DNA from: Parvicella tangerina
Lineage (GTDB): Bacteria > Bacteroidota > Bacteroidia > Flavobacteriales_D > Parvicellaceae
DNA: 64,000 nucleotides
Assembly (NCBI RefSeq): GCF_907165195.1
Contig: NZ_OU015584.1
Span: 3,792,978 to 3,856,977, forward strand
Direction: 5' to 3'
Shown here one piece after another: positions 1-64,000 of this stretch (position 1 is its first letter; each line of letters opens with the position of its first letter). The position numbers were made by a program, and so were the translations under genes. The notes beneath the pieces were generated by a model. It did not search any database and was not told the DNA's origin. It saw only the letters and a program-made list of their open reading frames with translations.

Positions 1-408
1 CCGCAGCGTACAGCTACTGGTTTTGATCTAAGAAGGCTACACATGTTATTGGCTGTTTTGGAAAAGAGATGTGGTTTTCGAATCGGTCAGAAAGATGTCT
101 TTATCAACCTTGCGGGAGGAATCAAAGTAGATGATCCAAGCATTGATTTGGCAGTGGTTTGCGCGATCCTATCATCGAACGTAGATATTCCAATTGAGTC
201 TAAAACGTGTTTTGCTGCAGAGGTTGGACTCTCAGGAGAAATCAGGCCTGTTCCAAGAGTAGAACAGCGAATCAGTGAAGCAGAAAAGCTCGGCTATAAG
301 CGTATTTTCATTTCAAAGCATAGTAAAGGAATTACGCAAGGTCAGTTCAAGATCAAACTGGTTGCGGTTGGTAAGATAGAAGAAGTGCTCAAACATTTGT
401 TCGGATAA
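1..408 (+). CDS. radA: DNA repair protein RadA, C-terminal part
   Basis: The window opens inside this gene, in frame 1, and it ends with TAA at 406-408. The 135 visible residues match the C-terminal Lon-protease-like domain of RadA: a TGFDLRRLHMLLAVLEKR stretch, then INLAGGI, DLAVVCAI and EVGLSGEIRPV, which are typical of this domain. RadA is a RecA-like ATPase that acts in recombinational repair and branch migration. Its zinc finger and ATPase core lie outside the window. The gene converges with dinB and the stop codons are adjacent (408/409). The family assignment is secure from the conserved blocks. Confidence 0.93.
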   Translation, partial: PQRTATGFDLRRLHMLLAVLEKRCGFRIGQKDVFINLAGGIKVDDPSIDLAVVCAILSSNVDIPIESKTCFAAEVGLSGEIRPVPRVEQRISEAEKLGYKRIFISKHSKGITQGQFKIKLVAVGKIEEVLKHLFG

Positions 409-1614
409 TCAAGCTCTTCGGTTAGGCAAAAGTGGGGGTGGTTCTCCATTAAACGGATTGAATCGGCTAATGGTTTTGGCTCCCATTCCAGAAGCCCTCA
501 TTACTGCACGATCTCCATATTTATCTCTAATCTGATCCATTGCTTGATAAAGGTTGATCACCTTATCGTCCTCAAACAAGGATATTTGATGTCCTCCTTC
601 TACTAAGTGACTATACCTTACCCCAATCAACCTCACCAGCATTCTTCTATTATAAAGTTGCTTAAACAAATCTTCAACAATGGGTAAAATCACATGGTCA
701 GACGCACTGTAAGGAATTCGCTTTTGCAAGGTGTACGTCTGAAAATCTGAGTAACGAATCTTGACGGTAACACATGCCGTTACTTTATTTCCTCTACGCA
801 ACTGAAAAACTAAATTCTCTGCCATTGCCGTTAATATACCTTTCAGTTTGTTCGTGTCAATGGTATCCTTGTCAAAGGTTCGTTCAGTTGAGATCGACTT
901 CCTTTCTTGGTATTGCACAACCGGAGAGTTATCGATCCCATTTGCCTTTTTCCAAATCACTCTACCATTCTTCCCAAAGGTTCTGTCCATCACCTCAATC
1001 GGCATCTCTTGGATCGTCCGTATACGTTTCACTCCCAGATTACACAGTTGGCGGTAGGTCTTATCTCCAACCATAGGAATTTTCTTTACAGATAATGGCG
1101 CCAAAAAAGGAATCTCCGTTCCAGAAACTACCTGAATCTTATTATTAGGCTTGGCTTCTCCTGTTGCAATTTTTGAAACGGTTTTATTGATCGATAGTCC
1201 AAAAGATATCGGCAGCCCTGTTTCCTTAATAATTTTATCCCTTAGTTCAGTTGAGAATTTATACGTTCCAAAAAAACGATCCATACCCGTAAGATCTGCA
1301 TAGAACTCATCTATAGACGTTTTTTCATAAATAGGCACCTCTTCTTTGATAATATCTGTAACCGAATCAGAAAACTTACTATATATCCCCGCATTTCCTC
1401 TCAAAATAATTGCCTCCGGACATAGTTGCTTTGCCATTCGCATCGGCATGGCCGAATGGATTCCAAAACGTCTGGCTTCATAAGAACAAGCAGCCACTAC
1501 CCCCCTATCAGAAGTTCCACCAATTAGTACCGGCTTATTATTCAACTTACTGTCCATGAGACGCTCACAAGACACAAAAAACGTGTCCAAATCCATATGT
1601 ATAATTGACTTCAT
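409..1614 (-). CDS. dinB: DNA polymerase IV (Y-family, DinB)
   Basis: A Y-family translesion polymerase of 401 residues. The N-terminal MDLDTFF motif and the TSIDEFYADL motif near residue 100 carry the expected catalytic acidic residues. A likely sliding-clamp-binding motif, QISLFED, lies near residue 345. ATG at 1612-1614 starts only 1 bp after the stop of the upstream dnaE-type gene, so the two are almost certainly one transcript. The pairing resembles ImuB/DnaE2 mutagenesis cassettes in layout, but this protein keeps its catalytic residues, unlike ImuB. Damage-induced mutagenesis is inferred from the pairing and not shown directly. Confidence 0.93.
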   Translation of the reverse strand: MKSIIHMDLDTFFVSCERLMDSKLNNKPVLIGGTSDRGVVAACSYEARRFGIHSAMPMRMAKQLCPEAIILRGNAGIYSKFSDSVTDIIKEEVPIYEKTSIDEFYADLTGMDRFFGTYKFSTELRDKIIKETGLPISFGLSINKTVSKIATGEAKPNNKIQVVSGTEIPFLAPLSVKKIPMVGDKTYRQLCNLGVKRIRTIQEMPIEVMDRTFGKNGRVIWKKANGIDNSPVVQYQERKSISTERTFDKDTIDTNKLKGILTAMAENLVFQLRRGNKVTACVTVKIRYSDFQTYTLQKRIPYSASDHVILPIVEDLFKQLYNRRMLVRLIGVRYSHLVEGGHQISLFEDDKVINLYQAMDQIRDKYGDRAVMRASGMGAKTISRFNPFNGEPPPLLPNRRA

Positions 1615-1615
1615 A

Positions 1616-4600
1616 TCAGGCCCAATAATCTATTCTTCTATTTCTGGTTACTACTTTCTTTTCCTTTTCTTCGTCTCTCACTTCAGTATAGCGAGGATCT
1701 TCCATTACCTTCGATTTTTCCATCAGTTCTGCTTCTACCGTATAGCAGCCAAAATCTTCCACTATTTTTCCTTTTACTTCATACACTCCTGGCCCTCTAA
1801 AAGGAAAAGCTCTTGCTATTTTGGGGAAGTGAACCGTGTCTAACCAAGCACCATTTTCATCCAGAAAAGTCCCGAAAAACATTTCGTCTCCACCTTTGGT
1901 AGATGTCCGTTTCCGATGAATCAAGTAGCCCCTCACCCAAACAATCTGATCAACATAATTTGACAGTTCACATGCTGGTATAAACTGCCTTTCTTCATGC
2001 TCTTCATCAATCAATTGAAAAGGAGAGTACAAAGAAAAACTGAGTAATTCCATCTGATCAAAAGCATCTTCCTGCCAAGAGTTTTCCAGTTCGGGAATCT
2101 GATATTCCGGGCGCTCTATTCTGAACAAGTCTCTCAAAGCTGTCTCTGGAATCTTATTTGATGATTTTTGTAATTTAAAATGAGCTTCCCATAACAACGT
2201 TCGTTTATCTACTCCTGTAAAACGAAAGGCATTAATGCGAATTAAAATGGTTATTTGCTCCAGTGAGATAGAAACACGATCTAGAAAGTCATTAAAAGAT
2301 GTAAACCCTCCATTAAGATTTCGTTCTTGTTCGATTCGAGCTGCCGTTTTTAAATCAAATGAATGAAGTAGATGGAAACCTAAGTAAATGTTTTTTCCTT
2401 CAAGACATGTTTCGTAGGTGCTTTTATTCACACAAGGTGTATGAATAATTCCTCCGTGCATTTTTGCCTCGTGTACGTAGAGTTCTGTTCGATAAAAACC
2501 TCCATAATTATTGATTGTTGCAACCATATACGCCAATGGATAATAAGCCTTGAGGTATAAACTCTGATAACTTTCTACCGCATACGATGCTGAATGTCCC
2601 TTGGCAAATGCGTAACCCGCAAAACTTTCTGTCTGTCTCCAAACTTCAGCCGTAAGTTCTTTGCTATGTCCTTTTTCGTGGATACAGTTGTGAAAAAACT
2701 TCTGTTTCACCGCCTCAAATTCGTCTCTCGAACGATATTTCCCAGACATTCCTCGCCTCATCTTATCAGCTTCTCCTAGACTTAATCCAGCAAAATGATA
2801 CGCTACCTTAATCACATCTTCCTGATAAACCATTACGCCAAACGTTTCTGGCATTAAGTTGAGCAAAACAGGATGAGCCTCTTTTCGTTTCTCAGGTTTT
2901 CTAGTGCGTTGAATATACGTCTGCATCATTCCCGACTGAGCTACTCCTGGACGGATTACCGAGCTGGCTGCTACCAACCCCAAATAATCCTCCACTTCAA
3001 GTTTTCGTAAGAGCATGCGCATGGCTGGAGACTCCACATAGAAGCAGCCTATTGCATCCGCTTCTCGAAGCATTTTTTTGATTCGTTCGTCCTGTTTGAG
3101 GTGACGCATATCGTGAATGTCAATTTCAGCTTGCTCCTCCCCGTTCGCTTTAATTATTGTTAATGCATCTTTGATTTTCCCCAGCCCTCTCTGGCTCAAA
3201 ATGTCAAACTTAAAGAGCTTTACATCTTCTGCAAGGTGCATATCAAACTGAACCGTTGGGTATCCCTTGGGAGGCATAAACGTAGGACTAAAATAGTTGA
3301 TGGATTTCTCAGCAATTATGATTCCGCTGGCATGAATACTGAGGTGACTGGGAAACCCGTGGATATAACGACTGTATTTCATAACCAGATCAGACAGCTC
3401 CGTATATTCCCATGGTTGTAAAGTTCCTGAAATAAGTTTGTCAATTTCCATTTTGGGCATTCCAAACACCTTTCCCAACTCTCTGATCATTGATCGATAC
3501 TGAAAGGTATTAAATGTGGCTACCAATGCTACATTCTTGAATCGCTCGAAGATATATCGCGTCATGTCATCCCGGTCTCGCCACGAAAAATCAATGTCAA
3601 AATCTGGAGGGTTCAGTCGGTACAAATTGATGAATCGTTCAAAATATAAATCCAGTTCGATAGGATCTACATCCGTAATTCGGAGCAAATAAGCCACCAA
3701 AGAGTTAGCTCCACTTCCCCTACCTACATAGTAATACCCTTGAGAACGGGCATACTTTACAATATCCCAATTAATGAGAAAATAAGAAATGAACCCCATT
3801 TTTTTGATGGTATCTACCTCCTTTAATAACCGCTGCTCGATTTCGGGAGTTACCTCATCATAACGGTAGGTCATTCCTTCTTCACAGAGCCGAAGGAGCA
3901 GTGCTTCATCTTCCTCGTGTGAACTTCCATAACACTGTTGATTTTGCGGTGTTGCATTCTCTGAAAAATCAAACGTTACGGCACTTTGTAAAACCCTTTT
4001 TGTGTTCGCTATTACCGCTGGGTAATCTTCGTATAACGCTAGCAGCCGCTCCAAAGGTAACAAGCGATGATAAAACTCTCCTTGTTCTGATTTTGGCAGC
4101 TTACTTAGTAATGTGTTCTTATCAATCGCTCGAAGTAAACGATGTGCATTAAAGTCTTTCTTATTCTGAAAAGTCACCGTTTGGAGAATCACACCTTTTT
4201 CCAAATTCACTTTCTTTATCCGGATATAGTCCAAATCTTTTGGTTCTATCCCAATGTACTCATGAGGTGCTAAGTCATACGAGCCTCCTTTCTGATAAGG
4301 ATAAATCACTTTTACATGCTTAAAATTGGGAGCTTTAGGGGGTATTTCTACGACACCTCCCTCTACATGAGTTTTGTTTTGAAGAAAAGGGGTGAGGTAA
4401 CTGTTGATCTCTTCAAAACCTTCATTGTTTTCAGGAATTGCAACAAAAAGTTGTTTTACGCCATTTCTAAAATCAATTCCCGGCACTACCTGAAGGTTAT
4501 AATTCTTTGCTTCACGCATTACCTTTATGGCCGCAGAGGTGTTATTAATGTCTGTAACCGCCAATACTTCCACTCCGGCTTGAGCTGCCAGAGACAACAG

Positions 4601-4660
4601 TCGATCGGGGCTGAGCGTCCCGTATCGCAAACTGTAATAGGTATGCGTATTGACGTACAT
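1616..4660 (-). CDS. DnaE-type DNA polymerase III alpha subunit, probable error-prone paralogue
   Basis: A C-family DNA polymerase of 1014 residues, shorter than a replicative DnaE of about 1150 or more. The catalytic PDFDIDF motif is near residue 350 and the third acidic site lies in KFDILSQRGLGKI near residue 483. Helix-hairpin-helix and OB-fold regions follow (OB near 890-970). The N-terminal PHP domain looks degenerate: the usual HxH start reads NTH and the usual D-H is DIN, so metal-dependent proofreading is unlikely. With dinB directly downstream, it is probably the extension polymerase of a translesion pair. DnaE2 or a second DnaE1 are the alternatives; the length and the dinB partner favour a DnaE2-like role. 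Confidence 0.88.
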   Translation of the reverse strand: MYVNTHTYYSLRYGTLSPDRLLSLAAQAGVEVLAVTDINNTSAAIKVMREAKNYNLQVVPGIDFRNGVKQLFVAIPENNEGFEEINSYLTPFLQNKTHVEGGVVEIPPKAPNFKHVKVIYPYQKGGSYDLAPHEYIGIEPKDLDYIRIKKVNLEKGVILQTVTFQNKKDFNAHRLLRAIDKNTLLSKLPKSEQGEFYHRLLPLERLLALYEDYPAVIANTKRVLQSAVTFDFSENATPQNQQCYGSSHEEDEALLLRLCEEGMTYRYDEVTPEIEQRLLKEVDTIKKMGFISYFLINWDIVKYARSQGYYYVGRGSGANSLVAYLLRITDVDPIELDLYFERFINLYRLNPPDFDIDFSWRDRDDMTRYIFERFKNVALVATFNTFQYRSMIRELGKVFGMPKMEIDKLISGTLQPWEYTELSDLVMKYSRYIHGFPSHLSIHASGIIIAEKSINYFSPTFMPPKGYPTVQFDMHLAEDVKLFKFDILSQRGLGKIKDALTIIKANGEEQAEIDIHDMRHLKQDERIKKMLREADAIGCFYVESPAMRMLLRKLEVEDYLGLVAASSVIRPGVAQSGMMQTYIQRTRKPEKRKEAHPVLLNLMPETFGVMVYQEDVIKVAYHFAGLSLGEADKMRRGMSGKYRSRDEFEAVKQKFFHNCIHEKGHSKELTAEVWRQTESFAGYAFAKGHSASYAVESYQSLYLKAYYPLAYMVATINNYGGFYRTELYVHEAKMHGGIIHTPCVNKSTYETCLEGKNIYLGFHLLHSFDLKTAARIEQERNLNGGFTSFNDFLDRVSISLEQITILIRINAFRFTGVDKRTLLWEAHFKLQKSSNKIPETALRDLFRIERPEYQIPELENSWQEDAFDQMELLSFSLYSPFQLIDEEHEERQFIPACELSNYVDQIVWVRGYLIHRKRTSTKGGDEMFFGTFLDENGAWLDTVHFPKIARAFPFRGPGVYEVKGKIVEDFGCYTVEAELMEKSKVMEDPRYTEVRDEEKEKKVVTRNRRIDYWA

Positions 4661-4775
4661 AAAAGTGTTTTATTTCTACGATTAAACAGCTAATAACTAA
4701 AGTATAAACTGACCTAAAAGTAGATGATTACTGACATCAAAGCAAACACCTTACTCCGTAAAATAATTACGATTT

Positions 4776-4792
4776 TGTTACATTTTGTAACA
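4776..4792. promoter_or_regulatory. Palindrome upstream of the dnaE-dinB operon, candidate operator
   Basis: The sequence TGTTACATTTTGTAACA is a perfect inverted repeat with 6-bp arms and a 5-bp centre. It lies 116 bp upstream of the polymerase start in the only intergenic gap of the operon. Its size suits a dimeric repressor such as a LexA-type or TetR-type protein. The binding protein is unknown and the role is inferred from position alone. Confidence 0.4.
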
Positions 4793-4853
4793 TTTTAACC
4801 GAATACAAAAGGGATAGCGACCTGTTGAAAACTTTGCAGATCAGGTCTAATTT

Positions 4854-5057
4854 TTATTCCGACTTGCACGTCTTGATTCCGAAAGGAAGATAAAGCGGAC
4901 AAAAACCAATTAAGCTAGTTAAAACGAAAACTCCACCAAGAATTAGCAATACTACTCCCAAAGTTCCCGAAATAACCTCCATAAAATACAAAACAGCAAA
5001 AACTGCAGCGATGATCACTCTGATCACTCTATCTGCCATACCCATGTTCTTTTTCAT
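4854..5057 (-). CDS. Small DUF2892 (YgaP-like) membrane protein
   Basis: Taking ATG at 5055-5057, this is a 67-residue protein beginning MKKNMGMADRVIRVII. That opening, followed by two hydrophobic helices and a FCPLYLPFGIKTCK ending, is characteristic of the DUF2892 inner-membrane family, which also occurs fused to rhodaneses. A longer reading frame reaches 5123, but the extra residues do not resemble the family. Function is unknown. It lies upstream of the polymerase operon on the same strand with a 193-bp gap, so co-transcription is uncertain. Confidence 0.8.
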   Translation of the reverse strand: MKKNMGMADRVIRVIIAAVFAVLYFMEVISGTLGVVLLILGGVFVLTSLIGFCPLYLPFGIKTCKSE

Positions 5058-5159
5058 AGTTCTAAAAATTATTTGCTCCAAAAATAGTTTACGTGTAACG
5101 TACTTTTCTTGACAAATGTTCAAGTAATAGGTGATTTATATCATAATTACTAGATTGAT

Positions 5160-5167
5160 TAGCTTTG
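5160..5167 (+). promoter_or_regulatory. Candidate -7 promoter element for the thioesterase gene
   Basis: TAGCTTTG matches the Bacteroidota TAnnTTTG element 13 bp before the start codon. No TTG is seen at the right distance upstream, so this is only half of a consensus promoter. Confidence 0.35.
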
Positions 5168-5180
5168 TAAAAAAGATAAA

Positions 5181-5573
5181 ATGCTTGAACTAAAAATCAG
5201 GTTAGACTGGAGTGAGATGGATATGTTTCAGCATATCAACAATGTTTCTTATTTCAAATTTGCTCAGGCAAATCGCATTAATATTCTGGAGAGGGTCGGA
5301 CTACAAAAATCGTTTGCAGAATCAGGTGTTGGACCAACTTTAGCTCATACAGAATGTGACTTTAAGAAAGAGCTATCCTTCCCTGGAAATGTAATCATCA
5401 GATCGACCATAAAAGAAATCAAAAACACCAGCTTTGTTATTCAGCATCAATTCTACAATGACAATGACGAATTATGCGCCAATGCAATGGATGTGATCGT
5501 TGTTTACGACTATGAAAATGGAAAAAAGGAATGCATTCCAACGGAAATCAGAGAGGAATTAGAGAAACTATAA
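5181..5573 (+). CDS. Acyl-CoA thioesterase, 4HBT hotdog family
   Basis: 130 residues with the hallmark of single-domain hotdog thioesterases: RLDWSEMDMFQHINNVSYFKF near the N-terminus, where the Asp of DMFQHINN is the expected catalytic residue. These enzymes hydrolyse acyl-CoA or acyl-ACP thioesters in the cytoplasm; the substrate cannot be told from sequence. The gene is free-standing between the divergent DUF2892 gene and the E1 dehydrogenase gene. Confidence 0.87.
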   Translation: MLELKIRLDWSEMDMFQHINNVSYFKFAQANRINILERVGLQKSFAESGVGPTLAHTECDFKKELSFPGNVIIRSTIKEIKNTSFVIQHQFYNDNDELCANAMDVIVVYDYENGKKECIPTEIREELEKL

Positions 5574-5594
5574 CCTAAGCTTAATGCTTAAGTT
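5572..5594 (+). terminator. Weak hairpin after the thioesterase gene
   Basis: AACCTAAGC and GCTTAAGTT form a 9-bp stem with one mismatch around a 5-base loop, starting within the stop codon. There is no immediate run of T, so termination is uncertain. Confidence 0.3.
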
Positions 5595-5663
5595 AGTGAT
5601 TTCTGCTGATTTTTTAGTAAATTGCATAATAATTAACCGTTTTCAAAACAAAGCTTAAAACAA

Positions 5664-7760
5664 ATGGCAACTTCAACGGCTTCCAAAAAAAAGACGACAA
5701 CAAGTGCTACTCCCAATAAAGAAACGCTAAAAAAGGCGTTTGAATTGATGTCAACCGCCAAGGCGTTGACTGAATTATATGAGGAAAACAAGGCAATTAC
5801 CGCCAAATATGTTCACGCAACATCACGCGGACATGAAGCTGTTCAATTGGCCTTGGGAATGCAATTGAAGCCACAGGATTTTGTTGCTCCATATTACAGA
5901 GATGATAGTATTTTGCTTGGAATGGGCATTACTCCGTTTGAGTTGATGCTACAAGTGTTAGCCAAAAGAAGTGATATTTTCTCTGGAGGAAGAACCTATT
6001 ATTCTCACCCTAGTTTGAATAGAGAGGATATGCCAAAAATACCTCATCAAAGTTCAGCCACTGGTATGCAAGCTATTCCTACCACTGGAGTAGCGATGGG
6101 TGTTCAGTACAAAGAATTGCAAGGAATAGATAAAGATCTGGAAGACAAACCAGTAGTGGTTTGTTCGTTGGGTGATGCTTCATGCACAGAAGGCGAGGTT
6201 TCTGAGGCTTTGCAAATGGCGGTGCTGAAACAATTACCCATCATCTATTTTGTGCAAGATAATAACTGGGACATTTCTGCAAGTGCTGATGAAATCAGAG
6301 CTCAAGACATGACCAAATTTGCTCAAGGGTTCAACGGTCTGGAAGTACGCACTATTGACGGGGCGAATTTTATAGAATCTTATGAGTGTTTAAATGAAGT
6401 CATTGACTTAGTTAGAAAAGAAAGAAGGCCCGTTCTAGTACATGCTAAAGTTCCATTACTCAACCACCACACTTCAGGGGTGAGAATGGAGTGGTATAGA
6501 GACGATCTGGAAGAAGCAAAATCAAGAGACCCATTCCCAGTCCTGAAAAATCAAATGCTAGATGCAGGATTTTCTGAAGCTGATCTTGAAGCCATCGAAA
6601 ATGAGGCAAAAGTATTGGTTGCTGCCGATTATGAAAAAGCATTAGCTGAGGAAGACCCTAAACCAGAAGACTTAACCGATTACATCTTTGCTCCGACACC
6701 TATTACAGAGGAAAAAGGAGAAAGGGCTCCAGCTGGAAAAGAAGCTACTGTAATGGTAGACTCCGCCTTATTCGCCATAAGAGAATTAATGGAAGAGCAC
6801 CCTGAGTGCCTCCTTTACGGACAAGATGTAGGTAAAAGACTTGGTGGTGTTTTTAGAGAAGCTGCAACCTTAGCTCAAAAATTTGGAGATAGCAGGGTTT
6901 TTAACACGCCAATTCAAGAAGCGTTTATTATTGGTTCAACCGTTGGAATGTCTGCAGTGGGATTAAAGCCTATTGTTGAAGTTCAATTTGCAGACTATAT
7001 CTGGCCAGGATTAAATCAGTTATTTACTGAGGTGAGCAGATCATACTACTTAAGTAACGGAAAGTGGCCTGTGAGCATGATTCTAAGAGTTCCGATCGGA
7101 GCATACGGTTCTGGAGGTCCATACCACTCAAGTAGTGTGGAATCAGTTGTAACCAATATTCGAGGAGTTAAAGTGGCTTATCCGAGTACTGGAGCAGACC
7201 TCAAAGGCTTGATGAAAGCTGCTTATTACGACCCGAATCCAGTCGTGATGTTTGAACACAAAGGATTATACTGGAGTAAGATCAAAGGAACTGAAGGTGC
7301 AAAAACGATCGAACCAGATGCAGATTATGTAATTCCTTTTGGAAAGGCGCGAACAGTTTTAACTGCTGATGATGAATTTGTGAAATCAGGCGAATCAGTT
7401 GCCGTAATTACTTATGGAAGAGGGGTGTATTGGTCCTTAGAAGCCGAAAAACAGTATAAAGGACAAGTTGAAATCATCGACTTAAGAACATTAAACCCAA
7501 TTGATGAAGAGGCAATGTATATGGCTGCCAAAAAGCACAGCAAGGTGATCATTGTAACCGAAGAGTCGGTTGAGTGTAGTTTTTCTCTTGGACTTGTAGC
7601 TCGAATTCAAAAGAACTGTTTTGAATATTTGGATGCGCCTGTTGAAATTGTTGGTTCTATCGACACACCTGCTATTCCACTAAACTCAACTTTGGAAGCA
7701 ACCTTGCTGCCGAATGGAGAAAAAGTAGCTCAAAAAATATCAGAAATACTGGCTTACTAA
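5664..7760 (+). CDS. 2-oxoacid dehydrogenase E1, fused alpha and beta subunits
   Basis: A 698-residue fusion of E1 alpha (about 20-345) and E1 beta (about 360-698). The alpha half has the thiamine-diphosphate motif, here GDASCTEGE followed by DNNW, and the usual TSRGHEAVQLALG opening. The beta half has LYGQDVGKRLGGVF and a transketolase C-terminal domain ending TPAIPLNSTLE. The protein decarboxylates 2-oxoacids and passes the acyl group to a lipoyl E2. Fused E1 proteins of this kind in Bacteroidota are usually annotated as branched-chain (2-oxoisovalerate) dehydrogenase. The E2 and E3 genes are not in the window, so substrate choice is an inference. Confidence 0.88.
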   Translation: MATSTASKKKTTTSATPNKETLKKAFELMSTAKALTELYEENKAITAKYVHATSRGHEAVQLALGMQLKPQDFVAPYYRDDSILLGMGITPFELMLQVLAKRSDIFSGGRTYYSHPSLNREDMPKIPHQSSATGMQAIPTTGVAMGVQYKELQGIDKDLEDKPVVVCSLGDASCTEGEVSEALQMAVLKQLPIIYFVQDNNWDISASADEIRAQDMTKFAQGFNGLEVRTIDGANFIESYECLNEVIDLVRKERRPVLVHAKVPLLNHHTSGVRMEWYRDDLEEAKSRDPFPVLKNQMLDAGFSEADLEAIENEAKVLVAADYEKALAEEDPKPEDLTDYIFAPTPITEEKGERAPAGKEATVMVDSALFAIRELMEEHPECLLYGQDVGKRLGGVFREAATLAQKFGDSRVFNTPIQEAFIIGSTVGMSAVGLKPIVEVQFADYIWPGLNQLFTEVSRSYYLSNGKWPVSMILRVPIGAYGSGGPYHSSSVESVVTNIRGVKVAYPSTGADLKGLMKAAYYDPNPVVMFEHKGLYWSKIKGTEGAKTIEPDADYVIPFGKARTVLTADDEFVKSGESVAVITYGRGVYWSLEAEKQYKGQVEIIDLRTLNPIDEEAMYMAAKKHSKVIIVTEESVECSFSLGLVARIQKNCFEYLDAPVEIVGSIDTPAIPLNSTLEATLLPNGEKVAQKISEILAY

Positions 7761-7816
7761 AGCACGGGGATTAGTTTTTGTAATGTTCTAGCTCTCATTT
7801 TCCTTAACTTAGGGGT

Positions 7817-8518
7817 ATGCTTTTTAGGATCAGTACAATTTATATTGCTATCTCTTTCGTCTTTTTAATCAGTTCATGTAGCTCTCTTTATATACCCAAC
7901 AAATTGCAAGTAGTTCAGATCGAAGAAAAGGGAGACGCTTCACTTGATGCTAGTATTGGGTTTAACAGTATAGATTTGCAAAGCACAGTTGCTCTCTCAG
8001 ATCAATTTTATTTAGGGCTTTCAGCATTTGGTGGAGGAACGCTGAGAACAACAGAAAACTGGGCCCAAAGGTTTTATCAATTTGGTATTCAATCAGGTTA
8101 TCAATGGCAACGCGATTCATCCGCTAATCACACATTTGGAATTGATTTAGGCTGGGGGCATACTACATCTTCCTATTACAACAACCTTGGACAATTTCTA
8201 GTATTTAGTGGAGGTACTTCTGGAGAGTATCGAAAGTATGCACTGCAATATACTTACTACCTAAAAACCAAAGTCACTGATCTTTATGTCTCGATACGCA
8301 CAACTTGCATAGACGCCTACAGTTTTAGAACAAACTTATCTCAACCTCCTCAAAGTCATAAAAAATTATTTTTAGAGCCAGTTTTCGGGCTGATCTTTGG
8401 ACCAGATAAACTAAAGTTCACTTATCAGGTGGGTTATTGTATTTCGGCCCATAATGACCAATCTCCCTTTGGAGGCAGACCATTTATTGGCAGCATTGGC
8501 CTGCAGTTCCGATTCTAG
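7817..8518 (+). CDS. Outer-membrane-associated lipoprotein, unknown function
   Basis: 233 residues beginning with a lipoprotein signal peptide (FLISSCSS, lipidated Cys near residue 21). The rest is rich in alternating hydrophobic strands such as FYLGLSAFGGG and FGIDLGWGH, and ends IGSIGLQFRF, with the aromatic C-terminal residue common in beta-barrel proteins. A lipid-anchored outer-membrane barrel-like protein is the best description. I do not recognise a specific family, and neighbours give no functional clue. Confidence 0.7.
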   Translation: MLFRISTIYIAISFVFLISSCSSLYIPNKLQVVQIEEKGDASLDASIGFNSIDLQSTVALSDQFYLGLSAFGGGTLRTTENWAQRFYQFGIQSGYQWQRDSSANHTFGIDLGWGHTTSSYYNNLGQFLVFSGGTSGEYRKYALQYTYYLKTKVTDLYVSIRTTCIDAYSFRTNLSQPPQSHKKLFLEPVFGLIFGPDKLKFTYQVGYCISAHNDQSPFGGRPFIGSIGLQFRF

Positions 8519-8541
8519 CTGCTATTTTTGAATACAATTGT

Positions 8542-8575
8542 TTGTTTTCTATTAAACAAAACAGTATTAACTTTG
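8542..8575 (+). promoter_or_regulatory. Bacteroidota-type promoter for the lipocalin-like lipoprotein
   Basis: TTG at 8542-8544 and TAACTTTG at 8568-8575 are separated by 23 bp, within the usual 17-23 bp range for the primary sigma factor of this phylum. The start codon follows 27 bp downstream. Confidence 0.6.
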
Positions 8576-8602
8576 TAACTTACAAATCAATAATCCAAAA
8601 AG

Positions 8603-9013
8603 ATGAAACCAATTACATTATTTCTCGCAGCCACTATGATAATTGGTGGTGCATCATTGACTTCTTGTAACAAGTATGAAGAAGGACCTACCATTTCATT
8701 ATTACCAGCTAAAACTAGGGTTGTCGGAACTTGGGAAGTTGAAAAGTACGTTGATGCCGATGGTACCGAAACTGCTGGTGACGATAACGATCCAGTGTAC
8801 AATTTCACTAAAGATGGTGATGTTACCATTACTTTCGGAAGCACAACAATTGATGGCACCTGGCTATTGGATAGTGACAATGAAAACATTACCATTAGCT
8901 ATTCGCTAGGCTCGATTAGCTTCAGTGATGATTCCAAAATCATTCGTCTTACTAACAAAGAGTTTTGGATTGAAAATGACAATGGTGACGAGACGCACTT
9001 AAAAGCAAAGTAA
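8603..9013 (+). CDS. Lipocalin-like lipoprotein
   Basis: 136 residues with a lipoprotein signal peptide (SLTSC, Cys near residue 22) followed by VVGTWEVEKYVDADG, the G-x-W opening typical of the small lipocalin-like/DUF5004-type lipoproteins of Bacteroidota. Several beta strands follow, including DGTWLLDSDNENITISY. It is probably anchored in the outer membrane or periplasm; the ligand, if any, is unknown. It has its own promoter and a strong terminator. Confidence 0.72.
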   Translation: MKPITLFLAATMIIGGASLTSCNKYEEGPTISLLPAKTRVVGTWEVEKYVDADGTETAGDDNDPVYNFTKDGDVTITFGSTTIDGTWLLDSDNENITISYSLGSISFSDDSKIIRLTNKEFWIENDNGDETHLKAK

Positions 9014-9037
9014 GCAGCGCTTAAAGAAAGTTTTATT

Positions 9038-9071
9038 AAAACCCTGATCTTTTAAAAAGTCTCAGGGTTTT
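9038..9071. terminator. Bidirectional rho-independent terminator
   Basis: Perfect 10-bp arms AAAACCCTGA and TCAGGGTTTT (14-base loop) are followed by further T. It lies between the lipocalin-like gene and the convergent DinB-like gene, overlapping the last codons of the latter, and can serve both. Confidence 0.85.
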
Positions 9072-9573
9072 TTACTTTTAATAAGTGACTCTTTGAATGA
9101 ATTAATGTAAAATGCACCAGCTCAGATATGGTTAGTTTTCCTAGAGAAGGATGTGGAAGCAATACTTTATCCAAATCATTCTGATCCCACTTATTCAGCA
9201 GCTTCTCTAATTCCAGGGTTTTGTTTAACCATTTATCATACAGCTCTTTTGAGGTGTTGAACTTATTCTTCTTCGGTTCATAATACTTAGGAGCCACAGC
9301 CCCTTGTCCTAGCTCTTCCCGATAGATCTTTTCAACCTCACTAAAAGAGTATACAGGACGACTAGCCGTACCAAATAGCAACCGAATTTGAAATTTGGGC
9401 ATCTTGAGAGCTCTAATGATCGGAGATATTGAAAGCACCAAATGAATGATCTCCTCATTGATGGACCACTTACCCTCTTTACTTTCGTTCACGGTGTCTT
9501 CATCCAGCGTGATCAAATAATCGTGATACCGCTTGGTCAACTCAACTAGCTCTTGCAAACTCTCTTCCATCAT
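9052..9573 (-). CDS. DinB-like superfamily protein
   Basis: 173 residues of a four-helix DinB/YfiT-like protein (unrelated to DinB polymerase). The family signature is visible: GKWSINEEIIHLVLS near residue 33, and LVHFTLIHSKSHL at the C-terminal end, which supply the histidines expected to bind metal. Members act as metal-dependent thiol or nucleophile transferases, but most are uncharacterised. It starts only 5 bp after the TetR gene stop on the same strand and may be part of its regulon. Confidence 0.75.
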   Translation of the reverse strand: MMEESLQELVELTKRYHDYLITLDEDTVNESKEGKWSINEEIIHLVLSISPIIRALKMPKFQIRLLFGTASRPVYSFSEVEKIYREELGQGAVAPKYYEPKKNKFNTSKELYDKWLNKTLELEKLLNKWDQNDLDKVLLPHPSLGKLTISELVHFTLIHSKSHLLKVKNPETF

Positions 9574-9578
9574 TTTTG

Positions 9579-10175
9579 CTATTTACGATAAGATTTAATA
9601 ATAGTATCTATCTGATCAGCCACATAAATGAGTGGTCTATCGTTATGTTCAATATACGCCACAAAAACGGCTCCTTGTATCATTGAATAAATCAAGATTG
9701 CTAACTCTTTTGAATTAGTTTTCTTCTTAAATTTCTTTTGCTTAATGCCAAGTTCAATGATCTCATGAATGTTAGACATCAGAATCTTTGATGCCTCTAC
9801 GGCATCCTTATAGAGTGGATCATTTACATGTTTTGCATCATTCACTACATTAAGTATCGGACAACCTCCTAGTTCGTCCATCTTTACATAATAGTTACGA
9901 TAATACTCAGTGATTGCTTTGAGTTTCTTAATCGCACTTTTCTCTTTAGCAATGGCATCTTGAAGTGGCTTCAAAACTTGCATTAAATTATAATTGAATG
10001 CTTTTTGCGCCAAGTCTTCCTTATTTTCAAAATTACCATAAACGGAACCCTTCGTTAAGCCTGTTGCGTTCAAAACATCACTCAAGCTGGTTCCGGCATA
10101 ACCCTGTGCATTAAAAATCGGGGATACTTTTTCTAGAATAAACGCTTTAGTTCGATCTGCTTTCGTCTCTTTCAT
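9579..10175 (-). CDS. TetR family transcriptional regulator
   Basis: 198 residues from ATG at 10173-10175; the longer frame would need a TTG start. The helix-turn-helix is visible at FNAQGYAGTSLSDVLNATGLTKGSVYGNF with KEDLAQKA after it, the classic TetR recognition helix. The rest is a helical ligand-binding domain. It precedes the DinB-like gene with a 5-bp gap, so the two are probably co-transcribed and self-regulated. Its ligand is unknown. Confidence 0.9.
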   Translation of the reverse strand: MKETKADRTKAFILEKVSPIFNAQGYAGTSLSDVLNATGLTKGSVYGNFENKEDLAQKAFNYNLMQVLKPLQDAIAKEKSAIKKLKAITEYYRNYYVKMDELGGCPILNVVNDAKHVNDPLYKDAVEASKILMSNIHEIIELGIKQKKFKKKTNSKELAILIYSMIQGAVFVAYIEHNDRPLIYVADQIDTIIKSYRK

Positions 10176-10215
10176 AGAACGAATGTACAAAAAAATACCG
10201 AAAGGTACACAAGCT

Positions 10216-10452
10216 CTATTTCCCCTTACAATCGTGTACTTTAATGATTTTAACTGGACAAACCTCTTTCGTTTGCAGAGCTTTATCCCTCAGATCGTCA
10301 GAAGTTCGAATGGTGTGAAACCCTCTCTTATCCATACTATTGAGTAAAACACTCTTTCCATCTTTTTTAGACATCATAAATAGCTCTGGTGCTATCTCAT
10401 AACAATAGTTGCACCCTATACACTTGTCTCTTTGTAAGGTTACGGATATCAC
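10216..10452 (-). CDS. 4Fe-4S ferredoxin
   Basis: 78 residues with one cluster-binding set, CIGCNYC near residue 11 and VCP near residue 65. The start overlaps the stop of the U32 gene by 4 bp (ATGA), so translation is probably coupled. Position directly after the U32 protein and TrhO genes suggests that it supplies electrons, or cluster redox state, to the U32 enzyme. That role is inferred from the operon. Confidence 0.87.
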   Translation of the reverse strand: MISVTLQRDKCIGCNYCYEIAPELFMMSKKDGKSVLLNSMDKRGFHTIRTSDDLRDKALQTKEVCPVKIIKVHDCKGK

Positions 10453-11693
10453 TTTAGATCTGGATTTGGAATTAACTTATAAAGCTTATCAGTGGTTCGA
10501 ATTCTCTCCGCCAGTGCAAAGGTTAAACTATCCCCCTTAACGGCAACTTCGGCCGGTTGACCGTTTACGAAAAAATTGTCTAATGTCGCTTCCACAATTC
10601 CTGTAGTAGGCCCCGTGATCAATACCTTATCTCCTTGCTCCACCTTCTGCGCCTCCACTAAAAATTCTGCAATCTTTGTTTTGGGATAATAATGCGCGCC
10701 TTTAGCAATATAAACTTTCTTCTGGGTAGCTTTTGATCCATTTTGGTCATGCCACTCTCCCATTTTCTGACCTAGGTAGTATCCACTCCAGAAGCCTCGG
10801 TTGTAGACTTTATTCAATTCATCCATCCAACCTTTAACCTTATCAGGTCCATAAGTTCCATCAGCAATTGCATCGATAGCTTCACGATAACATCGAACAG
10901 TTGTCAAAACATACTCAGGAGCTCTTCCTCTACCTTCGATCTTCAGCACTTTTATTCCAGATGCTACTACTTGGTCTAAAAAGTTAATTGTGCACAGATC
11001 TTTAGGTGACATGATGTACTCGTTATCAATCTCCAATTCGTAACCCGTTTCTTTATCCGTAACGGTATACGTTCTTCTACAGTTCTGAATGCACGCTCCT
11101 CTATTTGCTGATGAGTTATTGGAGTGTAGTGAAAGGTAACACTTCCCACTCACCGCCATACATAACGCTCCATGTCCGAAGATCTCTATCTCGATCAGAT
11201 TTCCAGACGGTCCTTTGATCTGCTCTCTTTCAATCTCATCTGTTATTTTCTTTACTTGACGCAAACTCAATTCTCGGCTCAAAACCATTACATCAGCAAA
11301 GTGAGCGTAGAATTTTACGGTCTCGATGTTCGTGACATTGAGTTGAGTAGAAATATGTACCTCCACTCCAATGGAAGATGCATAATTGATCACGGCTTGG
11401 TCAGAAGCAATTACTGCAGTAATATTATTTTCTTTCACCGCATTGATCAGCGTTTTAACAATCGACAAATCATGGTCGTAAATAATCGTGTTTAACGTTA
11501 AATAAGTTCTCACATTATGCTCTCCGCAATATTCACCAATCTCCTTAAGATCTTCCACCGTAAAATTGGCAGCAGGGCGCGCACGCATGTTGAGTTGTTC
11601 CACACCAAAATATATGCTGTCTGCCCCAGCTTTAACCGCTGCTCTCATTGCCTCCCAGTTTCCGGCAGGCGCCATTAATTCAATCTTTTGCAT
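10449..11693 (-). CDS. trhP: U32 family protein, probable tRNA hydroxylation protein TrhP
   Basis: 414 residues from ATG at 11691-11693; one codon upstream is a TTG that is less likely. It has the U32 core (LMAPAGNWEAMRAAVKAGAD and the HISTQLNVTN block) and four clustered cysteines, CMAVSGKC and CIQNC, that match the iron-sulfur site of U32 RNA-modifying enzymes, plus a C-terminal beta domain as in E. coli YegQ/TrhP. TrhP forms 5-hydroxyuridine at tRNA position 34 with prephenate as a precursor. Adjacency to TrhO strongly supports this member of the U32 family over UbiU or RlhA. The symbol is by analogy. Confidence 0.8.
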   Translation of the reverse strand: MQKIELMAPAGNWEAMRAAVKAGADSIYFGVEQLNMRARPAANFTVEDLKEIGEYCGEHNVRTYLTLNTIIYDHDLSIVKTLINAVKENNITAVIASDQAVINYASSIGVEVHISTQLNVTNIETVKFYAHFADVMVLSRELSLRQVKKITDEIEREQIKGPSGNLIEIEIFGHGALCMAVSGKCYLSLHSNNSSANRGACIQNCRRTYTVTDKETGYELEIDNEYIMSPKDLCTINFLDQVVASGIKVLKIEGRGRAPEYVLTTVRCYREAIDAIADGTYGPDKVKGWMDELNKVYNRGFWSGYYLGQKMGEWHDQNGSKATQKKVYIAKGAHYYPKTKIAEFLVEAQKVEQGDKVLITGPTTGIVEATLDNFFVNGQPAEVAVKGDSLTFALAERIRTTDKLYKLIPNPDLK

Positions 11694-11697
11694 CAAT

Positions 11698-12729
11698 CTA
11701 TTTTTTAAATCGTAATGCTTCTGACCTTCCTTTTTTAAAGATCTTGTTACTAACCGATCTTCCTCTTCTCAGCTTCTTTTGCTCATCTTCTGGAAGCGCA
11801 GCAACTGACATGCATTCGTCTGAGCAACAATTGTTCATTTTTTCCCGACACGATTTACATTGAATAAAAAGCAAGTGACAGGCCTGATTATCACAATTAA
11901 CGTGCTCGTCACATGGTGCTCCACACTGATGACACTGAGAAATAACGTCATCTGAAACCCTTTCTCCCCTTCTGTGATCGAAAACGAAGTTTTTACCAAT
12001 AAACTTATTTTCCAAGTTATCTGCTTTGGTTTGTCTAACGTATTCTATAATACCCCCTTCAAGTTGATAAACATTCTTGAAGCCTTTGTGCTTATAATAG
12101 GCGCTAGCTTTCTCACAACGAATTCCACCTGTGCAATACATCACCAAGTTTTTATCCTCTTTATGGTCTTTTAGATCCTCTTCAATGATGTCCAAGGAAT
12201 CTCTAAACGTATCCACATCAGGAGTTACGGCTCCTTGGAAATGACCAATTTCGCTCTCGTAATGATTTCTCATGTCTACGCAAATGGTATTCGGATCTGC
12301 CAACATTTCATTGAACTCTTTAGCTGATAAATGAACCCCTTTATTCGTAACATCAAACGTATCGTCATTCAAGCCATCAGCGACAATTTTGTTTCTAACT
12401 TTCACCTTAAGTTTTAAGAAAGACTTATTGTCCTGCTCAATCGCAATATTCAAACGAATATCTTTTAGAAAAGGAATAGAATCTAGGAATTCTTTAAATT
12501 CATAAAACCTTCTTGAGGGAACAGATAACTGCGCGTTAATTCCCTCAGAAGCAATGTAAATCCTTCCTAAAACTTCTTGCTCATTCCAATTTACAAATAA
12601 GTAGTTTCTAAAAATCGTGGGATTCTTAATATGATGGTACTGATAGAAAGATATGGTCAAACGATCCTCGCCTGACTCATCAATGAGTTGAGCTCTTTCT
12701 TCAGCACTTAATTTATTGTACAGTTGCAT
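11698..12729 (-). CDS. trhO: tRNA uridine(34) hydroxylase, rhodanese-related (TrhO/YceA)
   Basis: 343 residues with the TrhO layout: an N-terminal acylphosphatase-like domain (about 1-110), a rhodanese domain with the active-site loop YCTGGIRCEKAS near residue 200, and a cysteine-rich tail (CHQCGAPC, CKSC, NNCCSDEC) that probably binds metal. TrhO uses oxygen to hydroxylate U34 of tRNAs that read NNU/NNA/NNG codons. It is first in a tight three-gene operon with the U32 protein and a ferredoxin; only 4 bp separate it from the next start. Confidence 0.9.
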   Translation of the reverse strand: MQLYNKLSAEERAQLIDESGEDRLTISFYQYHHIKNPTIFRNYLFVNWNEQEVLGRIYIASEGINAQLSVPSRRFYEFKEFLDSIPFLKDIRLNIAIEQDNKSFLKLKVKVRNKIVADGLNDDTFDVTNKGVHLSAKEFNEMLADPNTICVDMRNHYESEIGHFQGAVTPDVDTFRDSLDIIEEDLKDHKEDKNLVMYCTGGIRCEKASAYYKHKGFKNVYQLEGGIIEYVRQTKADNLENKFIGKNFVFDHRRGERVSDDVISQCHQCGAPCDEHVNCDNQACHLLFIQCKSCREKMNNCCSDECMSVAALPEDEQKKLRRGRSVSNKIFKKGRSEALRFKK

Positions 12730-12759
12730 GCTATATCAATTTTCTAAGTTACTGAGCCG

Positions 12760-12767
12760 CAAATATA
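12760..12767 (-). promoter_or_regulatory. Candidate -7 element for the trhO operon
   Basis: On the minus strand TATATTTG fits TAnnTTTG about 30 bp before the trhO start. No TTG is found at the correct distance, so support is partial. Confidence 0.35.
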
Positions 12768-12781
12768 TAAAATTCCAAGGA

Positions 12782-13237
12782 TTACCCTGCTTTGTATCGT
12801 TTCAGCGACTTTCTAGCTTGCGCTCGGAATTTTTTCCTGAAGAAGTTAGTACCCCCAAATATCCAGCCCTTAAAGCCAAATGCTTGTGAAGCCCACTTGT
12901 GAAGGTTGAAATTGTCTGAATGCTTTAGGATTAAACCCTCCTTCAACTCAAACTTTGCATCGATCTTATTGTGAATCTTTCTTTTGGTTAAAGAAAAAGT
13001 ATACCATGCTTCCCAGTGTGCTTTTCCTGAAGTTTCACTAACCTCAATTTTAGAAAATTCAATCTTCAGATCCTTACCTTGCTCGCACAACATTCGCCAC
13101 ATTTTCTTGGCTTCTTCTCCATACAGCTTTCCAAATGCTGGATCTTCAAAGGTCACCTCATCGTGATAACAAGCCTGCATGGTTTCCCAGTCTTTTTCAG
13201 CAAAAGCGGTGTAGAATTTTTCGATGATATTACTCAT
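12782..13237 (-). CDS. SnoaL/NTF2-like family protein
   Basis: 151 residues with the opening IIEKFYTAFAEKDWETMQACYHDEVTFEDPAFG, typical of SnoaL-like NTF2-fold proteins, which are small cone-shaped binding proteins or enzymes. The fold spans about residues 1-115; the basic tail (FFRKKFRAQARKSLKRYK) is an extension. Substrate and role cannot be read from the sequence. It sits 3 bp after the M28 peptidase gene on the same strand and is probably co-transcribed with it. Confidence 0.75.
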   Translation of the reverse strand: MSNIIEKFYTAFAEKDWETMQACYHDEVTFEDPAFGKLYGEEAKKMWRMLCEQGKDLKIEFSKIEVSETSGKAHWEAWYTFSLTKRKIHNKIDAKFELKEGLILKHSDNFNLHKWASQAFGFKGWIFGGTNFFRKKFRAQARKSLKRYKAG

Positions 13238-13240
13238 TAG

Positions 13241-14506
13241 TTATAGTTTTTTCACAAAAGCGTTGAGTAATCTAGCCAAATCATCAAACTCATTTAACGG
13301 TAAGGTTTCGGCTCGGTCATGTATATCGTGATAATAGCTCACCCCTCCCATCGTATAGATAAAAATACTGGGCACTCCAGCTTCTGAGAAAAAGTAGTGA
13401 TCACTGTTTGCAGCCTTACCACGCATCTTGATCTTTTTTAAATATTCTCCCTGAGAATTGAGTTTAGTCAGTTTTTTAAACTGCTTGGTATATACGGCAC
13501 CGTTTACCACAGTTATTCCCTCCTCCCCTGTTCCCAAGATATCTAAATTGATCAAAAACTTGATTTCTTCTAACGGGAATAAGGGATTTTCAACATAATG
13601 TTTTGAACCTAGCAAGCCCACCTCCTCTGCACCAAAAGCCATAAAAACCATGTTATACTTGGGCGGATGTTCTGAATAATATTTGGCTAAATACAACAAC
13701 ATGGCAACACCACTTGCGTTATCGTTTGCACCAGGAAAATATGCGCTGCTTCCAAGTTGACCTAGATGATCATAGTGTGCAGAGAATACGATCGTTTTCT
13801 TTTTGCATTTTCCTTCGACCTTACCGATTACATTCTGACTTTCCAGTTGTTTGACAAACTTATTCTGCACATAGATATCTATACGTTCTCCATTCTTTAT
13901 TCGATCAGAATAAAGCGAATCTCTCAGCTCTATGATTGGGAACTCAAACTCAATTCTGCCCACGGTCCAAGTGTACTTTTTGTTGGTTAAGAAAATAACT
14001 GGAGCTAGTTGTGCTCCTTTATATTTCCAATCTCGGAGCATCTGATTAGTGTCGATGTCTTTGGTTTCTATATCCTGAATAACCAACACCTTTCCATCAC
14101 GCGATTCATTGCTATATTCAAACTTAAAGAAATCTTTATCTGAAGTAATGAAAACAGGTTCATAAACTCCATTACAACTTCCAGAGTTTGCATCAACAAT
14201 AAAGTTATCTCCCACCAATAGAGGTTCTTTTCCGATCTTCAGTTCTACGAATTCAGGAAACGTATTTACATCAAAGTTGAAAGGTTGTTGGTAACTATCA
14301 CCAATTGGCTGTAAACCAAATTCCTCGAATTTTCCCTGAATAAAATCTGCCGCCAATTTGTGACCTTCGTTTACATAGCCTCTTCCATGATACTTCTCTG
14401 AACAGAGCTCTTTGGTTATTTTCAACCCAAATTCTTGTTGGCCGAAACTTAACCCAAACCATAGAAGTATAAAACCAATCGCCTGTAACTTTTTCATTTT
14501 TTGCAT
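13241..14506 (-). CDS. Secreted M28 family zinc aminopeptidase
   Basis: 421 residues with an N-terminal signal peptide (MKKLQAIGFILLWFGLSFG; ATG at 14497 is an equally good start). Between about residues 120 and 220 is a PA-like insertion, and the catalytic domain follows. The two-zinc ligands of M28 can be followed: His and Asp in SAHYDHLG and GANDNASG, the EE pair in GAEEVGLLGS, Asp in NLDILG, and the late His in YYHDIHD. It should release N-terminal amino acids from peptides in the periplasm or outside the cell. Confidence 0.88.
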   Translation of the reverse strand: MQKMKKLQAIGFILLWFGLSFGQQEFGLKITKELCSEKYHGRGYVNEGHKLAADFIQGKFEEFGLQPIGDSYQQPFNFDVNTFPEFVELKIGKEPLLVGDNFIVDANSGSCNGVYEPVFITSDKDFFKFEYSNESRDGKVLVIQDIETKDIDTNQMLRDWKYKGAQLAPVIFLTNKKYTWTVGRIEFEFPIIELRDSLYSDRIKNGERIDIYVQNKFVKQLESQNVIGKVEGKCKKKTIVFSAHYDHLGQLGSSAYFPGANDNASGVAMLLYLAKYYSEHPPKYNMVFMAFGAEEVGLLGSKHYVENPLFPLEEIKFLINLDILGTGEEGITVVNGAVYTKQFKKLTKLNSQGEYLKKIKMRGKAANSDHYFFSEAGVPSIFIYTMGGVSYYHDIHDRAETLPLNEFDDLARLLNAFVKKL

Positions 14507-14579
14507 TATTCTTGAGGCTAAGATAGGGATTCAATGGATTATGTAGCAATAATATCACTAACTTGAGGTTTGCTATTCA

Positions 14580-16628
14580 ATGGGTATTTTAAAGACCATA
14601 TTATTTCCTTTTGTGTTTTTCTTGGCTGTTTCAACAATAGCTCAGGAAGATCGACTATATATTGACTTTGACGACCCCAACTCAGCTGCACTGGTAAACA
14701 ACCCTCATGAATTAGAAAAGTACACTTCGGTTTATCTAAAAAACACTGAGAACTATGATAACCTAGATGCTCTTTTACAGCAAATTAAGAAAACGAATAA
14801 CATTACCTCTATCATTGTAACGAGCTATTACGATAAGAAACTTCCAGAATCATTAGCTGATTGCAAAAGTCTCAATAAAATCACCCTCCTGAATTGTACC
14901 CAGTTAAATGTAAAACAATTTGTAAAATACATCGGTAAACTTCCAACGCTTGAAACCATTAACCTTGGCAACTGCAAAATTGATGCAATTCCTTCTGATA
15001 TTAAGCATTGTACACAGCTACGCACCATCAACATCTCAATGAACAACATGCTCGACCTACCAACTACGATCGAGTCATTGAGTGCTTGCAAAAACTTAAC
15101 ATCGATGTCATTGCCCGTCAATCAAATTGCCGAGATCCCAGAAAACATTAATCTACTGACAAACCTCAAAGAACTGAATCTTGCCAATAATAATTTAATT
15201 GATCTTCCGGATGAAATAGGTGAACTGGATAGTTTGACCTCTATCTCCATGCAAAAGAACATTATTGTTTCTCCGCTAAAAACATACAAAAAATTAAACC
15301 CGCTAAATATCAAGTTTTTATCTGTGGATGAGGTAACACCCGAAGAGCTCGCAATTCTAAAAGAAAGATTTCCAAATGCAGAAATCAAGCAATCCAAAAA
15401 ACCTTCGGTAGATCTCTATGAACTTCATCAACAGTTTAAGGATTCAATTGCTCAAGAGATTGATCAGAATCGAGTTGACAATTCTGCAGACCCTTATGTT
15501 GTGAAAAAGAGGGAAAGTATTGATGTTCGAGCACATTCTTTAGCCTACCTTCATTATGCGGAGGCTTTTGACCCGATAACCAACGCTAATTATAAAGGTG
15601 ACTCGCTAACTTTTGATGAACGCTATCTGGACACTAACTACTTCAATACATACAGGCGACAAGGTAAATTACCGTATGATTATTTTGAGTTAACTACTGT
15701 CAAGTCTACAAGCAAAAACACGGTTTGGTTTGATTTCAAGTTAACCGAATATTTCTATTATCATTTTCCTGAATATTTTGCTTTCAATCACATGTCGTGG
15801 GTGGTTGTGCAGCCTACAATAGACAAAAAAGAGTTCAAGAAAGCTTTCATAAAGCATGCTAAATACACCGACTTTAGGCTCATCTATAACGATGTTGAAA
15901 AGAACTTCCTCCTTCAATTAAAACTTGCTGGTGAGTTTAAAGAACTGACCGTTATTCCGAAGTTAAAAACACGAAAAAAATCTACTGCAGATGAGCAGTC
16001 CAGTTATGAGATGCGTTACATCAAATACCTCGAGACACTCAATAATCGAAGGATAGATTTTGACAAAGAACTGAAAGATAAAAAAGGAAAATACCTCCTC
16101 GAATTGCGAAAAATCAGGACAAAGGCATGGTTAGAATTCAGTAACCTCTATCTTTCTGAAAAAGAAAAGTCCTGGACACAACAAGAATGGTTAGCCTATT
16201 ATGACGAAGTAATTGCCAATCAAGAACAGGCGCTATTGAATGCTCAGATGGACTTTAAATACCTTGATCAATACTTATTCTTGCAACAATATCAAAAGAT
16301 CAACGCTATTTCAGAAGCGGAGTCCAAATATGGCCCTGCAAGAAAAATTCAGTTCTTGGACTTAGAAAGAAAAGAAGTTAGCATTACTGGTCTCTACGTG
16401 ATCGATCTGGTTAATAAAACCTACAAGGTTTACAAAGGTAGTAACGCCCCAATGGAGTTTTATCTATTTGCACCCGACACACCTGTGGCCGTGATCGCTA
16501 GATTGAGAAACGGAAACTTTTCTATGGTGGAAGAGACCATTGAAAACAACCGTAAATTGACGCTAGATGAGTACCCAGCAGATTACACTCAGCTATATGA
16601 TCTGATGAGTAAATTAAAAATGTTGTAA
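14580..16628 (+). CDS. Exported leucine-rich repeat protein
   Basis: 682 residues beginning with a signal peptide (FPFVFFLAVSTIAQ). Residues about 60-260 contain leucine-rich repeats of roughly 23 residues, such as LKELNLANNNLIDLPDEIGEL and LRTINISMNNMLDLPTTIE. The rest (about 270-680) has no recognised domain; it is charged with a helical lysine/glutamate-rich middle. It lies 38 bp upstream of the ECF sigma factor on the same strand, so it is likely in the same operon and could be an envelope sensor or effector of that system. That link is inferred only. Confidence 0.78.
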   Translation: MGILKTILFPFVFFLAVSTIAQEDRLYIDFDDPNSAALVNNPHELEKYTSVYLKNTENYDNLDALLQQIKKTNNITSIIVTSYYDKKLPESLADCKSLNKITLLNCTQLNVKQFVKYIGKLPTLETINLGNCKIDAIPSDIKHCTQLRTINISMNNMLDLPTTIESLSACKNLTSMSLPVNQIAEIPENINLLTNLKELNLANNNLIDLPDEIGELDSLTSISMQKNIIVSPLKTYKKLNPLNIKFLSVDEVTPEELAILKERFPNAEIKQSKKPSVDLYELHQQFKDSIAQEIDQNRVDNSADPYVVKKRESIDVRAHSLAYLHYAEAFDPITNANYKGDSLTFDERYLDTNYFNTYRRQGKLPYDYFELTTVKSTSKNTVWFDFKLTEYFYYHFPEYFAFNHMSWVVVQPTIDKKEFKKAFIKHAKYTDFRLIYNDVEKNFLLQLKLAGEFKELTVIPKLKTRKKSTADEQSSYEMRYIKYLETLNNRRIDFDKELKDKKGKYLLELRKIRTKAWLEFSNLYLSEKEKSWTQQEWLAYYDEVIANQEQALLNAQMDFKYLDQYLFLQQYQKINAISEAESKYGPARKIQFLDLERKEVSITGLYVIDLVNKTYKVYKGSNAPMEFYLFAPDTPVAVIARLRNGNFSMVEETIENNRKLTLDEYPADYTQLYDLMSKLKML

Positions 16629-16666
16629 CCTTTTAAAGAACTGGTATTATTCCAGAAAAGAACCGA

Positions 16667-17239
16667 TTGAAAACAGTTAATGCATTATATCACCAAACGG
16701 CTTCAGCAATTGATGAAGAGCTCGAGTGGATTGAAGCATCAAAGACCGACCCAAAGCAATTCGGACCTTTGTACAGGAAGTATTACACGGATATATTCAG
16801 GTACATCTGGAAGCGTGTAGGAGAAGAAGAGTTAGCAGCTACTTTAGTATCGAATGTCTTTGTAAAAGCACTGCAATCCATTCATAAATATACCTACAGG
16901 GGAGTTCCATTTTCTGCCTGGTTATACCAGATCGCTAGAAATGAGATCAATTTGTTTCACCGAGCAAATCAACGTTCCCGAACGGTGACCATGGAAACCT
17001 ATCAGCTAAAAGAAGTGGTTTCAGAAATGAACGAAGATGATAACGAAGAAAACCTGCAGCTACTGCTCAATGGTCTTGAACATCTTCAACCTGAGGAGCT
17101 AGAGCTGTTAGAGATGCGCTACTTTGAGAAACGATCGTTCAAAGAAGTTAGCGAGATCTTACAGATTAAGGAAGGAACGGCTAAAGTTAAAATGCATCGA
17201 ATTATTCAAAAATTGAAAGACCTTATACTGAACGTATGA
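16667..17239 (+). CDS. ECF-type RNA polymerase sigma factor
   Basis: 190 residues with sigma region 2 (FGPLYRKYYTDIFRYIWKRVG to FSAWLYQIARNEI) and region 4 (LEMRYFEKRSFKEVSEILQIKEGTAKVKMHR), the recognition helix. No ATG is available in frame between the upstream stop at 16634 and the domain, so TTG at 16667 is the likely start. It overlaps the next gene by 4 bp (ATGA), the usual layout of an ECF sigma factor with its membrane-bound anti-sigma factor. Confidence 0.88.
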   Translation: MKTVNALYHQTASAIDEELEWIEASKTDPKQFGPLYRKYYTDIFRYIWKRVGEEELAATLVSNVFVKALQSIHKYTYRGVPFSAWLYQIARNEINLFHRANQRSRTVTMETYQLKEVVSEMNEDDNEENLQLLLNGLEHLQPEELELLEMRYFEKRSFKEVSEILQIKEGTAKVKMHRIIQKLKDLILNV

Positions 17240-17937
17240 AAAAGTTAAATATACATAGAGATACACCTGAACCTTCCGTTGAAGACATGGAAAAGCACAT
17301 GAGCTTCGAAGAGGTGCTGGATAAAGTTACTACATCTCCTGTTAAGCCTGTCAAAGGTTCTACTGGTTGGGTTATAGGAAGTCTGGCTGGTATTGGTGTA
17401 GTTATTACTGTAATGTTCTTTACTATGAAATCCAATCCAACAGCAAACACGTATGAAAGTATTGCTATGGAGGGCAAAGCGGTAGAAAAAATCACAGCTG
17501 TTGATCATGCTCTGAACCAGCCTGAGAAAGTAGCAATGCAGGAAGTCAGTTCTCCTCCTACAGAAAAAGAGAGCAAGGAAGAGTTGACAACTGAAACTCT
17601 TGTCACTCCATCTCCTTCCGAAAAAACTACTTACTACGAACCCAAATTGGTAGGTAGCATTCCTTTTTCATTTGACGAGTCATTTGGTTTAAGAGAACAA
17701 TGGCAGAAATATCCTGAGCTATCCATTTACGAAAACCTCGTTTTTCAACCCATTGATAAGACACAACAATCCGTACTTAAGCTCACCTGGGATAAAGTTG
17801 ATTTCAATAAGGATGAGAATGGACAATACTACTTCATTCTATACAAAGGAGATCAAGGGGTAATATGTCCGGTAACCCCAGTGTTTGAAGAAGAAGACTT
17901 TGTTAATGCTCTTGAAATTTATCAGGAGCATCAATAG
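17236..17937 (+). CDS. Probable anti-sigma factor, single-pass membrane protein
   Basis: 233 residues. A cytoplasmic N-terminal segment (1-43, with MEKHMSFEEVLDKV) is followed by one membrane helix (GWVIGSLAGIGVVITVMFF, about 45-64), a low-complexity linker rich in S/T/E/P/K, and a C-terminal domain of about 90 residues with no recognised family. Translational coupling to the sigma factor and the topology suggest anti-sigma function, though a canonical zinc-binding anti-sigma motif (HxxxCxxC) is absent. Its last codons overlap the end of the convergent gene by 7 bp. Confidence 0.6.
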   Translation: MKKLNIHRDTPEPSVEDMEKHMSFEEVLDKVTTSPVKPVKGSTGWVIGSLAGIGVVITVMFFTMKSNPTANTYESIAMEGKAVEKITAVDHALNQPEKVAMQEVSSPPTEKESKEELTTETLVTPSPSEKTTYYEPKLVGSIPFSFDESFGLREQWQKYPELSIYENLVFQPIDKTQQSVLKLTWDKVDFNKDENGQYYFILYKGDQGVICPVTPVFEEEDFVNALEIYQEHQ

Positions 17938-18974
17938 TCTGTCACCTGTATTTGTATTCTAAATTTCCCTTCTGCCAAACCATCCGCACCAGCTACACCA
18001 ATAACTACGCGATAGGGGTTATTGATGGCATTGAGTTCAACCGTTCTGGTATGATCTTGCTTCTTGCCTTTCTTAGGATAATCCCACTTATGCTCAGCTT
18101 CGCAAGAAACACAAGAGTTTAGGTTTGGCGGGTACGCCTTGCTCGTTGTACCATCCTGATAAGCATAGATGCTCATGTTATCCCCTTTATTCTCTGGGAT
18201 CACAGTGATCTTCATTTTGGAATGTGGCGGAATTTCAGTTACATAAAGCACATGATTTCCGTTAAACTTCGTATTCTGTGTCCCTGGAAAGCAAGCTACA
18301 GAACTATTCGCTGCCCAAGACAGGTCATAGACTCTTGTTCCGTCACTTAGATCACCAGCATACGCAAGCGTCTTTCCTTTTACAGATTCAGCACTGTAGA
18401 TCTTTAACTTTTCCTGTTTGTCTGATTCATCCACCTTAGACTTTAAATCGATTTCAACGGTAAACTCTCCTGATGAGAGTCCATCTGCACCCGCCACACC
18501 AATGAAGATGTTGTATGGATTTTTGATCGAGTTGAAAAAGATACTTCTCGTATGATCTTGTGTTTTTCCTTTCTTAGGATAATCCCACTTATGATCTGCT
18601 TCGCAAGAGACGCATGAGCTCAAGTTGGGTGGTGTACTGAAGTTTGTTGTACCCACTTGATAACCATATAAACTGAAATTCGCTTTTTTGTCCTTTGGAA
18701 TAAGCTTGATAGTCACTTCTGAGTATGGAGGGATTTCAAACTGATAAAGCACATGATTTCCTCTAAATTTCTTGTTTTGAGTTCCAGGAAAACATGCGTT
18801 AGAACTGGTAGATGCCCAACTGAGATCATCCACCTTTTCTCCTTTACTCAAATCTCCAGAAAATGTTGAAATCTCGTTAGGTACTACACTTACCTTCTTA
18901 GCCTCCAATTGGGCAAAACTTATCATTGAAACAGTCGTCATCACGACCATCAGAAATCGTTTATTTAATCTCAT
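17931..18974 (-). CDS. Secreted protein with two tandem copies of an unrecognised Cys-containing domain
   Basis: 347 residues with a signal peptide (RFLMVVMTTVSMISFAQ). The mature protein is an internal duplication: residues about 36-180 and 197-345 share ACFPGTQN, GNHVLY, PPNL-SCVSCEA and HKWDYPKKGK-QDHTR in the same order. Each copy has three conserved cysteines, one in ACFPG and two in SCVSC, probably forming disulfides or binding metal outside the cytoplasm. Tail strands end IGVAGADGL. I do not recognise the family, although the strand pattern suggests a beta-sandwich. Confidence 0.72.
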   Translation of the reverse strand: MRLNKRFLMVVMTTVSMISFAQLEAKKVSVVPNEISTFSGDLSKGEKVDDLSWASTSSNACFPGTQNKKFRGNHVLYQFEIPPYSEVTIKLIPKDKKANFSLYGYQVGTTNFSTPPNLSSCVSCEADHKWDYPKKGKTQDHTRSIFFNSIKNPYNIFIGVAGADGLSSGEFTVEIDLKSKVDESDKQEKLKIYSAESVKGKTLAYAGDLSDGTRVYDLSWAANSSVACFPGTQNTKFNGNHVLYVTEIPPHSKMKITVIPENKGDNMSIYAYQDGTTSKAYPPNLNSCVSCEAEHKWDYPKKGKKQDHTRTVELNAINNPYRVVIGVAGADGLAEGKFRIQIQVTDY

Positions 18975-19036
18975 TTTGAATAGGGCTTTTAAATACTGTC
19001 ATTATATTCGTGGTATAAATATACAACCAAAAACTC

Positions 19037-19960
19037 ATGGCTTTCACCAACGAAGAAATAAAGTCGCACGATAATACACCAATCACATTATACAAATGGT
19101 TAGGTTGCGAAAATCCTAAAGCAGTGATCCATATTGTTCATGGAATGAGCGAACATGCTGCAAGGTACGATGCGTTCGCTACTTTCTTAAATCAAAACGG
19201 ATATATCGTTTGGAGCAGCGACCTCAGAGGTCATGGCAAGACGGCTGGATCTCTTGAAAAAGTAGGATTATTTGCCATGGAGGATGGTTGGAATAAGGTG
19301 GTCAAGGACATTGAGTTGATCAACCAAAAGATTGATGAAAGCAGCCATTTACCCATTGTAATGCTAGGGCACAGCATGGGCTCTTTTCTCGTGAGGTCAC
19401 TAATGTATCAATACCCGAAGTCAGGAGATGCCTATATTTTGTCTGCAACTGCTGGTCATCCTGGGCTGTTAGGAGTAGTTGGCAAATCACTATCTGGAAT
19501 CAACACTTCGATGATGGGCAAGAAGAACCGTTCTAACATGATGACCAAATTAGCTTTTGGTGATTTCAACAAAAAATACAAACCTCAGCGTACGGAGAAA
19601 GACTGGCTCAGTAGAGACGAAAAAGTAGTTGATAAATACATTGCCGACAAGTACTGCATGCAAACCTTCACCTCTCAGTTCTTTCATGATCTGCTAGAGG
19701 GGATTTTAGAAATCAACAAAGAAGCCAACATGGATAAATCTCCTAAACATAAACCTATTTACCTATTTGCTGGTGATATGGACCCAGTAGGAGACTATGG
19801 AAAAGGTCCGAAAACCGTTTTTGAACAATTCAAGAAGTTAGGAGCAGAAGACATCACGCTTAAGATGTATGAGGGTGGTCGTCACGAAATGCTGAACGAA
19901 ATCAATAAAGAAGAAGTATATAATGACCTACTTAACTGGTTGAAAAAGCGTTTAAATTAA
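19037..19960 (+). CDS. Alpha/beta hydrolase, monoacylglycerol lipase-like
   Basis: 307 residues of the serine-aminopeptidase-S33/lysophospholipase group: oxyanion region HIVHGMSEHAARYD, RGHGKT, nucleophile elbow GHSMGS near residue 117, Asp in FAGDMDPVG and His in GGRHEM. These residues form the catalytic triad of monoacylglycerol lipase-type enzymes. No signal peptide is seen, so it is cytoplasmic. Its stop shares one base with the start of yggS, so the two are translated from one message. Confidence 0.87.
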   Translation: MAFTNEEIKSHDNTPITLYKWLGCENPKAVIHIVHGMSEHAARYDAFATFLNQNGYIVWSSDLRGHGKTAGSLEKVGLFAMEDGWNKVVKDIELINQKIDESSHLPIVMLGHSMGSFLVRSLMYQYPKSGDAYILSATAGHPGLLGVVGKSLSGINTSMMGKKNRSNMMTKLAFGDFNKKYKPQRTEKDWLSRDEKVVDKYIADKYCMQTFTSQFFHDLLEGILEINKEANMDKSPKHKPIYLFAGDMDPVGDYGKGPKTVFEQFKKLGAEDITLKMYEGGRHEMLNEINKEEVYNDLLNWLKKRLN

Positions 19961-20607
19961 TGATCCAAGAAAATCTAAAAAAAATAAAATCGTCTCTTCC
20001 CCAGGGAGTGACGTTGGTAGCAGTTTCCAAAACCAAGCCTAATGGAGATATTTTGGAGGCCTATGAAACGGGGCATCGAATTTTTGGAGAGAATAAAGTG
20101 CAGGAACTGACATCAAAATACGAGGAATTACCCAAAGACATCGAGTGGCACATGATCGGCCACCTTCAACGGAACAAAGTGAAGTACATTGCTCCTTTTG
20201 TAAAACTGATACATGGTGTGGATAGCCTGAGGCTGCTCAAAGAAATCAACAAACAAGCGAAAAAAGCAGAAAGGGTTCAAGATGTTTTGCTGCAAATGCA
20301 CATTGCAGAAGAAAGCACAAAGTTCGGCCTTGATGAAAATGAGTTAAAGGAGATCTTAGAACAGCTTGACGAGTTTCCTCATGTACGGGTTATCGGTCTC
20401 ATGGGAATGGCAACTTTTACGGATGATAAAGCCAAAATAGCAAGGGAATTTAGCCTGTTAGCATCCATTTTCGAAAAGTATAAACGTGATTATCAGCTCA
20501 CTACTCTTTCTATGGGGATGAGTGGAGATTATCCAATCGCAATTGAGAACGGAAGCAACATGATTCGGGTAGGGAGTTCAATCTTTGGTGAGCGAAATTA
20601 TGGTTAG
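19960..20607 (+). CDS. yggS: YggS-type pyridoxal phosphate homeostasis protein
   Basis: 215 residues. VTLVAVSKTKP contains the lysine that binds pyridoxal phosphate, followed by GENKVQEL, WHMIGHLQRNK and SMGMSGDY-AI-NGSNMIRVGSSIFGER, all diagnostic of the YggS/PLPBP family. The protein buffers free pyridoxal phosphate and affects amino-acid metabolism; it is not an active racemase. The start overlaps the stop of the hydrolase gene (TAATG). Confidence 0.93.
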   Translation: MIQENLKKIKSSLPQGVTLVAVSKTKPNGDILEAYETGHRIFGENKVQELTSKYEELPKDIEWHMIGHLQRNKVKYIAPFVKLIHGVDSLRLLKEINKQAKKAERVQDVLLQMHIAEESTKFGLDENELKEILEQLDEFPHVRVIGLMGMATFTDDKAKIAREFSLLASIFEKYKRDYQLTTLSMGMSGDYPIAIENGSNMIRVGSSIFGERNYG

Positions 20608-20726
20608 GCTTGTGTTCCTTTACCAGCATGACATTTCAGTGACATTTAGTTTGTCGATCAAAAACAAGATTCATCGAAGATAATTCAATCTAAAGCAAGT
20701 TTTATAGGGGTTAGAGCGAATAATCC

Positions 20727-20756
20727 TTGGATATATCGAATAGGCTCCTACCTTTG
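20727..20756 (+). promoter_or_regulatory. Consensus promoter upstream of a candidate small RNA
   Basis: TTG at 20727-20729 and TACCTTTG at 20749-20756 are exactly 19 bp apart, an ideal Bacteroidota primary promoter. No protein start lies in the next 90 bp, and a terminator hairpin does. Confidence 0.7.
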
Positions 20757-20758
20757 TA

Positions 20759-20838
20759 AGCAGGGGTAGTTAAATAATGCGCTGCTTCTTTTATGCAGCG
20801 CACGGTCCCGATCTCAATGAGGTCGGGACTTTTTTTTT
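20759..20838 (+). ncRNA. Candidate small RNA or leader RNA of about 80 nt
   Basis: From the predicted start after the consensus promoter, the transcript contains stem TGCGCTGC/GCAGCGCA (20778-20785 with 20795-20802, perfect 8 bp) and then the terminator stem (20805-20829) with nine T. There is no open reading frame. Either it is a free-standing small RNA, or it is an attenuator or riboswitch-like leader for the membrane-protein gene whose ATG is 12 bp after the T run. The 3' end is well defined; the 5' end is predicted. Similarity to known flavobacterial RNA motifs could not be tested. Confidence 0.6.
20805..20838 (+). terminator. Strong rho-independent terminator or attenuator
   Basis: GTCCCGATC pairs with GGTCGGGAC (one G-T pair) and nine T follow at 20830-20838. 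It lies just before the ATG at 20851. Confidence 0.85.
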
Positions 20839-20850
20839 ACATTTGACCCC

Positions 20851-22179
20851 ATGGTCACTTGGGCACTTGTTCTCATTTATTTCATCTTGTTTTGTCTGGC
20901 GATAAAGCACCTGTCCTTCTTTAAGAAATCTGGACTTAAACCTGCTTTCCTATGGTCTATGCTCGGAATCAAATTTGTGGTTAGTCTTGGACTCTTTTAT
21001 ATCTATACAATTCATTACCCCAATAGAAGTGAAGCAGATATTTTCAAGTATTTTGATGATAGTGAGGTCGTCTATGCCTCGCTGTACGATTCGCCTACCA
21101 ACTTTGCCAAGCTAATGCTGGAGTATGATATTGACAATGACTACTACTTTGAGCACTATCTGCAGCACATGAATAACTGGGATCGGATGTATGACACGAA
21201 TGTCTACAACGACAGTCGCACAATCATCAAGTTCAATGCTTTTTTTCGACTTTTTTCCTTCGGTGAGTTCCATGTCCACTCGCTCTTCTTTTGTTTTTTA
21301 TCCCTTATCGGTACCGTTGCTCTTTATCGAGTCGTTAAAAAAATGTTCTTAAAGGGACAGAATCTATTAGTCCTATTGATGTTTCTTTTGCCTTCAGTGC
21401 TATTGTGGAGTTCAGGCGTCTTAAAAGAAAGTATTCTGATCTTCGCTTTGGGTTTGCTTTTTCTTGCACTCGACAAGCTTTTGCATTTTAAGGAACGGAG
21501 AATACCCATCATCGCCATTCTTCTTACCTTATTGCTGATGGTTTATATCAAGTTTTATGTGTTGGTCGCTTTTATTCCAGCAATCACCTGCTACATCATT
21601 GCCCATTATAGCGCATGGAAAAAGTGGAAAATATACCTCCCCATTATTGTTGGTTTTGGCTTATTGGCGCTATTCTCCAAACACATTCCACCGCACATGG
21701 ATTTTGTAAAAATTCTGGAGGGAAAACAAGAAGACTTTGTCAGGTTGGCTGAATTTCAAGATGCAGGAAGTAAATTTGAATTGACCGATATAGATCAATC
21801 CTTTTTTGGAATTGTAAAGGTCATTCCTGAAGGTATCCTGAATTGCTTTATTCGACCTCTTCCCTGGAGAGCGAACAGCACACTTTCTATTCCCGCAGTT
21901 TTAGAAAACCTATTCGTACTTGGTCTTCTGTTTATGGGAATCAGTCAAATCATTAGAAGAAAAGTTTCCGTTCATCATGAACACATGAACTTCTTGTGGT
22001 TCAGCGTAATCTTTGTGTTACTTCTATATGCAATTATAGGAGTTACCACACCCGTGGCTGGAGCGCTGGTAAGATACAAAGTGCCAGCTTTGCCTTTCTT
22101 AATGGTAGTGCTGGTTTACCTATTGAAAGATACCAAGTGGGTATCAGTAATAGACAACAGGCTGAAAATAAAACAGTAG
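20851..22179 (+). CDS. Polytopic membrane protein, unknown function
   Basis: 442 residues, mostly hydrophobic, with about ten predicted membrane segments (for example VTWALVLIYFILFCLAI at the start and VLAPFLMV-type helices at the end, before KDTKWVSVIDNR). An acidic loop after the second helix (about 55-130) faces out of the membrane. The overall pattern recalls polysaccharide polymerases or GT-C-like proteins of Bacteroidota but no diagnostic motif is seen, so only membrane location is claimed. A terminator-like hairpin lies directly upstream. Confidence 0.7.
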   Translation: MVTWALVLIYFILFCLAIKHLSFFKKSGLKPAFLWSMLGIKFVVSLGLFYIYTIHYPNRSEADIFKYFDDSEVVYASLYDSPTNFAKLMLEYDIDNDYYFEHYLQHMNNWDRMYDTNVYNDSRTIIKFNAFFRLFSFGEFHVHSLFFCFLSLIGTVALYRVVKKMFLKGQNLLVLLMFLLPSVLLWSSGVLKESILIFALGLLFLALDKLLHFKERRIPIIAILLTLLLMVYIKFYVLVAFIPAITCYIIAHYSAWKKWKIYLPIIVGFGLLALFSKHIPPHMDFVKILEGKQEDFVRLAEFQDAGSKFELTDIDQSFFGIVKVIPEGILNCFIRPLPWRANSTLSIPAVLENLFVLGLLFMGISQIIRRKVSVHHEHMNFLWFSVIFVLLLYAIIGVTTPVAGALVRYKVPALPFLMVVLVYLLKDTKWVSVIDNRLKIKQ

Positions 22180-22209
22180 CTTCAACACTATAGAAAAAAC
22201 TAGTAGGAA

Positions 22210-22602
22210 TCACTGACGATACATCGTAGCTTCAGCAATCGGATTATTTGGATCATAAGCCCTGAGGTAGTAAACCAATTTGATGGTGTTTTCATCAATT
22301 TTAGAGACAACCACTTCAACACCTTGGTCGCATTTCCTAAGGCCCAAGGTAATCGATTCAACATATTGAAGTCCTTCCACATCATCTTCGATTCGATTCC
22401 AAACACCACCACAGCCCAAGTCAGGATATGAAATTTTTATCGATGTTTCGCTTTCAGCATTCAATTCGATTTTCCAGGTCGCATCGTCTATTTGAACTCC
22501 TTTACCTTCCCATGAACCCATCAACCAATCTAAGTTTTCTGAATCTTGAGCACAAGAAAATAGGCTGATGAGCACAAATAGGATCGTAGTCATTGTTTTC
22601 AT
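22210..22602 (-). CDS. Small lipoprotein, lipocalin-like
   Basis: 130 residues with a lipoprotein signal peptide (ILFVLISLFSCAQ, Cys at about 17). LDWLMGSWEGKGV follows, the opening of DUF6265-like small lipocalin-fold proteins, and the remainder alternates strands to MYRQ. Probably a periplasmic or outer-membrane lipoprotein of unknown ligand. It converges with the membrane protein gene; there is no obvious partner. Confidence 0.65.
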   Translation of the reverse strand: MKTMTTILFVLISLFSCAQDSENLDWLMGSWEGKGVQIDDATWKIELNAESETSIKISYPDLGCGGVWNRIEDDVEGLQYVESITLGLRKCDQGVEVVVSKIDENTIKLVYYLRAYDPNNPIAEATMYRQ

Positions 22603-22716
22603 AATTATTCGTTTTGATTACTAGACTAATGTAGCTAATTTCACGCTACACTTAGCGGAAAGACATGAAAATACGTAATCCTACGTAGAGAAAAATCTTC
22701 TACTAAAGACGCTCTT

Positions 22717-23529
22717 CTAAGCATACAAATTCACCAAATACCCTGCGTGACTCCTAATGTTAATCACTGTTCCGTCTTCAAATATCAAATATTGCCCTTT
22801 AATTCCTACAAGCTTTTTTTCAATGATTGGTGTGCTATCTAATTTCATACTCTTTACCTTCTCAGGATACTCCAAAACTGGAAAATGAAGATGTCGTAAA
22901 GGTTCGTCATTCTTCAAAAACTTCTGAAGGTCATTGGGGACATTCTCCAGCAAGTACTCTCTAGCTTCTTCGAGCTCTCCTGGCATTAGGTCATTCGTCA
23001 GCATCTTGCGCCAATTGGTTTTATCGGATATGTAATCTTTAAGAGCAACCTCTATCAAACCCGCTGCTTGACGATAAGGAGTTTCAGCAATAATTAACGC
23101 TTCTACTGCCCCTTGGTCAATCCACCTCGTAGGCACCTGCGTTTTTCTGGTTACCCCAACTTTAATACCTGCCGTTTTAGAAAGGTACACATAATGCGGT
23201 TGTAAGTGATGCTTTCTTTCCCACTCCTCATCTCTAAGTGCAATACCTTCATGAATCTGGCTCAACTCAGGACGTAAAACACTCTCCACTGCCATCGGAG
23301 AGTTCATGTAGGCCTCATAACTCATGCCTTCACCGTAAGTCTTTTTTATTTTCTCACCCGTCACCACACAATTGATCACGTGTTGGAATTCAAGAACGAT
23401 CTTTTTACCAACCACTTCATTCATAGGCAGTAACTCGCCAGGTTCAAGATTGTTGTAAAGAACAAATTCATATTGAACATCATCCCCAACCAGTGAGGAC
23501 CTCATTTTACGAATGTTTCCGGTGTGCAT
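22717..23529 (-). CDS. DUF2797 domain protein
   Basis: 270 residues from ATG at 23527-23529 (a TTG 15 bp upstream gives the longer frame). Features of DUF2797 are present: C-terminal GIKGQYLIFEDGTVINIRSH, central VYLSKTAGIKVGVTR with PTRWIDQGA, and IIAETPYRQAAGLIE. The central block is reminiscent of GIY-YIG-type folds, but the usual catalytic set is not obvious. The family is conserved and uncharacterised. It is a single-gene unit between two unrelated genes. Confidence 0.78.
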   Translation of the reverse strand: MHTGNIRKMRSSLVGDDVQYEFVLYNNLEPGELLPMNEVVGKKIVLEFQHVINCVVTGEKIKKTYGEGMSYEAYMNSPMAVESVLRPELSQIHEGIALRDEEWERKHHLQPHYVYLSKTAGIKVGVTRKTQVPTRWIDQGAVEALIIAETPYRQAAGLIEVALKDYISDKTNWRKMLTNDLMPGELEEAREYLLENVPNDLQKFLKNDEPLRHLHFPVLEYPEKVKSMKLDSTPIIEKKLVGIKGQYLIFEDGTVINIRSHAGYLVNLYA

Positions 23530-23721
23530 GGTGAATGTTTTCAACGAAGGTAGTAAATGTAATCTTCATGAGGAATCATTAAAAACTTGGAACTACATAT
23601 TGCAGCATTTCGGCTACCTCAGATCAAAATCATATTGGGCGATCAAAACATGATTTTTTGAAAAAATCAAATCAACTTTTGTGAAAATAGCTTAATTTCA
23701 TTTTGTCAATTATCTACAGTT

Positions 23722-25557
23722 ATGAAAAAAATTATACTCCTAGTACTAGCAGTTGCGCCTCTATTCAGCTTGGCTCAACATCATGAATCAGCTACTGATT
23801 CTCCCCAAGACCTCAACCAAATACTTCAAAAAGAGGTGAGAATGGAACAAAAGTCTGGCGCCATCATCTGGTCAGAAGATTTTGCTAGTGGCTGGCCTGC
23901 GGGCTGGATCACTATCGACTCATCTGGTATCTGCCCATGGGTGTATTCAACAGACGGAACATGGGGTTACTTTAATGGAAATAATGGAACAAGTGGAACA
24001 AACGATATTCAATCTTCCACCGCCTCAAACGGTTTTTTGATCTGCGATGTAGATTCGGCCAATAATGTAACATACGGCCAACCCTCTGGGTCGAATTACA
24101 ATTACCTTTCCACTTATTTTGAAATTCCTCCAATCAACTGCGCAACAAACAGCTCCGTAATTCTTGAGTTTGAACAGAAGTTTCGCTACAACAATAGCGT
24201 TTCCATGAATGTGTTGGTGAGTACTGACAGCATCAACTGGACTGGTTTTGATGTTTCGGGAGGGCTAGCCAATAACACGATCTCAGCGGACCCTGATATC
24301 GTCACATTAAACCTATCATCTATCGCAGCTAACCAACCTAAAGTGCATATTAGAATTGGATGGAGTGCGCGTGTATACTACTGGATGATTGATGATATGG
24401 TACTTAGGGAGGGTAATGAAAATGACCTTGCTAACCTGTCTGGTTACTGGGAAACAGGCAATGAACTTCTGGAATACTATCAAACACCCTTATCACAACT
24501 GACTCCAATGACTTTCAAAGGCGCTTATACCAATATTGGTAATAATGGAATTCCAAATGTTTCTCAAGAGGTCAACGTGGATTTTGGGGGGAGTTCTGTT
24601 TATTCAGCTTCTTCCACGCCAGACACCTCAATTGTGGCAACCATTGACAGCGTTACGATTCCTGGAACGTTTACTCCGTCTTCTGGTGTAGGAACATACG
24701 ATGTCACCTGGACCGTTTCATCTGCAGATTCTGTAGATTTGAACAACGCAGATAATACCACCCAAAGAGATTTTGTGGTGAGTGATTTAGTTTATGCTCG
24801 AGATAATGGAGTGACCACTGGATCAATCGGTAACTTCTCATCAAATGCAGGGCAAACCTTTAAAATCGGCAACCTTTATGAAACCTTTGGTTCAGCAACA
24901 AACTGTGCTGTATACGTTGGTATTTCAAGTGATGCAACAAATGATGGACAGATCATTTACGCTGAAGTTTATCGGTGGAACGCGACTGGCGGAACGTTTG
25001 ATTTTGTGGAAACCACAGACGACTATGTCATCTCTTCAGTTGATTTAGGCTCGGTGATCTCAGTTCCTCTGCTAAACCCTGTTGATGTAGTAGCTGGTGA
25101 ATTGTATCTGGTTGTTGCTGGTCATTATGGAGGAACAGATGAAGTTCGTTTTTTACTCTGCCAGGCCGTAGAAGAACAAACCGTTTATGGATATCGAGCA
25201 GATGGAAGCTTAGTCTATCTGTCAAGTCCAAGGGCACCTCTAGTTAGAATGAAGCTAAATTCTGGTGGCGTGTGTGCTGAAAGCGTTGAGGAGAATTCAT
25301 TAGCTAATATTAGTGCTTATCCCAATCCTTTCGCTGAGGAGACGACTATTGCTTTACAACTATCCTCCGCAACTTCAGTGATCATGGAAATCATTGATCT
25401 TGATGGAAGAGTCATTTCCACGACAAAGTTTGGACAATTACCTTCAGGAACAACACCATTGACGATCGAAGCTAGCTCATTGGCCGCTGGAATGTACACC
25501 TGTCGCATCACCGCAGGTGACGAAGTTCTTACGGAACGAATTGTGGTAGCTAAGTAA
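23722..25557 (+). CDS. Secreted protein with T9SS C-terminal sorting domain
   Basis: 611 residues with a signal peptide (MKKIILLVLAVAPLFSLAQ). Residues about 50-230 resemble a choice-of-anchor/MAM-like beta-sandwich domain (IIWSEDFASGWPAGW at the start), and a second beta-rich domain covers about 230-520. The final 80 residues are a type IX secretion sorting domain: ISAYPNPF, then IIDLDGRV and LAAGMYTCRI, ending in basic residues. The protein should cross the outer membrane by T9SS and be attached or released. No enzymatic motif is seen. Confidence 0.85.
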   Translation: MKKIILLVLAVAPLFSLAQHHESATDSPQDLNQILQKEVRMEQKSGAIIWSEDFASGWPAGWITIDSSGICPWVYSTDGTWGYFNGNNGTSGTNDIQSSTASNGFLICDVDSANNVTYGQPSGSNYNYLSTYFEIPPINCATNSSVILEFEQKFRYNNSVSMNVLVSTDSINWTGFDVSGGLANNTISADPDIVTLNLSSIAANQPKVHIRIGWSARVYYWMIDDMVLREGNENDLANLSGYWETGNELLEYYQTPLSQLTPMTFKGAYTNIGNNGIPNVSQEVNVDFGGSSVYSASSTPDTSIVATIDSVTIPGTFTPSSGVGTYDVTWTVSSADSVDLNNADNTTQRDFVVSDLVYARDNGVTTGSIGNFSSNAGQTFKIGNLYETFGSATNCAVYVGISSDATNDGQIIYAEVYRWNATGGTFDFVETTDDYVISSVDLGSVISVPLLNPVDVVAGELYLVVAGHYGGTDEVRFLLCQAVEEQTVYGYRADGSLVYLSSPRAPLVRMKLNSGGVCAESVEENSLANISAYPNPFAEETTIALQLSSATSVIMEIIDLDGRVISTTKFGQLPSGTTPLTIEASSLAAGMYTCRITAGDEVLTERIVVAK

Positions 25558-25652
25558 ATGACTTCTTAATTGAATAAAAATCAATTAGAAACCTGATGAT
25601 TATCACTTAAAATGAGTTATATTCCTATATTCTTGCACTAAAACAACTAATT

Positions 25653-25964
25653 ATGGAACAAGAGAACAAAGAATTACTCAAAAAAATCGCTTACTTAGCT
25701 ATCGGCATCTTTTCTCCAGATAGTAATCACTTCAATGAAATGGTTGACGAATGGATCGAAAAAGGAAAAATGACAGAAGAAGAAGGAAGAAAATTTGTGG
25801 AAGATATTATGAATAAAGCAAAAGGAGTTAAGTCTGATCTTGAGAAAAAAATCATGGATCAGGGACAGTCTTTTTATGAAAATATTCATGTGGCCACTAC
25901 CGAACAAATTGAAGCCCTAGAGAAAAGGATAAGTGCTCTGGAAAAACTCCATAAAGAGAAGTAA
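25653..25964 (+). CDS. Phasin family protein
   Basis: 103 residues, almost entirely helical and amphipathic, with KMTEEEGRKFVEDIMNKAK in the middle and a leucine/isoleucine heptad at the C-terminus (ALEKRISALEKLHKE), as in small phasin-like proteins. It lies 8 bp before the ABC1-kinase gene, an arrangement seen in other bacteria. A granule-coating role is not supported by other genes here, so it may act as an accessory of the kinase. Confidence 0.68.
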   Translation: MEQENKELLKKIAYLAIGIFSPDSNHFNEMVDEWIEKGKMTEEEGRKFVEDIMNKAKGVKSDLEKKIMDQGQSFYENIHVATTEQIEALEKRISALEKLHKEK

Positions 25965-25972
25965 TTCGTTGA

Positions 25973-27658
25973 ATGGGAGTTTTTAAATTCTTAATAAGGC
26001 AGGTAAAGCACATCAATCGATACAACAAGATCCTTCGTGTTCTGGTGAAGTACGGGTTTGATGATTATGTAGCCCACTTTAAGCATAGTGGGGGATTCCT
26101 GAGGCACCTGATCCCTAAAAAACGAATAAAAAAAGCCGCTGAACTCAATAAGTGGGAACGGATGAGGCTTGTCTGTGAGGAGTTGGGCCCCACGTTTGTT
26201 AAATTCGGTCAGTTGCTCAGCAGTAGAAGGGACTTATTGCCCGCTGAACTCATAGAAGAACTCTCCAAGCTTCAGGATAGTGTTCCTATATTTCCAGGCA
26301 AGAAAGCCAAAGAGATTATTGACGAGGAGTTTGCTGCCTTTCGAAATGAGAAAATTGTCTCATTTGAAGAGTTTCCATTTGCCTCTGCATCAATGGCCCA
26401 GGTGCATAAGGGAAGACTGGCAACTGGTGAGGAAGTTGTTTTTAAAGTACAACGACCTGACATTCGAGAGACCATTGAAGAGGACATTGAAATCATGCGT
26501 GATCTCGCAGGAATCTTAGGGGAACGTCTTCCATCTATCAAACATTTTGATCCCGTAGGGCTGGTTGATCAATTTGCAAACAGCATCCATTATGAACTTG
26601 ACTTCATTCACGAATCGATCAACTCTAAAAGATTTGCCTACAACTTTAAGGACTCTAAAGTCATCAAAGCCCCTAAGATCTACAGTGAGTTTACTTCTAC
26701 CAAAGTAGTCACTATGGAGTTTGTAAAAGGAGTGAAACCTTCCAAATCAAAATTGGCAGAAGACGCCATTGATAACACCAAAGAAGTAGCTAAAAACATT
26801 GCCACTTCATTCTTTCAACAGGTATTCGAATATGGCTTTTTCCATGCCGATCCGCATGCAGGTAATTTTATCATCAACGAAAAAAACGAAATTTACTACA
26901 TCGATTTTGGAATGATGGGAACCATTCTGAAAAAGGACAGAGAACACCTAGGCAATCTTTTATTAGCCATTGAGATGCAGGATGTGAAAATGATGATGAA
27001 TGCTATCTCTTACCTCACCAATGTCGTTGTTTTTGAAAACCGAAAAAGCCTGGAGTACGAATTGATTGAATACATCAACAAGTACGCTTATCAAGAGAAT
27101 TTTCATTTGCAGGTTGGTCAGATGCTTACTGATCTAACCGAAGTAATGAACCATCATAACCTCCATATCCCATCTCACTTCTTCCTGATCACAAGAGCAA
27201 TGTTTTCACTCGAAGGGTTGGTGCGAGACCTTGATGATGAAATTATCCTAATGGATGAGATAAAGCCGATCATCAGAGCACGTATTCTTGATGAACGAAA
27301 CCCCGTGACAACAGGGGAGAAAATCATCAACTCCATGTACGATCTGGGAAATTACCTGGAGGAGTTTCCAGCAGACCTTCGTCAAACCATGAAACTGATT
27401 CGTAAAGGAAAACTTAGTGTCAACCTAAAGCATGAAGGGATGGATCCAACCGTTAAAACACTCAACCGTTTAGGCAGGTTATTGATCATTGTAATTCTCG
27501 TTTCCTCAATAATTCTTGGATCATCCGTTTTCATACTAGCCGACACCGACCCTAAGTTGTTTGATATTCCTGTTTATTCTCTGATCGGATATGCATTTGC
27601 TACTTTTATGGGGTTATACCTACTGCTAAGACTCTACAAAAACGAAAACGAAGATTAA
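25973..27658 (+). CDS. ABC1/UbiB family atypical kinase
   Basis: 561 residues with the UbiB/AarF family signature: LGPTFVKFGQLLSSR (the KxGQ motif), ASASMAQVHKG in place of a P-loop, and FFHADPHAGNF-YYIDFG carrying the metal and catalytic residues. Two hydrophobic helices near the end (about 505-560) anchor it in the membrane. UbiB proteins support quinone biosynthesis, here probably menaquinone; ATPase rather than protein-kinase activity is likely. It follows the phasin gene closely. Confidence 0.9.
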   Translation: MGVFKFLIRQVKHINRYNKILRVLVKYGFDDYVAHFKHSGGFLRHLIPKKRIKKAAELNKWERMRLVCEELGPTFVKFGQLLSSRRDLLPAELIEELSKLQDSVPIFPGKKAKEIIDEEFAAFRNEKIVSFEEFPFASASMAQVHKGRLATGEEVVFKVQRPDIRETIEEDIEIMRDLAGILGERLPSIKHFDPVGLVDQFANSIHYELDFIHESINSKRFAYNFKDSKVIKAPKIYSEFTSTKVVTMEFVKGVKPSKSKLAEDAIDNTKEVAKNIATSFFQQVFEYGFFHADPHAGNFIINEKNEIYYIDFGMMGTILKKDREHLGNLLLAIEMQDVKMMMNAISYLTNVVVFENRKSLEYELIEYINKYAYQENFHLQVGQMLTDLTEVMNHHNLHIPSHFFLITRAMFSLEGLVRDLDDEIILMDEIKPIIRARILDERNPVTTGEKIINSMYDLGNYLEEFPADLRQTMKLIRKGKLSVNLKHEGMDPTVKTLNRLGRLLIIVILVSSIILGSSVFILADTDPKLFDIPVYSLIGYAFATFMGLYLLLRLYKNENED

Positions 27659-27682
27659 TACTTATATCAAGAGATATAAGTA
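27659..27682. terminator. Hairpin after the ABC1-kinase gene
   Basis: TACTTATATC and GATATAAGTA form a perfect 10-bp stem with a 4-base loop right after the stop codon. No T tract follows on the plus strand, so it may act as an RNA-stabilising hairpin or a weak terminator. Confidence 0.45.
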
Positions 27683-27715
27683 CTTCAAAATGTTTCAAAT
27701 CCTGACAAAAAACAC

Positions 27716-27747
27716 TTGACTTTTACCTTTAAACAGACCTAGTTTTG
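27716..27747 (+). promoter_or_regulatory. Promoter for comM
   Basis: TTG at 27716-27718 and TAGTTTTG at 27740-27747 with 21 bp between them. The start codon is at 27752, so the message would carry almost no leader. Confidence 0.6.
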
Positions 27748-27751
27748 CAAC

Positions 27752-29293
27752 ATGCTTGTAAAAACTTATGGAAGTGCTGTTTATGGTGTAGATGCCATAA
27801 CCATCACAGTAGAGGTAAATGTGAGCCAAGGTATTAAGTTTTTCCTCGTAGGACTACCCGATAACGCAGTAAAAGAAAGTCATCAGCGAATTGCTGCTGC
27901 TCTCAAGAACAATGACTATCGAATTCCTGGAAAGGAAATAACCATTAATATGGCTCCTGCAGACATTCGCAAAGAAGGGTCTGCCTACGATCTTACGATC
28001 GCAATGGGAATTTTAGCTGCTTCAGGTCAGGTGAGTAGGCCAGATCTTGCAGATCACTATGTCATTATGGGCGAGCTGTCGCTAGACGGTGAGCTGCGAC
28101 CTATAAAAGGGGCTTTACCCATTGCCATGAAGGCGAAAAAGGAAGGCTTTAAGGGCGTTATTCTCCCTGCTCAAAATGCTCCAGAAGCAGGAATTGTGGA
28201 AGATTTTGAAGTTTATGGAGCCAATAACATTAAGGAAGTCATCGATTTCTTCAATAACGTGCCTTCGATGGAACCCATTACAATTGATGTAAAAACCCTA
28301 TTTAGCGAAAGCTCAAACCTAAACGGGCTAGATTTTGCCGATGTAAAGGGACAAGAAAATGTAAAGAGAGCACTTGAAATTGCAGCCGCAGGCGGACACA
28401 ATGCAATCATGATTGGACCTCCTGGCTCAGGGAAAACGATGCTTTCTAAACGTATTCCAACGATACTTCCACCACTCACTTTAGAAGAAGCGCTTGAGAC
28501 AACCAAAATACACTCTGTTGCTGGTATGCTCAACCCAAGTGAAGGCCTTGTTACGAAGAGGCCGTTCAGGGGTCCGCATCATACCGTTTCAGATGTTGCT
28601 CTTGTCGGAGGGGGGAGTAATCCTAAGCCCGGTGAAATCTCTCTGGCACATAACGGCATTTTATTTCTAGATGAACTTCCTGAGTTTAAACGGCAGGTTT
28701 TAGAAGTTCTTCGGCAACCTCTGGAAGACCGCATAGTTACTATTTCAAGAGCCAAGATCACGGTTGATTATCCCGCCAGCTTCATGTTGATCACTTCAAT
28801 GAACCCTTCTCCTAGTGGAGAGTTCTACGATCCTTCCAACCCAAACGGAGATCCAGAGCATGCAGTAAGAAGGTATCTTTCAAAGATATCAGGCCCCTTA
28901 ATGGACCGTATTGACTTGCACATTGAAGTTCAACCCGTTCCGTATGAAAAGCTATCCGATAAGAGAGAAGGTGAATCATCTGCTCAAATTCGTGAGCGAG
29001 TTATTGAAGCCAGAAAGTTACAAGAAGAACGGTTTAAAAATGTTGAAGGTGTTCATAGTAATGCTCAATTATCTCCAAAATTGGTAAAAAAACATTGCAA
29101 GATAGATGCAGCTGGCGAAGCTTTAATGAAAAATGCCATGGAAAAACTAGGGCTATCAGCGCGTTCTTATGGAAGGATCTTCAAAGTAGCTAGGACCATT
29201 GCTGATTTACAAGCTAGTGCGGATATCCAAGCCAAACACATTGCTGAGGCTATTAACTACCGCAGTTTGGATAGAGATGGGTGGTTGGGATAA
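27752..29293 (+). CDS. comM: Mg-chelatase-like AAA ATPase ComM/YifB
   Basis: 513 residues: an N-terminal Lon-like domain (about 1-165, MLVKTYGSAVYGVDA) and an AAA domain with Walker A GPPGSGKT near residue 230 and Walker B ILFLDELPEF, followed by the MgChl subdomain. ComM is a hexameric helicase that promotes branch migration during natural transformation. The start is well supported by the conserved N-terminus. Confidence 0.93.
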   Translation: MLVKTYGSAVYGVDAITITVEVNVSQGIKFFLVGLPDNAVKESHQRIAAALKNNDYRIPGKEITINMAPADIRKEGSAYDLTIAMGILAASGQVSRPDLADHYVIMGELSLDGELRPIKGALPIAMKAKKEGFKGVILPAQNAPEAGIVEDFEVYGANNIKEVIDFFNNVPSMEPITIDVKTLFSESSNLNGLDFADVKGQENVKRALEIAAAGGHNAIMIGPPGSGKTMLSKRIPTILPPLTLEEALETTKIHSVAGMLNPSEGLVTKRPFRGPHHTVSDVALVGGGSNPKPGEISLAHNGILFLDELPEFKRQVLEVLRQPLEDRIVTISRAKITVDYPASFMLITSMNPSPSGEFYDPSNPNGDPEHAVRRYLSKISGPLMDRIDLHIEVQPVPYEKLSDKREGESSAQIRERVIEARKLQEERFKNVEGVHSNAQLSPKLVKKHCKIDAAGEALMKNAMEKLGLSARSYGRIFKVARTIADLQASADIQAKHIAEAINYRSLDRDGWLG

Positions 29294-29385
29294 ATGCGCA
29301 GAAGTATTTTATTTTTCAGAGAGTTTATTACCTTTAAAGAGCAATGACAAATCATTGCTTTATTGGCTTTAAAATCTATTTGCAC

Positions 29386-31293
29386 ATGAGTAATTATCAC
29401 ATAAAAGGACTAGAAGAATATTTTAATGTTTACCGGAAATCTATTGACAAACCAGAAGAATTCTGGGGGGACATCGCTGAAGAGCACTTTGTTTGGCGTA
29501 AGAAATGGGATAAGGTATTAAGTTGGGATTTCACAAAACCAGAGATCAAGTGGTTTGAAAATGCTAAACTAAATATAACCGAAAACTGCATCGACAGGCA
29601 TCTTTTAACTAAAGGCAATCAAACTGCTATCCTTTTTGAACCTAATGATCCAACAGAAAAGGCTGAGCATATCACTTATCATCAGCTTCATGAGCGTGTA
29701 AACCGTATGGCAAATGTCCTTAAATCACAAGGTGTTGAGAAAGGAGACCGTGTATGTGTTTATTTACCCATGATACCTGAGTTAGCGATTACGGTTCTAG
29801 CCTGCGCAAGAATTGGAGCAGTTCATTCTGTGGTTTTTGCAGGATTTTCTTCATCTGCTTTAGCCAGTAGAATTATTGACTGTGATGCAAAAGTAGTGAT
29901 CACATCAGACGGCTCTTACCGAGGCGCTAAAACAATCGATTTGAAGGGGATTGTTGATGAGGCACTAAATTCATGTTCAGGAGTAAAAACTGTTTTGGTG
30001 GCTAAGCGTATTAACAGTGATATTGCTATGAAGGATGGCAGGGACAAATGGCTGCAACCATTGTTAGATGATGCTTCAACAGATTGTGAACCTGAGATCA
30101 TGGATGCTGAAGATCCCCTATTTATTCTTTATACTTCGGGTTCAACTGGAAAACCAAAAGGAATGGTCCACACTACTGGTGGTTATATGGTTTATTCAGC
30201 TTACACTTTTAAGAATGTCTTCCAATATGAGCAAGGAGATGTGTACTGGTGTACAGCTGATATTGGTTGGATTACGGGGCACAGCTACATTGTTTATGGT
30301 CCGCTGGCTAATGGCGCCACTACAGTTATGTTTGAAGGAGTTCCTAACCACCCCGACTACTCAAGGTTTTGGGAGATTGTAGAAAAGCATAAAGTCAATC
30401 AGTTCTATACTGCCCCAACAGCCATTCGAGCATTAGCAAAAGAGGATTTAGTTTTTGTGGATAAACACGACCTCACTTCTCTTAAAGTTTTGGGTACGGT
30501 GGGTGAACCAATCAATGAGGAGGCTTGGCACTGGTACAACGACAATATAGGAAAGAAAAACTCTCCTATTGTTGATACTTGGTGGCAAACCGAAACAGGG
30601 GGTATTATGATCTCGCCAATTCCATTTGCCACTCCGACAATTCCAACTTTTGCGACCCTACCACTACCAGGTATTCAGCCTGCCCTAATGGATGAAAATG
30701 CGAATGAGATTAATGGTAATTCAGTGGAGGGGAGACTTTGTATCAAGTACCCATGGCCTTCTATTGCTCGAACAATCTGGGGAGACCATCAAAGATACAA
30801 AGACACCTATTTCTCTGCCTATGAGAACATGTACTTCACTGGTGATGGAGCAAGAAGAGATGCTGTAGGGTATTATAGGATTACAGGACGTGTAGATGAC
30901 GTAATTATCGTTTCTGGACATAATTTGGGAACAGCTCCGATTGAGGATGCTATTAATGAGCATCCTGCTGTAGCTGAATCGGCTATTGTAGGTTTTCCCC
31001 ACGATATTAAGGGAAATGCTCTGTATGGTTATGTTACGTTAAAAGAAACTGGTGAGACACGGGTTCATGATAACTTAAGAAAAGAAATCAATCAGCTGAT
31101 TACAGAGCACATTGGTCCAATTGCTAAACTAGATAAGATTCAATTTACCGTTGGACTTCCAAAAACACGTTCTGGAAAGATTATGAGAAGAATTCTGAGA
31201 AAGGTTGCTAGCAATGAGTTGGACAATTTAGGGGATATTTCTACACTGCTTAATCCAGAAGTTGTTGAGAAGATTATCGAAGAACGTTTGTAA
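29386..31293 (+). CDS. acs: Acetyl-CoA synthetase
   Basis: 635 residues from ATG at 29386; an upstream ATG at 29344 would add 14 non-conserved residues. ANL-superfamily motifs are clear: [20 protein letters not shown] (P-loop), [14 protein letters not shown] and the C-terminal [14 protein letters not shown] that carries the acetylation-regulated lysine. It activates acetate to acetyl-CoA through acetyl-AMP. A strong shared terminator follows. Confidence 0.95.
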
Positions 31294-31314
31294 CTCCTTA
31301 CAACATAAGACACA

Positions 31315-31346
31315 AAAAAACCCAGCCTATTCAGACTGGGTTTTTT
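31315..31346. terminator. Bidirectional rho-independent terminator
   Basis: Perfect 11-bp arms AAAAAACCCAG and CTGGGTTTTTT around a 10-base loop, between the convergent acs and atpC genes. Confidence 0.88.
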
Positions 31347-31368
31347 GAATTCTATAAAACTGTTTTTC

Positions 31369-31602
31369 TTACTCAGCGAGAATCATCACCTTGTTGTTTA
31401 ATACCTCAACAACACCTCCGTTTACCGTAAAGGTTTTCTCTCCGTCAGTTGTTTTCAGTTTGACATCACCATTTGTTAATGATGAAATGAGAGGAGCATG
31501 ATCATTCAAGATTCCCAACAATCCATCACTTCCCGGAACAATTACCGATGAAGCTTCACCATTGAAAAGCTCTTTATCTGGAGTAATAATTTCTACGTTC
31601 AT
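31369..31602 (-). CDS. atpC: ATP synthase F1 epsilon subunit
   Basis: 77 residues, only the N-terminal beta-sandwich domain (MNVEIITPDKELFNGEASSVIVPGSDG, GILNDHAPLI). The C-terminal helices of about 50 residues that inhibit ATP hydrolysis in E. coli are absent, a recurring feature of Bacteroidota. It follows atpD, with a 73-bp gap containing imperfect direct repeats of ATTAGTGAT. Confidence 0.92.
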   Translation of the reverse strand: MNVEIITPDKELFNGEASSVIVPGSDGLLGILNDHAPLISSLTNGDVKLKTTDGEKTFTVNGGVVEVLNNKVMILAE

Positions 31603-31675
31603 TTCTTTTGAGTTATTAGTGATTAGTCATTAGTGATCAGTTCCTAAGAAATTCACTTAAACTAATAAACATCAA

Positions 31676-33184
<1,509 letters not shown>

Positions 33185-33222
33185 TTATAATGTTTAATTA
33201 CTAATCTTCAAAAATTTGGGGA

Positions 33223-33252
33223 CAAAAGTAGAAAGATTTATTGGTTGGAGAA
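33223..33252 (-). promoter_or_regulatory. Promoter for atpD-atpC
   Basis: On the minus strand TACTTTTG (33223-33230) is preceded by TTC at 33250-33252 with 19 bp between, one mismatch from TTG-N19-TAnnTTTG. Confidence 0.55.
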
Positions 33253-33331
33253 CCTATTTTTATTTTTTTTTACCTCAGTGCGCCACTCTTGTCGACCAGT
33301 GGATTCAATATTGGGGTTGAATGCACCCTTT

Positions 33332-34048
33332 CTAATCAAAATAGGCCACAAAAAAGGTTTCCTGCCCCGTCTCAAAAAGCAATCTGAAATGCGAGGCCGT
33401 AAAAGCTTTTGCTCCTTCAATGAAACCCTTTAAAGTATTTAAACTCATACCTAGTTGCCCTACTAAAAGCTCCCACATTTTATCGGGTCCGTTGTTGTAG
33501 TATCCTGCTGCCCCTTGTTGATGCTCGAATAAAATCACAGGCTGGTGCTGAAAAATGATCTTTTTTGCACCGTCCAACACATCAAACTCCGCCCCTTCAA
33601 CGTCAATTCTGATCAGGTCAATATTCGGACAGTCCTGCAAAGCATTGTCAAGCGTATTGGTGGGAATGGTAATTTCGGTAATCTTTTCAGACTTTGGGTA
33701 ATCTCTTCTCTTTATTCCACTAAACATAGGGTTTGACTCCACGTAGTTAAAGGTCGTTTCTCCAACATAATTGGTAATGGCACAGTGACTCAAGTTAACC
33801 ATTTTTCCAAACTCCCTCTCTAGTCGCTGGTAGTAAACTGGAATAGCTTCAAAAGCAAAATGCTCTCCTTTAGGGGCTAATTTTAACGCCATCTTAAGGA
33901 TCTCACCTCGATGACACCCTACATCGATGTACGCAGACGTTTCATCAGTCAGCACCTTGGTGAGTATTTGCCCAACCGACTTTCCTTGTTTGATGTCATG
34001 CAGTGACCGAAAAGCAAGTCTTGGAAATATTTTACCTACTAATCCCAT
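33332..34048 (-). CDS. FkbM family methyltransferase
   Basis: 238 residues of a class I SAM-dependent methyltransferase. Motif I is AYIDVGCHRGEI near residue 40; the FkbM block IDLIRIDVEGAEFDVLDGA is near 145. The family methylates oxygens on sugars and secondary metabolites. No glycan cluster surrounds it, so the substrate is unknown. It is probably the last gene of the transcript from the CNNM/CorC gene, with a 23-bp gap. Confidence 0.85.
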   Translation of the reverse strand: MGLVGKIFPRLAFRSLHDIKQGKSVGQILTKVLTDETSAYIDVGCHRGEILKMALKLAPKGEHFAFEAIPVYYQRLEREFGKMVNLSHCAITNYVGETTFNYVESNPMFSGIKRRDYPKSEKITEITIPTNTLDNALQDCPNIDLIRIDVEGAEFDVLDGAKKIIFQHQPVILFEHQQGAAGYYNNGPDKMWELLVGQLGMSLNTLKGFIEGAKAFTASHFRLLFETGQETFFVAYFD

Positions 34049-34071
34049 TACGCCTTATCTATAACATTCAT

Positions 34072-35355
34072 TTAAAGATCTTCTTCCACTTCTTTGATGT
34101 GCACCAAATCTATCTTGGTAGAAGAGACTTCTCTAATGGTAAATTTATAATTTTCGAACTGAAATTCATCCCCAACTTCCGGAATATCTTCCAATTGATG
34201 AATAATGAACCCTGCAAGCGTCTCATACTCTTCACTTTCTGGTAATTCAATGTCATAATTCTCGTTGATGGCATCGATCTCTATTCTTCCACCAAAAACA
34301 AACTCTCCATTCTCAAGTACTTCCTGAACGATTTCATCAGAGTCGTGTTCATCCTCAATTTCACCAAAAATCTCCTCAATGATATCCTCCATTGTCAGAA
34401 TCCCAGCCGTACCGCCAAACTCATCAATTACCACCGCAATACTACGGTTCTTTTTGATCAGATCTTCCAGAATCTTATTTGCCGTCATCGACTCTGGTAT
34501 AAGACTTACTGGAAGCAATGCCGATTTAACATTTTCTGGTTCTTTAAACATCTCAAAGGAGTGCACATATCCGATAATGTTATCAATGGTTTCTTTGTAG
34601 ACCAGCACTTTAGAAAGGTTCGTTTCTACAAATAATTGATGTAACTCCTCTACTGAATCATTAATCTCTACTGCGATTACCTCATTTCTAGGGACCATAC
34701 AGTCTCTTGCAATGACTTCGTTAAAATTCAATGCATTGTGAAACAGCTTTACCTCATAATCCTGATCGTCATCATCTGCAGCGCCACTCAGACCTTCCTC
34801 CAGAAAATCATCCAGATCTACCTTTTCAAAGGTCACAAAATCCTCATCTTCTTGCTTTTTGATGAATAGTCTAAGGATGAGTTCCGCGAGTCCAATCGTG
34901 ATGAATGTTGGCAGGAAAAGGATCACATAAACAATCATGAGCGGAAGAGCCATCGTACTTAAGATACTATTGGCGTTAATTCTAAAAATAGCCTTAGGTA
35001 AGAACTCTGCCAGAAATAATAAAATAATTGTTGCCACAATGGTTTGAAGCATGACTACACCAAAACTGGTATCGTTCTCTGAAATTCCAAAAAGCTGGTT
35101 GAAAGCCACCCCCATAAAAATACTGTAGATGACTATGGAGATGTTATTTCCTAATAACATTGTTCCGATAAACCAACTTGGCTTATTGCTGAAATAACCC
35201 AATATCTTCGAAGCAATTCCTCCTTGCTCTTTATCGATAGCAATCTTTAATCTATTTGCTGATATAAAAGCGATTTCAATGCCAGAAAAAAAAGCCGAAA
35301 AGAGTATTGTGACTACAATAATGATCGTCAAAAAAATGACGGAAGGATCGTCCAT
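34072..35355 (-). CDS. CNNM/CBS/CorC-domain membrane protein (hemolysin family)
   Basis: 427 residues from ATG at 35353-35355. A DUF21/CNNM transmembrane domain (about 1-170, FSAFFSGIEIAFISANRLK) is followed by paired CBS domains (DCMVPRNEVIAVE ... IAVVIDEFGGTAGILTMEDIIEEIFG) and a C-terminal CorC/HlyC transporter-associated domain. Related proteins export magnesium or cobalt; the GldE gliding protein shares the layout. The usual gldD neighbour is not present, so GldE is not claimed. Confidence 0.85.
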   Translation of the reverse strand: MDDPSVIFLTIIIVVTILFSAFFSGIEIAFISANRLKIAIDKEQGGIASKILGYFSNKPSWFIGTMLLGNNISIVIYSIFMGVAFNQLFGISENDTSFGVVMLQTIVATIILLFLAEFLPKAIFRINANSILSTMALPLMIVYVILFLPTFITIGLAELILRLFIKKQEDEDFVTFEKVDLDDFLEEGLSGAADDDDQDYEVKLFHNALNFNEVIARDCMVPRNEVIAVEINDSVEELHQLFVETNLSKVLVYKETIDNIIGYVHSFEMFKEPENVKSALLPVSLIPESMTANKILEDLIKKNRSIAVVIDEFGGTAGILTMEDIIEEIFGEIEDEHDSDEIVQEVLENGEFVFGGRIEIDAINENYDIELPESEEYETLAGFIIHQLEDIPEVGDEFQFENYKFTIREVSSTKIDLVHIKEVEEDL

Positions 35356-35441
35356 GTACAAACTTACATTTGGTGTTAATCCAAAAGTATAAAAATATTC
35401 AATACCTTGCTTTTGTTATTGATTATTTGAGTGCCGTATAA

Positions 35442-36389
35442 ATGAAGAAAGCAGCTAAAAATCACTCCTTGGTTTTTTATAATGTGGAAAACCTATACGA
35501 TACAATAGATGACAAAGGTGTTAAAGATTCAGACTTTACCCCTTCAGGAAACAAGCACTGGACGCTGGATCGTTTAAGCAAAAAATTAGTTGATCTGGCT
35601 GAAACAATTGATAGCATTCCTGGCAAACACGCCATTTTAATTGGGCTAACTGAGGTTGAAAATCGAAGTGTTGCCTTGCAGTTGTTGCAAACAAGTCCTT
35701 TAAGCACGCATCAATATGCCCTTCTTCATGAGGACAGTCCAGACAATCGGGGCATTGACGTTTGCGTGTTGTATGATCAGGAGTACGTGAATTACCTCTC
35801 TCATTACTACCTACGTATTCATTTTCCTTGGAATAAGGACATTAAAACCCGGGATGTTTTATTCTTTGAGTGTGCTATCAATGGAGAAAAACTTTGGGTT
35901 GTAATCAATCACTGGCCATCAAGGATGTCTGAATCGTCTGCAAAAAAGCGAGATCACGTTGCAAAACAGGTAAGAGCGGAGCTTGATAAAATAATTGAGC
36001 AGGAGCCTAAGGTTAAGATTTTGCTCATGGGCGACTTTAATGATGAGCCCAACAACCTAAGTTTAGAAAGACATCTTGAGGTGAAACGTTCTAAGAATAT
36101 TGACCATCGAGAATTTTACAACTTAGCCGCAGACTTATTCGAGGCAGGAGAGGGAACCTGTGTTCACGATGGTCACTGGTTGATGATCGACCAGATCATG
36201 ATTAATCGAAATCTCCTTCAGAACAATAACAATGGTTTTGCTATTGAGGACAATAAAATGTACATCCACGGAAATGAGCGTTTAATCTACCATAAAAAGG
36301 GTCATAGTCAGCCCAATCACACCTATTCTGGAGATCATTATGTTGGTGGCATTTCAGATCATTTGCCGGTGTATGTCAAAATAGTTTAG
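35442..36389 (+). CDS. Endonuclease/exonuclease/phosphatase family protein
   Basis: 315 residues beginning FYNVENLYDT, with TEVENR (metal-binding Glu), NHWPSR, MGDFNDEP and a C-terminal SDHLPV, the ordered motifs of the EEP fold. No signal peptide is evident. Members cut DNA or RNA or dephosphorylate substrates; the exact one is not readable. Confidence 0.87.
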   Translation: MKKAAKNHSLVFYNVENLYDTIDDKGVKDSDFTPSGNKHWTLDRLSKKLVDLAETIDSIPGKHAILIGLTEVENRSVALQLLQTSPLSTHQYALLHEDSPDNRGIDVCVLYDQEYVNYLSHYYLRIHFPWNKDIKTRDVLFFECAINGEKLWVVINHWPSRMSESSAKKRDHVAKQVRAELDKIIEQEPKVKILLMGDFNDEPNNLSLERHLEVKRSKNIDHREFYNLAADLFEAGEGTCVHDGHWLMIDQIMINRNLLQNNNNGFAIEDNKMYIHGNERLIYHKKGHSQPNHTYSGDHYVGGISDHLPVYVKIV

Positions 36390-36395
36390 TCATAA

Positions 36396-36425
36396 AAAAA
36401 GGCTTCTAATGCCAGAAACCTTTTA
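36396..36425. terminator. Terminator hairpin between the nuclease and TerB-like genes
   Basis: AAAAGG pairs with CCTTTT and TTCT with AGAA, with one internal mismatch. The A- and T-rich flanks let it act in both directions. Confidence 0.6.
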
Positions 36426-36447
36426 ATAAACTCATTTGATTAACAAC

Positions 36448-36870
36448 TTACACTTTTGCTAATTTCTCCGCAATATCTTCGTAATCCATATCTTCCTTTA
36501 GCATGGCAAGGATTTCTTCAACATGGGCATCTGCAACATCTTCAAAGCCAATTTGAATCGCAAAAACACCTAAAAGATCCATTTCTTTCTGATCAACCAC
36601 ACCATCAGCCTGAATAATGTCTGCCATGTGCGCCATGTGCTCGATTCTTTCTAATTTACTTACTGGTGGAATAACTGGATAACCATGAGGATCATCAATG
36701 ATCTCACCGATTTGACTATAGGTCAAACCAACGTGACGGCCGATTCTATGGATCAGCACTAACTCTTCATCACTTACATGACCATCAGCTTGAGCCAATA
36801 AAACTAAATTCTTTACATGACCTTTATCTTGTCTTGTCTCACCACTTTCGAAATAACTTGCAATTGACAT
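36448..36870 (-). CDS. TerB-like helical protein
   Basis: 140 residues from ATG at 36868-36870; the longer frame starts at TTG. Helical repeats with acidic pairs, VLLAQADGHVSDEELVLIH and IIQADGVVDQKEMDLLGVF, match the DGxxxxxE metal-binding pattern of the TerB/tellurite-resistance-like fold. Function is unknown; no other ter genes are present. Confidence 0.75.
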   Translation of the reverse strand: MSIASYFESGETRQDKGHVKNLVLLAQADGHVSDEELVLIHRIGRHVGLTYSQIGEIIDDPHGYPVIPPVSKLERIEHMAHMADIIQADGVVDQKEMDLLGVFAIQIGFEDVADAHVEEILAMLKEDMDYEDIAEKLAKV

Positions 36871-36934
36871 TTTCCTTTTTTTTGGCAAAAGTAAAAGTTA
36901 ATTTTTTACGTTAGTGATTTGAACCAAAATTTAT

Positions 36935-36942
36935 TAAATTTG
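36935..36942 (+). promoter_or_regulatory. Candidate -7 element for clpS
   Basis: TAAATTTG fits TAnnTTTG about 20 bp before the clpS start; the upstream TTG element is not at a standard distance. Confidence 0.35.
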
Positions 36943-36961
36943 TAGTAGAAGATAAAAGTCC

Positions 36962-37237
36962 ATGTCAGTAATCGAGAAAACACAAGAAATCGCTGAAGTT
37001 GAAGAGTTATTGGTTGATCAATTTGATCTAATGTTGTATAACGATGATGTTAACACATTTGATCACGTTATCAATCAGTTGGTAAAGTACTGTGATCATA
37101 ATGTCATTCAAGCTGAGCAGTGCGCATACATTGTCCATCACAACGGAAAATGTCAGGTAAAGCATGGAGAGTACGATAAACTAAAGCCTATTTGTGAAGC
37201 ATTGTTGGAAAAAGGTCTTTCAGCAAAAATCGAATAA
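36962..37237 (+). CDS. clpS: ATP-dependent Clp protease adaptor ClpS
   Basis: 91 residues. LMLYNDDVNTFDHVINQLVKYC is the substrate-binding signature, and QAEQCAYIVHHNGKC the helix that follows. ClpS delivers N-degron substrates to ClpAP. Divergent from the TerB-like gene. Confidence 0.92.
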   Translation: MSVIEKTQEIAEVEELLVDQFDLMLYNDDVNTFDHVINQLVKYCDHNVIQAEQCAYIVHHNGKCQVKHGEYDKLKPICEALLEKGLSAKIE

Positions 37238-37261
37238 TTTTTTCTTACCACTTTTTGAAAA

Positions 37262-37290
37262 CATTCTTGCGGAAAGAATGCTTAGTTTTG
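37262..37290 (+). promoter_or_regulatory. Promoter and possible operator of the M48 peptidase gene
   Basis: TAGTTTTG at 37283-37290 fits the -7 element. Directly upstream, CATTCTT (37262-37268) and AAGAATG (37274-37280) form a perfect 7-bp inverted repeat with a 5-bp centre, placed where a regulator would block or contact RNA polymerase. It could instead be part of a clpS terminator. Confidence 0.45.
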
Positions 37291-37312
37291 TACACTGAAA
37301 ATTTTTAGTGTT

Positions 37313-38092
37313 ATGAAAAATGTTGTTTCTCTAATTATAGCTTCAGCTATCCTAATAGCCTGCTCTAAGGTTCCGATAACGAATAGAAAGCAAACTAATT
37401 TATTGCCAGAATCTACCCTTATTAATATGTCTGAGGACCAGTATGCTGCTTTTTTGGCAGAAGCGGTAGTATTACCCGACTCTGACCCCAGAGCTAAAAA
37501 GGTGAAAGAAGTTGGAGAAAAAATTAAGGCCGCTACCGAAAGTTTTTTGAATAGTAAAGGCTATCAAAAGAGAATAGAGGGGTTTGCCTGGGAGTTTAAA
37601 ACGGTCAAGAACGATACTACTATTAATGCGTGGTGCATGCCAGGCGGAAAAGTTTGCGTTTATACCGGAATTTTACCGCTATTCGAATCAGATGACGAAA
37701 TGGCTGTAGTAATGGGACATGAAATTGCGCATGCAATTGCCAGACATGGAAATGAGCGTATGAGTCAACAGATGATTATCAACGGAGTTGGGTCAGTGCT
37801 CTCCCCTGCTGATACTACACAAGTTTCAATATTTCAAAAAGTTTTTATTGGTGCGGGAACGCTAGGTATGCTCAAGTATAGTAGAGATCATGAAAGTGAG
37901 GCAGACAAACTAGGTTTAGTCTTCGCAAAACTTGCAGGATATGACCCTGCGGCAGCAATTACTTTCTGGAAAAAGATGGCTGCCCAAGGCGGTGCAGGAA
38001 TGCCAGAAATATTTAGCACACACCCCAGCGATGAAAGAAGAATCGCTGATTTGGAGGAGTTTTTAAAAGAGATTGATCAGTATACAGAATAG
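37313..38092 (+). CDS. M48 family lipoprotein metalloprotease
   Basis: 259 residues with a lipoprotein signal peptide (LIACSK, Cys near residue 17). The zinc motif HEIAHAIARHGNER is near residue 140 and the third ligand is in HESEADKLG; FSTHPSDERRI closes the domain. Related LoiP/BepA-type proteases handle outer-membrane proteins in the periplasm. Single-gene unit ending just before the tRNA locus. Confidence 0.9.
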   Translation: MKNVVSLIIASAILIACSKVPITNRKQTNLLPESTLINMSEDQYAAFLAEAVVLPDSDPRAKKVKEVGEKIKAATESFLNSKGYQKRIEGFAWEFKTVKNDTTINAWCMPGGKVCVYTGILPLFESDDEMAVVMGHEIAHAIARHGNERMSQQMIINGVGSVLSPADTTQVSIFQKVFIGAGTLGMLKYSRDHESEADKLGLVFAKLAGYDPAAAITFWKKMAAQGGAGMPEIFSTHPSDERRIADLEEFLKEIDQYTE

Positions 38093-38132
38093 GAATTTTG
38101 ATTCAACTCTAAAATAATTGGTTACAAAGTAT

Positions 38133-38140
38133 TACCTTTG
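38133..38140 (+). promoter_or_regulatory. Candidate -7 element for tRNA-Arg
   Basis: TACCTTTG matches TAnnTTTG. The predicted start of transcription is close to 38143, just before the tRNA-like hairpin. Confidence 0.4.
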
Positions 38141-38150
38141 CGGCCACATA

Positions 38151-38200
38151 GGCCTCGTAGTTCAACTGAATCTAGTGTGATTTAGTTTCACCACGAGACC
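38151..38200 (+). repeat. Hairpin copying the tRNA-Arg 5' half
   Basis: Bases 38151-38171 repeat the first 21 bases of the tRNA-Arg gene, 54 bp upstream of it, with no mismatch. They do not continue into a tRNA; instead they pair with the following bases 38179-38200 to form an imperfect stem of 22 positions (about 18 paired, ends GGCCTCGT/ACGAGACC) with a 6-base loop. It lies between the promoter and the mature tRNA, so it would be in the primary transcript. Confidence 0.75.
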
Positions 38201-38204
38201 AGAA

Positions 38205-38278
38205 GGCCTCGTAGTTCAACTGAATAGAATACCTGATTACGGCTCAGGCGGTTGCAGGTTTGAATCCTGCCGAGGTCA
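38205..38278 (+). tRNA. tRNA-Arg (anticodon ACG)
   Basis: A full cloverleaf: acceptor GGCCTCG with CGAGGTC (one G-T pair), D stem GTTC/GAAT, anticodon stem CCTGA/TCAGG around the loop TTACGGC (anticodon ACG), and T stem GCAGG/CCTGC. The discriminator is A and CCA is not encoded. It decodes CGU/CGC when A34 is edited to inosine. A strong terminator follows at 38281. Confidence 0.95.
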
Positions 38279-38280
38279 CT

Positions 38281-38325
38281 AAAGCGGAGATTTGTTGATA
38301 ATCAACAGATTCTCCGCTTTTATTT
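38281..38325 (+). terminator. Terminator of tRNA-Arg
   Basis: Perfect outer arms AAAGCGGAGA and TCTCCGCTTT, with an inner stem TGTTGAT/ATCAACA, then TATTTTTG. It closes the tRNA transcript and is the boundary of the accessory region. Confidence 0.85.
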
Positions 38326-38395
38326 TTGTCTAAAAACCCTTGTTATTTGATTGTTAGTGTTATTTACTTCTACGGATTATTCTTTTTTTGAATTT

Positions 38396-38446
38396 GTTCA
38401 CGTATTTTATTTGTTCACGTTACGTGAACGTTGTATATTTGTGAAC
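38396..38446 (+). promoter_or_regulatory. Promoter with palindromic operator for the AbiE operon
   Basis: TTG at 38411-38413 and TATATTTG at 38434-38441 lie 20 bp apart. Between and overlapping them is the perfect palindrome GTTCACGTTACGTGAAC (38413-38429). A further copy of GTTCACGT is at 38396-38403 and a half-site GTGAAC at 38441-38446. AbiEi-type antitoxins are known to repress their own promoter through inverted repeats, so this is the likely operator. Confidence 0.75.
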
Positions 38447-39412
38447 ATGGAGAGAGAAATAATTCATATAGCCTTAGATAATTTATACCAAAATACTGGT
38501 ATTAACGGTCGCTTTAAACCCGATAGAGAACTTGATGGAACACTTCATCTCGCAATAGAAGACAAAGAGCTTGATCTTGTAGTTGAAGTGAAAAAGGAAC
38601 TAAGAAGGCACCAATTACTTCAGTTGGATAACTATAGGAATCGTTACAATAACTTTATGGTTATTGCTGAGCACATATTTCCTAAAATCAAAGAGGAACT
38701 CCGTGATATGGGTCTTGCTTACCTAGAGGCGAATGGTAATTTATTCATCAAGAATGACGGAATCTACTTATTCATTGACACGAATAAAAAAGTCGAAGTA
38801 AAAAAGGAAACTGCGAATAGAGCATTCACAAAAACGGGCTTAAAAGTGTTGTTTCATTTGCTCAATGATAAACAACTCGTAAATAAAACACAAAGAGAAA
38901 TAGCAGATACCGTAGGTGTTGGATTGGGTAATATTCCACAAGTTATCAATGGCTTAAAGGAGACAGGGTATCTTATTCAATATAGAAAACAAGAGTATGT
39001 ATGGGAGAACAGGAAAGAGCTCCTAGATCGTTGGATCAATGAATATGCGACTGAACTGAGACCAAAACTGTTTAAAGGGAAATACACTTTCAAAAATGAT
39101 TGGCAAAACCTTCAACTAAATGCCCAACATACTGTTTGGGGAGGAGAACCAGCAGCAGATAAGCTCACTAATTATTTACGACCTGAACATTTCATTTTGT
39201 ACACCGATGAGAAACAAAATGATCTGATTAGAAACTACCATATCATCCCTCAGACAAATGGAGAGCTGGAAGTGCTGGAAATTTTCTGGAAGCCAAAAGA
39301 CGATATTGCTCCACCAATTATCATTTATGCAGAGCTGATGCTAACAGGAGGAAAACGAAATAAAGAAACTGCCGAAAAAATATACAATGAGTACATCCAA
39401 CCAATCTTATAA
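38447..39412 (+). CDS. AbiEi-family antitoxin of a type IV toxin-antitoxin system
   Basis: 321 residues from ATG at 38447, which follows the promoter closely; an upstream ATG in frame at 38351 lies before the operator and is unlikely. The middle contains a winged-helix DNA-binding region (TQREIADTVGVGLGNIPQVINGLKE, about residues 145-175). Its C-terminal domain matches AbiEi antitoxins, which neutralise AbiEii without binding it and repress the operon. The gene overlaps the toxin gene by 26 bp. Confidence 0.83.
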   Translation: MEREIIHIALDNLYQNTGINGRFKPDRELDGTLHLAIEDKELDLVVEVKKELRRHQLLQLDNYRNRYNNFMVIAEHIFPKIKEELRDMGLAYLEANGNLFIKNDGIYLFIDTNKKVEVKKETANRAFTKTGLKVLFHLLNDKQLVNKTQREIADTVGVGLGNIPQVINGLKETGYLIQYRKQEYVWENRKELLDRWINEYATELRPKLFKGKYTFKNDWQNLQLNAQHTVWGGEPAADKLTNYLRPEHFILYTDEKQNDLIRNYHIIPQTNGELEVLEIFWKPKDDIAPPIIIYAELMLTGGKRNKETAEKIYNEYIQPIL

Positions 39413-40223
39413 AGAGCTTGCCATTCCTTATTTCAAAGAGGTTTTTGAAATCATCGACAAAGCAATGATTCAACACCAAACACCCTATTATCTAATAGGA
39501 GTAAGTGCAATTGCCCTAGAATTGTTAAAGAAAGGAATCAAACCAAGTCGAGGTACAAAAGATATAGATTTTGCCATCATGATCTCAACCATGGAGCAAT
39601 ACGAACAACTTGGAGATACCTTGGTTCAACATGGATTTAATCGAGTGAAAGCACCTTGGACATTTTATTCAGATCAATACAATGTTGCGATCGATATTCT
39701 TCCCTTTGGAGAAATAGAAGAACACGACACCGTAAAATTCAATCAACGATATTCAGACTTGCATGTTTTGGGATTTAAAGAAGTGCTAGAAGAAGCCGAA
39801 AGGGTTGAAATAGACGAAAAAACTGTCAATATACCTCCATTGCCGGGCATGATAATACTCAAACTTGTAGCATGGAGTGATCGACCTGAAGAACGGGAAA
39901 ATGATTTAGCAGATATCCTCAGAATAATAGAACATTATTTTGACCACAACTTTGATGAAATCGTAGAGTTTCATAACGATACCTTTAATGATGAATTCGA
40001 TCAGTTATTGATCTCAGCAGAGGTTCTTGGTCGAAAAGCACGTAACATTCTATTAAAATCAGAAGTGCTGGAAAAGAGAATACTAAATGTTCTTGATGCC
40101 AATATTAATGATGAACAAGAGTCTCAAATAGCAAAAGATTGGGCTAGCAAAAAGGGTTGGGAAATAGAATATGCGTTGAAAGTACTTCGCGCATTTCAAA
40201 AAGGGATTCTAACAGAGGAATAA
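39387..40223 (+). CDS. AbiEii-family nucleotidyltransferase toxin
   Basis: 278 residues. IGVSAIALELLKKG near residue 38 and the strand TKDIDFAI near residue 59 carry the GS- and DxD-type motifs of the nucleotidyltransferase fold. AbiEii toxins give bacteriostasis during phage infection, in some cases by adding nucleotides to tRNA acceptor ends. Overlap with the antitoxin gene and the downstream TAATG overlap suggest coupled translation of three genes. Confidence 0.82.
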   Translation: MSTSNQSYKELAIPYFKEVFEIIDKAMIQHQTPYYLIGVSAIALELLKKGIKPSRGTKDIDFAIMISTMEQYEQLGDTLVQHGFNRVKAPWTFYSDQYNVAIDILPFGEIEEHDTVKFNQRYSDLHVLGFKEVLEEAERVEIDEKTVNIPPLPGMIILKLVAWSDRPEERENDLADILRIIEHYFDHNFDEIVEFHNDTFNDEFDQLLISAEVLGRKARNILLKSEVLEKRILNVLDANINDEQESQIAKDWASKKGWEIEYALKVLRAFQKGILTEE

Positions 40224-40402
40224 TGTCATCGAAAGAACTTACCAGAAAGGAACTGTATAATCTAGTATGGTCAAAACCATTAACACAGCTTGCAAAAGAC
40301 TTTGGTTTATCCGACAATGGCTTGCGTAAAATTTGCAAGAAATACGATATTCCTTTACCCAAAATGGGACATTGGCAAAAGTACAATACGGTAAAAAAGT
40401 AG
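40223..40402 (+). CDS. Short protein coupled to AbiEii, probably truncated
   Basis: 59 residues starting at the ATG that overlaps the AbiEii stop (TAATG). LTRKELYNLVWSKPLTQ and DFGLSDNGLRKICKKYDIPLP match the N-terminal region of a widespread larger family whose function I do not know. In the same frame, after the TAG at 40400-40402, another 36 codons run to TAA at 40511-40513, just before the IS1-like element. So the gene may have acquired a nonsense change or lost its 3' end to the insertion. Third gene of the AbiE operon. Confidence 0.6.
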   Translation: MSSKELTRKELYNLVWSKPLTQLAKDFGLSDNGLRKICKKYDIPLPKMGHWQKYNTVKK

Positions 40403-40520
40403 AGCAAAAAAAGTTGGGACACTTTGATAAATGAACAAATACGAAGATTGCGATCCGAGAATCAGAGGCCTGATAAGAACACTTGGGTAAAAGCCACTAG
40501 AAAAGATATATAAGCACCAC

Positions 40521-41213
40521 TTATTTACCCCCAATCACCCAACTATTCCAAAACAAGTAAAGTTTGAGACTCGCTTCCAGCATTTTGAGAGATTTAGAAT
40601 AAGCTAATGTCTTCCTTGAAAGTCTTCTTAGGTGTTGTCTTAAGGTAAGATTAGCTCTTTCGATATGGTTGTTTCGGTGTTTTCGAGTATCATGTTCAAT
40701 GGGCTTTACCAGATTTGGGTAAATATTCAATTTATCCGTTACTATCCTCTTTGGATACAGTTGTTTAACGGGTAATATCACTTTTGCCATATCCCTTGTG
40801 GTCTTACCTCCCACATTAAACGAAATAACCTTATTTGTCTTTCGATTGATGGCATAAGTAATCCAAGCTTCTCCGGTTTCTTTATTGCCCACATAAGTCC
40901 AAAGTTCATCTACTTCATAAGTCTGATGATACTCTGACACTATCGGTGGTTTAACCCTTTCTGCCAAATACTGAATTCTTCGAATTATCGTTTGTTTTGA
41001 ATACTCAAGAATTCTTGCCATTCCACTTATTGAATTTCCTTCAGCATTTAACTGAATGAGTTTTTGATCGGATTTACTGGAATAAATTCTATAGCTATAT
41101 TCCTCTAATTGATAAGTCTTACATTCTTTACATTGATAACGCTGTTTCCGATAAAATCTATTCTGCTGAAAACCCTTTTTTATACATTTGTTAGCACACT
41201 TTTTACATTTCAT
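40521..41213 (-). CDS. IS1-family transposase
   Basis: 230 residues as a single uninterrupted frame, unlike E. coli IS1, which needs frameshifting. An N-terminal zinc-binding segment (CKKCANKC and CKECKTYQ) and helix-turn-helix (SISGMARILEYSKQTIIRRI) precede the DDE core: DELWTYVGNKETGEAW, TDKLNIYPNL and the Glu in NNHIERANLTLRQ. It appears complete and able to act. The ATG is at 41211-41213. Confidence 0.92.
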   Translation of the reverse strand: MKCKKCANKCIKKGFQQNRFYRKQRYQCKECKTYQLEEYSYRIYSSKSDQKLIQLNAEGNSISGMARILEYSKQTIIRRIQYLAERVKPPIVSEYHQTYEVDELWTYVGNKETGEAWITYAINRKTNKVISFNVGGKTTRDMAKVILPVKQLYPKRIVTDKLNIYPNLVKPIEHDTRKHRNNHIERANLTLRQHLRRLSRKTLAYSKSLKMLEASLKLYLFWNSWVIGGK

Positions 41214-41225
41214 AGTAGATAGTTA

Positions 41226-41396
41226 GGTGCTATTTGGAACGCAAGGTCAGAAAAAAGGTTTTTAAAGCCCCCTAAATCAATTATCTATTCTTTAGTGATA
41301 CAATGTACTTGCGAAAATTGTTATCAACTCAACAAAATAAGTGCTGAATTTCAGCCAGTTATATCAAATAACTACAAATAGGTGCTAATTGGAACG
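41226..41396. repeat. Direct repeats of a probable IS1 end
   Basis: GGTGCTATTTGGAACG (41226-41241) and GGTGCTAATTGGAACG (41381-41396) differ at one base and are 155 bp apart. The outer copy adjoins the Rhs fragment; the inner may be the end of a second, partly lost copy. Between them no gene is visible. Confidence 0.65.
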
Positions 41397-41401
41397 TTAC
41401 C

Positions 41402-41431
41402 AATCCGTGCTAGAAATAGTAGCGGCTATCA
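41402..41431 (-). pseudogene. 30-bp fragment of an Rhs core
   Basis: These 30 bases match 59423-59452 in the main Rhs gene at 29 of 30 positions, in the same orientation. They follow the stop codon of the small membrane protein and are cut off by the IS1-like end. This looks like the start of a further core fragment of an Rhs tip array. Confidence 0.8.
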
Positions 41432-41917
41432 CCAGTTGTCCAGCAACTCAGAATTAACAGATTTTGTAGCATTTTTAGTTTTAGCACATCTCCTAAAAAA
41501 ATAGGATACTACGAAAAAAACACCAACGGAACTCCAAAACGAATTTCCTAAATGATGGTTTAATAGTCCTTCATTAATTTCTATTATTTCTGCCATAGTA
41601 TTCATTGAAATTAATTCACACACAATAAGATAAGGAACACATGCCAATATAGTTAGCAAATTTCTTATTCTTTCTGAGATATTCGCCTTAAGTATGATCA
41701 CGGACAACCCTAGAAATAAAATACTAGCAAAAATCCATAAATAAACTTCAGAATCCATCATGAAAATAATCTTTGCAGTATAATAATTTAATATCATAAC
41801 CATCAAAAATACTATTGCAATGAAGCCTGTCAACACAGCAGCGAAGTATAGAACCCAACCTCGTAGCTTTTTTCTTTTGTTGTTATGGAGTTGATTCTCT
41901 TTTAACTTCCTCTCCAT
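41429..41917 (-). CDS. Four-helix membrane protein, candidate Rhs immunity protein
   Basis: 162 residues from ATG at 41915-41917, which overlaps the 3' end of the orphan Rhs tip by 35 bp; a longer frame runs to 42028. Four hydrophobic helices are visible (WVLYFAAVLTGFIAIVFLMV, VYLWIFASILFLGLSVIIL, LLTILACVPYLIVCELI and SVGVFFVVSYFF). Immediate placement behind a toxin tip is the normal position of Rhs immunity genes. The membrane location would suit a toxin acting at the inner membrane or periplasm. No family is recognised. Confidence 0.55.
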   Translation of the reverse strand: MERKLKENQLHNNKRKKLRGWVLYFAAVLTGFIAIVFLMVMILNYYTAKIIFMMDSEVYLWIFASILFLGLSVIILKANISERIRNLLTILACVPYLIVCELISMNTMAEIIEINEGLLNHHLGNSFWSSVGVFFVVSYFFRRCAKTKNATKSVNSELLDNW

Positions 41918-42962
41918 TTTTGTATGTAACTTTATCAGGTTTCGAGTCATCTCCACCTTTTGGTGAATAATCGGCTTCTCGTATTTGCTCCATGAATTGC
42001 CATTCAATATCTCCAAAAAACTCAGCAATTTTCATTAATCCTTTATCAAAAGTGCCTGTTCCTGCGTAGTCAGAAACATTTCCTGTAGCATATTGATGAG
42101 CGAAAGTAGTTTGTCCTTCCCAACCAAAGACGGTCGTGCCAGTAGCACCTGAAAACGCTTTCGCAAGGTTATTAGAACCAGTAGCTCCATTACAAATGTA
42201 TAGTCCAACCACGGCATCTCTATCAAACGCATCTTTATTAAGCCCTTGCACATCTTTAGAACTTATATTACTACCTTCATTCCCACCCATATTATCAGGG
42301 TATCCAGGTGCAAAACCAACACCTGTAAGCCCGTGTCCAAAAAATGCCATATCAGTTATTACATCCAATTCTCTTGATACTGAAGTTTTTCCCGTCTTGA
42401 TATCATCCATCAAAATCTCTTCAAAATTAGGGAAACTCTTAGTGTTAATATAATGAAGTATCTGTTCATCAGCCCATGTTGTGTATACACTTGTTTCAAT
42501 TGCATACGAATCAGCACCCGAATTTAATAGATTCATTTCTTCCTGTAACTCAATAATCTTCAACTCGGATTTCACATATTCTATCATATCTTCCGTGAGA
42601 TAATCATCTGTAATTATTACAGTTACAGTTTCTCCCGAGCTACCTACTTCCTTTAAATAATCTCTATACTGTTTTAGACCTGCATTTACAAACTTAGCCT
42701 TGTCTGCTTGTCCTCCATTATCGGCACCTCCAATAACTACAATTTTCTCGCGACCATCAGGATCTACGTGAATAATCGGTATATTAGAAACAAAATTAAA
42801 TGGCGATTCGTTGGGATATTTTCCAGCTAGTTCGTCAATACTCAACCACCTTCCCAACCTACTATCATACATCCTAGCACCAAAGTCATAAGAATTACCT
42901 CCACCTTTCACCTCATCATCCTTCTCCATCCCATTAAACCCATAACGGCAAAGTCTTGCCAA
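41883..42962 (-). CDS. Orphan Rhs C-terminal tip with caspase-like domain
   Basis: 359 residues. GFNGMEKDDEVKG and RMYDSRLGRWLSIDELAGKYP are the Rhs-associated core, near identical to the main Rhs gene, but no ATG precedes it and a stop lies at 42975; the 42962 start is a TTG, so it is a displaced tip with no barrel. The remaining 300 residues have MAFFGHGLTG near residue 209 and VGLYICNGATGSN near 257, a His-Cys pair like that of CHAT or caspase-fold proteases. Such a tip would become active only after recombination with a full Rhs gene. The toxin fold is inferred from two motifs. Confidence 0.65.
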   Translation of the reverse strand: MARLCRYGFNGMEKDDEVKGGGNSYDFGARMYDSRLGRWLSIDELAGKYPNESPFNFVSNIPIIHVDPDGREKIVVIGGADNGGQADKAKFVNAGLKQYRDYLKEVGSSGETVTVIITDDYLTEDMIEYVKSELKIIELQEEMNLLNSGADSYAIETSVYTTWADEQILHYINTKSFPNFEEILMDDIKTGKTSVSRELDVITDMAFFGHGLTGVGFAPGYPDNMGGNEGSNISSKDVQGLNKDAFDRDAVVGLYICNGATGSNNLAKAFSGATGTTVFGWEGQTTFAHQYATGNVSDYAGTGTFDKGLMKIAEFFGDIEWQFMEQIREADYSPKGGDDSKPDKVTYKNGEEVKRESTP

Positions 42963-42980
42963 TCTAAAAACACGTCAAAC

Positions 42981-42993
42981 CCCGTATTTACAC
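42981..42993. repeat. Candidate left attachment site of an integrative element
   Basis: CCCGTATTTACAC here is repeated exactly, in the same orientation, at 56753-56765, and GTCAA lies a few bases before both. It is 137 bp outside the higA end. A partial third copy (GTATTTACAC) is at 56779-56788. Confidence 0.45.
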
Positions 42994-43075
42994 GGTGCAC
43001 GCTCGTTTGCGATACATGACGAAAATACGACTACTTGCAATATTATCCAAGTAAATGAGCCACAAATTTCAAGAC

Positions 43076-43104
43076 ACAAAAAAGCCCAGAAAAACATCTG
43101 GGCT
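43076..43104 (-). terminator. Terminator of higBA
   Basis: AGCCCAGA and TCTGGGCT form a perfect 8-bp stem with a 6-base loop; read on the minus strand it runs into TTTTTTG. Confidence 0.75.
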
Positions 43105-43130
43105 AACACTTAATTTTATTGGTTTTTGGA

Positions 43131-43523
43131 CTATGCTGACATCAATAAAAAGTGAGCATCAATGTCCAATTTTGAATGTAGTTTTTTTGCTAAGTCAATG
43201 CTTAATTTTCTACGACCAGAAAGCAATCCAGAAATTGAAGCTTCGCTAATATCAAGAATGGCTGCCAGTTGTTTTTGTCTCCACCCTTTTTCATACATTT
43301 TGTAACGTAGCATTTCAGCTAATGACTTCGGTGCTTTCATTGGCATCAACGGAATATCATCCTCAAATTGTTCTGCCATAGCAGACCATTGAGCTAAGTT
43401 TGTTCTATCGTCTTTAGATAGTTTTTCAAACCCACCCAACTTGGTAGCCTTTTGTAATAGCTTCTCAATTTGCTTCATTACTTTGTCGTAATCCGCTCTC
43501 GATGTTATTTGTTCTACTTTCAT
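43131..43523 (-). CDS. HigA-type antitoxin
   Basis: 130 residues from ATG at 43521-43523. The C-terminal helix-turn-helix is GWRQKQLAAILDISEASISGLLSGRRKLS; the N-terminal half is the extension of HigA antitoxins that follow HigB genes in this order. It neutralises HigB and represses the operon. It starts 14 bp after the toxin stop. Confidence 0.85.
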   Translation of the reverse strand: MKVEQITSRADYDKVMKQIEKLLQKATKLGGFEKLSKDDRTNLAQWSAMAEQFEDDIPLMPMKAPKSLAEMLRYKMYEKGWRQKQLAAILDISEASISGLLSGRRKLSIDLAKKLHSKLDIDAHFLLMSA

Positions 43524-43537
43524 AATTCTATCGTTTA

Positions 43538-43831
43538 TCAAACCGTTGCACAATCAATTTTATCATACTCACTATGTGTACCAATAAACCGAATGTATAT
43601 GGTTCTAATGTCAAAAAATATCATGGTAACCAACCTGTAATCATTCCCTTTAATGTTAAACACATATCGGTCATTACCTACTGCATCCACCGAATTAAAT
43701 GTCTTTTTCATTTCTGGGTGGTTCTTCCAATCTGCTTTCTTAGTTAGTTCATACCATCTATTTAATGGTTCAATAGCATCTGCATGTTTAATGCCAAATT
43801 CAACTAAAATAGCCTTTGAAATAATTACCAT
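43538..43831 (-). CDS. HigB-type mRNA-interferase toxin
   Basis: 97 residues from ATG at 43829-43831. The family pattern is complete: LNRWYELTKKADWKN, VGNDRYVFNIKGNDYRL and FIGTHSEYDKID. HigB cleaves mRNA within the ribosome. The toxin gene precedes its antitoxin, the normal HigBA order. Location just inside the candidate left end suggests it helps retain the element. Confidence 0.88.
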   Translation of the reverse strand: MVIISKAILVEFGIKHADAIEPLNRWYELTKKADWKNHPEMKKTFNSVDAVGNDRYVFNIKGNDYRLVTMIFFDIRTIYIRFIGTHSEYDKIDCATV

Positions 43832-43847
43832 ACTTTTAATTATATTA

Positions 43848-43855
43848 CAAATATA
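43848..43855 (-). promoter_or_regulatory. Candidate -7 element for higBA
   Basis: TATATTTG on the minus strand lies 17 bp before the higB start; no matching upstream TTG is seen. Confidence 0.35.
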
Positions 43856-43879
43856 TAAATTTTCTTTCACATCTGAAAT

Positions 43880-44767
43880 TTAACCAAATATTCCAGCATG
43901 TAATTCATTAACTGCATTTCTATGTTCACTACCACCTCCATTAATATATTTTTCAGTAGAACTTGGGTACTTATGTCCAGCCATTACTTGAACATCTTCC
44001 AAAGGTATTTTCCTATCATTGAGCCAATAACTAATCACACTATTTCTAATGTTTGCGGGGGTTAGTTTTGGGTCAACGGCTCCTTGCATAGAAGTAATAA
44101 AACCGTGCAATCCATCTACTGTTAACCTCATCCCCCGCATGGTCAAGAATAAAGTTTTTGTATTGTCAACACTTAGCTTTACTCTATCAGTTTTAATATA
44201 CTTGCTAAGTACAGTAGCTTGTTTGGTTTTCAGTTCCAACACTCTACCTTTGGTTTGCTTGCTCCCTTTTATTCGTATGGTACCAGCATCAAAATCAATA
44301 TCCGAAAGGTTCAATCCAATCAGCTCTTTACTGGTTACACCTTGGTAAATCATTATTCCAATAATGGCTAAGTTTCGTAGTCCCAATTCGCTATACCTTT
44401 CATCACGAATCGACAAAATGACCTCCATTTCATCCATGCTCAATAGGGCATCAAAGTTCTTTCCTGTTGGGCGTTTTTCGGTTATGTAAAAGTACTTGCA
44501 TGGGTGTTCGTGTATCAGCCTTGCATCCAACAAACAACTGTAAAAAGCTTTAATGGCTGCAAGTCTTACATTTCTGTAATTGACACTATCACCCTTGGTT
44601 TTTAGTTTCAGTAAATACCCCTCAATATCAGCCAATTTTAAGTTTATATAATTGGGGTAAACTTCCATAAATTTCACAATCATTCTTTGGTAAGAATCGG
44701 CAGTTTCTTTTGAATAGAAGTATCTTAAATAGGCTTCTACTTTAGGCATTAATTTATCTGTTTTCAT
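43880..44767 (-). CDS. Tyrosine recombinase-like protein, catalytic set incomplete
   Basis: 295 residues with an N-terminal SAM-like core-binding region and a C-terminal catalytic-fold domain. Of the six expected residues, the first Arg is replaced (GVTSKEL where GLRxSEL is expected) and the HxxR motif is ANIR, with the Arg kept and His lost. The later GH and the nucleophile Tyr in STEKYI remain. It overlaps the upstream recombinase gene by 4 bp (ATGA). It is likely a partner subunit of that enzyme rather than an independent recombinase. Confidence 0.8.
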   Translation of the reverse strand: MKTDKLMPKVEAYLRYFYSKETADSYQRMIVKFMEVYPNYINLKLADIEGYLLKLKTKGDSVNYRNVRLAAIKAFYSCLLDARLIHEHPCKYFYITEKRPTGKNFDALLSMDEMEVILSIRDERYSELGLRNLAIIGIMIYQGVTSKELIGLNLSDIDFDAGTIRIKGSKQTKGRVLELKTKQATVLSKYIKTDRVKLSVDNTKTLFLTMRGMRLTVDGLHGFITSMQGAVDPKLTPANIRNSVISYWLNDRKIPLEDVQVMAGHKYPSSTEKYINGGGSEHRNAVNELHAGIFG

Positions 44768-45690
44768 ATCGAGTAATAGTTTTTAATTTTTCTTCTTTTG
44801 GCGTATATCGAGCTGGTGTCAACAAAGGAATGTCCTAAGAACTGGCGTACATAATCGTAGGTTTGTCCAGCATCCAGCAAATGAGTAGCAATCGAGTGTC
44901 TCAAACAATGGAGCGTTATTTTTTTTGCTTTCAGCTCTTCGCTGTTGGTGCGTTCAATAACCTTTTTCAACATCCTATTAAGTGAACCTCCTGTGTATGC
45001 TCTACCATTGGGTTTAATGAAAAAGTGAGGGTCTCCCGTTTTGGTCCATTTCTGCAACTTCATTCGTTCAATGCTGTATTCTCGTAGCACGTTTAGGAAA
45101 AAATCACTTATTGGAATGGTTCGGGTTTTGTTGTTTTTAGCCTTCGTTACGGTTACTATTCCTTTGGAATAATTTATCTGAAAATCCAGCAAATCAGCTA
45201 ACTCACTACGTCTCATTCCACAACCATAGGCTAACGCAATTATGGCTTTTTCAATGTTGGTGGTACAGCTTTTAAACACCTGTTTTACCTCATCGGTAGT
45301 GAGTATTTCACGGACCAAACTAAACTCACTTTTTGTATCATCACTTTCAATTTTTACATTGGCTGGAATCGGCAAAGCTTTTGTTGTTTGTCTCCCTTCT
45401 AACATCCTTTTTGAAAGCATTCGTAATGTACTCATGTTATCGTTAAGTGTTCGTTGTGAAATCTTACCCTCACCTCGTTTTTTAGGTCGGTAGCTGAGGT
45501 AATGGTAATACTCTCCCATAATCTCGTTAGTAACCTTTTCCAAGTGTTTTACTTGTTGTTGCTCTAAGAATAAGAGAAACTCTTCTACCTGTGCTGAGTA
45601 GTGGTCCCCACTTTTAATAGACTTGGTAGCCCTAATGTGGGTAGTAAAGTCCTTTTGTATGTTTATATAATATGTCGTTTTTAATGTCAT
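44764..45690 (-). CDS. Tyrosine recombinase/integrase
   Basis: 308 residues with the full set: Arg in CGMRRSEL near residue 165, Lys in VTKAKNNKTR, HCLRHS, LGHS and a Tyr in SSIYAKR. It is likely the active integrase of the surrounding element. Its stop overlaps the start of the degenerate partner, so the two are made together. Position about 1.5 kb from the candidate left attachment repeat is compatible with integrase function. Confidence 0.9.
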   Translation of the reverse strand: MTLKTTYYINIQKDFTTHIRATKSIKSGDHYSAQVEEFLLFLEQQQVKHLEKVTNEIMGEYYHYLSYRPKKRGEGKISQRTLNDNMSTLRMLSKRMLEGRQTTKALPIPANVKIESDDTKSEFSLVREILTTDEVKQVFKSCTTNIEKAIIALAYGCGMRRSELADLLDFQINYSKGIVTVTKAKNNKTRTIPISDFFLNVLREYSIERMKLQKWTKTGDPHFFIKPNGRAYTGGSLNRMLKKVIERTNSEELKAKKITLHCLRHSIATHLLDAGQTYDYVRQFLGHSFVDTSSIYAKRRKIKNYYSI

Positions 45691-45773
45691 CGTTGTATGT
45701 TGTTAGTGAAAATGAGTCGCCAGTATCATTTACCAGCATTAACAAGGTTTTCAGCGGCTCATTTGGAGTTAAT

Positions 45774-48041
45774 TTATCGGAGTTCAGCTAAGTTTTGGAG
45801 AATCATGTTTTTAATGGACTCCATCTCTGACCAGTAAACAATCTTATACCTATACCCCGTGTTTTTGGCTCCTTCTTGCTTAATAAACTCGTGGTTGACC
45901 AAAGTTTGTAAGTATCGGGTATTGGTTGGCTTTGGCACTTTGAGAGCTTCTCTAATTTCCAATGCGGTAAACGTGCTGTTTTTGCCCTTGGGACTATTCA
46001 ATGCTAACTTTTTAAGGTTCTCAAAATAGTCTCTGGTATTGGTGTTCAGCTCATCCAAGTTGACCAGTATGGTGTCCAAAAACAAATCAATTCCACGTTC
46101 AATGTCTGCTGTGGTTACTATGACCCTCCCTTGCTCATCCTTATCTCGCTGGTGTTGGTGGAACAAGGCTATAATGTTGACAAAGTGCATCAACTGGGTG
46201 GAATAGGTTCTTGCATTGGGTATGCTGTTGGGTAGTCGTAAGCTTAACGCAAATGGGTTAACTACTTCCAATGGGTGGAGGTTATCAATCATAAATTGTA
46301 ATATCTCCATTGCTTTAACTTCTTTTACCTCATCGACTATTCCCGCCATTTTTCTACAATCGTACTCCATTAGTCGGTCCATCTGTGTGGCTGTTGTGTC
46401 CAAACCAAGCAGTACCGTTTTTGGCTCATTGTCAAAATATTTTTTGCTATTGTTACAAGCTCCAATACTTGAGGTATGCCCTGTTACATCTTGGTGGGTA
46501 GTGTATAATATCCCGTTATCTCCCTTTTTGGGGGCATCAATTTTCAATTCTCCCTTAGCTTGTAGCTTCTTAAGGTCGGCAATTGCTTTACTTGACGTAA
46601 CACCCGAATAATCTGGAATAACTAACAATTTTCTATCAATCATCGTATTACCATAATATCGAAATGACCGAGAGGTAGTAAGGTCAATGGCGTATCGCTC
46701 ATGGGCTGGAATAAGATTAGCAATTTTATTTACCAACTCTGCACCCATTATGTTCTCATTGCTTTGTATCACAGCGTGTAAGTTGGACGAAAACTTGTAA
46801 GAGCTTGCAATAAGAAACAGTATCAATCTGGTCTTTTCTTCTCCAACTATTCCAGCATCACCAATCAAATTATTTACCTCATCGAGTAAGTTTTCAGACT
46901 GCAATAAGTCTTTGGCTTTCCCTATCAGTTTGGTATCATTCCCTTTTGGCTTTAGTCCTCTTCTCTGGGCTTTGTTTCTTCTGAACTGTTGTAGCTCTGT
47001 GGTAATGAAGTTCAGCTCTTCCACGGCATGGGCATAGTTGAGATTTTTACCCTCGGTCCAGTGGTATATCTTTTCCTTGGTTTCGTTGGAATCCATTAAG
47101 TCCAATCGCCCTCGCCATACGTCTGCATCGAAGTCGTTCTCAATCTGAAATTGCATAACCAATTGACTTGGGTTCGCTGGAATATCTCCATATATTTTGT
47201 AGGTCAGCTCTGTACCCACAAATAAAAACTCGTCTTCTGAAATGACAGAAACCTCGCTTTTAACGGGTTGGTCTTTCGGTTTTGTGGAGCTACTTTTGGA
47301 CATTATCAATGCTTCAATACCGTCCTCGGCATATTTTAAATAAAACTCATTTAAGCTCTCACCATCTGGTAAGTGTATCACGCTTGGAATCGGTAAACTA
47401 TTGTCTCTAAATTGCTGTTGTAATTGTTCGGAATTACATCCCATCAAAATTATTTCTACATCCTTATTTAACCCTTTGAGAGCTGCAATTATATCGAGTG
47501 TCATTTCTCCATCGTGTAGGGCTAAAATGGCATCGGTATTGCCTTGTAATGTGGTCTGCTGAAAGGTGGCTGCCTCAAACTCATTTTGAAATAGAAATAG
47601 TCTCTCGGTGCTTTCCTTTGGGTAGTGTGGGTACACTCCTTTTTTATTCAAATATTCAATGGTCGGAGTTTGGAGCTTGAATCTCAAGGCAAAGTAGTTG
47701 ACCATTTGTCCCGCCTCATCTTTTAGTGGTAAAACAATACCTTCTTTTCCAATGGTCGAATAGGCAAACTCATTCTGTTTTCCTTTGCCGTGTTTGCTCT
47801 TCATCAACACGCCAAGGGCTTCCAAGGCTTTGAGAATCTCTTCTGGTTTTCTCCAATGAAACTGCCCAGAATTATATCCAACTTCAATCGAATATAGGTC
47901 AATCCCCCGTGCTTCAAGGTATTCACGTGGTGCGGTGGTTCTTCCAGCTCTTATTCCATTCTGGAAGCTCTTGAATAGTTCAGACAAATGTTGGTTTAAG
48001 CCCTTGTCGGACGAAACCTTTTTTGTATTTTTGGGTATCAT
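45774..48041 (-). CDS. Primase/helicase-like protein of a mobile element, degenerate ATPase
   Basis: 755 residues. The first third resembles DnaG/Toprim-type primases without a CHC2 zinc finger (EYLEARGIDLYSIEVGYN, then a Toprim-like stretch to about 240). The second part resembles the helicase-like domain of Bacteroidota element primases (TSRSFRYYGN, LKKLQAKGELK), but where the Walker A loop should be, near residue 425, it reads QSNENIMGAEL, with no GK[ST], and the Walker B acid near 475 is LLVIPDYSG. ATP hydrolysis is therefore doubtful. A C-terminal winged-helix-like part follows. It is probably a replication or partner protein of the element. Confidence 0.6.
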   Translation of the reverse strand: MIPKNTKKVSSDKGLNQHLSELFKSFQNGIRAGRTTAPREYLEARGIDLYSIEVGYNSGQFHWRKPEEILKALEALGVLMKSKHGKGKQNEFAYSTIGKEGIVLPLKDEAGQMVNYFALRFKLQTPTIEYLNKKGVYPHYPKESTERLFLFQNEFEAATFQQTTLQGNTDAILALHDGEMTLDIIAALKGLNKDVEIILMGCNSEQLQQQFRDNSLPIPSVIHLPDGESLNEFYLKYAEDGIEALIMSKSSSTKPKDQPVKSEVSVISEDEFLFVGTELTYKIYGDIPANPSQLVMQFQIENDFDADVWRGRLDLMDSNETKEKIYHWTEGKNLNYAHAVEELNFITTELQQFRRNKAQRRGLKPKGNDTKLIGKAKDLLQSENLLDEVNNLIGDAGIVGEEKTRLILFLIASSYKFSSNLHAVIQSNENIMGAELVNKIANLIPAHERYAIDLTTSRSFRYYGNTMIDRKLLVIPDYSGVTSSKAIADLKKLQAKGELKIDAPKKGDNGILYTTHQDVTGHTSSIGACNNSKKYFDNEPKTVLLGLDTTATQMDRLMEYDCRKMAGIVDEVKEVKAMEILQFMIDNLHPLEVVNPFALSLRLPNSIPNARTYSTQLMHFVNIIALFHQHQRDKDEQGRVIVTTADIERGIDLFLDTILVNLDELNTNTRDYFENLKKLALNSPKGKNSTFTALEIREALKVPKPTNTRYLQTLVNHEFIKQEGAKNTGYRYKIVYWSEMESIKNMILQNLAELR

Positions 48042-48092
48042 AAGTTGATAGATTAATTAGAGAGTTGATTTATTGATTTGATAAAGAATTAG

Positions 48093-48114
48093 AGACCTTG
48101 TTGGCGCAAGGTCT
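48093..48114. terminator. Hairpin between the serine recombinase and primase-like genes
   Basis: AGACCTTG and CAAGGTCT form a perfect 8-bp stem with a 6-base loop. The T run is on the plus side; it may end the serine-recombinase transcript or act on both strands. Confidence 0.6.
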
Positions 48115-48123
48115 TTTTTATTT

Positions 48124-48786
48124 CTATGCTGCTTGTTCGAGCTCAAGCTCATCCTTAATGAGTTTGCGAATCTTCGCTACTGTTCCCAGAGACACATCGA
48201 AAAGCTTCACACATTCTCTGACAGAAAATCCTCTTTTAAGTCCTTCTATTACTTTAGGGTACTTAGACAAAAAATCATCTTCGCTTTCTTCTGTTCCCTT
48301 GTGTCTTCCACAATGAACACCTTTTGCTTTAGCTTCTGCCATTCCCGAACGAATCCTTTCAATCGTATTTCTTCGCTCATTTTTTGCGAACAAGCTCAAC
48401 ATGTGAAGCATCATTTCAGTTTGCATATTCATTTCGCCTTTTTCGTTCAAGGTTTCTGTATTGAGGTCTTGTAGGTAAATGCTCACATTAGAAGAGTGAA
48501 GCTCTTCAACCAATTTCAGCGTATCGAGTGTTGACCTTCCTAATCGTGAAACTTCAGTAACCAGTACTTTTTGAAACTTTCCTTGTTTGGCTCCTTCTAA
48601 CAATTGCTGTACCCCTGCACGTTCTTCATTTGACTTAGCACCACTTATCTTCTCCGTAATTATCTCAACTACATCAAATGAAAATTTATTGGCTATTTTG
48701 GTTAGGTCATTAACTTGACGGTCATAGGACTGGTCAAGAGTTGACACTCGACAAAAAATTGCTGCTGCTTCATTTTTACTTTTCAT
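48124..48786 (-). CDS. Serine recombinase (resolvase/invertase family)
   Basis: 220 residues. The catalytic Ser is in FCRVSTLDQSYDRQ near residue 15; VTEVSRLGRS and the long helix leading to a C-terminal helix-turn-helix (FSVRECVKLFDVSLGTVAKIRK) complete the small resolvase layout. It may resolve multimers of the element or invert a segment. No obvious res site is visible nearby. ATG at 48784-48786. Confidence 0.9.
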   Translation of the reverse strand: MKSKNEAAAIFCRVSTLDQSYDRQVNDLTKIANKFSFDVVEIITEKISGAKSNEERAGVQQLLEGAKQGKFQKVLVTEVSRLGRSTLDTLKLVEELHSSNVSIYLQDLNTETLNEKGEMNMQTEMMLHMLSLFAKNERRNTIERIRSGMAEAKAKGVHCGRHKGTEESEDDFLSKYPKVIEGLKRGFSVRECVKLFDVSLGTVAKIRKLIKDELELEQAA

Positions 48787-48942
48787 AATTCTGTGCTTTT
48801 AGTGTTATAAAAAAAGGTTGCCCCGTTTTCGGGTCGATTTTGTTGCTTTTCAGAGCTAAATCCTCCTGCTCATCCGTTATGGAGTATGCTGTACCTTTTT
48901 CCATAACGGTTTTTCAAGGATAGGAGGACCTTTTCATTTACA

Positions 48943-48977
48943 CCAGCTTTTTTTGAATTATTTCCTCACGGATTGCC
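48943..48977. repeat. Weakly repeated intergenic motif
   Basis: CCAGCTTTTT-GA followed by ATTATTT and CTCACGG-TTGC is found here and, with a longer middle, at 51517-51563. Both copies are in intergenic gaps of the element; role unknown. Confidence 0.3.
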
Positions 48978-48983
48978 ATACCC

Positions 48984-49556
48984 TTAATTCAGTCTTGAAT
49001 TTCTTAGTTCATTCAAATCATTTAGGTAATGGCTTAACATGAATGCTTTCATTGTAGCAAAAGCTACATTTCTTGAAATGTTCAATCTTTTGCAGACTTT
49101 ACTAATTTCCCTGTACATCTTATCATTCTGCATTTCTTCAATATCTGTAATGTCCGCCAGCAGTTGTTCGGCAATACCTAATTCCATTAATTCTATTGTT
49201 TGGTCAATCAATTCGTATATACCATCAGCATCGGGACCATCAACGACCAATTTGAAACCTTCTAATTCTTGAAACGAATTGAAAATTAAAACCCTTTCTG
49301 AACACCAAAACAACCCATAGAAATCGGCATAGAGGTCGTTTTTTCTTGGTATCATTTCAAGACCTATATTCATCGGCTGTAAGACCGTATATTCTTCTGG
49401 GGTTTCTACCACAACAATGTAACAATCACCTCTTAACGTCAAGCTCCATATATCTTTCACCTCATCATTTTCATTGTTTTCAAATATTCCTTTCATTCCT
49501 GTTTGTGTTAATTCACCTTTTCTTATTTCAATCATTATGTTAAATTTTGTGCTCAT
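48984..49556 (-). CDS. Hypothetical protein of the integrative element
   Basis: 190 residues from ATG at 49554-49556, or 183 from the next Met. The sequence is acidic with no membrane segment or signal peptide; the C-terminal part is helical (MYREISKVCKRLNISRNVAFATMKAFML). I do not recognise the family. It is divergent from the recombinase-like gene at 49825 with a 268-bp gap between. Confidence 0.6.
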   Translation of the reverse strand: MSTKFNIMIEIRKGELTQTGMKGIFENNENDEVKDIWSLTLRGDCYIVVVETPEEYTVLQPMNIGLEMIPRKNDLYADFYGLFWCSERVLIFNSFQELEGFKLVVDGPDADGIYELIDQTIELMELGIAEQLLADITDIEEMQNDKMYREISKVCKRLNISRNVAFATMKAFMLSHYLNDLNELRNSRLN

Positions 49557-49824
49557 TTTGAGCTTGTTAATTGCTCACAATTGGGCATACCTCTTCCAAT
49601 AGGGACGTCTCCCTTTTTAAGTTTTTTTATGCTTAATTTGAAGTTATGCTACCAATCAATTCTTAATGTATTAGCTTGCAATTGAATACACCACAAAGAT
49701 AAGTCAATGAGGTGATGCAAAAAAGTTAACTCTGTTTTATTGATTTATTCACGCATTGATAAAACACTATTATTATTTATATTTAGTTCGTATTTTTTAG
49801 TTTTTAATATCATAAAAATGTCAT
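49557..49824. other. Divergent AT-rich intergenic region
   Basis: 268 bp between two divergent genes of the element. It is very A/T-rich, especially in the final 100 bp, with no tRNA, no clear hairpin and no consensus promoter on the side I could check. It probably holds the divergent promoters. Confidence 0.5.
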
Positions 49825-51201
49825 TTGAATACAAAAAACACGCATAACATTGTAAAACAACTGAATTTTAGTAAGATAACTGACCAGCTATTAGCTGAAA
49901 ACCGTAGTTATTCGGTCTTTCCAAAAAATGCCAAATCTAACATTATAGCTTTGTTGGCTATTACTTGTGGATTAGGATATAATGAGGCTATTAACCTTAA
50001 ATGGGGTCATATAATAACCTTGGATAGCCGAGGACAACCAAAGGTCAAACGAGAGTTGGAAAAAATCAGAAACTTTGCTATTCCGATAAGTGCTAAACTA
50101 CATTCACAAATTCAAGCCGTTTACCAGTCTTTGAATTATCCGAGTCTCGATTCCAAGATATTTGACTTGGGTAAGATGCCCAATTATTGGTTGTCTATTA
50201 ATATCTCTCTTGGAGTTCATAATCTTAACAATAAGACTTATACTGAGCTAAGAGACGACACAATAACCCAGCGGATTTTTGGACATAGAGTCATAGAGAC
50301 TTGTGGGATAAGTAATGATACAAATAGATTTCTAAAGAGACATTTTAAACTTAAGGATAATGATGAGGTTTTTAGATTTCTTGGGTATGATACATTACCA
50401 AGCTTCCAAATTTCAAACCTATCATTAGTGGAAGGTGATAGGAATGGTCGCAAGTATATTTATGGTAAAGCGAGTCAGTTTCTTGAGGAACATAAAAACT
50501 TTCATTTACGCCATCCTCGGACAAAAAAGAGGTATCCATTTTTACATTTTCAAGTATTTTACGAATTTCTATTACAAACGAAGTTGAGCAATAAACAGAA
50601 AATAGATTACTCAATAAAATCTTTGTTACTGATTAGTCTTACCAATGGTGTTCGTATGGCTTCGTTGTTAAGGCTTAAATGGAGCGATATAATGCTCTAT
50701 AATGCGAGTGAAAAGTATTATTCATTTAAGACCAATTTTCATTTTGAAAGTAGGGATATGGTATTGAATGAAGGGCTGATACAGCAGTTGTTTTACCTTT
50801 TTACAAAAGTATTTGGCCATCCTTCCACTACCGACCTAACCAAGAATAAAATAATCTTTGGAAAAGGGTTGGATTTGGAAGCAAATGTCTTTATAACCAA
50901 TAGAGGATTACCTTTAAAACAGTCAAGTTTAAGTAGAGAATTAAGAAACGTACTAAACAAATTAGAGTTCAACTTCGTTGATGATTTTACGATGAACTCT
51001 ACATTGATAATGTATGGTAGAAGAGTAATCGAAATTATGGGGGTTCATCCCCCGACTATTAAAGCTTTAAAGGAGCGATTGAAGTTTAGAACTGTTCGTG
51101 AACTTTTTGATTTTCTCGAAATAGATGAGTTAAAAGGAAATGATGGTTCTCCCATAGGGACTTATTCATCTCCTTTTGAGCAAATCTTGTACGATATTTA
51201 A
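49825..51201 (+). CDS. Internally duplicated tyrosine-recombinase-like protein
   Basis: 458 residues. No in-frame ATG precedes the conserved part and a stop lies at 49813, so TTG at 49825 is the start. The two halves are related: AITCGLGYNEAINLKWGHI (about 48) with LISLTNGVRMASLLRLKWSDI (about 275), and FGHRVIETCGISNDT (about 151) with YGRRVIEIMGVHPPT (about 404), each then ending in a helical FLGYD/FLEID segment. Each repeat resembles the box I region of tyrosine recombinases, but only the second has the Arg, and neither has the HxxR or tyrosine motifs. It is probably a DNA-binding protein of the element. Confidence 0.6.
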   Translation: MNTKNTHNIVKQLNFSKITDQLLAENRSYSVFPKNAKSNIIALLAITCGLGYNEAINLKWGHIITLDSRGQPKVKRELEKIRNFAIPISAKLHSQIQAVYQSLNYPSLDSKIFDLGKMPNYWLSINISLGVHNLNNKTYTELRDDTITQRIFGHRVIETCGISNDTNRFLKRHFKLKDNDEVFRFLGYDTLPSFQISNLSLVEGDRNGRKYIYGKASQFLEEHKNFHLRHPRTKKRYPFLHFQVFYEFLLQTKLSNKQKIDYSIKSLLLISLTNGVRMASLLRLKWSDIMLYNASEKYYSFKTNFHFESRDMVLNEGLIQQLFYLFTKVFGHPSTTDLTKNKIIFGKGLDLEANVFITNRGLPLKQSSLSRELRNVLNKLEFNFVDDFTMNSTLIMYGRRVIEIMGVHPPTIKALKERLKFRTVRELFDFLEIDELKGNDGSPIGTYSSPFEQILYDI

Positions 51202-51465
51202 CTAAGCCGCTTGCCTCCACTGCTTAACCATAGCCTCAGCCAAATAATTTAGAAAATGTTGTACTGAACCATTTTTAAAGTCGATTTGACGTAACACATT
51301 GGCGATTTGCTTTTGTTCAGCCTCGCACGTGTGTAAGATGCGGTCAATTAATGTAGTGTTATCAAATAAATGGGTAAAGCCTTCAGAATCTTCAATCTGG
51401 TAGTTTACATTTGGGATTTGCTTTTCTTCAAAAAATCTTTTCAAATATTGTTTTGTTGCTGTCAT
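51202..51465 (-). CDS. Small hypothetical protein
   Basis: 87 residues, ATG at 51463-51465. Acidic N-terminal part and a helical end (HFLNYLAEAMVKQWRQ). No family recognised. Converges on the duplicated recombinase-like gene with adjacent stop codons. Confidence 0.55.
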   Translation of the reverse strand: MTATKQYLKRFFEEKQIPNVNYQIEDSEGFTHLFDNTTLIDRILHTCEAEQKQIANVLRQIDFKNGSVQHFLNYLAEAMVKQWRQAA

Positions 51466-51647
51466 AATTTAATGTTTTGCGGTTCACCACAAGGTGGAAG
51501 GAAAATAGTTCCCATGCCAGCTTTTTGACCATTATTTTTAAATATTTTTCTCACGGTATTGCTCGTTATTATTGGGCTGAGCTGTTTTTCTGATTCCACT
51601 CCTTGATGTTTTGGTCCTTGGGAGAATATTTATTGTGAAAGCAATAA

Positions 51648-52556
51648 ATGAAAAGACCAATTAATGTGCTTTCACTCTTCGATGGGATAAGCGTGGCACA
51701 ATTAGCACTAAATCAATTAAACATCCGAATTAACCAATATTTCGCCTCTGAAATAGACAATAATGCAATCAAAGTAACTCAGCATCATTTCCCAGGGACT
51801 ATCCAGTTGGGTGATGTACGAAGCATTACTGATGAGGTTATACAATCATTACCACCAATTGACCTAATGGTATTCGGCAGCCCATGCCAAGACCTCTCCA
51901 ATATGAATAAAAACCGCAAAGGATTGGAGGGTGAAAAGTCTGGACTATTCTATGAAGCTCTTAGGATTTTGGAAGCTGTCAAGCCAAAGTATTGGTTGAT
52001 GGAAAACGTGGGTTCAATGTCTAAAAAAGACCGTAAGATTATAACCAAGCTGTTGGGTGTTGAACCATTAGCAATTAATAGTAATCTGACATCAAGTCAG
52101 AATAGAAATAGACTTTATTGGACAAACATTCCAAATGTACAAGTACCACAGGACCGAAAAATAATATTACAGTCAATTGTTGAGGGCGGTTTTGTGGACC
52201 GTAGAAAGTCCAATGCAGTATTAACCAAAAATATACCTCATACAGTTGCTGGACTTAAACGATACTTAACTAAGTCTATTGGAGGTGTTGTGTTTTTGGA
52301 TAAATCGTTCGCTTATGGGAGTAAGGAGGATAAATTAGAAATACTGGAGCAACATAATAATGAGTCAGTAAAACAGCTTTTCAGACCTTTTACCGTTACG
52401 GAGCTTGAACGATTGCAAACGCTTCCAGATAACTACACCAGCTGCGTTCTTAAAAAGACCGCCTCTCACCACACCATTGGAAATGGATTTACTGTCGAGA
52501 CCATAAAGCATATACTTTCTTATGCCGATTTTAATAGTATAGATAATGAGCGATAA
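51648..52556 (+). CDS. C5-cytosine DNA methyltransferase, phage type
   Basis: 302 residues. Motif I LSLFDGISVAQLAL, motif IV GSPCQDLS with the catalytic Cys near residue 83, motif VI MENVGSM, QNRNRLYW and, at the end, HTIGNGFTVETI. The compact form without a large target-recognition region matches DNMT3-like phage methyltransferases. No restriction gene is adjacent, so it is probably an orphan modifier of the element. A short hairpin (TATTG/CAATA) directly precedes the ATG. Confidence 0.92.
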   Translation: MKRPINVLSLFDGISVAQLALNQLNIRINQYFASEIDNNAIKVTQHHFPGTIQLGDVRSITDEVIQSLPPIDLMVFGSPCQDLSNMNKNRKGLEGEKSGLFYEALRILEAVKPKYWLMENVGSMSKKDRKIITKLLGVEPLAINSNLTSSQNRNRLYWTNIPNVQVPQDRKIILQSIVEGGFVDRRKSNAVLTKNIPHTVAGLKRYLTKSIGGVVFLDKSFAYGSKEDKLEILEQHNNESVKQLFRPFTVTELERLQTLPDNYTSCVLKKTASHHTIGNGFTVETIKHILSYADFNSIDNER

Positions 52557-52704
52557 AATGAATGATATAAACAACCAAATACGTTTAAAGCAAATGGAAA
52601 TGAATACAGAGCAAGACCCAGCCAAACGCCAAAAGTTGGCTGGTGATTTGGCAGTATTACAAGCTAAGAAAAAATACATTGAGACAAAACAGCGCAACCA
52701 GTAA
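52546..52704 (+). CDS. 52-residue coiled-coil protein coupled to the methyltransferase
   Basis: Begins MSDKMNDINNQIRLKQ at an ATG inside the methyltransferase's last codons (overlap 11 bp) and ends with TAA at 52702-52704. It is highly charged and predicted to be helical throughout (LAGDLAVLQAKKKYIE). The overlap favours translation coupling. Unknown function. Confidence 0.55.
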   Translation: MSDKMNDINNQIRLKQMEMNTEQDPAKRQKLAGDLAVLQAKKKYIETKQRNQ

Positions 52705-53101
52705 TTTGTCAAGGACCTTTTCTAAAAATTGGTCAAAATTTCTAATCGCTATAAAAATCGCATATCGTGTGCTATTACATTAAGATTGGAATTTTGCCTA
52801 TGTAAGAGAGTTTACCAGATTGTTCAATTTGGAACAAGGACCATTATTTTATTTTGATGTACCCAGGGGGACCGTCCACGCCTCTATTAATAATATTTGG
52901 CTATTTGGTACTGATTTTAGCAAAAGTCTCATAGCGATGAGGTGAGAATCATTCTGTGTAAGGTACGGTCATCTTCTATGATATAGAAACTCAAAAAAGT
53001 TAAAAAAAGACTTGCAATATGGTCCTGATAACGGTTATTTTGAGGCTATAGTTATTTACTATTCACTATGTAAAATTGGGTGTTATCATTAATTATGTTT
53101 A

Positions 53102-53116
53102 TTGGTGATTCACCAA
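53102..53116. promoter_or_regulatory. Palindrome upstream of the polymerase-like gene
   Basis: TTGGTGATTCACCAA is a perfect inverted repeat with 7-bp arms and one central base, sized for a dimeric DNA-binding protein. It overlaps the outer arm of the hairpin that follows. Confidence 0.55.
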
Positions 53117-53160
53117 CTGGGTTCCAGATGGTATTATGCTATCTGGTTGCTCCCCCAGTT
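53115..53160 (+). other. Nested hairpin upstream of the polymerase-like gene
   Basis: Outer stem AACTGGG/CCCAGTT (53115-53121 with 53154-53160) encloses CCAGAT/ATCTGG (53124-53129 with 53141-53146). No T run follows, so it is not a typical terminator; a leader RNA structure is more likely. Confidence 0.55.
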
Positions 53161-53202
53161 AAATAAATGGAGCGATAATAACAAAGGAGCAATACGTTAT
53201 GT

Positions 53203-54768
53203 GTGAACAATCAACAATTGTTTGACTATCTAAAGTCAACTACATCTTATCAAATTAATCCAACATCTGTTGGACTATCAGAAATGGAGGAATCAATTAT
53301 TAAAGATTCAATTAATTCTGTACATCAGAAGTATTCAACTAAAACAAACAATCAATTAACAAGCATCATATATGTTACTAATAATAAACAGTATGATAAA
53401 TTAAAAGAATTACTTGATTTAACAGGTGATACAGATGACTTTTGCCAATACAATATTGAGAATGATTATGCCAGAATTGCGCTATTATTTCCCAATGTAA
53501 ACTCAATACTAATTCCCAAAAAAGCAAAGCGAAGCATATCCAGATATGTGCCTAAACATCTACTAAGAGAAATTGACTCAGATGTAAATATAGCTATCGA
53601 GAAGTGTTTGGTATTCCTATCCTACCTTTCACCCACATACTATATGGAAAACAAGTGGAAGCCCCTAAGTTCAATAAGGCTACATGAACAACTAAAAAAT
53701 GGAGCTGACAATACATATACGTACAAAGCCATTATTAAAGCTTTAAAACATGGCACAAAACAAACTGGACCGATTATCGAAGTACTTCAAAAAGAGAATG
53801 GGACTGAACTATACGAGATTGGTAAATCATCCAAACAATATAGGCTAACAGAAGCTTATTTAGGGGCTGGCTTAGAGGAATATCTACTCCAAGATGAAGC
53901 AATTATCCAACAACGAAACAAAACGTTTTACAACGCTTTATTTGAAGCCCAGAACAATATCATCACCAGTAATCTGGTATCGGTTTATCAGCAAATTGAT
54001 ATACCCCAATTGGATGAGGTGGTAAAATACGGAAAACAGCTAACGAGGTCTAACTATAGGACAAAAAAAGGCAAAATACTCACTATGAGAAATAAGCACC
54101 CGAATGACTATTGGAGAGATGCTAACAATAGAAGTTTTGTTGAGGATAACGTTGAGCTGTACAAATTTCTAACTGGTCGTGGGTATATGATTCCTGTTAT
54201 AGGCAAATTATCCTCTGGTGGTCGTGTTGTGGACTCTTTCAATTTGATGCCATCGTGGATTAGGTCTATGGTCAAAATAAAAGGAGAACCAATTGTGGAG
54301 TGCGACTATAAAGCTATGCACCCCAATTTGGCATCCAAGTTATATTGTGGTACAGGTCGTCATATTTCGCATCAAATTGTTGCCGATTATTTGGATGTTG
54401 ATATCTCGGTAGCAAAACGGGAGCATCTGTCGTTTTTCAACAAGCCATATTATCCAACCAAAAAACTGTATGAAAAAGGTTCAATGGTACAATCAAGCGT
54501 GTACGAGTTTTATAAGGAAAATGAGCCAGAAATGTTAAGCCAAATAGAGCTACACAAACGAGATAGTGGGTATGTTGCAACTGCTCACCGACTTTTTGCA
54601 TTGGAAGTGGAGCTGATGACCGAAGTAATTAAACAGCTTAATGAATTAGGAATATATGTGCTGTATGTTTACGATGCTTTATACTGTGCCGAAAGTGATA
54701 GTCAAACTGTAAAACAAATAATGAATGATGTTGCGGAGTATTATGGGGTAAATACTTGGGTTGAATAG
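53203..54768 (+). CDS. Stand-alone family-A-polymerase-like palm protein
   Basis: 521 residues from GTG at 53203, behind a strong AAAGGAG. The last 190 residues have the palm layout of family A polymerases: GRVVDSFNLMPSWIRS, then motif A ECDYKAMHPNLASKLY (Asp about 368), a motif-B-like AKREHLSFFNKPYYP, and motif C VLYVYDALYCAESD (Asp about 491). There is no exonuclease or known N-terminal domain. Such palm proteins occur on viruses and plasmids without an established role. Replication of the element, or RNA-primed synthesis with the upstream noncoding stretch, are possibilities only. Confidence 0.65.
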   Translation: MNNQQLFDYLKSTTSYQINPTSVGLSEMEESIIKDSINSVHQKYSTKTNNQLTSIIYVTNNKQYDKLKELLDLTGDTDDFCQYNIENDYARIALLFPNVNSILIPKKAKRSISRYVPKHLLREIDSDVNIAIEKCLVFLSYLSPTYYMENKWKPLSSIRLHEQLKNGADNTYTYKAIIKALKHGTKQTGPIIEVLQKENGTELYEIGKSSKQYRLTEAYLGAGLEEYLLQDEAIIQQRNKTFYNALFEAQNNIITSNLVSVYQQIDIPQLDEVVKYGKQLTRSNYRTKKGKILTMRNKHPNDYWRDANNRSFVEDNVELYKFLTGRGYMIPVIGKLSSGGRVVDSFNLMPSWIRSMVKIKGEPIVECDYKAMHPNLASKLYCGTGRHISHQIVADYLDVDISVAKREHLSFFNKPYYPTKKLYEKGSMVQSSVYEFYKENEPEMLSQIELHKRDSGYVATAHRLFALEVELMTEVIKQLNELGIYVLYVYDALYCAESDSQTVKQIMNDVAEYYGVNTWVE

Positions 54769-54791
54769 TTAGTCATCACAGTTCAATAGAC

Positions 54792-55796
54792 CTATTTTAT
54801 TTCATAGCTCACCTTGGCGTAACTTTCAACCTCATCAAAATCATAGAAATGGTGATATTCATTATAGGGTAAATCAAACCCAGTCTTTTCGATTTCAAGA
54901 ATCAATCGTCCTTTTGAATCATATTCTTTTATGGAGTATTCATTTTTACCGCTTTCAAAATAAATTTCATTTCCTTCATTTGTAGTCACAGATTTGTAAA
55001 TGCTGCTTCCGCCATTCGAGTTTGATTCTTTGGTAATTAATGTATCTCCTTTTTTTGAATATGAAAACTCTCTTTTTAATATAATCTCATTATTTTGACT
55101 CTGTGTAAATTGTGTTATTCTGTTTTTAGAGTCATATTTTGACTCCGAGTACATTGGCTTAGCTAACTCACTTTTCTGAACCATCAGTATTTCATTTGAA
55201 TGGTCATCGTATTCATAATCATAGGTTCTTGCTCCTGTCTTCTCAAAGTATTGATATTTATGTAATAAGTTAGAGTTTTTGTCAAAAACTTGATTTTCAA
55301 CATAGGTTTTACTTCCAAATTCATACTTTATATGATTGATTAAATTTCCATTTAAATATTCTTTGATGCGACTTGTTTCCATATCAGCATTAATTGTCTC
55401 AATTTGTATTATAGAATCACCATTATAGGAGTAAAAATCAACTTCAATCAGAGAGTCATTATTGTATTTATCTACTCTTTCAAGTCTATCCATATCATCT
55501 CTTTTTACAATAGCTTTAAATCCGTTATTGTCAAATAGTTTTATGCCGCTTTCATCTTCAATTCTGTGTAATATCAGCTCGCAGTTGGAATTGAAACGTT
55601 TAGTAATTTTCTCTCCCTTTTCATTTACAACCCAAACTAAGCTATCAGTCATAGTTTTTGATAAACTCTCAGTCCCGCTATCTTGTTCAATAGCTGTTTC
55701 TTCATTACCGATTTTATTACTCTCGGATTTGTTTTCTGTCTGACATCCAATTAAACCGACAATTCCAACAAATAGAATAGTATATAAAGCTTTCAT
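54792..55796 (-). CDS. Lipoprotein with YD/Rhs-like repeats
   Basis: 334 residues with a lipoprotein signal peptide (FVGIVGLIGCQ, Cys near residue 18). After an acidic linker, repeated EYDxxGR/KYDSxNR units appear (YEYDDHSNE, SKYDSKNRITQF, KEYDSKGRLILE), as in small YD-repeat and YwqK-type proteins. It probably faces the periplasm or surface. Divergent from the XRE regulator; its role in the element is unknown. Confidence 0.65.
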   Translation of the reverse strand: MKALYTILFVGIVGLIGCQTENKSESNKIGNEETAIEQDSGTESLSKTMTDSLVWVVNEKGEKITKRFNSNCELILHRIEDESGIKLFDNNGFKAIVKRDDMDRLERVDKYNNDSLIEVDFYSYNGDSIIQIETINADMETSRIKEYLNGNLINHIKYEFGSKTYVENQVFDKNSNLLHKYQYFEKTGARTYDYEYDDHSNEILMVQKSELAKPMYSESKYDSKNRITQFTQSQNNEIILKREFSYSKKGDTLITKESNSNGGSSIYKSVTTNEGNEIYFESGKNEYSIKEYDSKGRLILEIEKTGFDLPYNEYHHFYDFDEVESYAKVSYEIK

Positions 55797-55835
55797 ATTG
55801 AGGTGTTTTGCTCCTCAAATATATCACAAAATCCC

Positions 55836-55863
55836 ATAACGCTACCATATATGGTAGCGTTAT
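55836..55863. promoter_or_regulatory. Perfect 28-bp palindrome upstream of the XRE gene
   Basis: ATAACGCTACCATA is followed immediately by its exact complement, with no centre base. It sits between divergent starts at 55796 and 55895. Followed on the plus strand by ATTTTTTAT, it could act as a terminator, but divergent flanking genes favour an operator. Confidence 0.6.
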
Positions 55864-55894
55864 TTTTTATCGTGTTGGGTTAATTCGTAATCCA

Positions 55895-56149
55895 ATGCAA
55901 GAAAATAAGCCCAATAGCGATGATTTTAATAAGGATGAATTTCTTATCGAACTTGGTCGTCATATTAAATCAATAAGAGAACAAAAAGGCTTATCAGCAG
56001 CCGAGTTTGGTAGAAGGGCATTTATGGAGCGTTCTCACGTTGCACGCTTAGAAGGTGGCGGAACCAATCCTACATCTACAACCCTAAAAACCATCTGCAA
56101 CGCATTGGAGATTGAGATGGAGGACCTATTCAAAAGATTTAAGTTTTAG
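55895..56149 (+). CDS. XRE-family transcriptional regulator
   Basis: 84 residues from ATG at 55895 (the frame extends upstream, but across the palindrome). Helix-turn-helix: IKSIREQKGLSAAEFGRRAFMERSHVARLEGG with LKTICNALEIEMEDLF closing the fold. It probably binds the palindrome upstream and controls both divergent genes. Its end overlaps the convergent gene by 11 bp. Confidence 0.85.
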   Translation: MQENKPNSDDFNKDEFLIELGRHIKSIREQKGLSAAEFGRRAFMERSHVARLEGGGTNPTSTTLKTICNALEIEMEDLFKRFKF

Positions 56150-56357
56150 TAGTTTCACTTTCCAATCGTTCCAAGAAATCTAAAAGGAAATACAGATTCT
56201 CAACTATTTCTTTGTAATCCTTATCTATACCTGTTTGGTCTTGCTCCATTAAATAAGCAAATAAAGCCCTGTGAACGCTTTTCCTAAGTTGCTGAGGTGT
56301 TGCATAGGTTAAAAGCTTTTGGGTGTGCTGTGGGAGGTTATTTGGGTCCGTTGTCAT
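56139..56357 (-). CDS. Small hypothetical protein
   Basis: 72 residues from ATG at 56355-56357 (a longer frame to 56417 is less likely). Helical: PQQLRKSVHRALFAYLMEQD and ENLYFLLDFLERLES. No family recognised. Convergent with the XRE gene, overlapping by 11 bp. Confidence 0.5.
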   Translation of the reverse strand: MTTDPNNLPQHTQKLLTYATPQQLRKSVHRALFAYLMEQDQTGIDKDYKEIVENLYFLLDFLERLESETTKT

Positions 56358-56434
56358 GCGGACAAGGATAGGAGGAAAAGGTGGAACAATTGCGGAGATG
56401 GTGGGAAAAGAAATCAACGGATTGTTAACGGAGT

Positions 56435-56671
56435 TTACTTTACTTTGAGTTCAATAATCAAGCTAACCTTATCGTTTTGGTAAGTCACCAATTTTAATAG
56501 GTCAATATTGGACTCAATATTCTTAGCAATGCTATCGAAAATCCCTTGACCACTGTTTTCCAAAAACTCATCATCGAATAGAGTGCTGATTTTTTTTAGA
56601 GCATTTAACCTTACTTGAGTAGATAAATCCATATTCTCTACCGTTCTGAATAATTCTTTAGTTGTTTCCAT
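56435..56671 (-). CDS. Small hypothetical protein
   Basis: 78 residues, ATG at 56669-56671, mixed charge, no motif recognised (METTKELFRTVENMDLSTQV). Last gene before the candidate right attachment repeat. Confidence 0.5.
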   Translation of the reverse strand: METTKELFRTVENMDLSTQVRLNALKKISTLFDDEFLENSGQGIFDSIAKNIESNIDLLKLVTYQNDKVSLIIELKVK

Positions 56672-56752
56672 AGTTTATTTTTCTACAAATTTCGGAATAC
56701 ACATTGAGATTACCGAAAATGTTAAAGAATCTTTAATAGTCCCACCAGTCAA

Positions 56753-56765
56753 CCCGTATTTACAC
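56753..56765. repeat. Candidate right attachment site of an integrative element
   Basis: CCCGTATTTACAC, exact direct copy of 42981-42993. A second GTATTTACAC follows at 56779-56788, giving the paired half-site layout often seen at recombination sites. Confidence 0.45.
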
Positions 56766-56831
56766 CTGATTTTATCGAGTATTTACACTTTCTCAAATTG
56801 GGCATTAATGAGATGAAATAGAATGATACTA

Positions 56832-57110
56832 TCACTCTCGTAGCTGATTATTTTCAACAACAATTTCCGTTCTCTTGAAGAAGTCCTTGAAAACGGAATC
56901 ATAAGGTTCTATAGAAACTTCCATGAGTTCACCGTTCTCTTTGCTCTTACAAACCAGTCTACTCTTTAAAACATCTCTGGAGCCAACTATCTCGATACTC
57001 AACACATCAAATAGTTGAGTATCTACCTCAAGTTTACGTGCATAATCTTCAAGTGTTCTAATATGGTCTACTGTATCTACAGTTATATGTCCTTTATAGT
57101 CTTTATACAT
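56832..57110 (-). CDS. Small hypothetical protein of the Rhs locus
   Basis: 92 residues from ATG at 57108-57110 (MYKDYKGHITVDTVDHIRTL). Acidic, beta-strand-rich, no signal peptide and no recognised family. It lies between the candidate right attachment repeat and the Rhs immunity candidate, so it belongs to the Rhs locus. Confidence 0.5.
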   Translation of the reverse strand: MYKDYKGHITVDTVDHIRTLEDYARKLEVDTQLFDVLSIEIVGSRDVLKSRLVCKSKENGELMEVSIEPYDSVFKDFFKRTEIVVENNQLRE

Positions 57111-57319
57111 AATTTTTAGTGTTTTTATTATTTCATTTACACCTGTTATCAGCCAAGCATTAAAAAGGTGTGTGATTAGAGGATGAGGAGTGTGTAGAAC
57201 GATAAAGCTAAGGCACGTCCCTATCATTATGACCCTTTGCGATTACTTGGAAGGATTCCGTTATAGCGGACAACTTTCTGTCACAGTTACTGAGACTTCG
57301 CTATGCTCGGGAGGATATA

Positions 57320-57769
57320 CTATTTGAGATATTTAACTCTGGTAATCTCAAATGCTATGTTGAAAATATATATTCTGTTCAATTTATTGTTTTTCACAAC
57401 AATCCTTCGTTTATGGTATTTGAATTCAAAATCACTTAAATAGAAATTACTCGTGTCTAAAGCTTCTACTTCTTGACCAGAATGGTCTAATTTATTTGTT
57501 ATTAAATTACAGTTACCTTGCTCAATAATTATGTAGGTCTCGTCCCAATTCTTACTTGTTATTTTCATCAGGTTTTTTAAAAACCGATTTTTGTACTTAT
57601 TTTTTAAAAGAGCTTCAGAATTAATATATGGCAAGACTGAATCAACATTACATTTAGACAGATAGTACTCATATTTTAATGTGTTTTTCATAAGAGTACT
57701 GTCTCTATTAGCTTTACAGCTAAAAGAAAATATAATAAAAATGGAGAGAAGAAAAAGTTTAATATTCAT
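57320..57769 (-). CDS. Lipoprotein, candidate immunity protein of the Rhs tip
   Basis: 149 residues from ATG at 57767-57769 (alternative ATG at 57787 overlaps the Rhs stop). Signal peptide and lipobox are clear (LSIFIIFSFSCKAN, Cys near 18). No family recognised. Immediate placement after an Rhs tip, with coupled translation, is typical of immunity genes, and a periplasmic lipoprotein would protect against a toxin acting there. Confidence 0.6.
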   Translation of the reverse strand: MNIKLFLLSIFIIFSFSCKANRDSTLMKNTLKYEYYLSKCNVDSVLPYINSEALLKNKYKNRFLKNLMKITSKNWDETYIIIEQGNCNLITNKLDHSGQEVEALDTSNFYLSDFEFKYHKRRIVVKNNKLNRIYIFNIAFEITRVKYLK

Positions 57770-57779
57770 TGTAATAATC

Positions 57780-60700
57780 TTAGTCATTTGTTTCCGTTCC
57801 AGCACCTTTGTTTGATACTTGAGTATCTAAATATTCTTGGGCAGCTCCTTTATTCATTTTGGTTTCTGACGTTACGGTCTCTGTTTCGAGTTTCCCTTTT
57901 TTGCTTAGGTTAAGTAAATCATTCCACAACTCGTTAGGAGTCACAACATACTGGGTAGAATATCCAGGGATATTAATTGTCATATCAAGTGTCTCACTAT
58001 AGTAACGTGGAGCCAAAGGTTGTTTTCCTATTGACTTTTTTATTACTCCAACTTCCAATAAGCCTTCCATAGCTGTAGTAGAACAGTTATATGAACCTGG
58101 GATATACACTTTTTCTTCCGATTCAACCTGAGTATTGATTCTGTTTATATAAGATGCCATTGCTAAATCTGCCGAAATTTCTTTTTCTGTGTATTCTGTC
58201 TTAGCATCATCACTTGTGTTTATCTCCATATACTCAAGAGTTATGTTGCCATAATCTTCTTTGTAGTTTTCTTCATATTTCTTTTTAAATTCTTCAGGAC
58301 TATCATAAACCGCCATTTTATAAAGTCCTCGAACCGCATTTTGTCCTCTTTCTGGCATGGGTTGTCCTGCTGGATATAGCTCTCCTACTAAAATCCTTCC
58401 CGTTTTTTTCCAAACACCCTCCTCAACTTCTTCATATTCATCAACAGCAATAACAGTATGCCCACTCGACCAAACATTCTCTCCATCCTCTGTTCGTTTA
58501 GTAATTCCCGTTTTTTCCACAAAAACGTAAATATCATTACCTCCTTCGTCAATAATATAAGTTGGCGAATTCATGGCAAAAGCATAGTTTGAAGTAGATG
58601 GGTATTTACGATAATAAGGGTCAATACTCAACCACCTACCTAAACGAGGGTCTTGCATCCTTGCCCCATAATCATAGCTATTTCCTTCTCCTTTCACCTC
58701 GTCATCCTTCTCCATCCCATTAAATCCGTAACGATACTCGCCCACAGGCACGGTGCAGGTTTCTGTGATGACTTCTACGTGTTCTAACTTCAGGTTGTCT
58801 ATTGTTACATCAGTAGGTACACCTCCAAATAAGGTCCACAAGGTAAAGCTACCATTGGCAGTAGTGGCTGTAAAGTCTATTACCTGAGTTCCTGCAGTGG
58901 TGTAAGTATTAAACACACCCTGTGAACTCGATAAGTATACCGGTCCGTTGATATCGGTAATATCAAACGTAATGCGGTAGTCTTCTCCTGCGGTAAGCAA
59001 TCCACTCCAATCCTTCTGGGCGATGATCACCGAACCTAAGAAGAACCCTAATCCTTGAGAGTTGATAAAGTATTCCTCTAATGCCGTTACTTCTCCTGTG
59101 CCAAACAGGTGATTCCAATCGTCTGCTTCGTCTCCTATCATATAGGCACCTCCATTGCTCGATAACGAGAAATCATCGTCATCAACTACCGTAGTCTGCT
59201 CGTTTACGTCAATGTGTGTGACTTCTGTTCTGGTAAAGTTACGTTCGTACAACTCCACTCCAAAGGGTGAGTAGTCCGTAGCCTTGGTAATCTCTGGCTG
59301 GTAATAGTCAATAAATCCGTTGCCGTCATCATCGATCGGATGCTTACGGTCGGTAACTACAGATAAGACATTACCCAAATGGTTGGTGCACTCATATTGC
59401 TTCATTCCTAGCTTATGCTCAAAATCCGTGCTAGAAACAGTAGCGGCTATCATTTCTTCACACGTTCTATCCATTCCTACTCTAGAACTACCGTAAATGT
59501 TACGCTCTATCAGAGAAAATTGAGTGCTTCCTACCGTTCCGGCAGAGTTCACAGCGTTATTAACTACAGGGCTTGCTGGCAAGCCTAAGTTACCATTGTT
59601 TGCAGCTGCTATCTGGTTGGTGACCCAAGCTGGATAACTTTGCGCATTAATGGCTGTCCAAACAGCTGGTGACAACTCTGAGTTATCTACCATCCAATCT
59701 CTAATCAGGTTATTGGGATATCCTGGCGCATGGTTCACCAAAGCAATCAATACATCGTCTGACAACGGTGTGGATGCCGTTACCACTTGATCTACTACCC
59801 AATTGGGTAACCCCGCAGCAATCATATCCAACAAAACAGCATCTGTCAATGGTGCAGCACCCACCAGGTAATCTCGCTTGGTGGCATTGTTCATGGCTGA
59901 GTTAGAAATGGCAATCAACACATTGTCTGAAAGAGGTGTATTATTCGCTAAAACCTGATTGATTACAGCGTTTGGTCGGCTTGATTGAATAAGTGCAATT
60001 AGCGTGCTTTCGTTCAATGCTCCTGCAGCAATGAGGTCGTCTCTCAGTACATTATCGGGAATACTATTGTCTCCAATGTCTGCCACAAGGCTTGATTGAT
60101 CAATCTCTTCTTCTGTATACGTATAATCGTAAACGGCCATCACATTGCCTTGCGCATCACGGTTGTAATAGGTCGTTTTTTCCCAATCTACAGGGTTGTT
60201 AGGATCAAACAGGGCTGTACTTCCGGTTGGGAAGCTTTGGTTACCATAAATGTGTTTAGCAATACGGTTACCCATCGGGTCGTAATCAAATACTAAGTTT
60301 TTAGCCTCACTACCCGGAGCGCGGATAATGGCAGAAATTTTCCCATCTACTCGCCACCTGACTTCATAAATCTCCTCTGAGTAGTCTTGCACTAATTGCC
60401 CAATTGCATCGTACTTGTAGTTATTCCCTTCTTCTCCGGGAAGCACATCATACAGTCCATTATTGATTTTTTCAGAATTACTCTCAAATGGCTCCATGTC
60501 TTCTATATCATCATCATACAAAGCTTCTTCAATGGCCTGTGCTCCATCAGAAACACTATATAAGCGGTTTTGTAAAAGTCTTTGTTGAGGACTTCCATCC
60601 GTTGCGTAATGATACTGTAGATTCTCGATGTAGTTACCTTCGTGGTCATAACGATCTTGATGAACAATATTACCGCTAGCATCGTATACAAACGCATTGT

Positions 60701-62822
60701 AATACTCATACTGATAATCGTTATCTAAACTCCAAACATTGTACGTGTTGATGCTATTATCTGGGTTGATATTAGCGATGTCCATATCCACATTTTGGTA
60801 AGCTTTGGCCTCTAATAAGCGGTTCAGCTGATCGTAGTTGTACGCAGTTGCCTGTGGTCGGATATTTGGTGTTATTCCACCTGCAGAAGCATATAACGTA
60901 GGTTCGGTAATAGTCGTTACCATACCTCCTATATTTCCGTTATACAGGTCTTTTCTACTGTCTAACACATCACTTGTTCCTCCGTTTGGATTAAATACAC
61001 TGGCAAATCGGCTACCTTCTTGCTGCCACTTATTGACGTAGTCTATCGGACTGTAATCGTCTTCATAATAAGTCAACGAGAATCCATAAGCATCTCTAGC
61101 AAAATGGGCGTTTACATTGGTTCCATTAGCAATACCGTCTTGTCCGACATCGTTGTTTGGATTCAACAGGTCTGAATTCACGCCTTTTAACCAACCTTGC
61201 AGGGTATACACATAATCCATCCCCTGCACGCTGTGTTCTCCAATTTCCACTCGTGCTAGCGGCCCATGGTCATAATAGATGTACTTAGCATCTTGATCCC
61301 AAGTTACCTCATCGTGCGAGGTTTCCACCGTGGTAATTCTATTGTCTCCATCGTACTCATATCGGTGATACCATGCATCTACTTCTCCATCTTGGTAAAC
61401 CACTTCATGCACGTTTCCGCTGATCAAATCGTAATCGTAATCCATGCGTTTGTATTGCAGCGCCTGAATGTCTGGGTTACTATTGTTCCCTAGTTCTTTG
61501 TTGTGCTGAATCAACGTTTTCACATTTCCATGAATATCGTACTCATAGAACGTTCCGTAACTGTAGGTATCGTTGTTACCGTCATACACTTTTTCGTACG
61601 TCACCGCACTGATACGTTTTCTTAGGTTCAACTCATTTTGTGTAAATCCTGGAACTGCAGTAATTCCGATAGTTGTATTGCTGATTTCATGATCGTAGTA
61701 AGATCTTGTTACTTCTTGACGAACTCCCGTACCATCTACAATCCAGTTGTTCAACTTGGCATCGTCAATCACCTTGGGATTATACAGACCACTCACATAG
61801 GTTCCAAAAATATCGCTGTGCTGGTTGGCAGGGTTTGTGTTTTCCACTTTCTCTCCTGCCTCAACCACGCGTCCTAATTCATCGTAAAGCGTATAACTGT
61901 ATCGCTTTTGGTCTGCATTGTATTGCTTGCTGTTTTGCGAAACCACAATTCTTCCTAAACGATCGTACCAGAAGTAAGTTGAGAACTCATCACTTTCGTC
62001 ACGCAAGGTACGCGTATAATTTCTGGTAGCAGGTGCACCAGTAGTATGTCTACCTCCTAATACTCCCTGGTAACGTGTAGCAAAATCAATTGCAAAGATG
62101 TCTTTGTCGTTGGTATTGAAAGCGTCATCTGTATCTTTAATTCCCCAGGTTACTCCTGTGATAAAACCAGTTCCAGATAAGGTCACGTTTACCGTTTTTA
62201 AGAGTGTTCCGTTCGTTCCAACAGCATATCCGATCACGTCATCGTAGAAGTAGACATCATAAAGGTCTGTTCCTGGTGGATTAGGAATCACAACGTTACT
62301 GCTGATGTCATCCACGTCTGTCAACGACTTAATGTAGATCATGCTCTCATCGTTTCCTACAGCCACGTACGTGTCATTTCGTTCAAAAGCATACACTCCA
62401 CGTAGTTTTTGTGTTCCTGTAGGAATATCCGCATTGGCTACTGCATTCCAAGTTAACCCTCCATCTGCCGTTAGCCAAACCCTACCGTTTGCATTCGGAC
62501 CACCTACAATGATTCCATTATTTGCATCTGAAAAGGTAATATCATGTAACGGATAATTCCCTGACGTAGGAATCGCTGATGCACTCAAAGGTGTAGTCAA
62601 ACCACTATTGGCTTTAGCCACATACTTTTGATTTCCAACAATGATTGCATCCGAGCCTGACTGTGTGTAAACTGCATTTACATTCGGGAGCGTTCCACCT
62701 GGGAATCCACCGGATGGTAATACCGTAGTCCAGCTAAATCCTCCATTATCTGTGTACCTAACGGTGTAGTCATCTCCAATTACATAACCATTGGTTATCG
62801 TGCTAAAGTGTACATCCCTCAA
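57780..62822 (-). CDS. Rhs-repeat protein with C-terminal toxin-like tip, 5'-truncated
   Basis: 1680 residues from a TTG; no ATG precedes it and a stop lies at 62874, so the true N-terminus is missing. Order: a beta-propeller-like region with Ycf48-type blades (about 1-260), YD-repeat barrel (from about 275), an inserted helical repeat region (about 910-1077), a jelly-roll-like domain (about 1190-1350), the Rhs core GFNGMEKDDEVKG with RLGRWLSIDPYY (about 1360-1420), and the tip. The tip has SSGHTVIAV and, 130 residues later, YNCSTTAMEGLLEVG, a His-then-Cys order like permuted NlpC/P60 proteins. An immunity candidate follows. Confidence 0.75.
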   Translation of the reverse strand: MRDVHFSTITNGYVIGDDYTVRYTDNGGFSWTTVLPSGGFPGGTLPNVNAVYTQSGSDAIIVGNQKYVAKANSGLTTPLSASAIPTSGNYPLHDITFSDANNGIIVGGPNANGRVWLTADGGLTWNAVANADIPTGTQKLRGVYAFERNDTYVAVGNDESMIYIKSLTDVDDISSNVVIPNPPGTDLYDVYFYDDVIGYAVGTNGTLLKTVNVTLSGTGFITGVTWGIKDTDDAFNTNDKDIFAIDFATRYQGVLGGRHTTGAPATRNYTRTLRDESDEFSTYFWYDRLGRIVVSQNSKQYNADQKRYSYTLYDELGRVVEAGEKVENTNPANQHSDIFGTYVSGLYNPKVIDDAKLNNWIVDGTGVRQEVTRSYYDHEISNTTIGITAVPGFTQNELNLRKRISAVTYEKVYDGNNDTYSYGTFYEYDIHGNVKTLIQHNKELGNNSNPDIQALQYKRMDYDYDLISGNVHEVVYQDGEVDAWYHRYEYDGDNRITTVETSHDEVTWDQDAKYIYYDHGPLARVEIGEHSVQGMDYVYTLQGWLKGVNSDLLNPNNDVGQDGIANGTNVNAHFARDAYGFSLTYYEDDYSPIDYVNKWQQEGSRFASVFNPNGGTSDVLDSRKDLYNGNIGGMVTTITEPTLYASAGGITPNIRPQATAYNYDQLNRLLEAKAYQNVDMDIANINPDNSINTYNVWSLDNDYQYEYYNAFVYDASGNIVHQDRYDHEGNYIENLQYHYATDGSPQQRLLQNRLYSVSDGAQAIEEALYDDDIEDMEPFESNSEKINNGLYDVLPGEEGNNYKYDAIGQLVQDYSEEIYEVRWRVDGKISAIIRAPGSEAKNLVFDYDPMGNRIAKHIYGNQSFPTGSTALFDPNNPVDWEKTTYYNRDAQGNVMAVYDYTYTEEEIDQSSLVADIGDNSIPDNVLRDDLIAAGALNESTLIALIQSSRPNAVINQVLANNTPLSDNVLIAISNSAMNNATKRDYLVGAAPLTDAVLLDMIAAGLPNWVVDQVVTASTPLSDDVLIALVNHAPGYPNNLIRDWMVDNSELSPAVWTAINAQSYPAWVTNQIAAANNGNLGLPASPVVNNAVNSAGTVGSTQFSLIERNIYGSSRVGMDRTCEEMIAATVSSTDFEHKLGMKQYECTNHLGNVLSVVTDRKHPIDDDGNGFIDYYQPEITKATDYSPFGVELYERNFTRTEVTHIDVNEQTTVVDDDDFSLSSNGGAYMIGDEADDWNHLFGTGEVTALEEYFINSQGLGFFLGSVIIAQKDWSGLLTAGEDYRITFDITDINGPVYLSSSQGVFNTYTTAGTQVIDFTATTANGSFTLWTLFGGVPTDVTIDNLKLEHVEVITETCTVPVGEYRYGFNGMEKDDEVKGEGNSYDYGARMQDPRLGRWLSIDPYYRKYPSTSNYAFAMNSPTYIIDEGGNDIYVFVEKTGITKRTEDGENVWSSGHTVIAVDEYEEVEEGVWKKTGRILVGELYPAGQPMPERGQNAVRGLYKMAVYDSPEEFKKKYEENYKEDYGNITLEYMEINTSDDAKTEYTEKEISADLAMASYINRINTQVESEEKVYIPGSYNCSTTAMEGLLEVGVIKKSIGKQPLAPRYYSETLDMTINIPGYSTQYVVTPNELWNDLLNLSKKGKLETETVTSETKMNKGAAQEYLDTQVSNKGAGTETND

Positions 62823-62897
62823 CCTAGGCGTATAGACATCCTTAATTTTTATTGCTTTGACTTTTAAAATGTTTCAAGAGTATCAGTCACGTTAACA

Positions 62898-63845
62898 ATG
62901 ACAGCAGTAGAAGAAGCTATTGATAGGTTGAGTAATGAAGAAGTAGTAGTTATTCCAACCGAAACGGTTTATGGGCTTGCAGCTTCAGCAATATCGGAAA
63001 AAGCAATTGCCAAAATATTTGAGATTAAAAACCGTCCTCAAACGAACCCCTTAATCGTTCATATCTCAAGCATTGATGATCTTGAAAGAGTTGCTAAAAA
63101 CATACCTAAATCAGCCTATGATCTTGCTCATGTTTTTTGGCCTGGTCCGCTAACGTTAATTCTTGAAAAACAGCCTCACATCTCAGACTTAATAACATCA
63201 GGAAAAAATACAGTAGCTGTTCGGATTCCTCAGCACCCTATTGCTCTTAATATCATTTCGCTTTTTAACTACCCTATTGTTGCTCCAAGTGCAAATAAAT
63301 CAAACCATATCAGTCCAACATCAGCAGCGCATGTTTTAGAGAGTCTTGGTGACAGGACTCCGTTCATTGTAGATGGTGGAACATCCACAAGAGGTCTCGA
63401 GTCTACAATAGTTGGCTTTGCAAGTGAAAGCGCTGTCATCTACAGACATGGAGCTATTTCAAAAGAGGAAATTGAAGCGGTTTTAAATGAAGAGGTTAGG
63501 TTTATAGATTCAGATGATCAATCCATCTCTCCTGGGAGATCAAAAAAGCATTACTCCCCACGAACGCCTCTCATTTTGACTGAAGATATTTTCCAATCAT
63601 TAAAAGACTACTCGTCTGAAAAGGTTGGGCTTCTATTGTTCAAGAAGAATGAGCAACTAGAAAAGCAATATCCAACGAAGGTGCTTTCTAATTTGGGAAA
63701 CTTAACTGAGGCTTCAACAAACCTATACAAGTTCTTGTACGATTTAGAGCGACAAAAGTTGGACTTAATCATTGCCGAAGTATGTCCTGACAATGGACTC
63801 GGACGTTCAATAAATGATCGGTTAATTCGAGCCGCAAGCGCCTAG
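62898..63845 (+). CDS. tsaC: Threonylcarbamoyl-AMP synthase (TsaC/Sua5)
   Basis: 315 residues. VIPTETVYGLAAS, IKNRPQTNPLIVHI, FWPGPLTLIL and APSANKSNHISPTSA cover the Sua5/TsaC active site; the additional C-terminal domain (about 200-315) is that of the Sua5 form. It makes threonylcarbamoyl-AMP for t6A37 in tRNAs. It borders the accessory region. Confidence 0.95.
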   Translation: MTAVEEAIDRLSNEEVVVIPTETVYGLAASAISEKAIAKIFEIKNRPQTNPLIVHISSIDDLERVAKNIPKSAYDLAHVFWPGPLTLILEKQPHISDLITSGKNTVAVRIPQHPIALNIISLFNYPIVAPSANKSNHISPTSAAHVLESLGDRTPFIVDGGTSTRGLESTIVGFASESAVIYRHGAISKEEIEAVLNEEVRFIDSDDQSISPGRSKKHYSPRTPLILTEDIFQSLKDYSSEKVGLLLFKKNEQLEKQYPTKVLSNLGNLTEASTNLYKFLYDLERQKLDLIIAEVCPDNGLGRSINDRLIRAASA

Positions 63846-63861
63846 ATAATGCCATTAATGA

Positions 63862-63895
63862 AAAAAGCCCAACCTGTAAATAGATTGGGCTTTTT
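63862..63895. terminator. Bidirectional rho-independent terminator
   Basis: Perfect 11-bp arms AAAAAGCCCAA and TTGGGCTTTTT around a 12-base loop between convergent tsaC and the cold-shock gene. Confidence 0.87.
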
Positions 63896-63909
63896 CTTCG
63901 TTCTTAAGT

Positions 63910-64000
63910 TTAAGCTCTTTTAACATCTACAGCGTTAAGACCTTTTTGTCCCTGCTGCGTTTCAAAAGTTACTTGATCATCTTCTCTAATTCTATCAACC
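63910..64000 (-). CDS. Cold-shock protein, 3' end
   Basis: The last 29 codons and the stop (63910-63912) are inside the window; the start is beyond it. VTFETQQGQKGLNAVDVKR is typical of the C-terminal strand of CspA-type proteins, which bind single-stranded RNA as antiterminators or chaperones. Confidence 0.85.
   Translation of the reverse strand, partial: VDRIREDDQVTFETQQGQKGLNAVDVKRA

Follow-up and report, generated by a model that had tools for sequence, protein, structure and literature searches.

The window analysed here, a 64,000-nucleotide stretch of the Parvicella tangerina genome, contains an integrative element in which the gene for a predicted polymerase-like palm protein is directly preceded by a short structured leader (Table 1). 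The palm gene is present in one copy in the complete 3.98-Mb genome. Its neighbours include several recombinases, a C5 cytosine DNA methyltransferase and a 755-residue protein (cluster c20) that has only weak HTH matches in Pfam and that, by reading only, could be primase-like. Related C5 methyltransferases lie upstream of palms in other loci (numbered with an L; L045/L082, L076, L085 and L092) and, in L124 and L210, they precede the leader. The ends of the element in the window were not resolved by empty-site comparison, as the relatives are too divergent.

Table 1 Features of the palm gene, its leader and the surrounding element in the window
Feature	Position	Strand	Details	Basis or occurrence
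Two phage-integrase-family recombinases of the element	43880..45690	-		PF00589, 5.6e-19 and 2.3e-26
755-aa protein	45774..48041	-	cluster c20	also in palm element L039 and leader-initiator element L125
Serine resolvase/invertase	48124..48786	-	cluster c4; recurrent palm neighbour	phrog_125, 6.5e-46
Tyrosine-recombinase-like protein	49825..51201	+	cluster c21; common to the L045 element	weak phrog_1 integrase match
C5 cytosine DNA methyltransferase	51648..52556	+	just upstream of palm	found again in related elements (as shared cargo or backbone)
Candidate promoter of leader/palm transcript	53012..53040	+	TTGCAA-N17-TTATTT	read in sequence; weak in the window copy
Leader RNA core	53115..53160	+	P1 53115-53121 with 53154-53160; P2 53124-53131 with 53139-53146; J 53147-53153 (TTGCTCC)	
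Copy 1 (GGAGC), complementary to J	53169..53173	+		J/copy complementarity co-varies over 18 J classes
Copy 2 (GGAGCAA), full complement of J	53186..53192	+	10 nt before GTG start	J/copy covariation; minimum-free-energy fold
PolA-like palm protein, probable winged-helix N terminus	53203..54768	+	521 aa, GTG start	ORF list, alignment, predicted structure
N-terminal domain, probable winged helix	53464..53952	+	aa 88-250	AF2 pLDDT 90.5; weak structural matches
Predicted PolA-like palm/fingers	53956..54765	+	aa 252-521; GGR 339-341; motif A D368/H373; O-helix K405-L409-N413; motif C Y490-D491	VIA Z 13-14; conserved columns; profile alignment to wider phage family

Several other features of the region were recorded. 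A HigB/HigA-like toxin-antitoxin pair (43131-43870) has a 96% identical copy at G000:C1:2622834-2623816. A 22-bp perfect direct repeat (38150-38171 and 38204-38225, 54 nt apart) covers the 5' end of a tRNA-Arg gene and is a possible attachment-site scar. RHS/YD-like genes (41402-42962 and 57780-62822), which have an RHS-core-like 114-nt repeat in common (81%), flank the element region and perhaps represent an interrupted or duplicated RHS locus. Elsewhere in the same genome, L050 (G000:C1:3632211-3633506) encodes another zinc-ribbon-like tyrosine recombinase with a small HTH partner, a type of pair that also adjoins palms in L012, L013 and L046.

Nothing in Pfam, NCBIfam, PADLOC or PDB sequences matched the palm protein significantly, and the PF00476 (DNA_pol_A) profile was unmatched at E ≤ 10. 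Neither an exonuclease domain nor a reverse-transcriptase profile was found in Pfam, NCBIfam or PADLOC, and the only family matched was phrog_4756, annotated as function unknown (hmmscan, 2e-9). An AlphaFold2 model built with 45 aligned sequences reached a mean pLDDT of 82.8, with values above 90 for most residues beyond position 90. PolA polymerases were the top matches in a Foldseek comparison with the PDB (E = 4.8e-6), and VIA returned Z scores of 13-14 against PolA polymerases, Pol theta and mitochondrial RNA polymerase over ~245-270 residues (rmsd 3.5-5), folds not listed in the VIA tables not being taken as absent. The order of secondary-structure elements is likewise PolA-like, with a motif-A strand and helix, an O-helix, a Q-helix and a motif-C hairpin, and among viral structure models the protein matched a 403-residue 'putative DNA polymerase I' of a marine phage (E = 5.8e-15). 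No direct sequence or profile link to solved structures was found, and profile-profile comparison with cellular PolA (18 sequences) gave only 0.2%. We assign the protein, with high confidence in the model, to PolA-type palm and fingers without an exonuclease. The preliminary description had proposed a palm carrying the motif A and motif C acids and lacking an exonuclease, to be checked by structure prediction; the predicted fold and the invariance of D368 (motif A, ECDYKAMHPN) and D491 (motif C, YVYDAL) in all 45 sequences bear this out. Its further statement that no other known domain is present does not hold, as residues ~88-250 form a separate, confidently modelled domain (pLDDT 90.5 when modelled alone). 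The matches of this domain are weak (best Foldseek E 0.34; Z about 5) and mostly to winged-helix proteins, including ORC, Fur/PerR and plasmid Rep/Pi initiators, suggesting that it is probably a winged helix.

Compared with family A DNA polymerases (DNA polymerase I, Pol theta and T7 DNAP), the protein has the palm/fingers fold and the two catalytic aspartates in common, but its polymerase module is only ~270 residues long. It also departs from DNA polymerase I at several key positions: H373 replaces the steric-gate Glu, L409 and N413 replace the O-helix Phe and Tyr, and YDA (Y490-D491-A492) replaces HDE, residue equivalence being based on motif position and secondary structure rather than an inspected superposition. 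Structural scores against single-subunit RNA polymerases (T7, mitochondrial) and DNA polymerases were tied (Rpo41, Z 14.2; PolA/Pol theta, 13.7), although the palm protein is much smaller than the former, matches them nowhere in sequence and has no recognised promoter-binding domains. The invariant columns of the 45-sequence alignment are D368, H373-P374-N375, K405, L409, N413 and D491. The deviating steric gate, O-helix and motif C imply that the enzyme could have another chemistry or be a DNA-binding relic.

Relatives were gathered stepwise from whole genomes, from named genomes (49 loci, mostly from Flavobacterium and other Bacteroidota) and from viral contigs (11 loci); some loci from the two genome sources belong to the same strains and were not counted as independent, and the sampling is Flavobacterium-rich. 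As the preliminary description had anticipated, similar palms occur on phages and plasmids, and also on integrative elements, although phage and plasmid records held no close relatives of the window protein itself. The wider family includes ICP1 ORF100, a protein of Shewanella phage KASIA and plasmid proteins of Thioclava and Sphingomonas, aligned by profile with 96.5% probability. For phrog_4756, to which Vibrio phage ICP1 ORF100 belongs, hhalign gave 96.5% (E = 8e-10) against ≤0.5% for unrelated ORFs; overall identity is very low, but the core is the same: GGR, a D-x4-H motif A, an O-helix Arg or Lys with Asn at +8, and a [HY]D[AS] motif C. His at D+5, the position of the steric-gate Glu in DNA polymerase I, is common to this wider family. 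Motif C in palm relatives is HDS or HDA, as in T7 RNA polymerase. A second palm type (L015 and L048) has Gln at D+5, and the L210 protein represents a third by motif and profile (60.7% versus ≤0.5% for non-palm ORFs). Used as a genome search profile, phrog_4756 gave no match, but a control was equally silent.

Palms of the wider family, among them L202 (Vibrio phage ICP1 ORF100) and those of other Vibrio phages, were present in 166 phage records, sometimes with two or three copies per phage. Some palms are fused to homing-endonuclease-like domains (GIY-YIG in L071 and L074; HNH/NUMOD in L077), and in L042-L044, L065-L067, L070, L073, L075 and L086 a GIY-YIG gene directly follows a phage-type palm.

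In at least 22 of 57 loci, many of which are truncated, recognisable recombinases are encoded no more than about 5 kb from the palm. L038 and L040 are compact elements of ~6.6 kb consisting of a resolvase, the palm, one or two cargo genes, a small gene and an integrase, and the palm is the only replication candidate between resolvase and integrase. Phage palms are found in replication neighbourhoods: in L110 the palm is followed by a clamp loader (2.5e-51) and an exonuclease (5.7e-17), in L107 by a DnaD-like loader (8e-26), and some lie downstream of a Sak4-like AAA protein. Palms also often adjoin type I R-M, C5 methyltransferase or SIR2-HerA-like genes. By reading, L014 (palm at 8495-10108), with SIR2-like, HerA-like, AlbA/Schlafen-like and RadC-like genes, has a defence-island setting.

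Upstream of the palm gene, the preliminary description had noted a structured region of 498 bp. As one structured RNA this region is rejected, since it folds no better than shuffles (z = -1.37) and is unmatched in Rfam; what stands is its last ~90 nt (53115-53192), which form a conserved, covarying RNA of two stems and a single-stranded segment, J. Leaders of relatives have the same architecture: P1, 1-2 nt, the hairpin P2, J (6-8 nt), P1', a spacer of about 8-10 nt that is often A-rich, copy 1, a second spacer, copy 2 and the start codon. In P1 and P2, 90.7% of cells are paired, double changes occur in 11 of 13 pairs, and 50 double-change cells were counted against 16.6 in shuffles, on a MAFFT alignment not fitted to the structure, the structure itself having been read from the same sequences. 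Complementarity between J and the copies, summed over 18 J classes, reached 112 against 75.8 ± 4.1 when permuted, with none of 20,000 permutations as high. Matched changes are seen between L015 and L048, where J goes from TTCTTGC to TTCTCGC and both copies from GCAAG to GCGAG. In the minimum-free-energy fold of the window leader, J is base-paired to copy 2, and in L077, L079 and L084 copy 2 overlaps the start codon. Relatives also have TTGACT-N16-18-TATATT-like promoter sites, mostly 25-42 nt before the outer stem, with at least 10 of 12 matches in 67% of cases versus 10% of shuffles; the candidate in the window scores only 9 of 12, and another candidate is located 25 nt ahead of the outer stem. 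An out-of-frame upstream ATG, found in 11 of 23 leaders with inconsistent placement, was rejected as a universal feature.

Because the structure was read from the sequences in which covariation was counted, independent covariance-model matches matter more. We built a model (R1) in which only P1 and P2 are paired and which is blind to J/copy pairing; its E-values are rough. In the window it matched 53116-53183 (43.5 bits), the sole match in the genome. Across 150 Flavobacterium and 395 Bacteroidia genomes, all 14 matches with E < 0.002 precede either a palm (11) or an initiator-like gene (3); 8 of these loci, including the window, are training sequences or their close kin, and 6 (L015, L048, L124, L125, L127 and L210) are outside the training set. 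On the earlier suggestion that conservation of the pair be examined, the proximal leader, rather than the full 498 bp, is conserved with the gene; neither of the outcomes that the preliminary description had named as refuting it, a missing palm fold or an upstream region not conserved with the gene, was observed. The leader is found immediately before two palm types of far greater divergence (L015/L048 and L210), and in L124, L125 and L127 it precedes palm-less proteins of 240-274 residues. Such proteins match families of DnaD-like loaders (1.3e-7), O-like initiators (3.8e-7) and replication initiation proteins (3.7e-4). The same methyltransferase and 81-residue protein lie upstream in L124 and in the palm element L210, and the c20 protein is common to L125 and the window, which indicates that related elements place different replication genes behind the leader. 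The leader serves swappable replication genes, which comprise three or more divergent palm types and several initiators lacking a palm. R1 was absent upstream of phage-type palms and of the palms of some type I R-M elements. A weak, AT-rich match within an ORF (L126, E = 0.007) was rejected, as were 45 stretches from a DNA pattern scan of viral contigs, which yielded no credible covariance-model match. Other similar-looking sequences (for example GTCAAGACA...TTTTGAC) lie upstream of R1-less palms in L065-L067, L042-L044 and L081/L090/L093, and are perhaps different leaders.

The reading that we favour, and consider probable, is that the palm protein is an element-encoded replication polymerase whose translation, and hence the copy number of the element, is set by a pseudoknot-type leader. 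The N-terminal winged-helix domain would probably bind the element origin, where the compact palm and fingers, with no proofreading, would make DNA, whether a primer, an initial stretch or the lagging strand. In the palm mRNA, the 5' leader of ~90 nt would be a cis-acting translational switch: pairing of J with copy 1 would complete an H-type pseudoknot with P1 and P2, and the alternative pairing of J with copy 2 would mask the start. The balance between the two, set by the palm protein itself or by an antisense RNA, may keep synthesis of the replication protein, and with it copy number, low. The cis-regulatory part of this proposal is preferred mainly because copy 2 lies near or over the start codon and because the leader is common to initiators. 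Another reading, which we think rather unlikely, is that the palm protein binds the leader of its own message, or a product processed from that leader, with J or the neighbouring hairpin serving as template or primer in element replication; the protein would be an RNA-assisted PolA-like initiator-polymerase with altered sugar selection (the His steric gate) and a primase-independent start, and palm-less initiators would also have recruited the leader.

The preliminary description had likened the locus to polymerase-plus-noncoding-RNA systems, and DRT and retron systems do have a polymerase gene with a structured RNA just upstream. In such a complex the leader would be processed to a stable, palm-bound RNA with J as template, primer or guide, as in telomerase, retrons or DRT. 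A single-stranded J of 6-7 nt between two stems, with complementary copies nearby, would suit this, as would the association of the leader with highly divergent palms. However, the palm is predicted to be PolA-like and is probably not a reverse transcriptase, copy 2 lies near the start codon (overlapping it in the three loci given above), and the same RNA precedes palm-less initiator genes. An obligate retron- or DRT-like complex is disfavoured for this last reason, and we regard a polymerase-RNA complex in general as unlikely. The leader might instead act as single-stranded or cruciform DNA, as an origin hairpin or recombination site. The elements are mobile, and folded single-stranded DNA origins and attachment sites exist, but promoter-like sites lie upstream of the leader, it keeps a fixed place by the start codon, and both the length of the spacer and the strand-specific order agree with an RNA pseudoknot, making a DNA structure very unlikely.

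Two further explanations concern the protein. It could be a degenerate polymerase with a purely structural or DNA-binding role, in effect a plain initiator or regulator. The deviations in the steric gate, O-helix and motif C and the presence of palm-less winged-helix proteins in the same slot are in line with this, but D368, D491, K405 and GGR are invariant or nearly so across very divergent relatives, and we hold such loss of activity to be improbable. Alternatively, it could be an anti-phage or abortive-infection polymerase with an autoregulatory leader, itself being defence cargo of the element, as the frequent neighbourhood of restriction-modification, methyltransferase and SIR2-HerA-like genes would suggest. 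We found no PADLOC match, however; palms are also found among the replication genes of phages and in elements devoid of defence genes, and their leader is shared with replication initiators, so that a defence role appears quite improbable. Occurrence of the same RNA before other replication genes argues instead for the replication reading, in which palm and leader probably constitute a copying module, under its own regulation, that serves phages and mobile elements.

Control of a replication gene by a leader pseudoknot has precedent in the IncI-type plasmids. In the repZ leader of IncI/IncB plasmids (ColIb-P9), as outlined in PMC10724649 (citing Asano and Mizobuchi 1998), a loop pairs by the rep start codon. 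The window-type leader likewise adjoins palms or initiator-like genes and has a J predicted, by in silico covariation, to pair near the start codon; relative to the IncI-type leader as outlined there, it differs in structure, in having two complementary copies and in having a polymerase as the replication gene. IncI-type systems are further marked by an antisense RNA and a coupled leader peptide; as regards a leader peptide, the leaders analysed here have only the inconsistently placed upstream ATG noted above. As far as the libraries searched show, the leader RNA, its two-copy design and its polymerase partner are without precedent, and we found no description of the palm/leader pair in the literature.

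These results join two unannotated things, a widespread phrog_4756-like palm family that includes ICP1 ORF100 and a leader RNA that has no Rfam family. Because His replaces Glu at the steric gate, the choice of nucleotide can be tested directly. In Bacteroidota phages and integrative elements, the leader RNA is common to interchangeable replication genes; it gives the palms a functional context and may offer a compact handle on copy-number control in Flavobacterium and its relatives.
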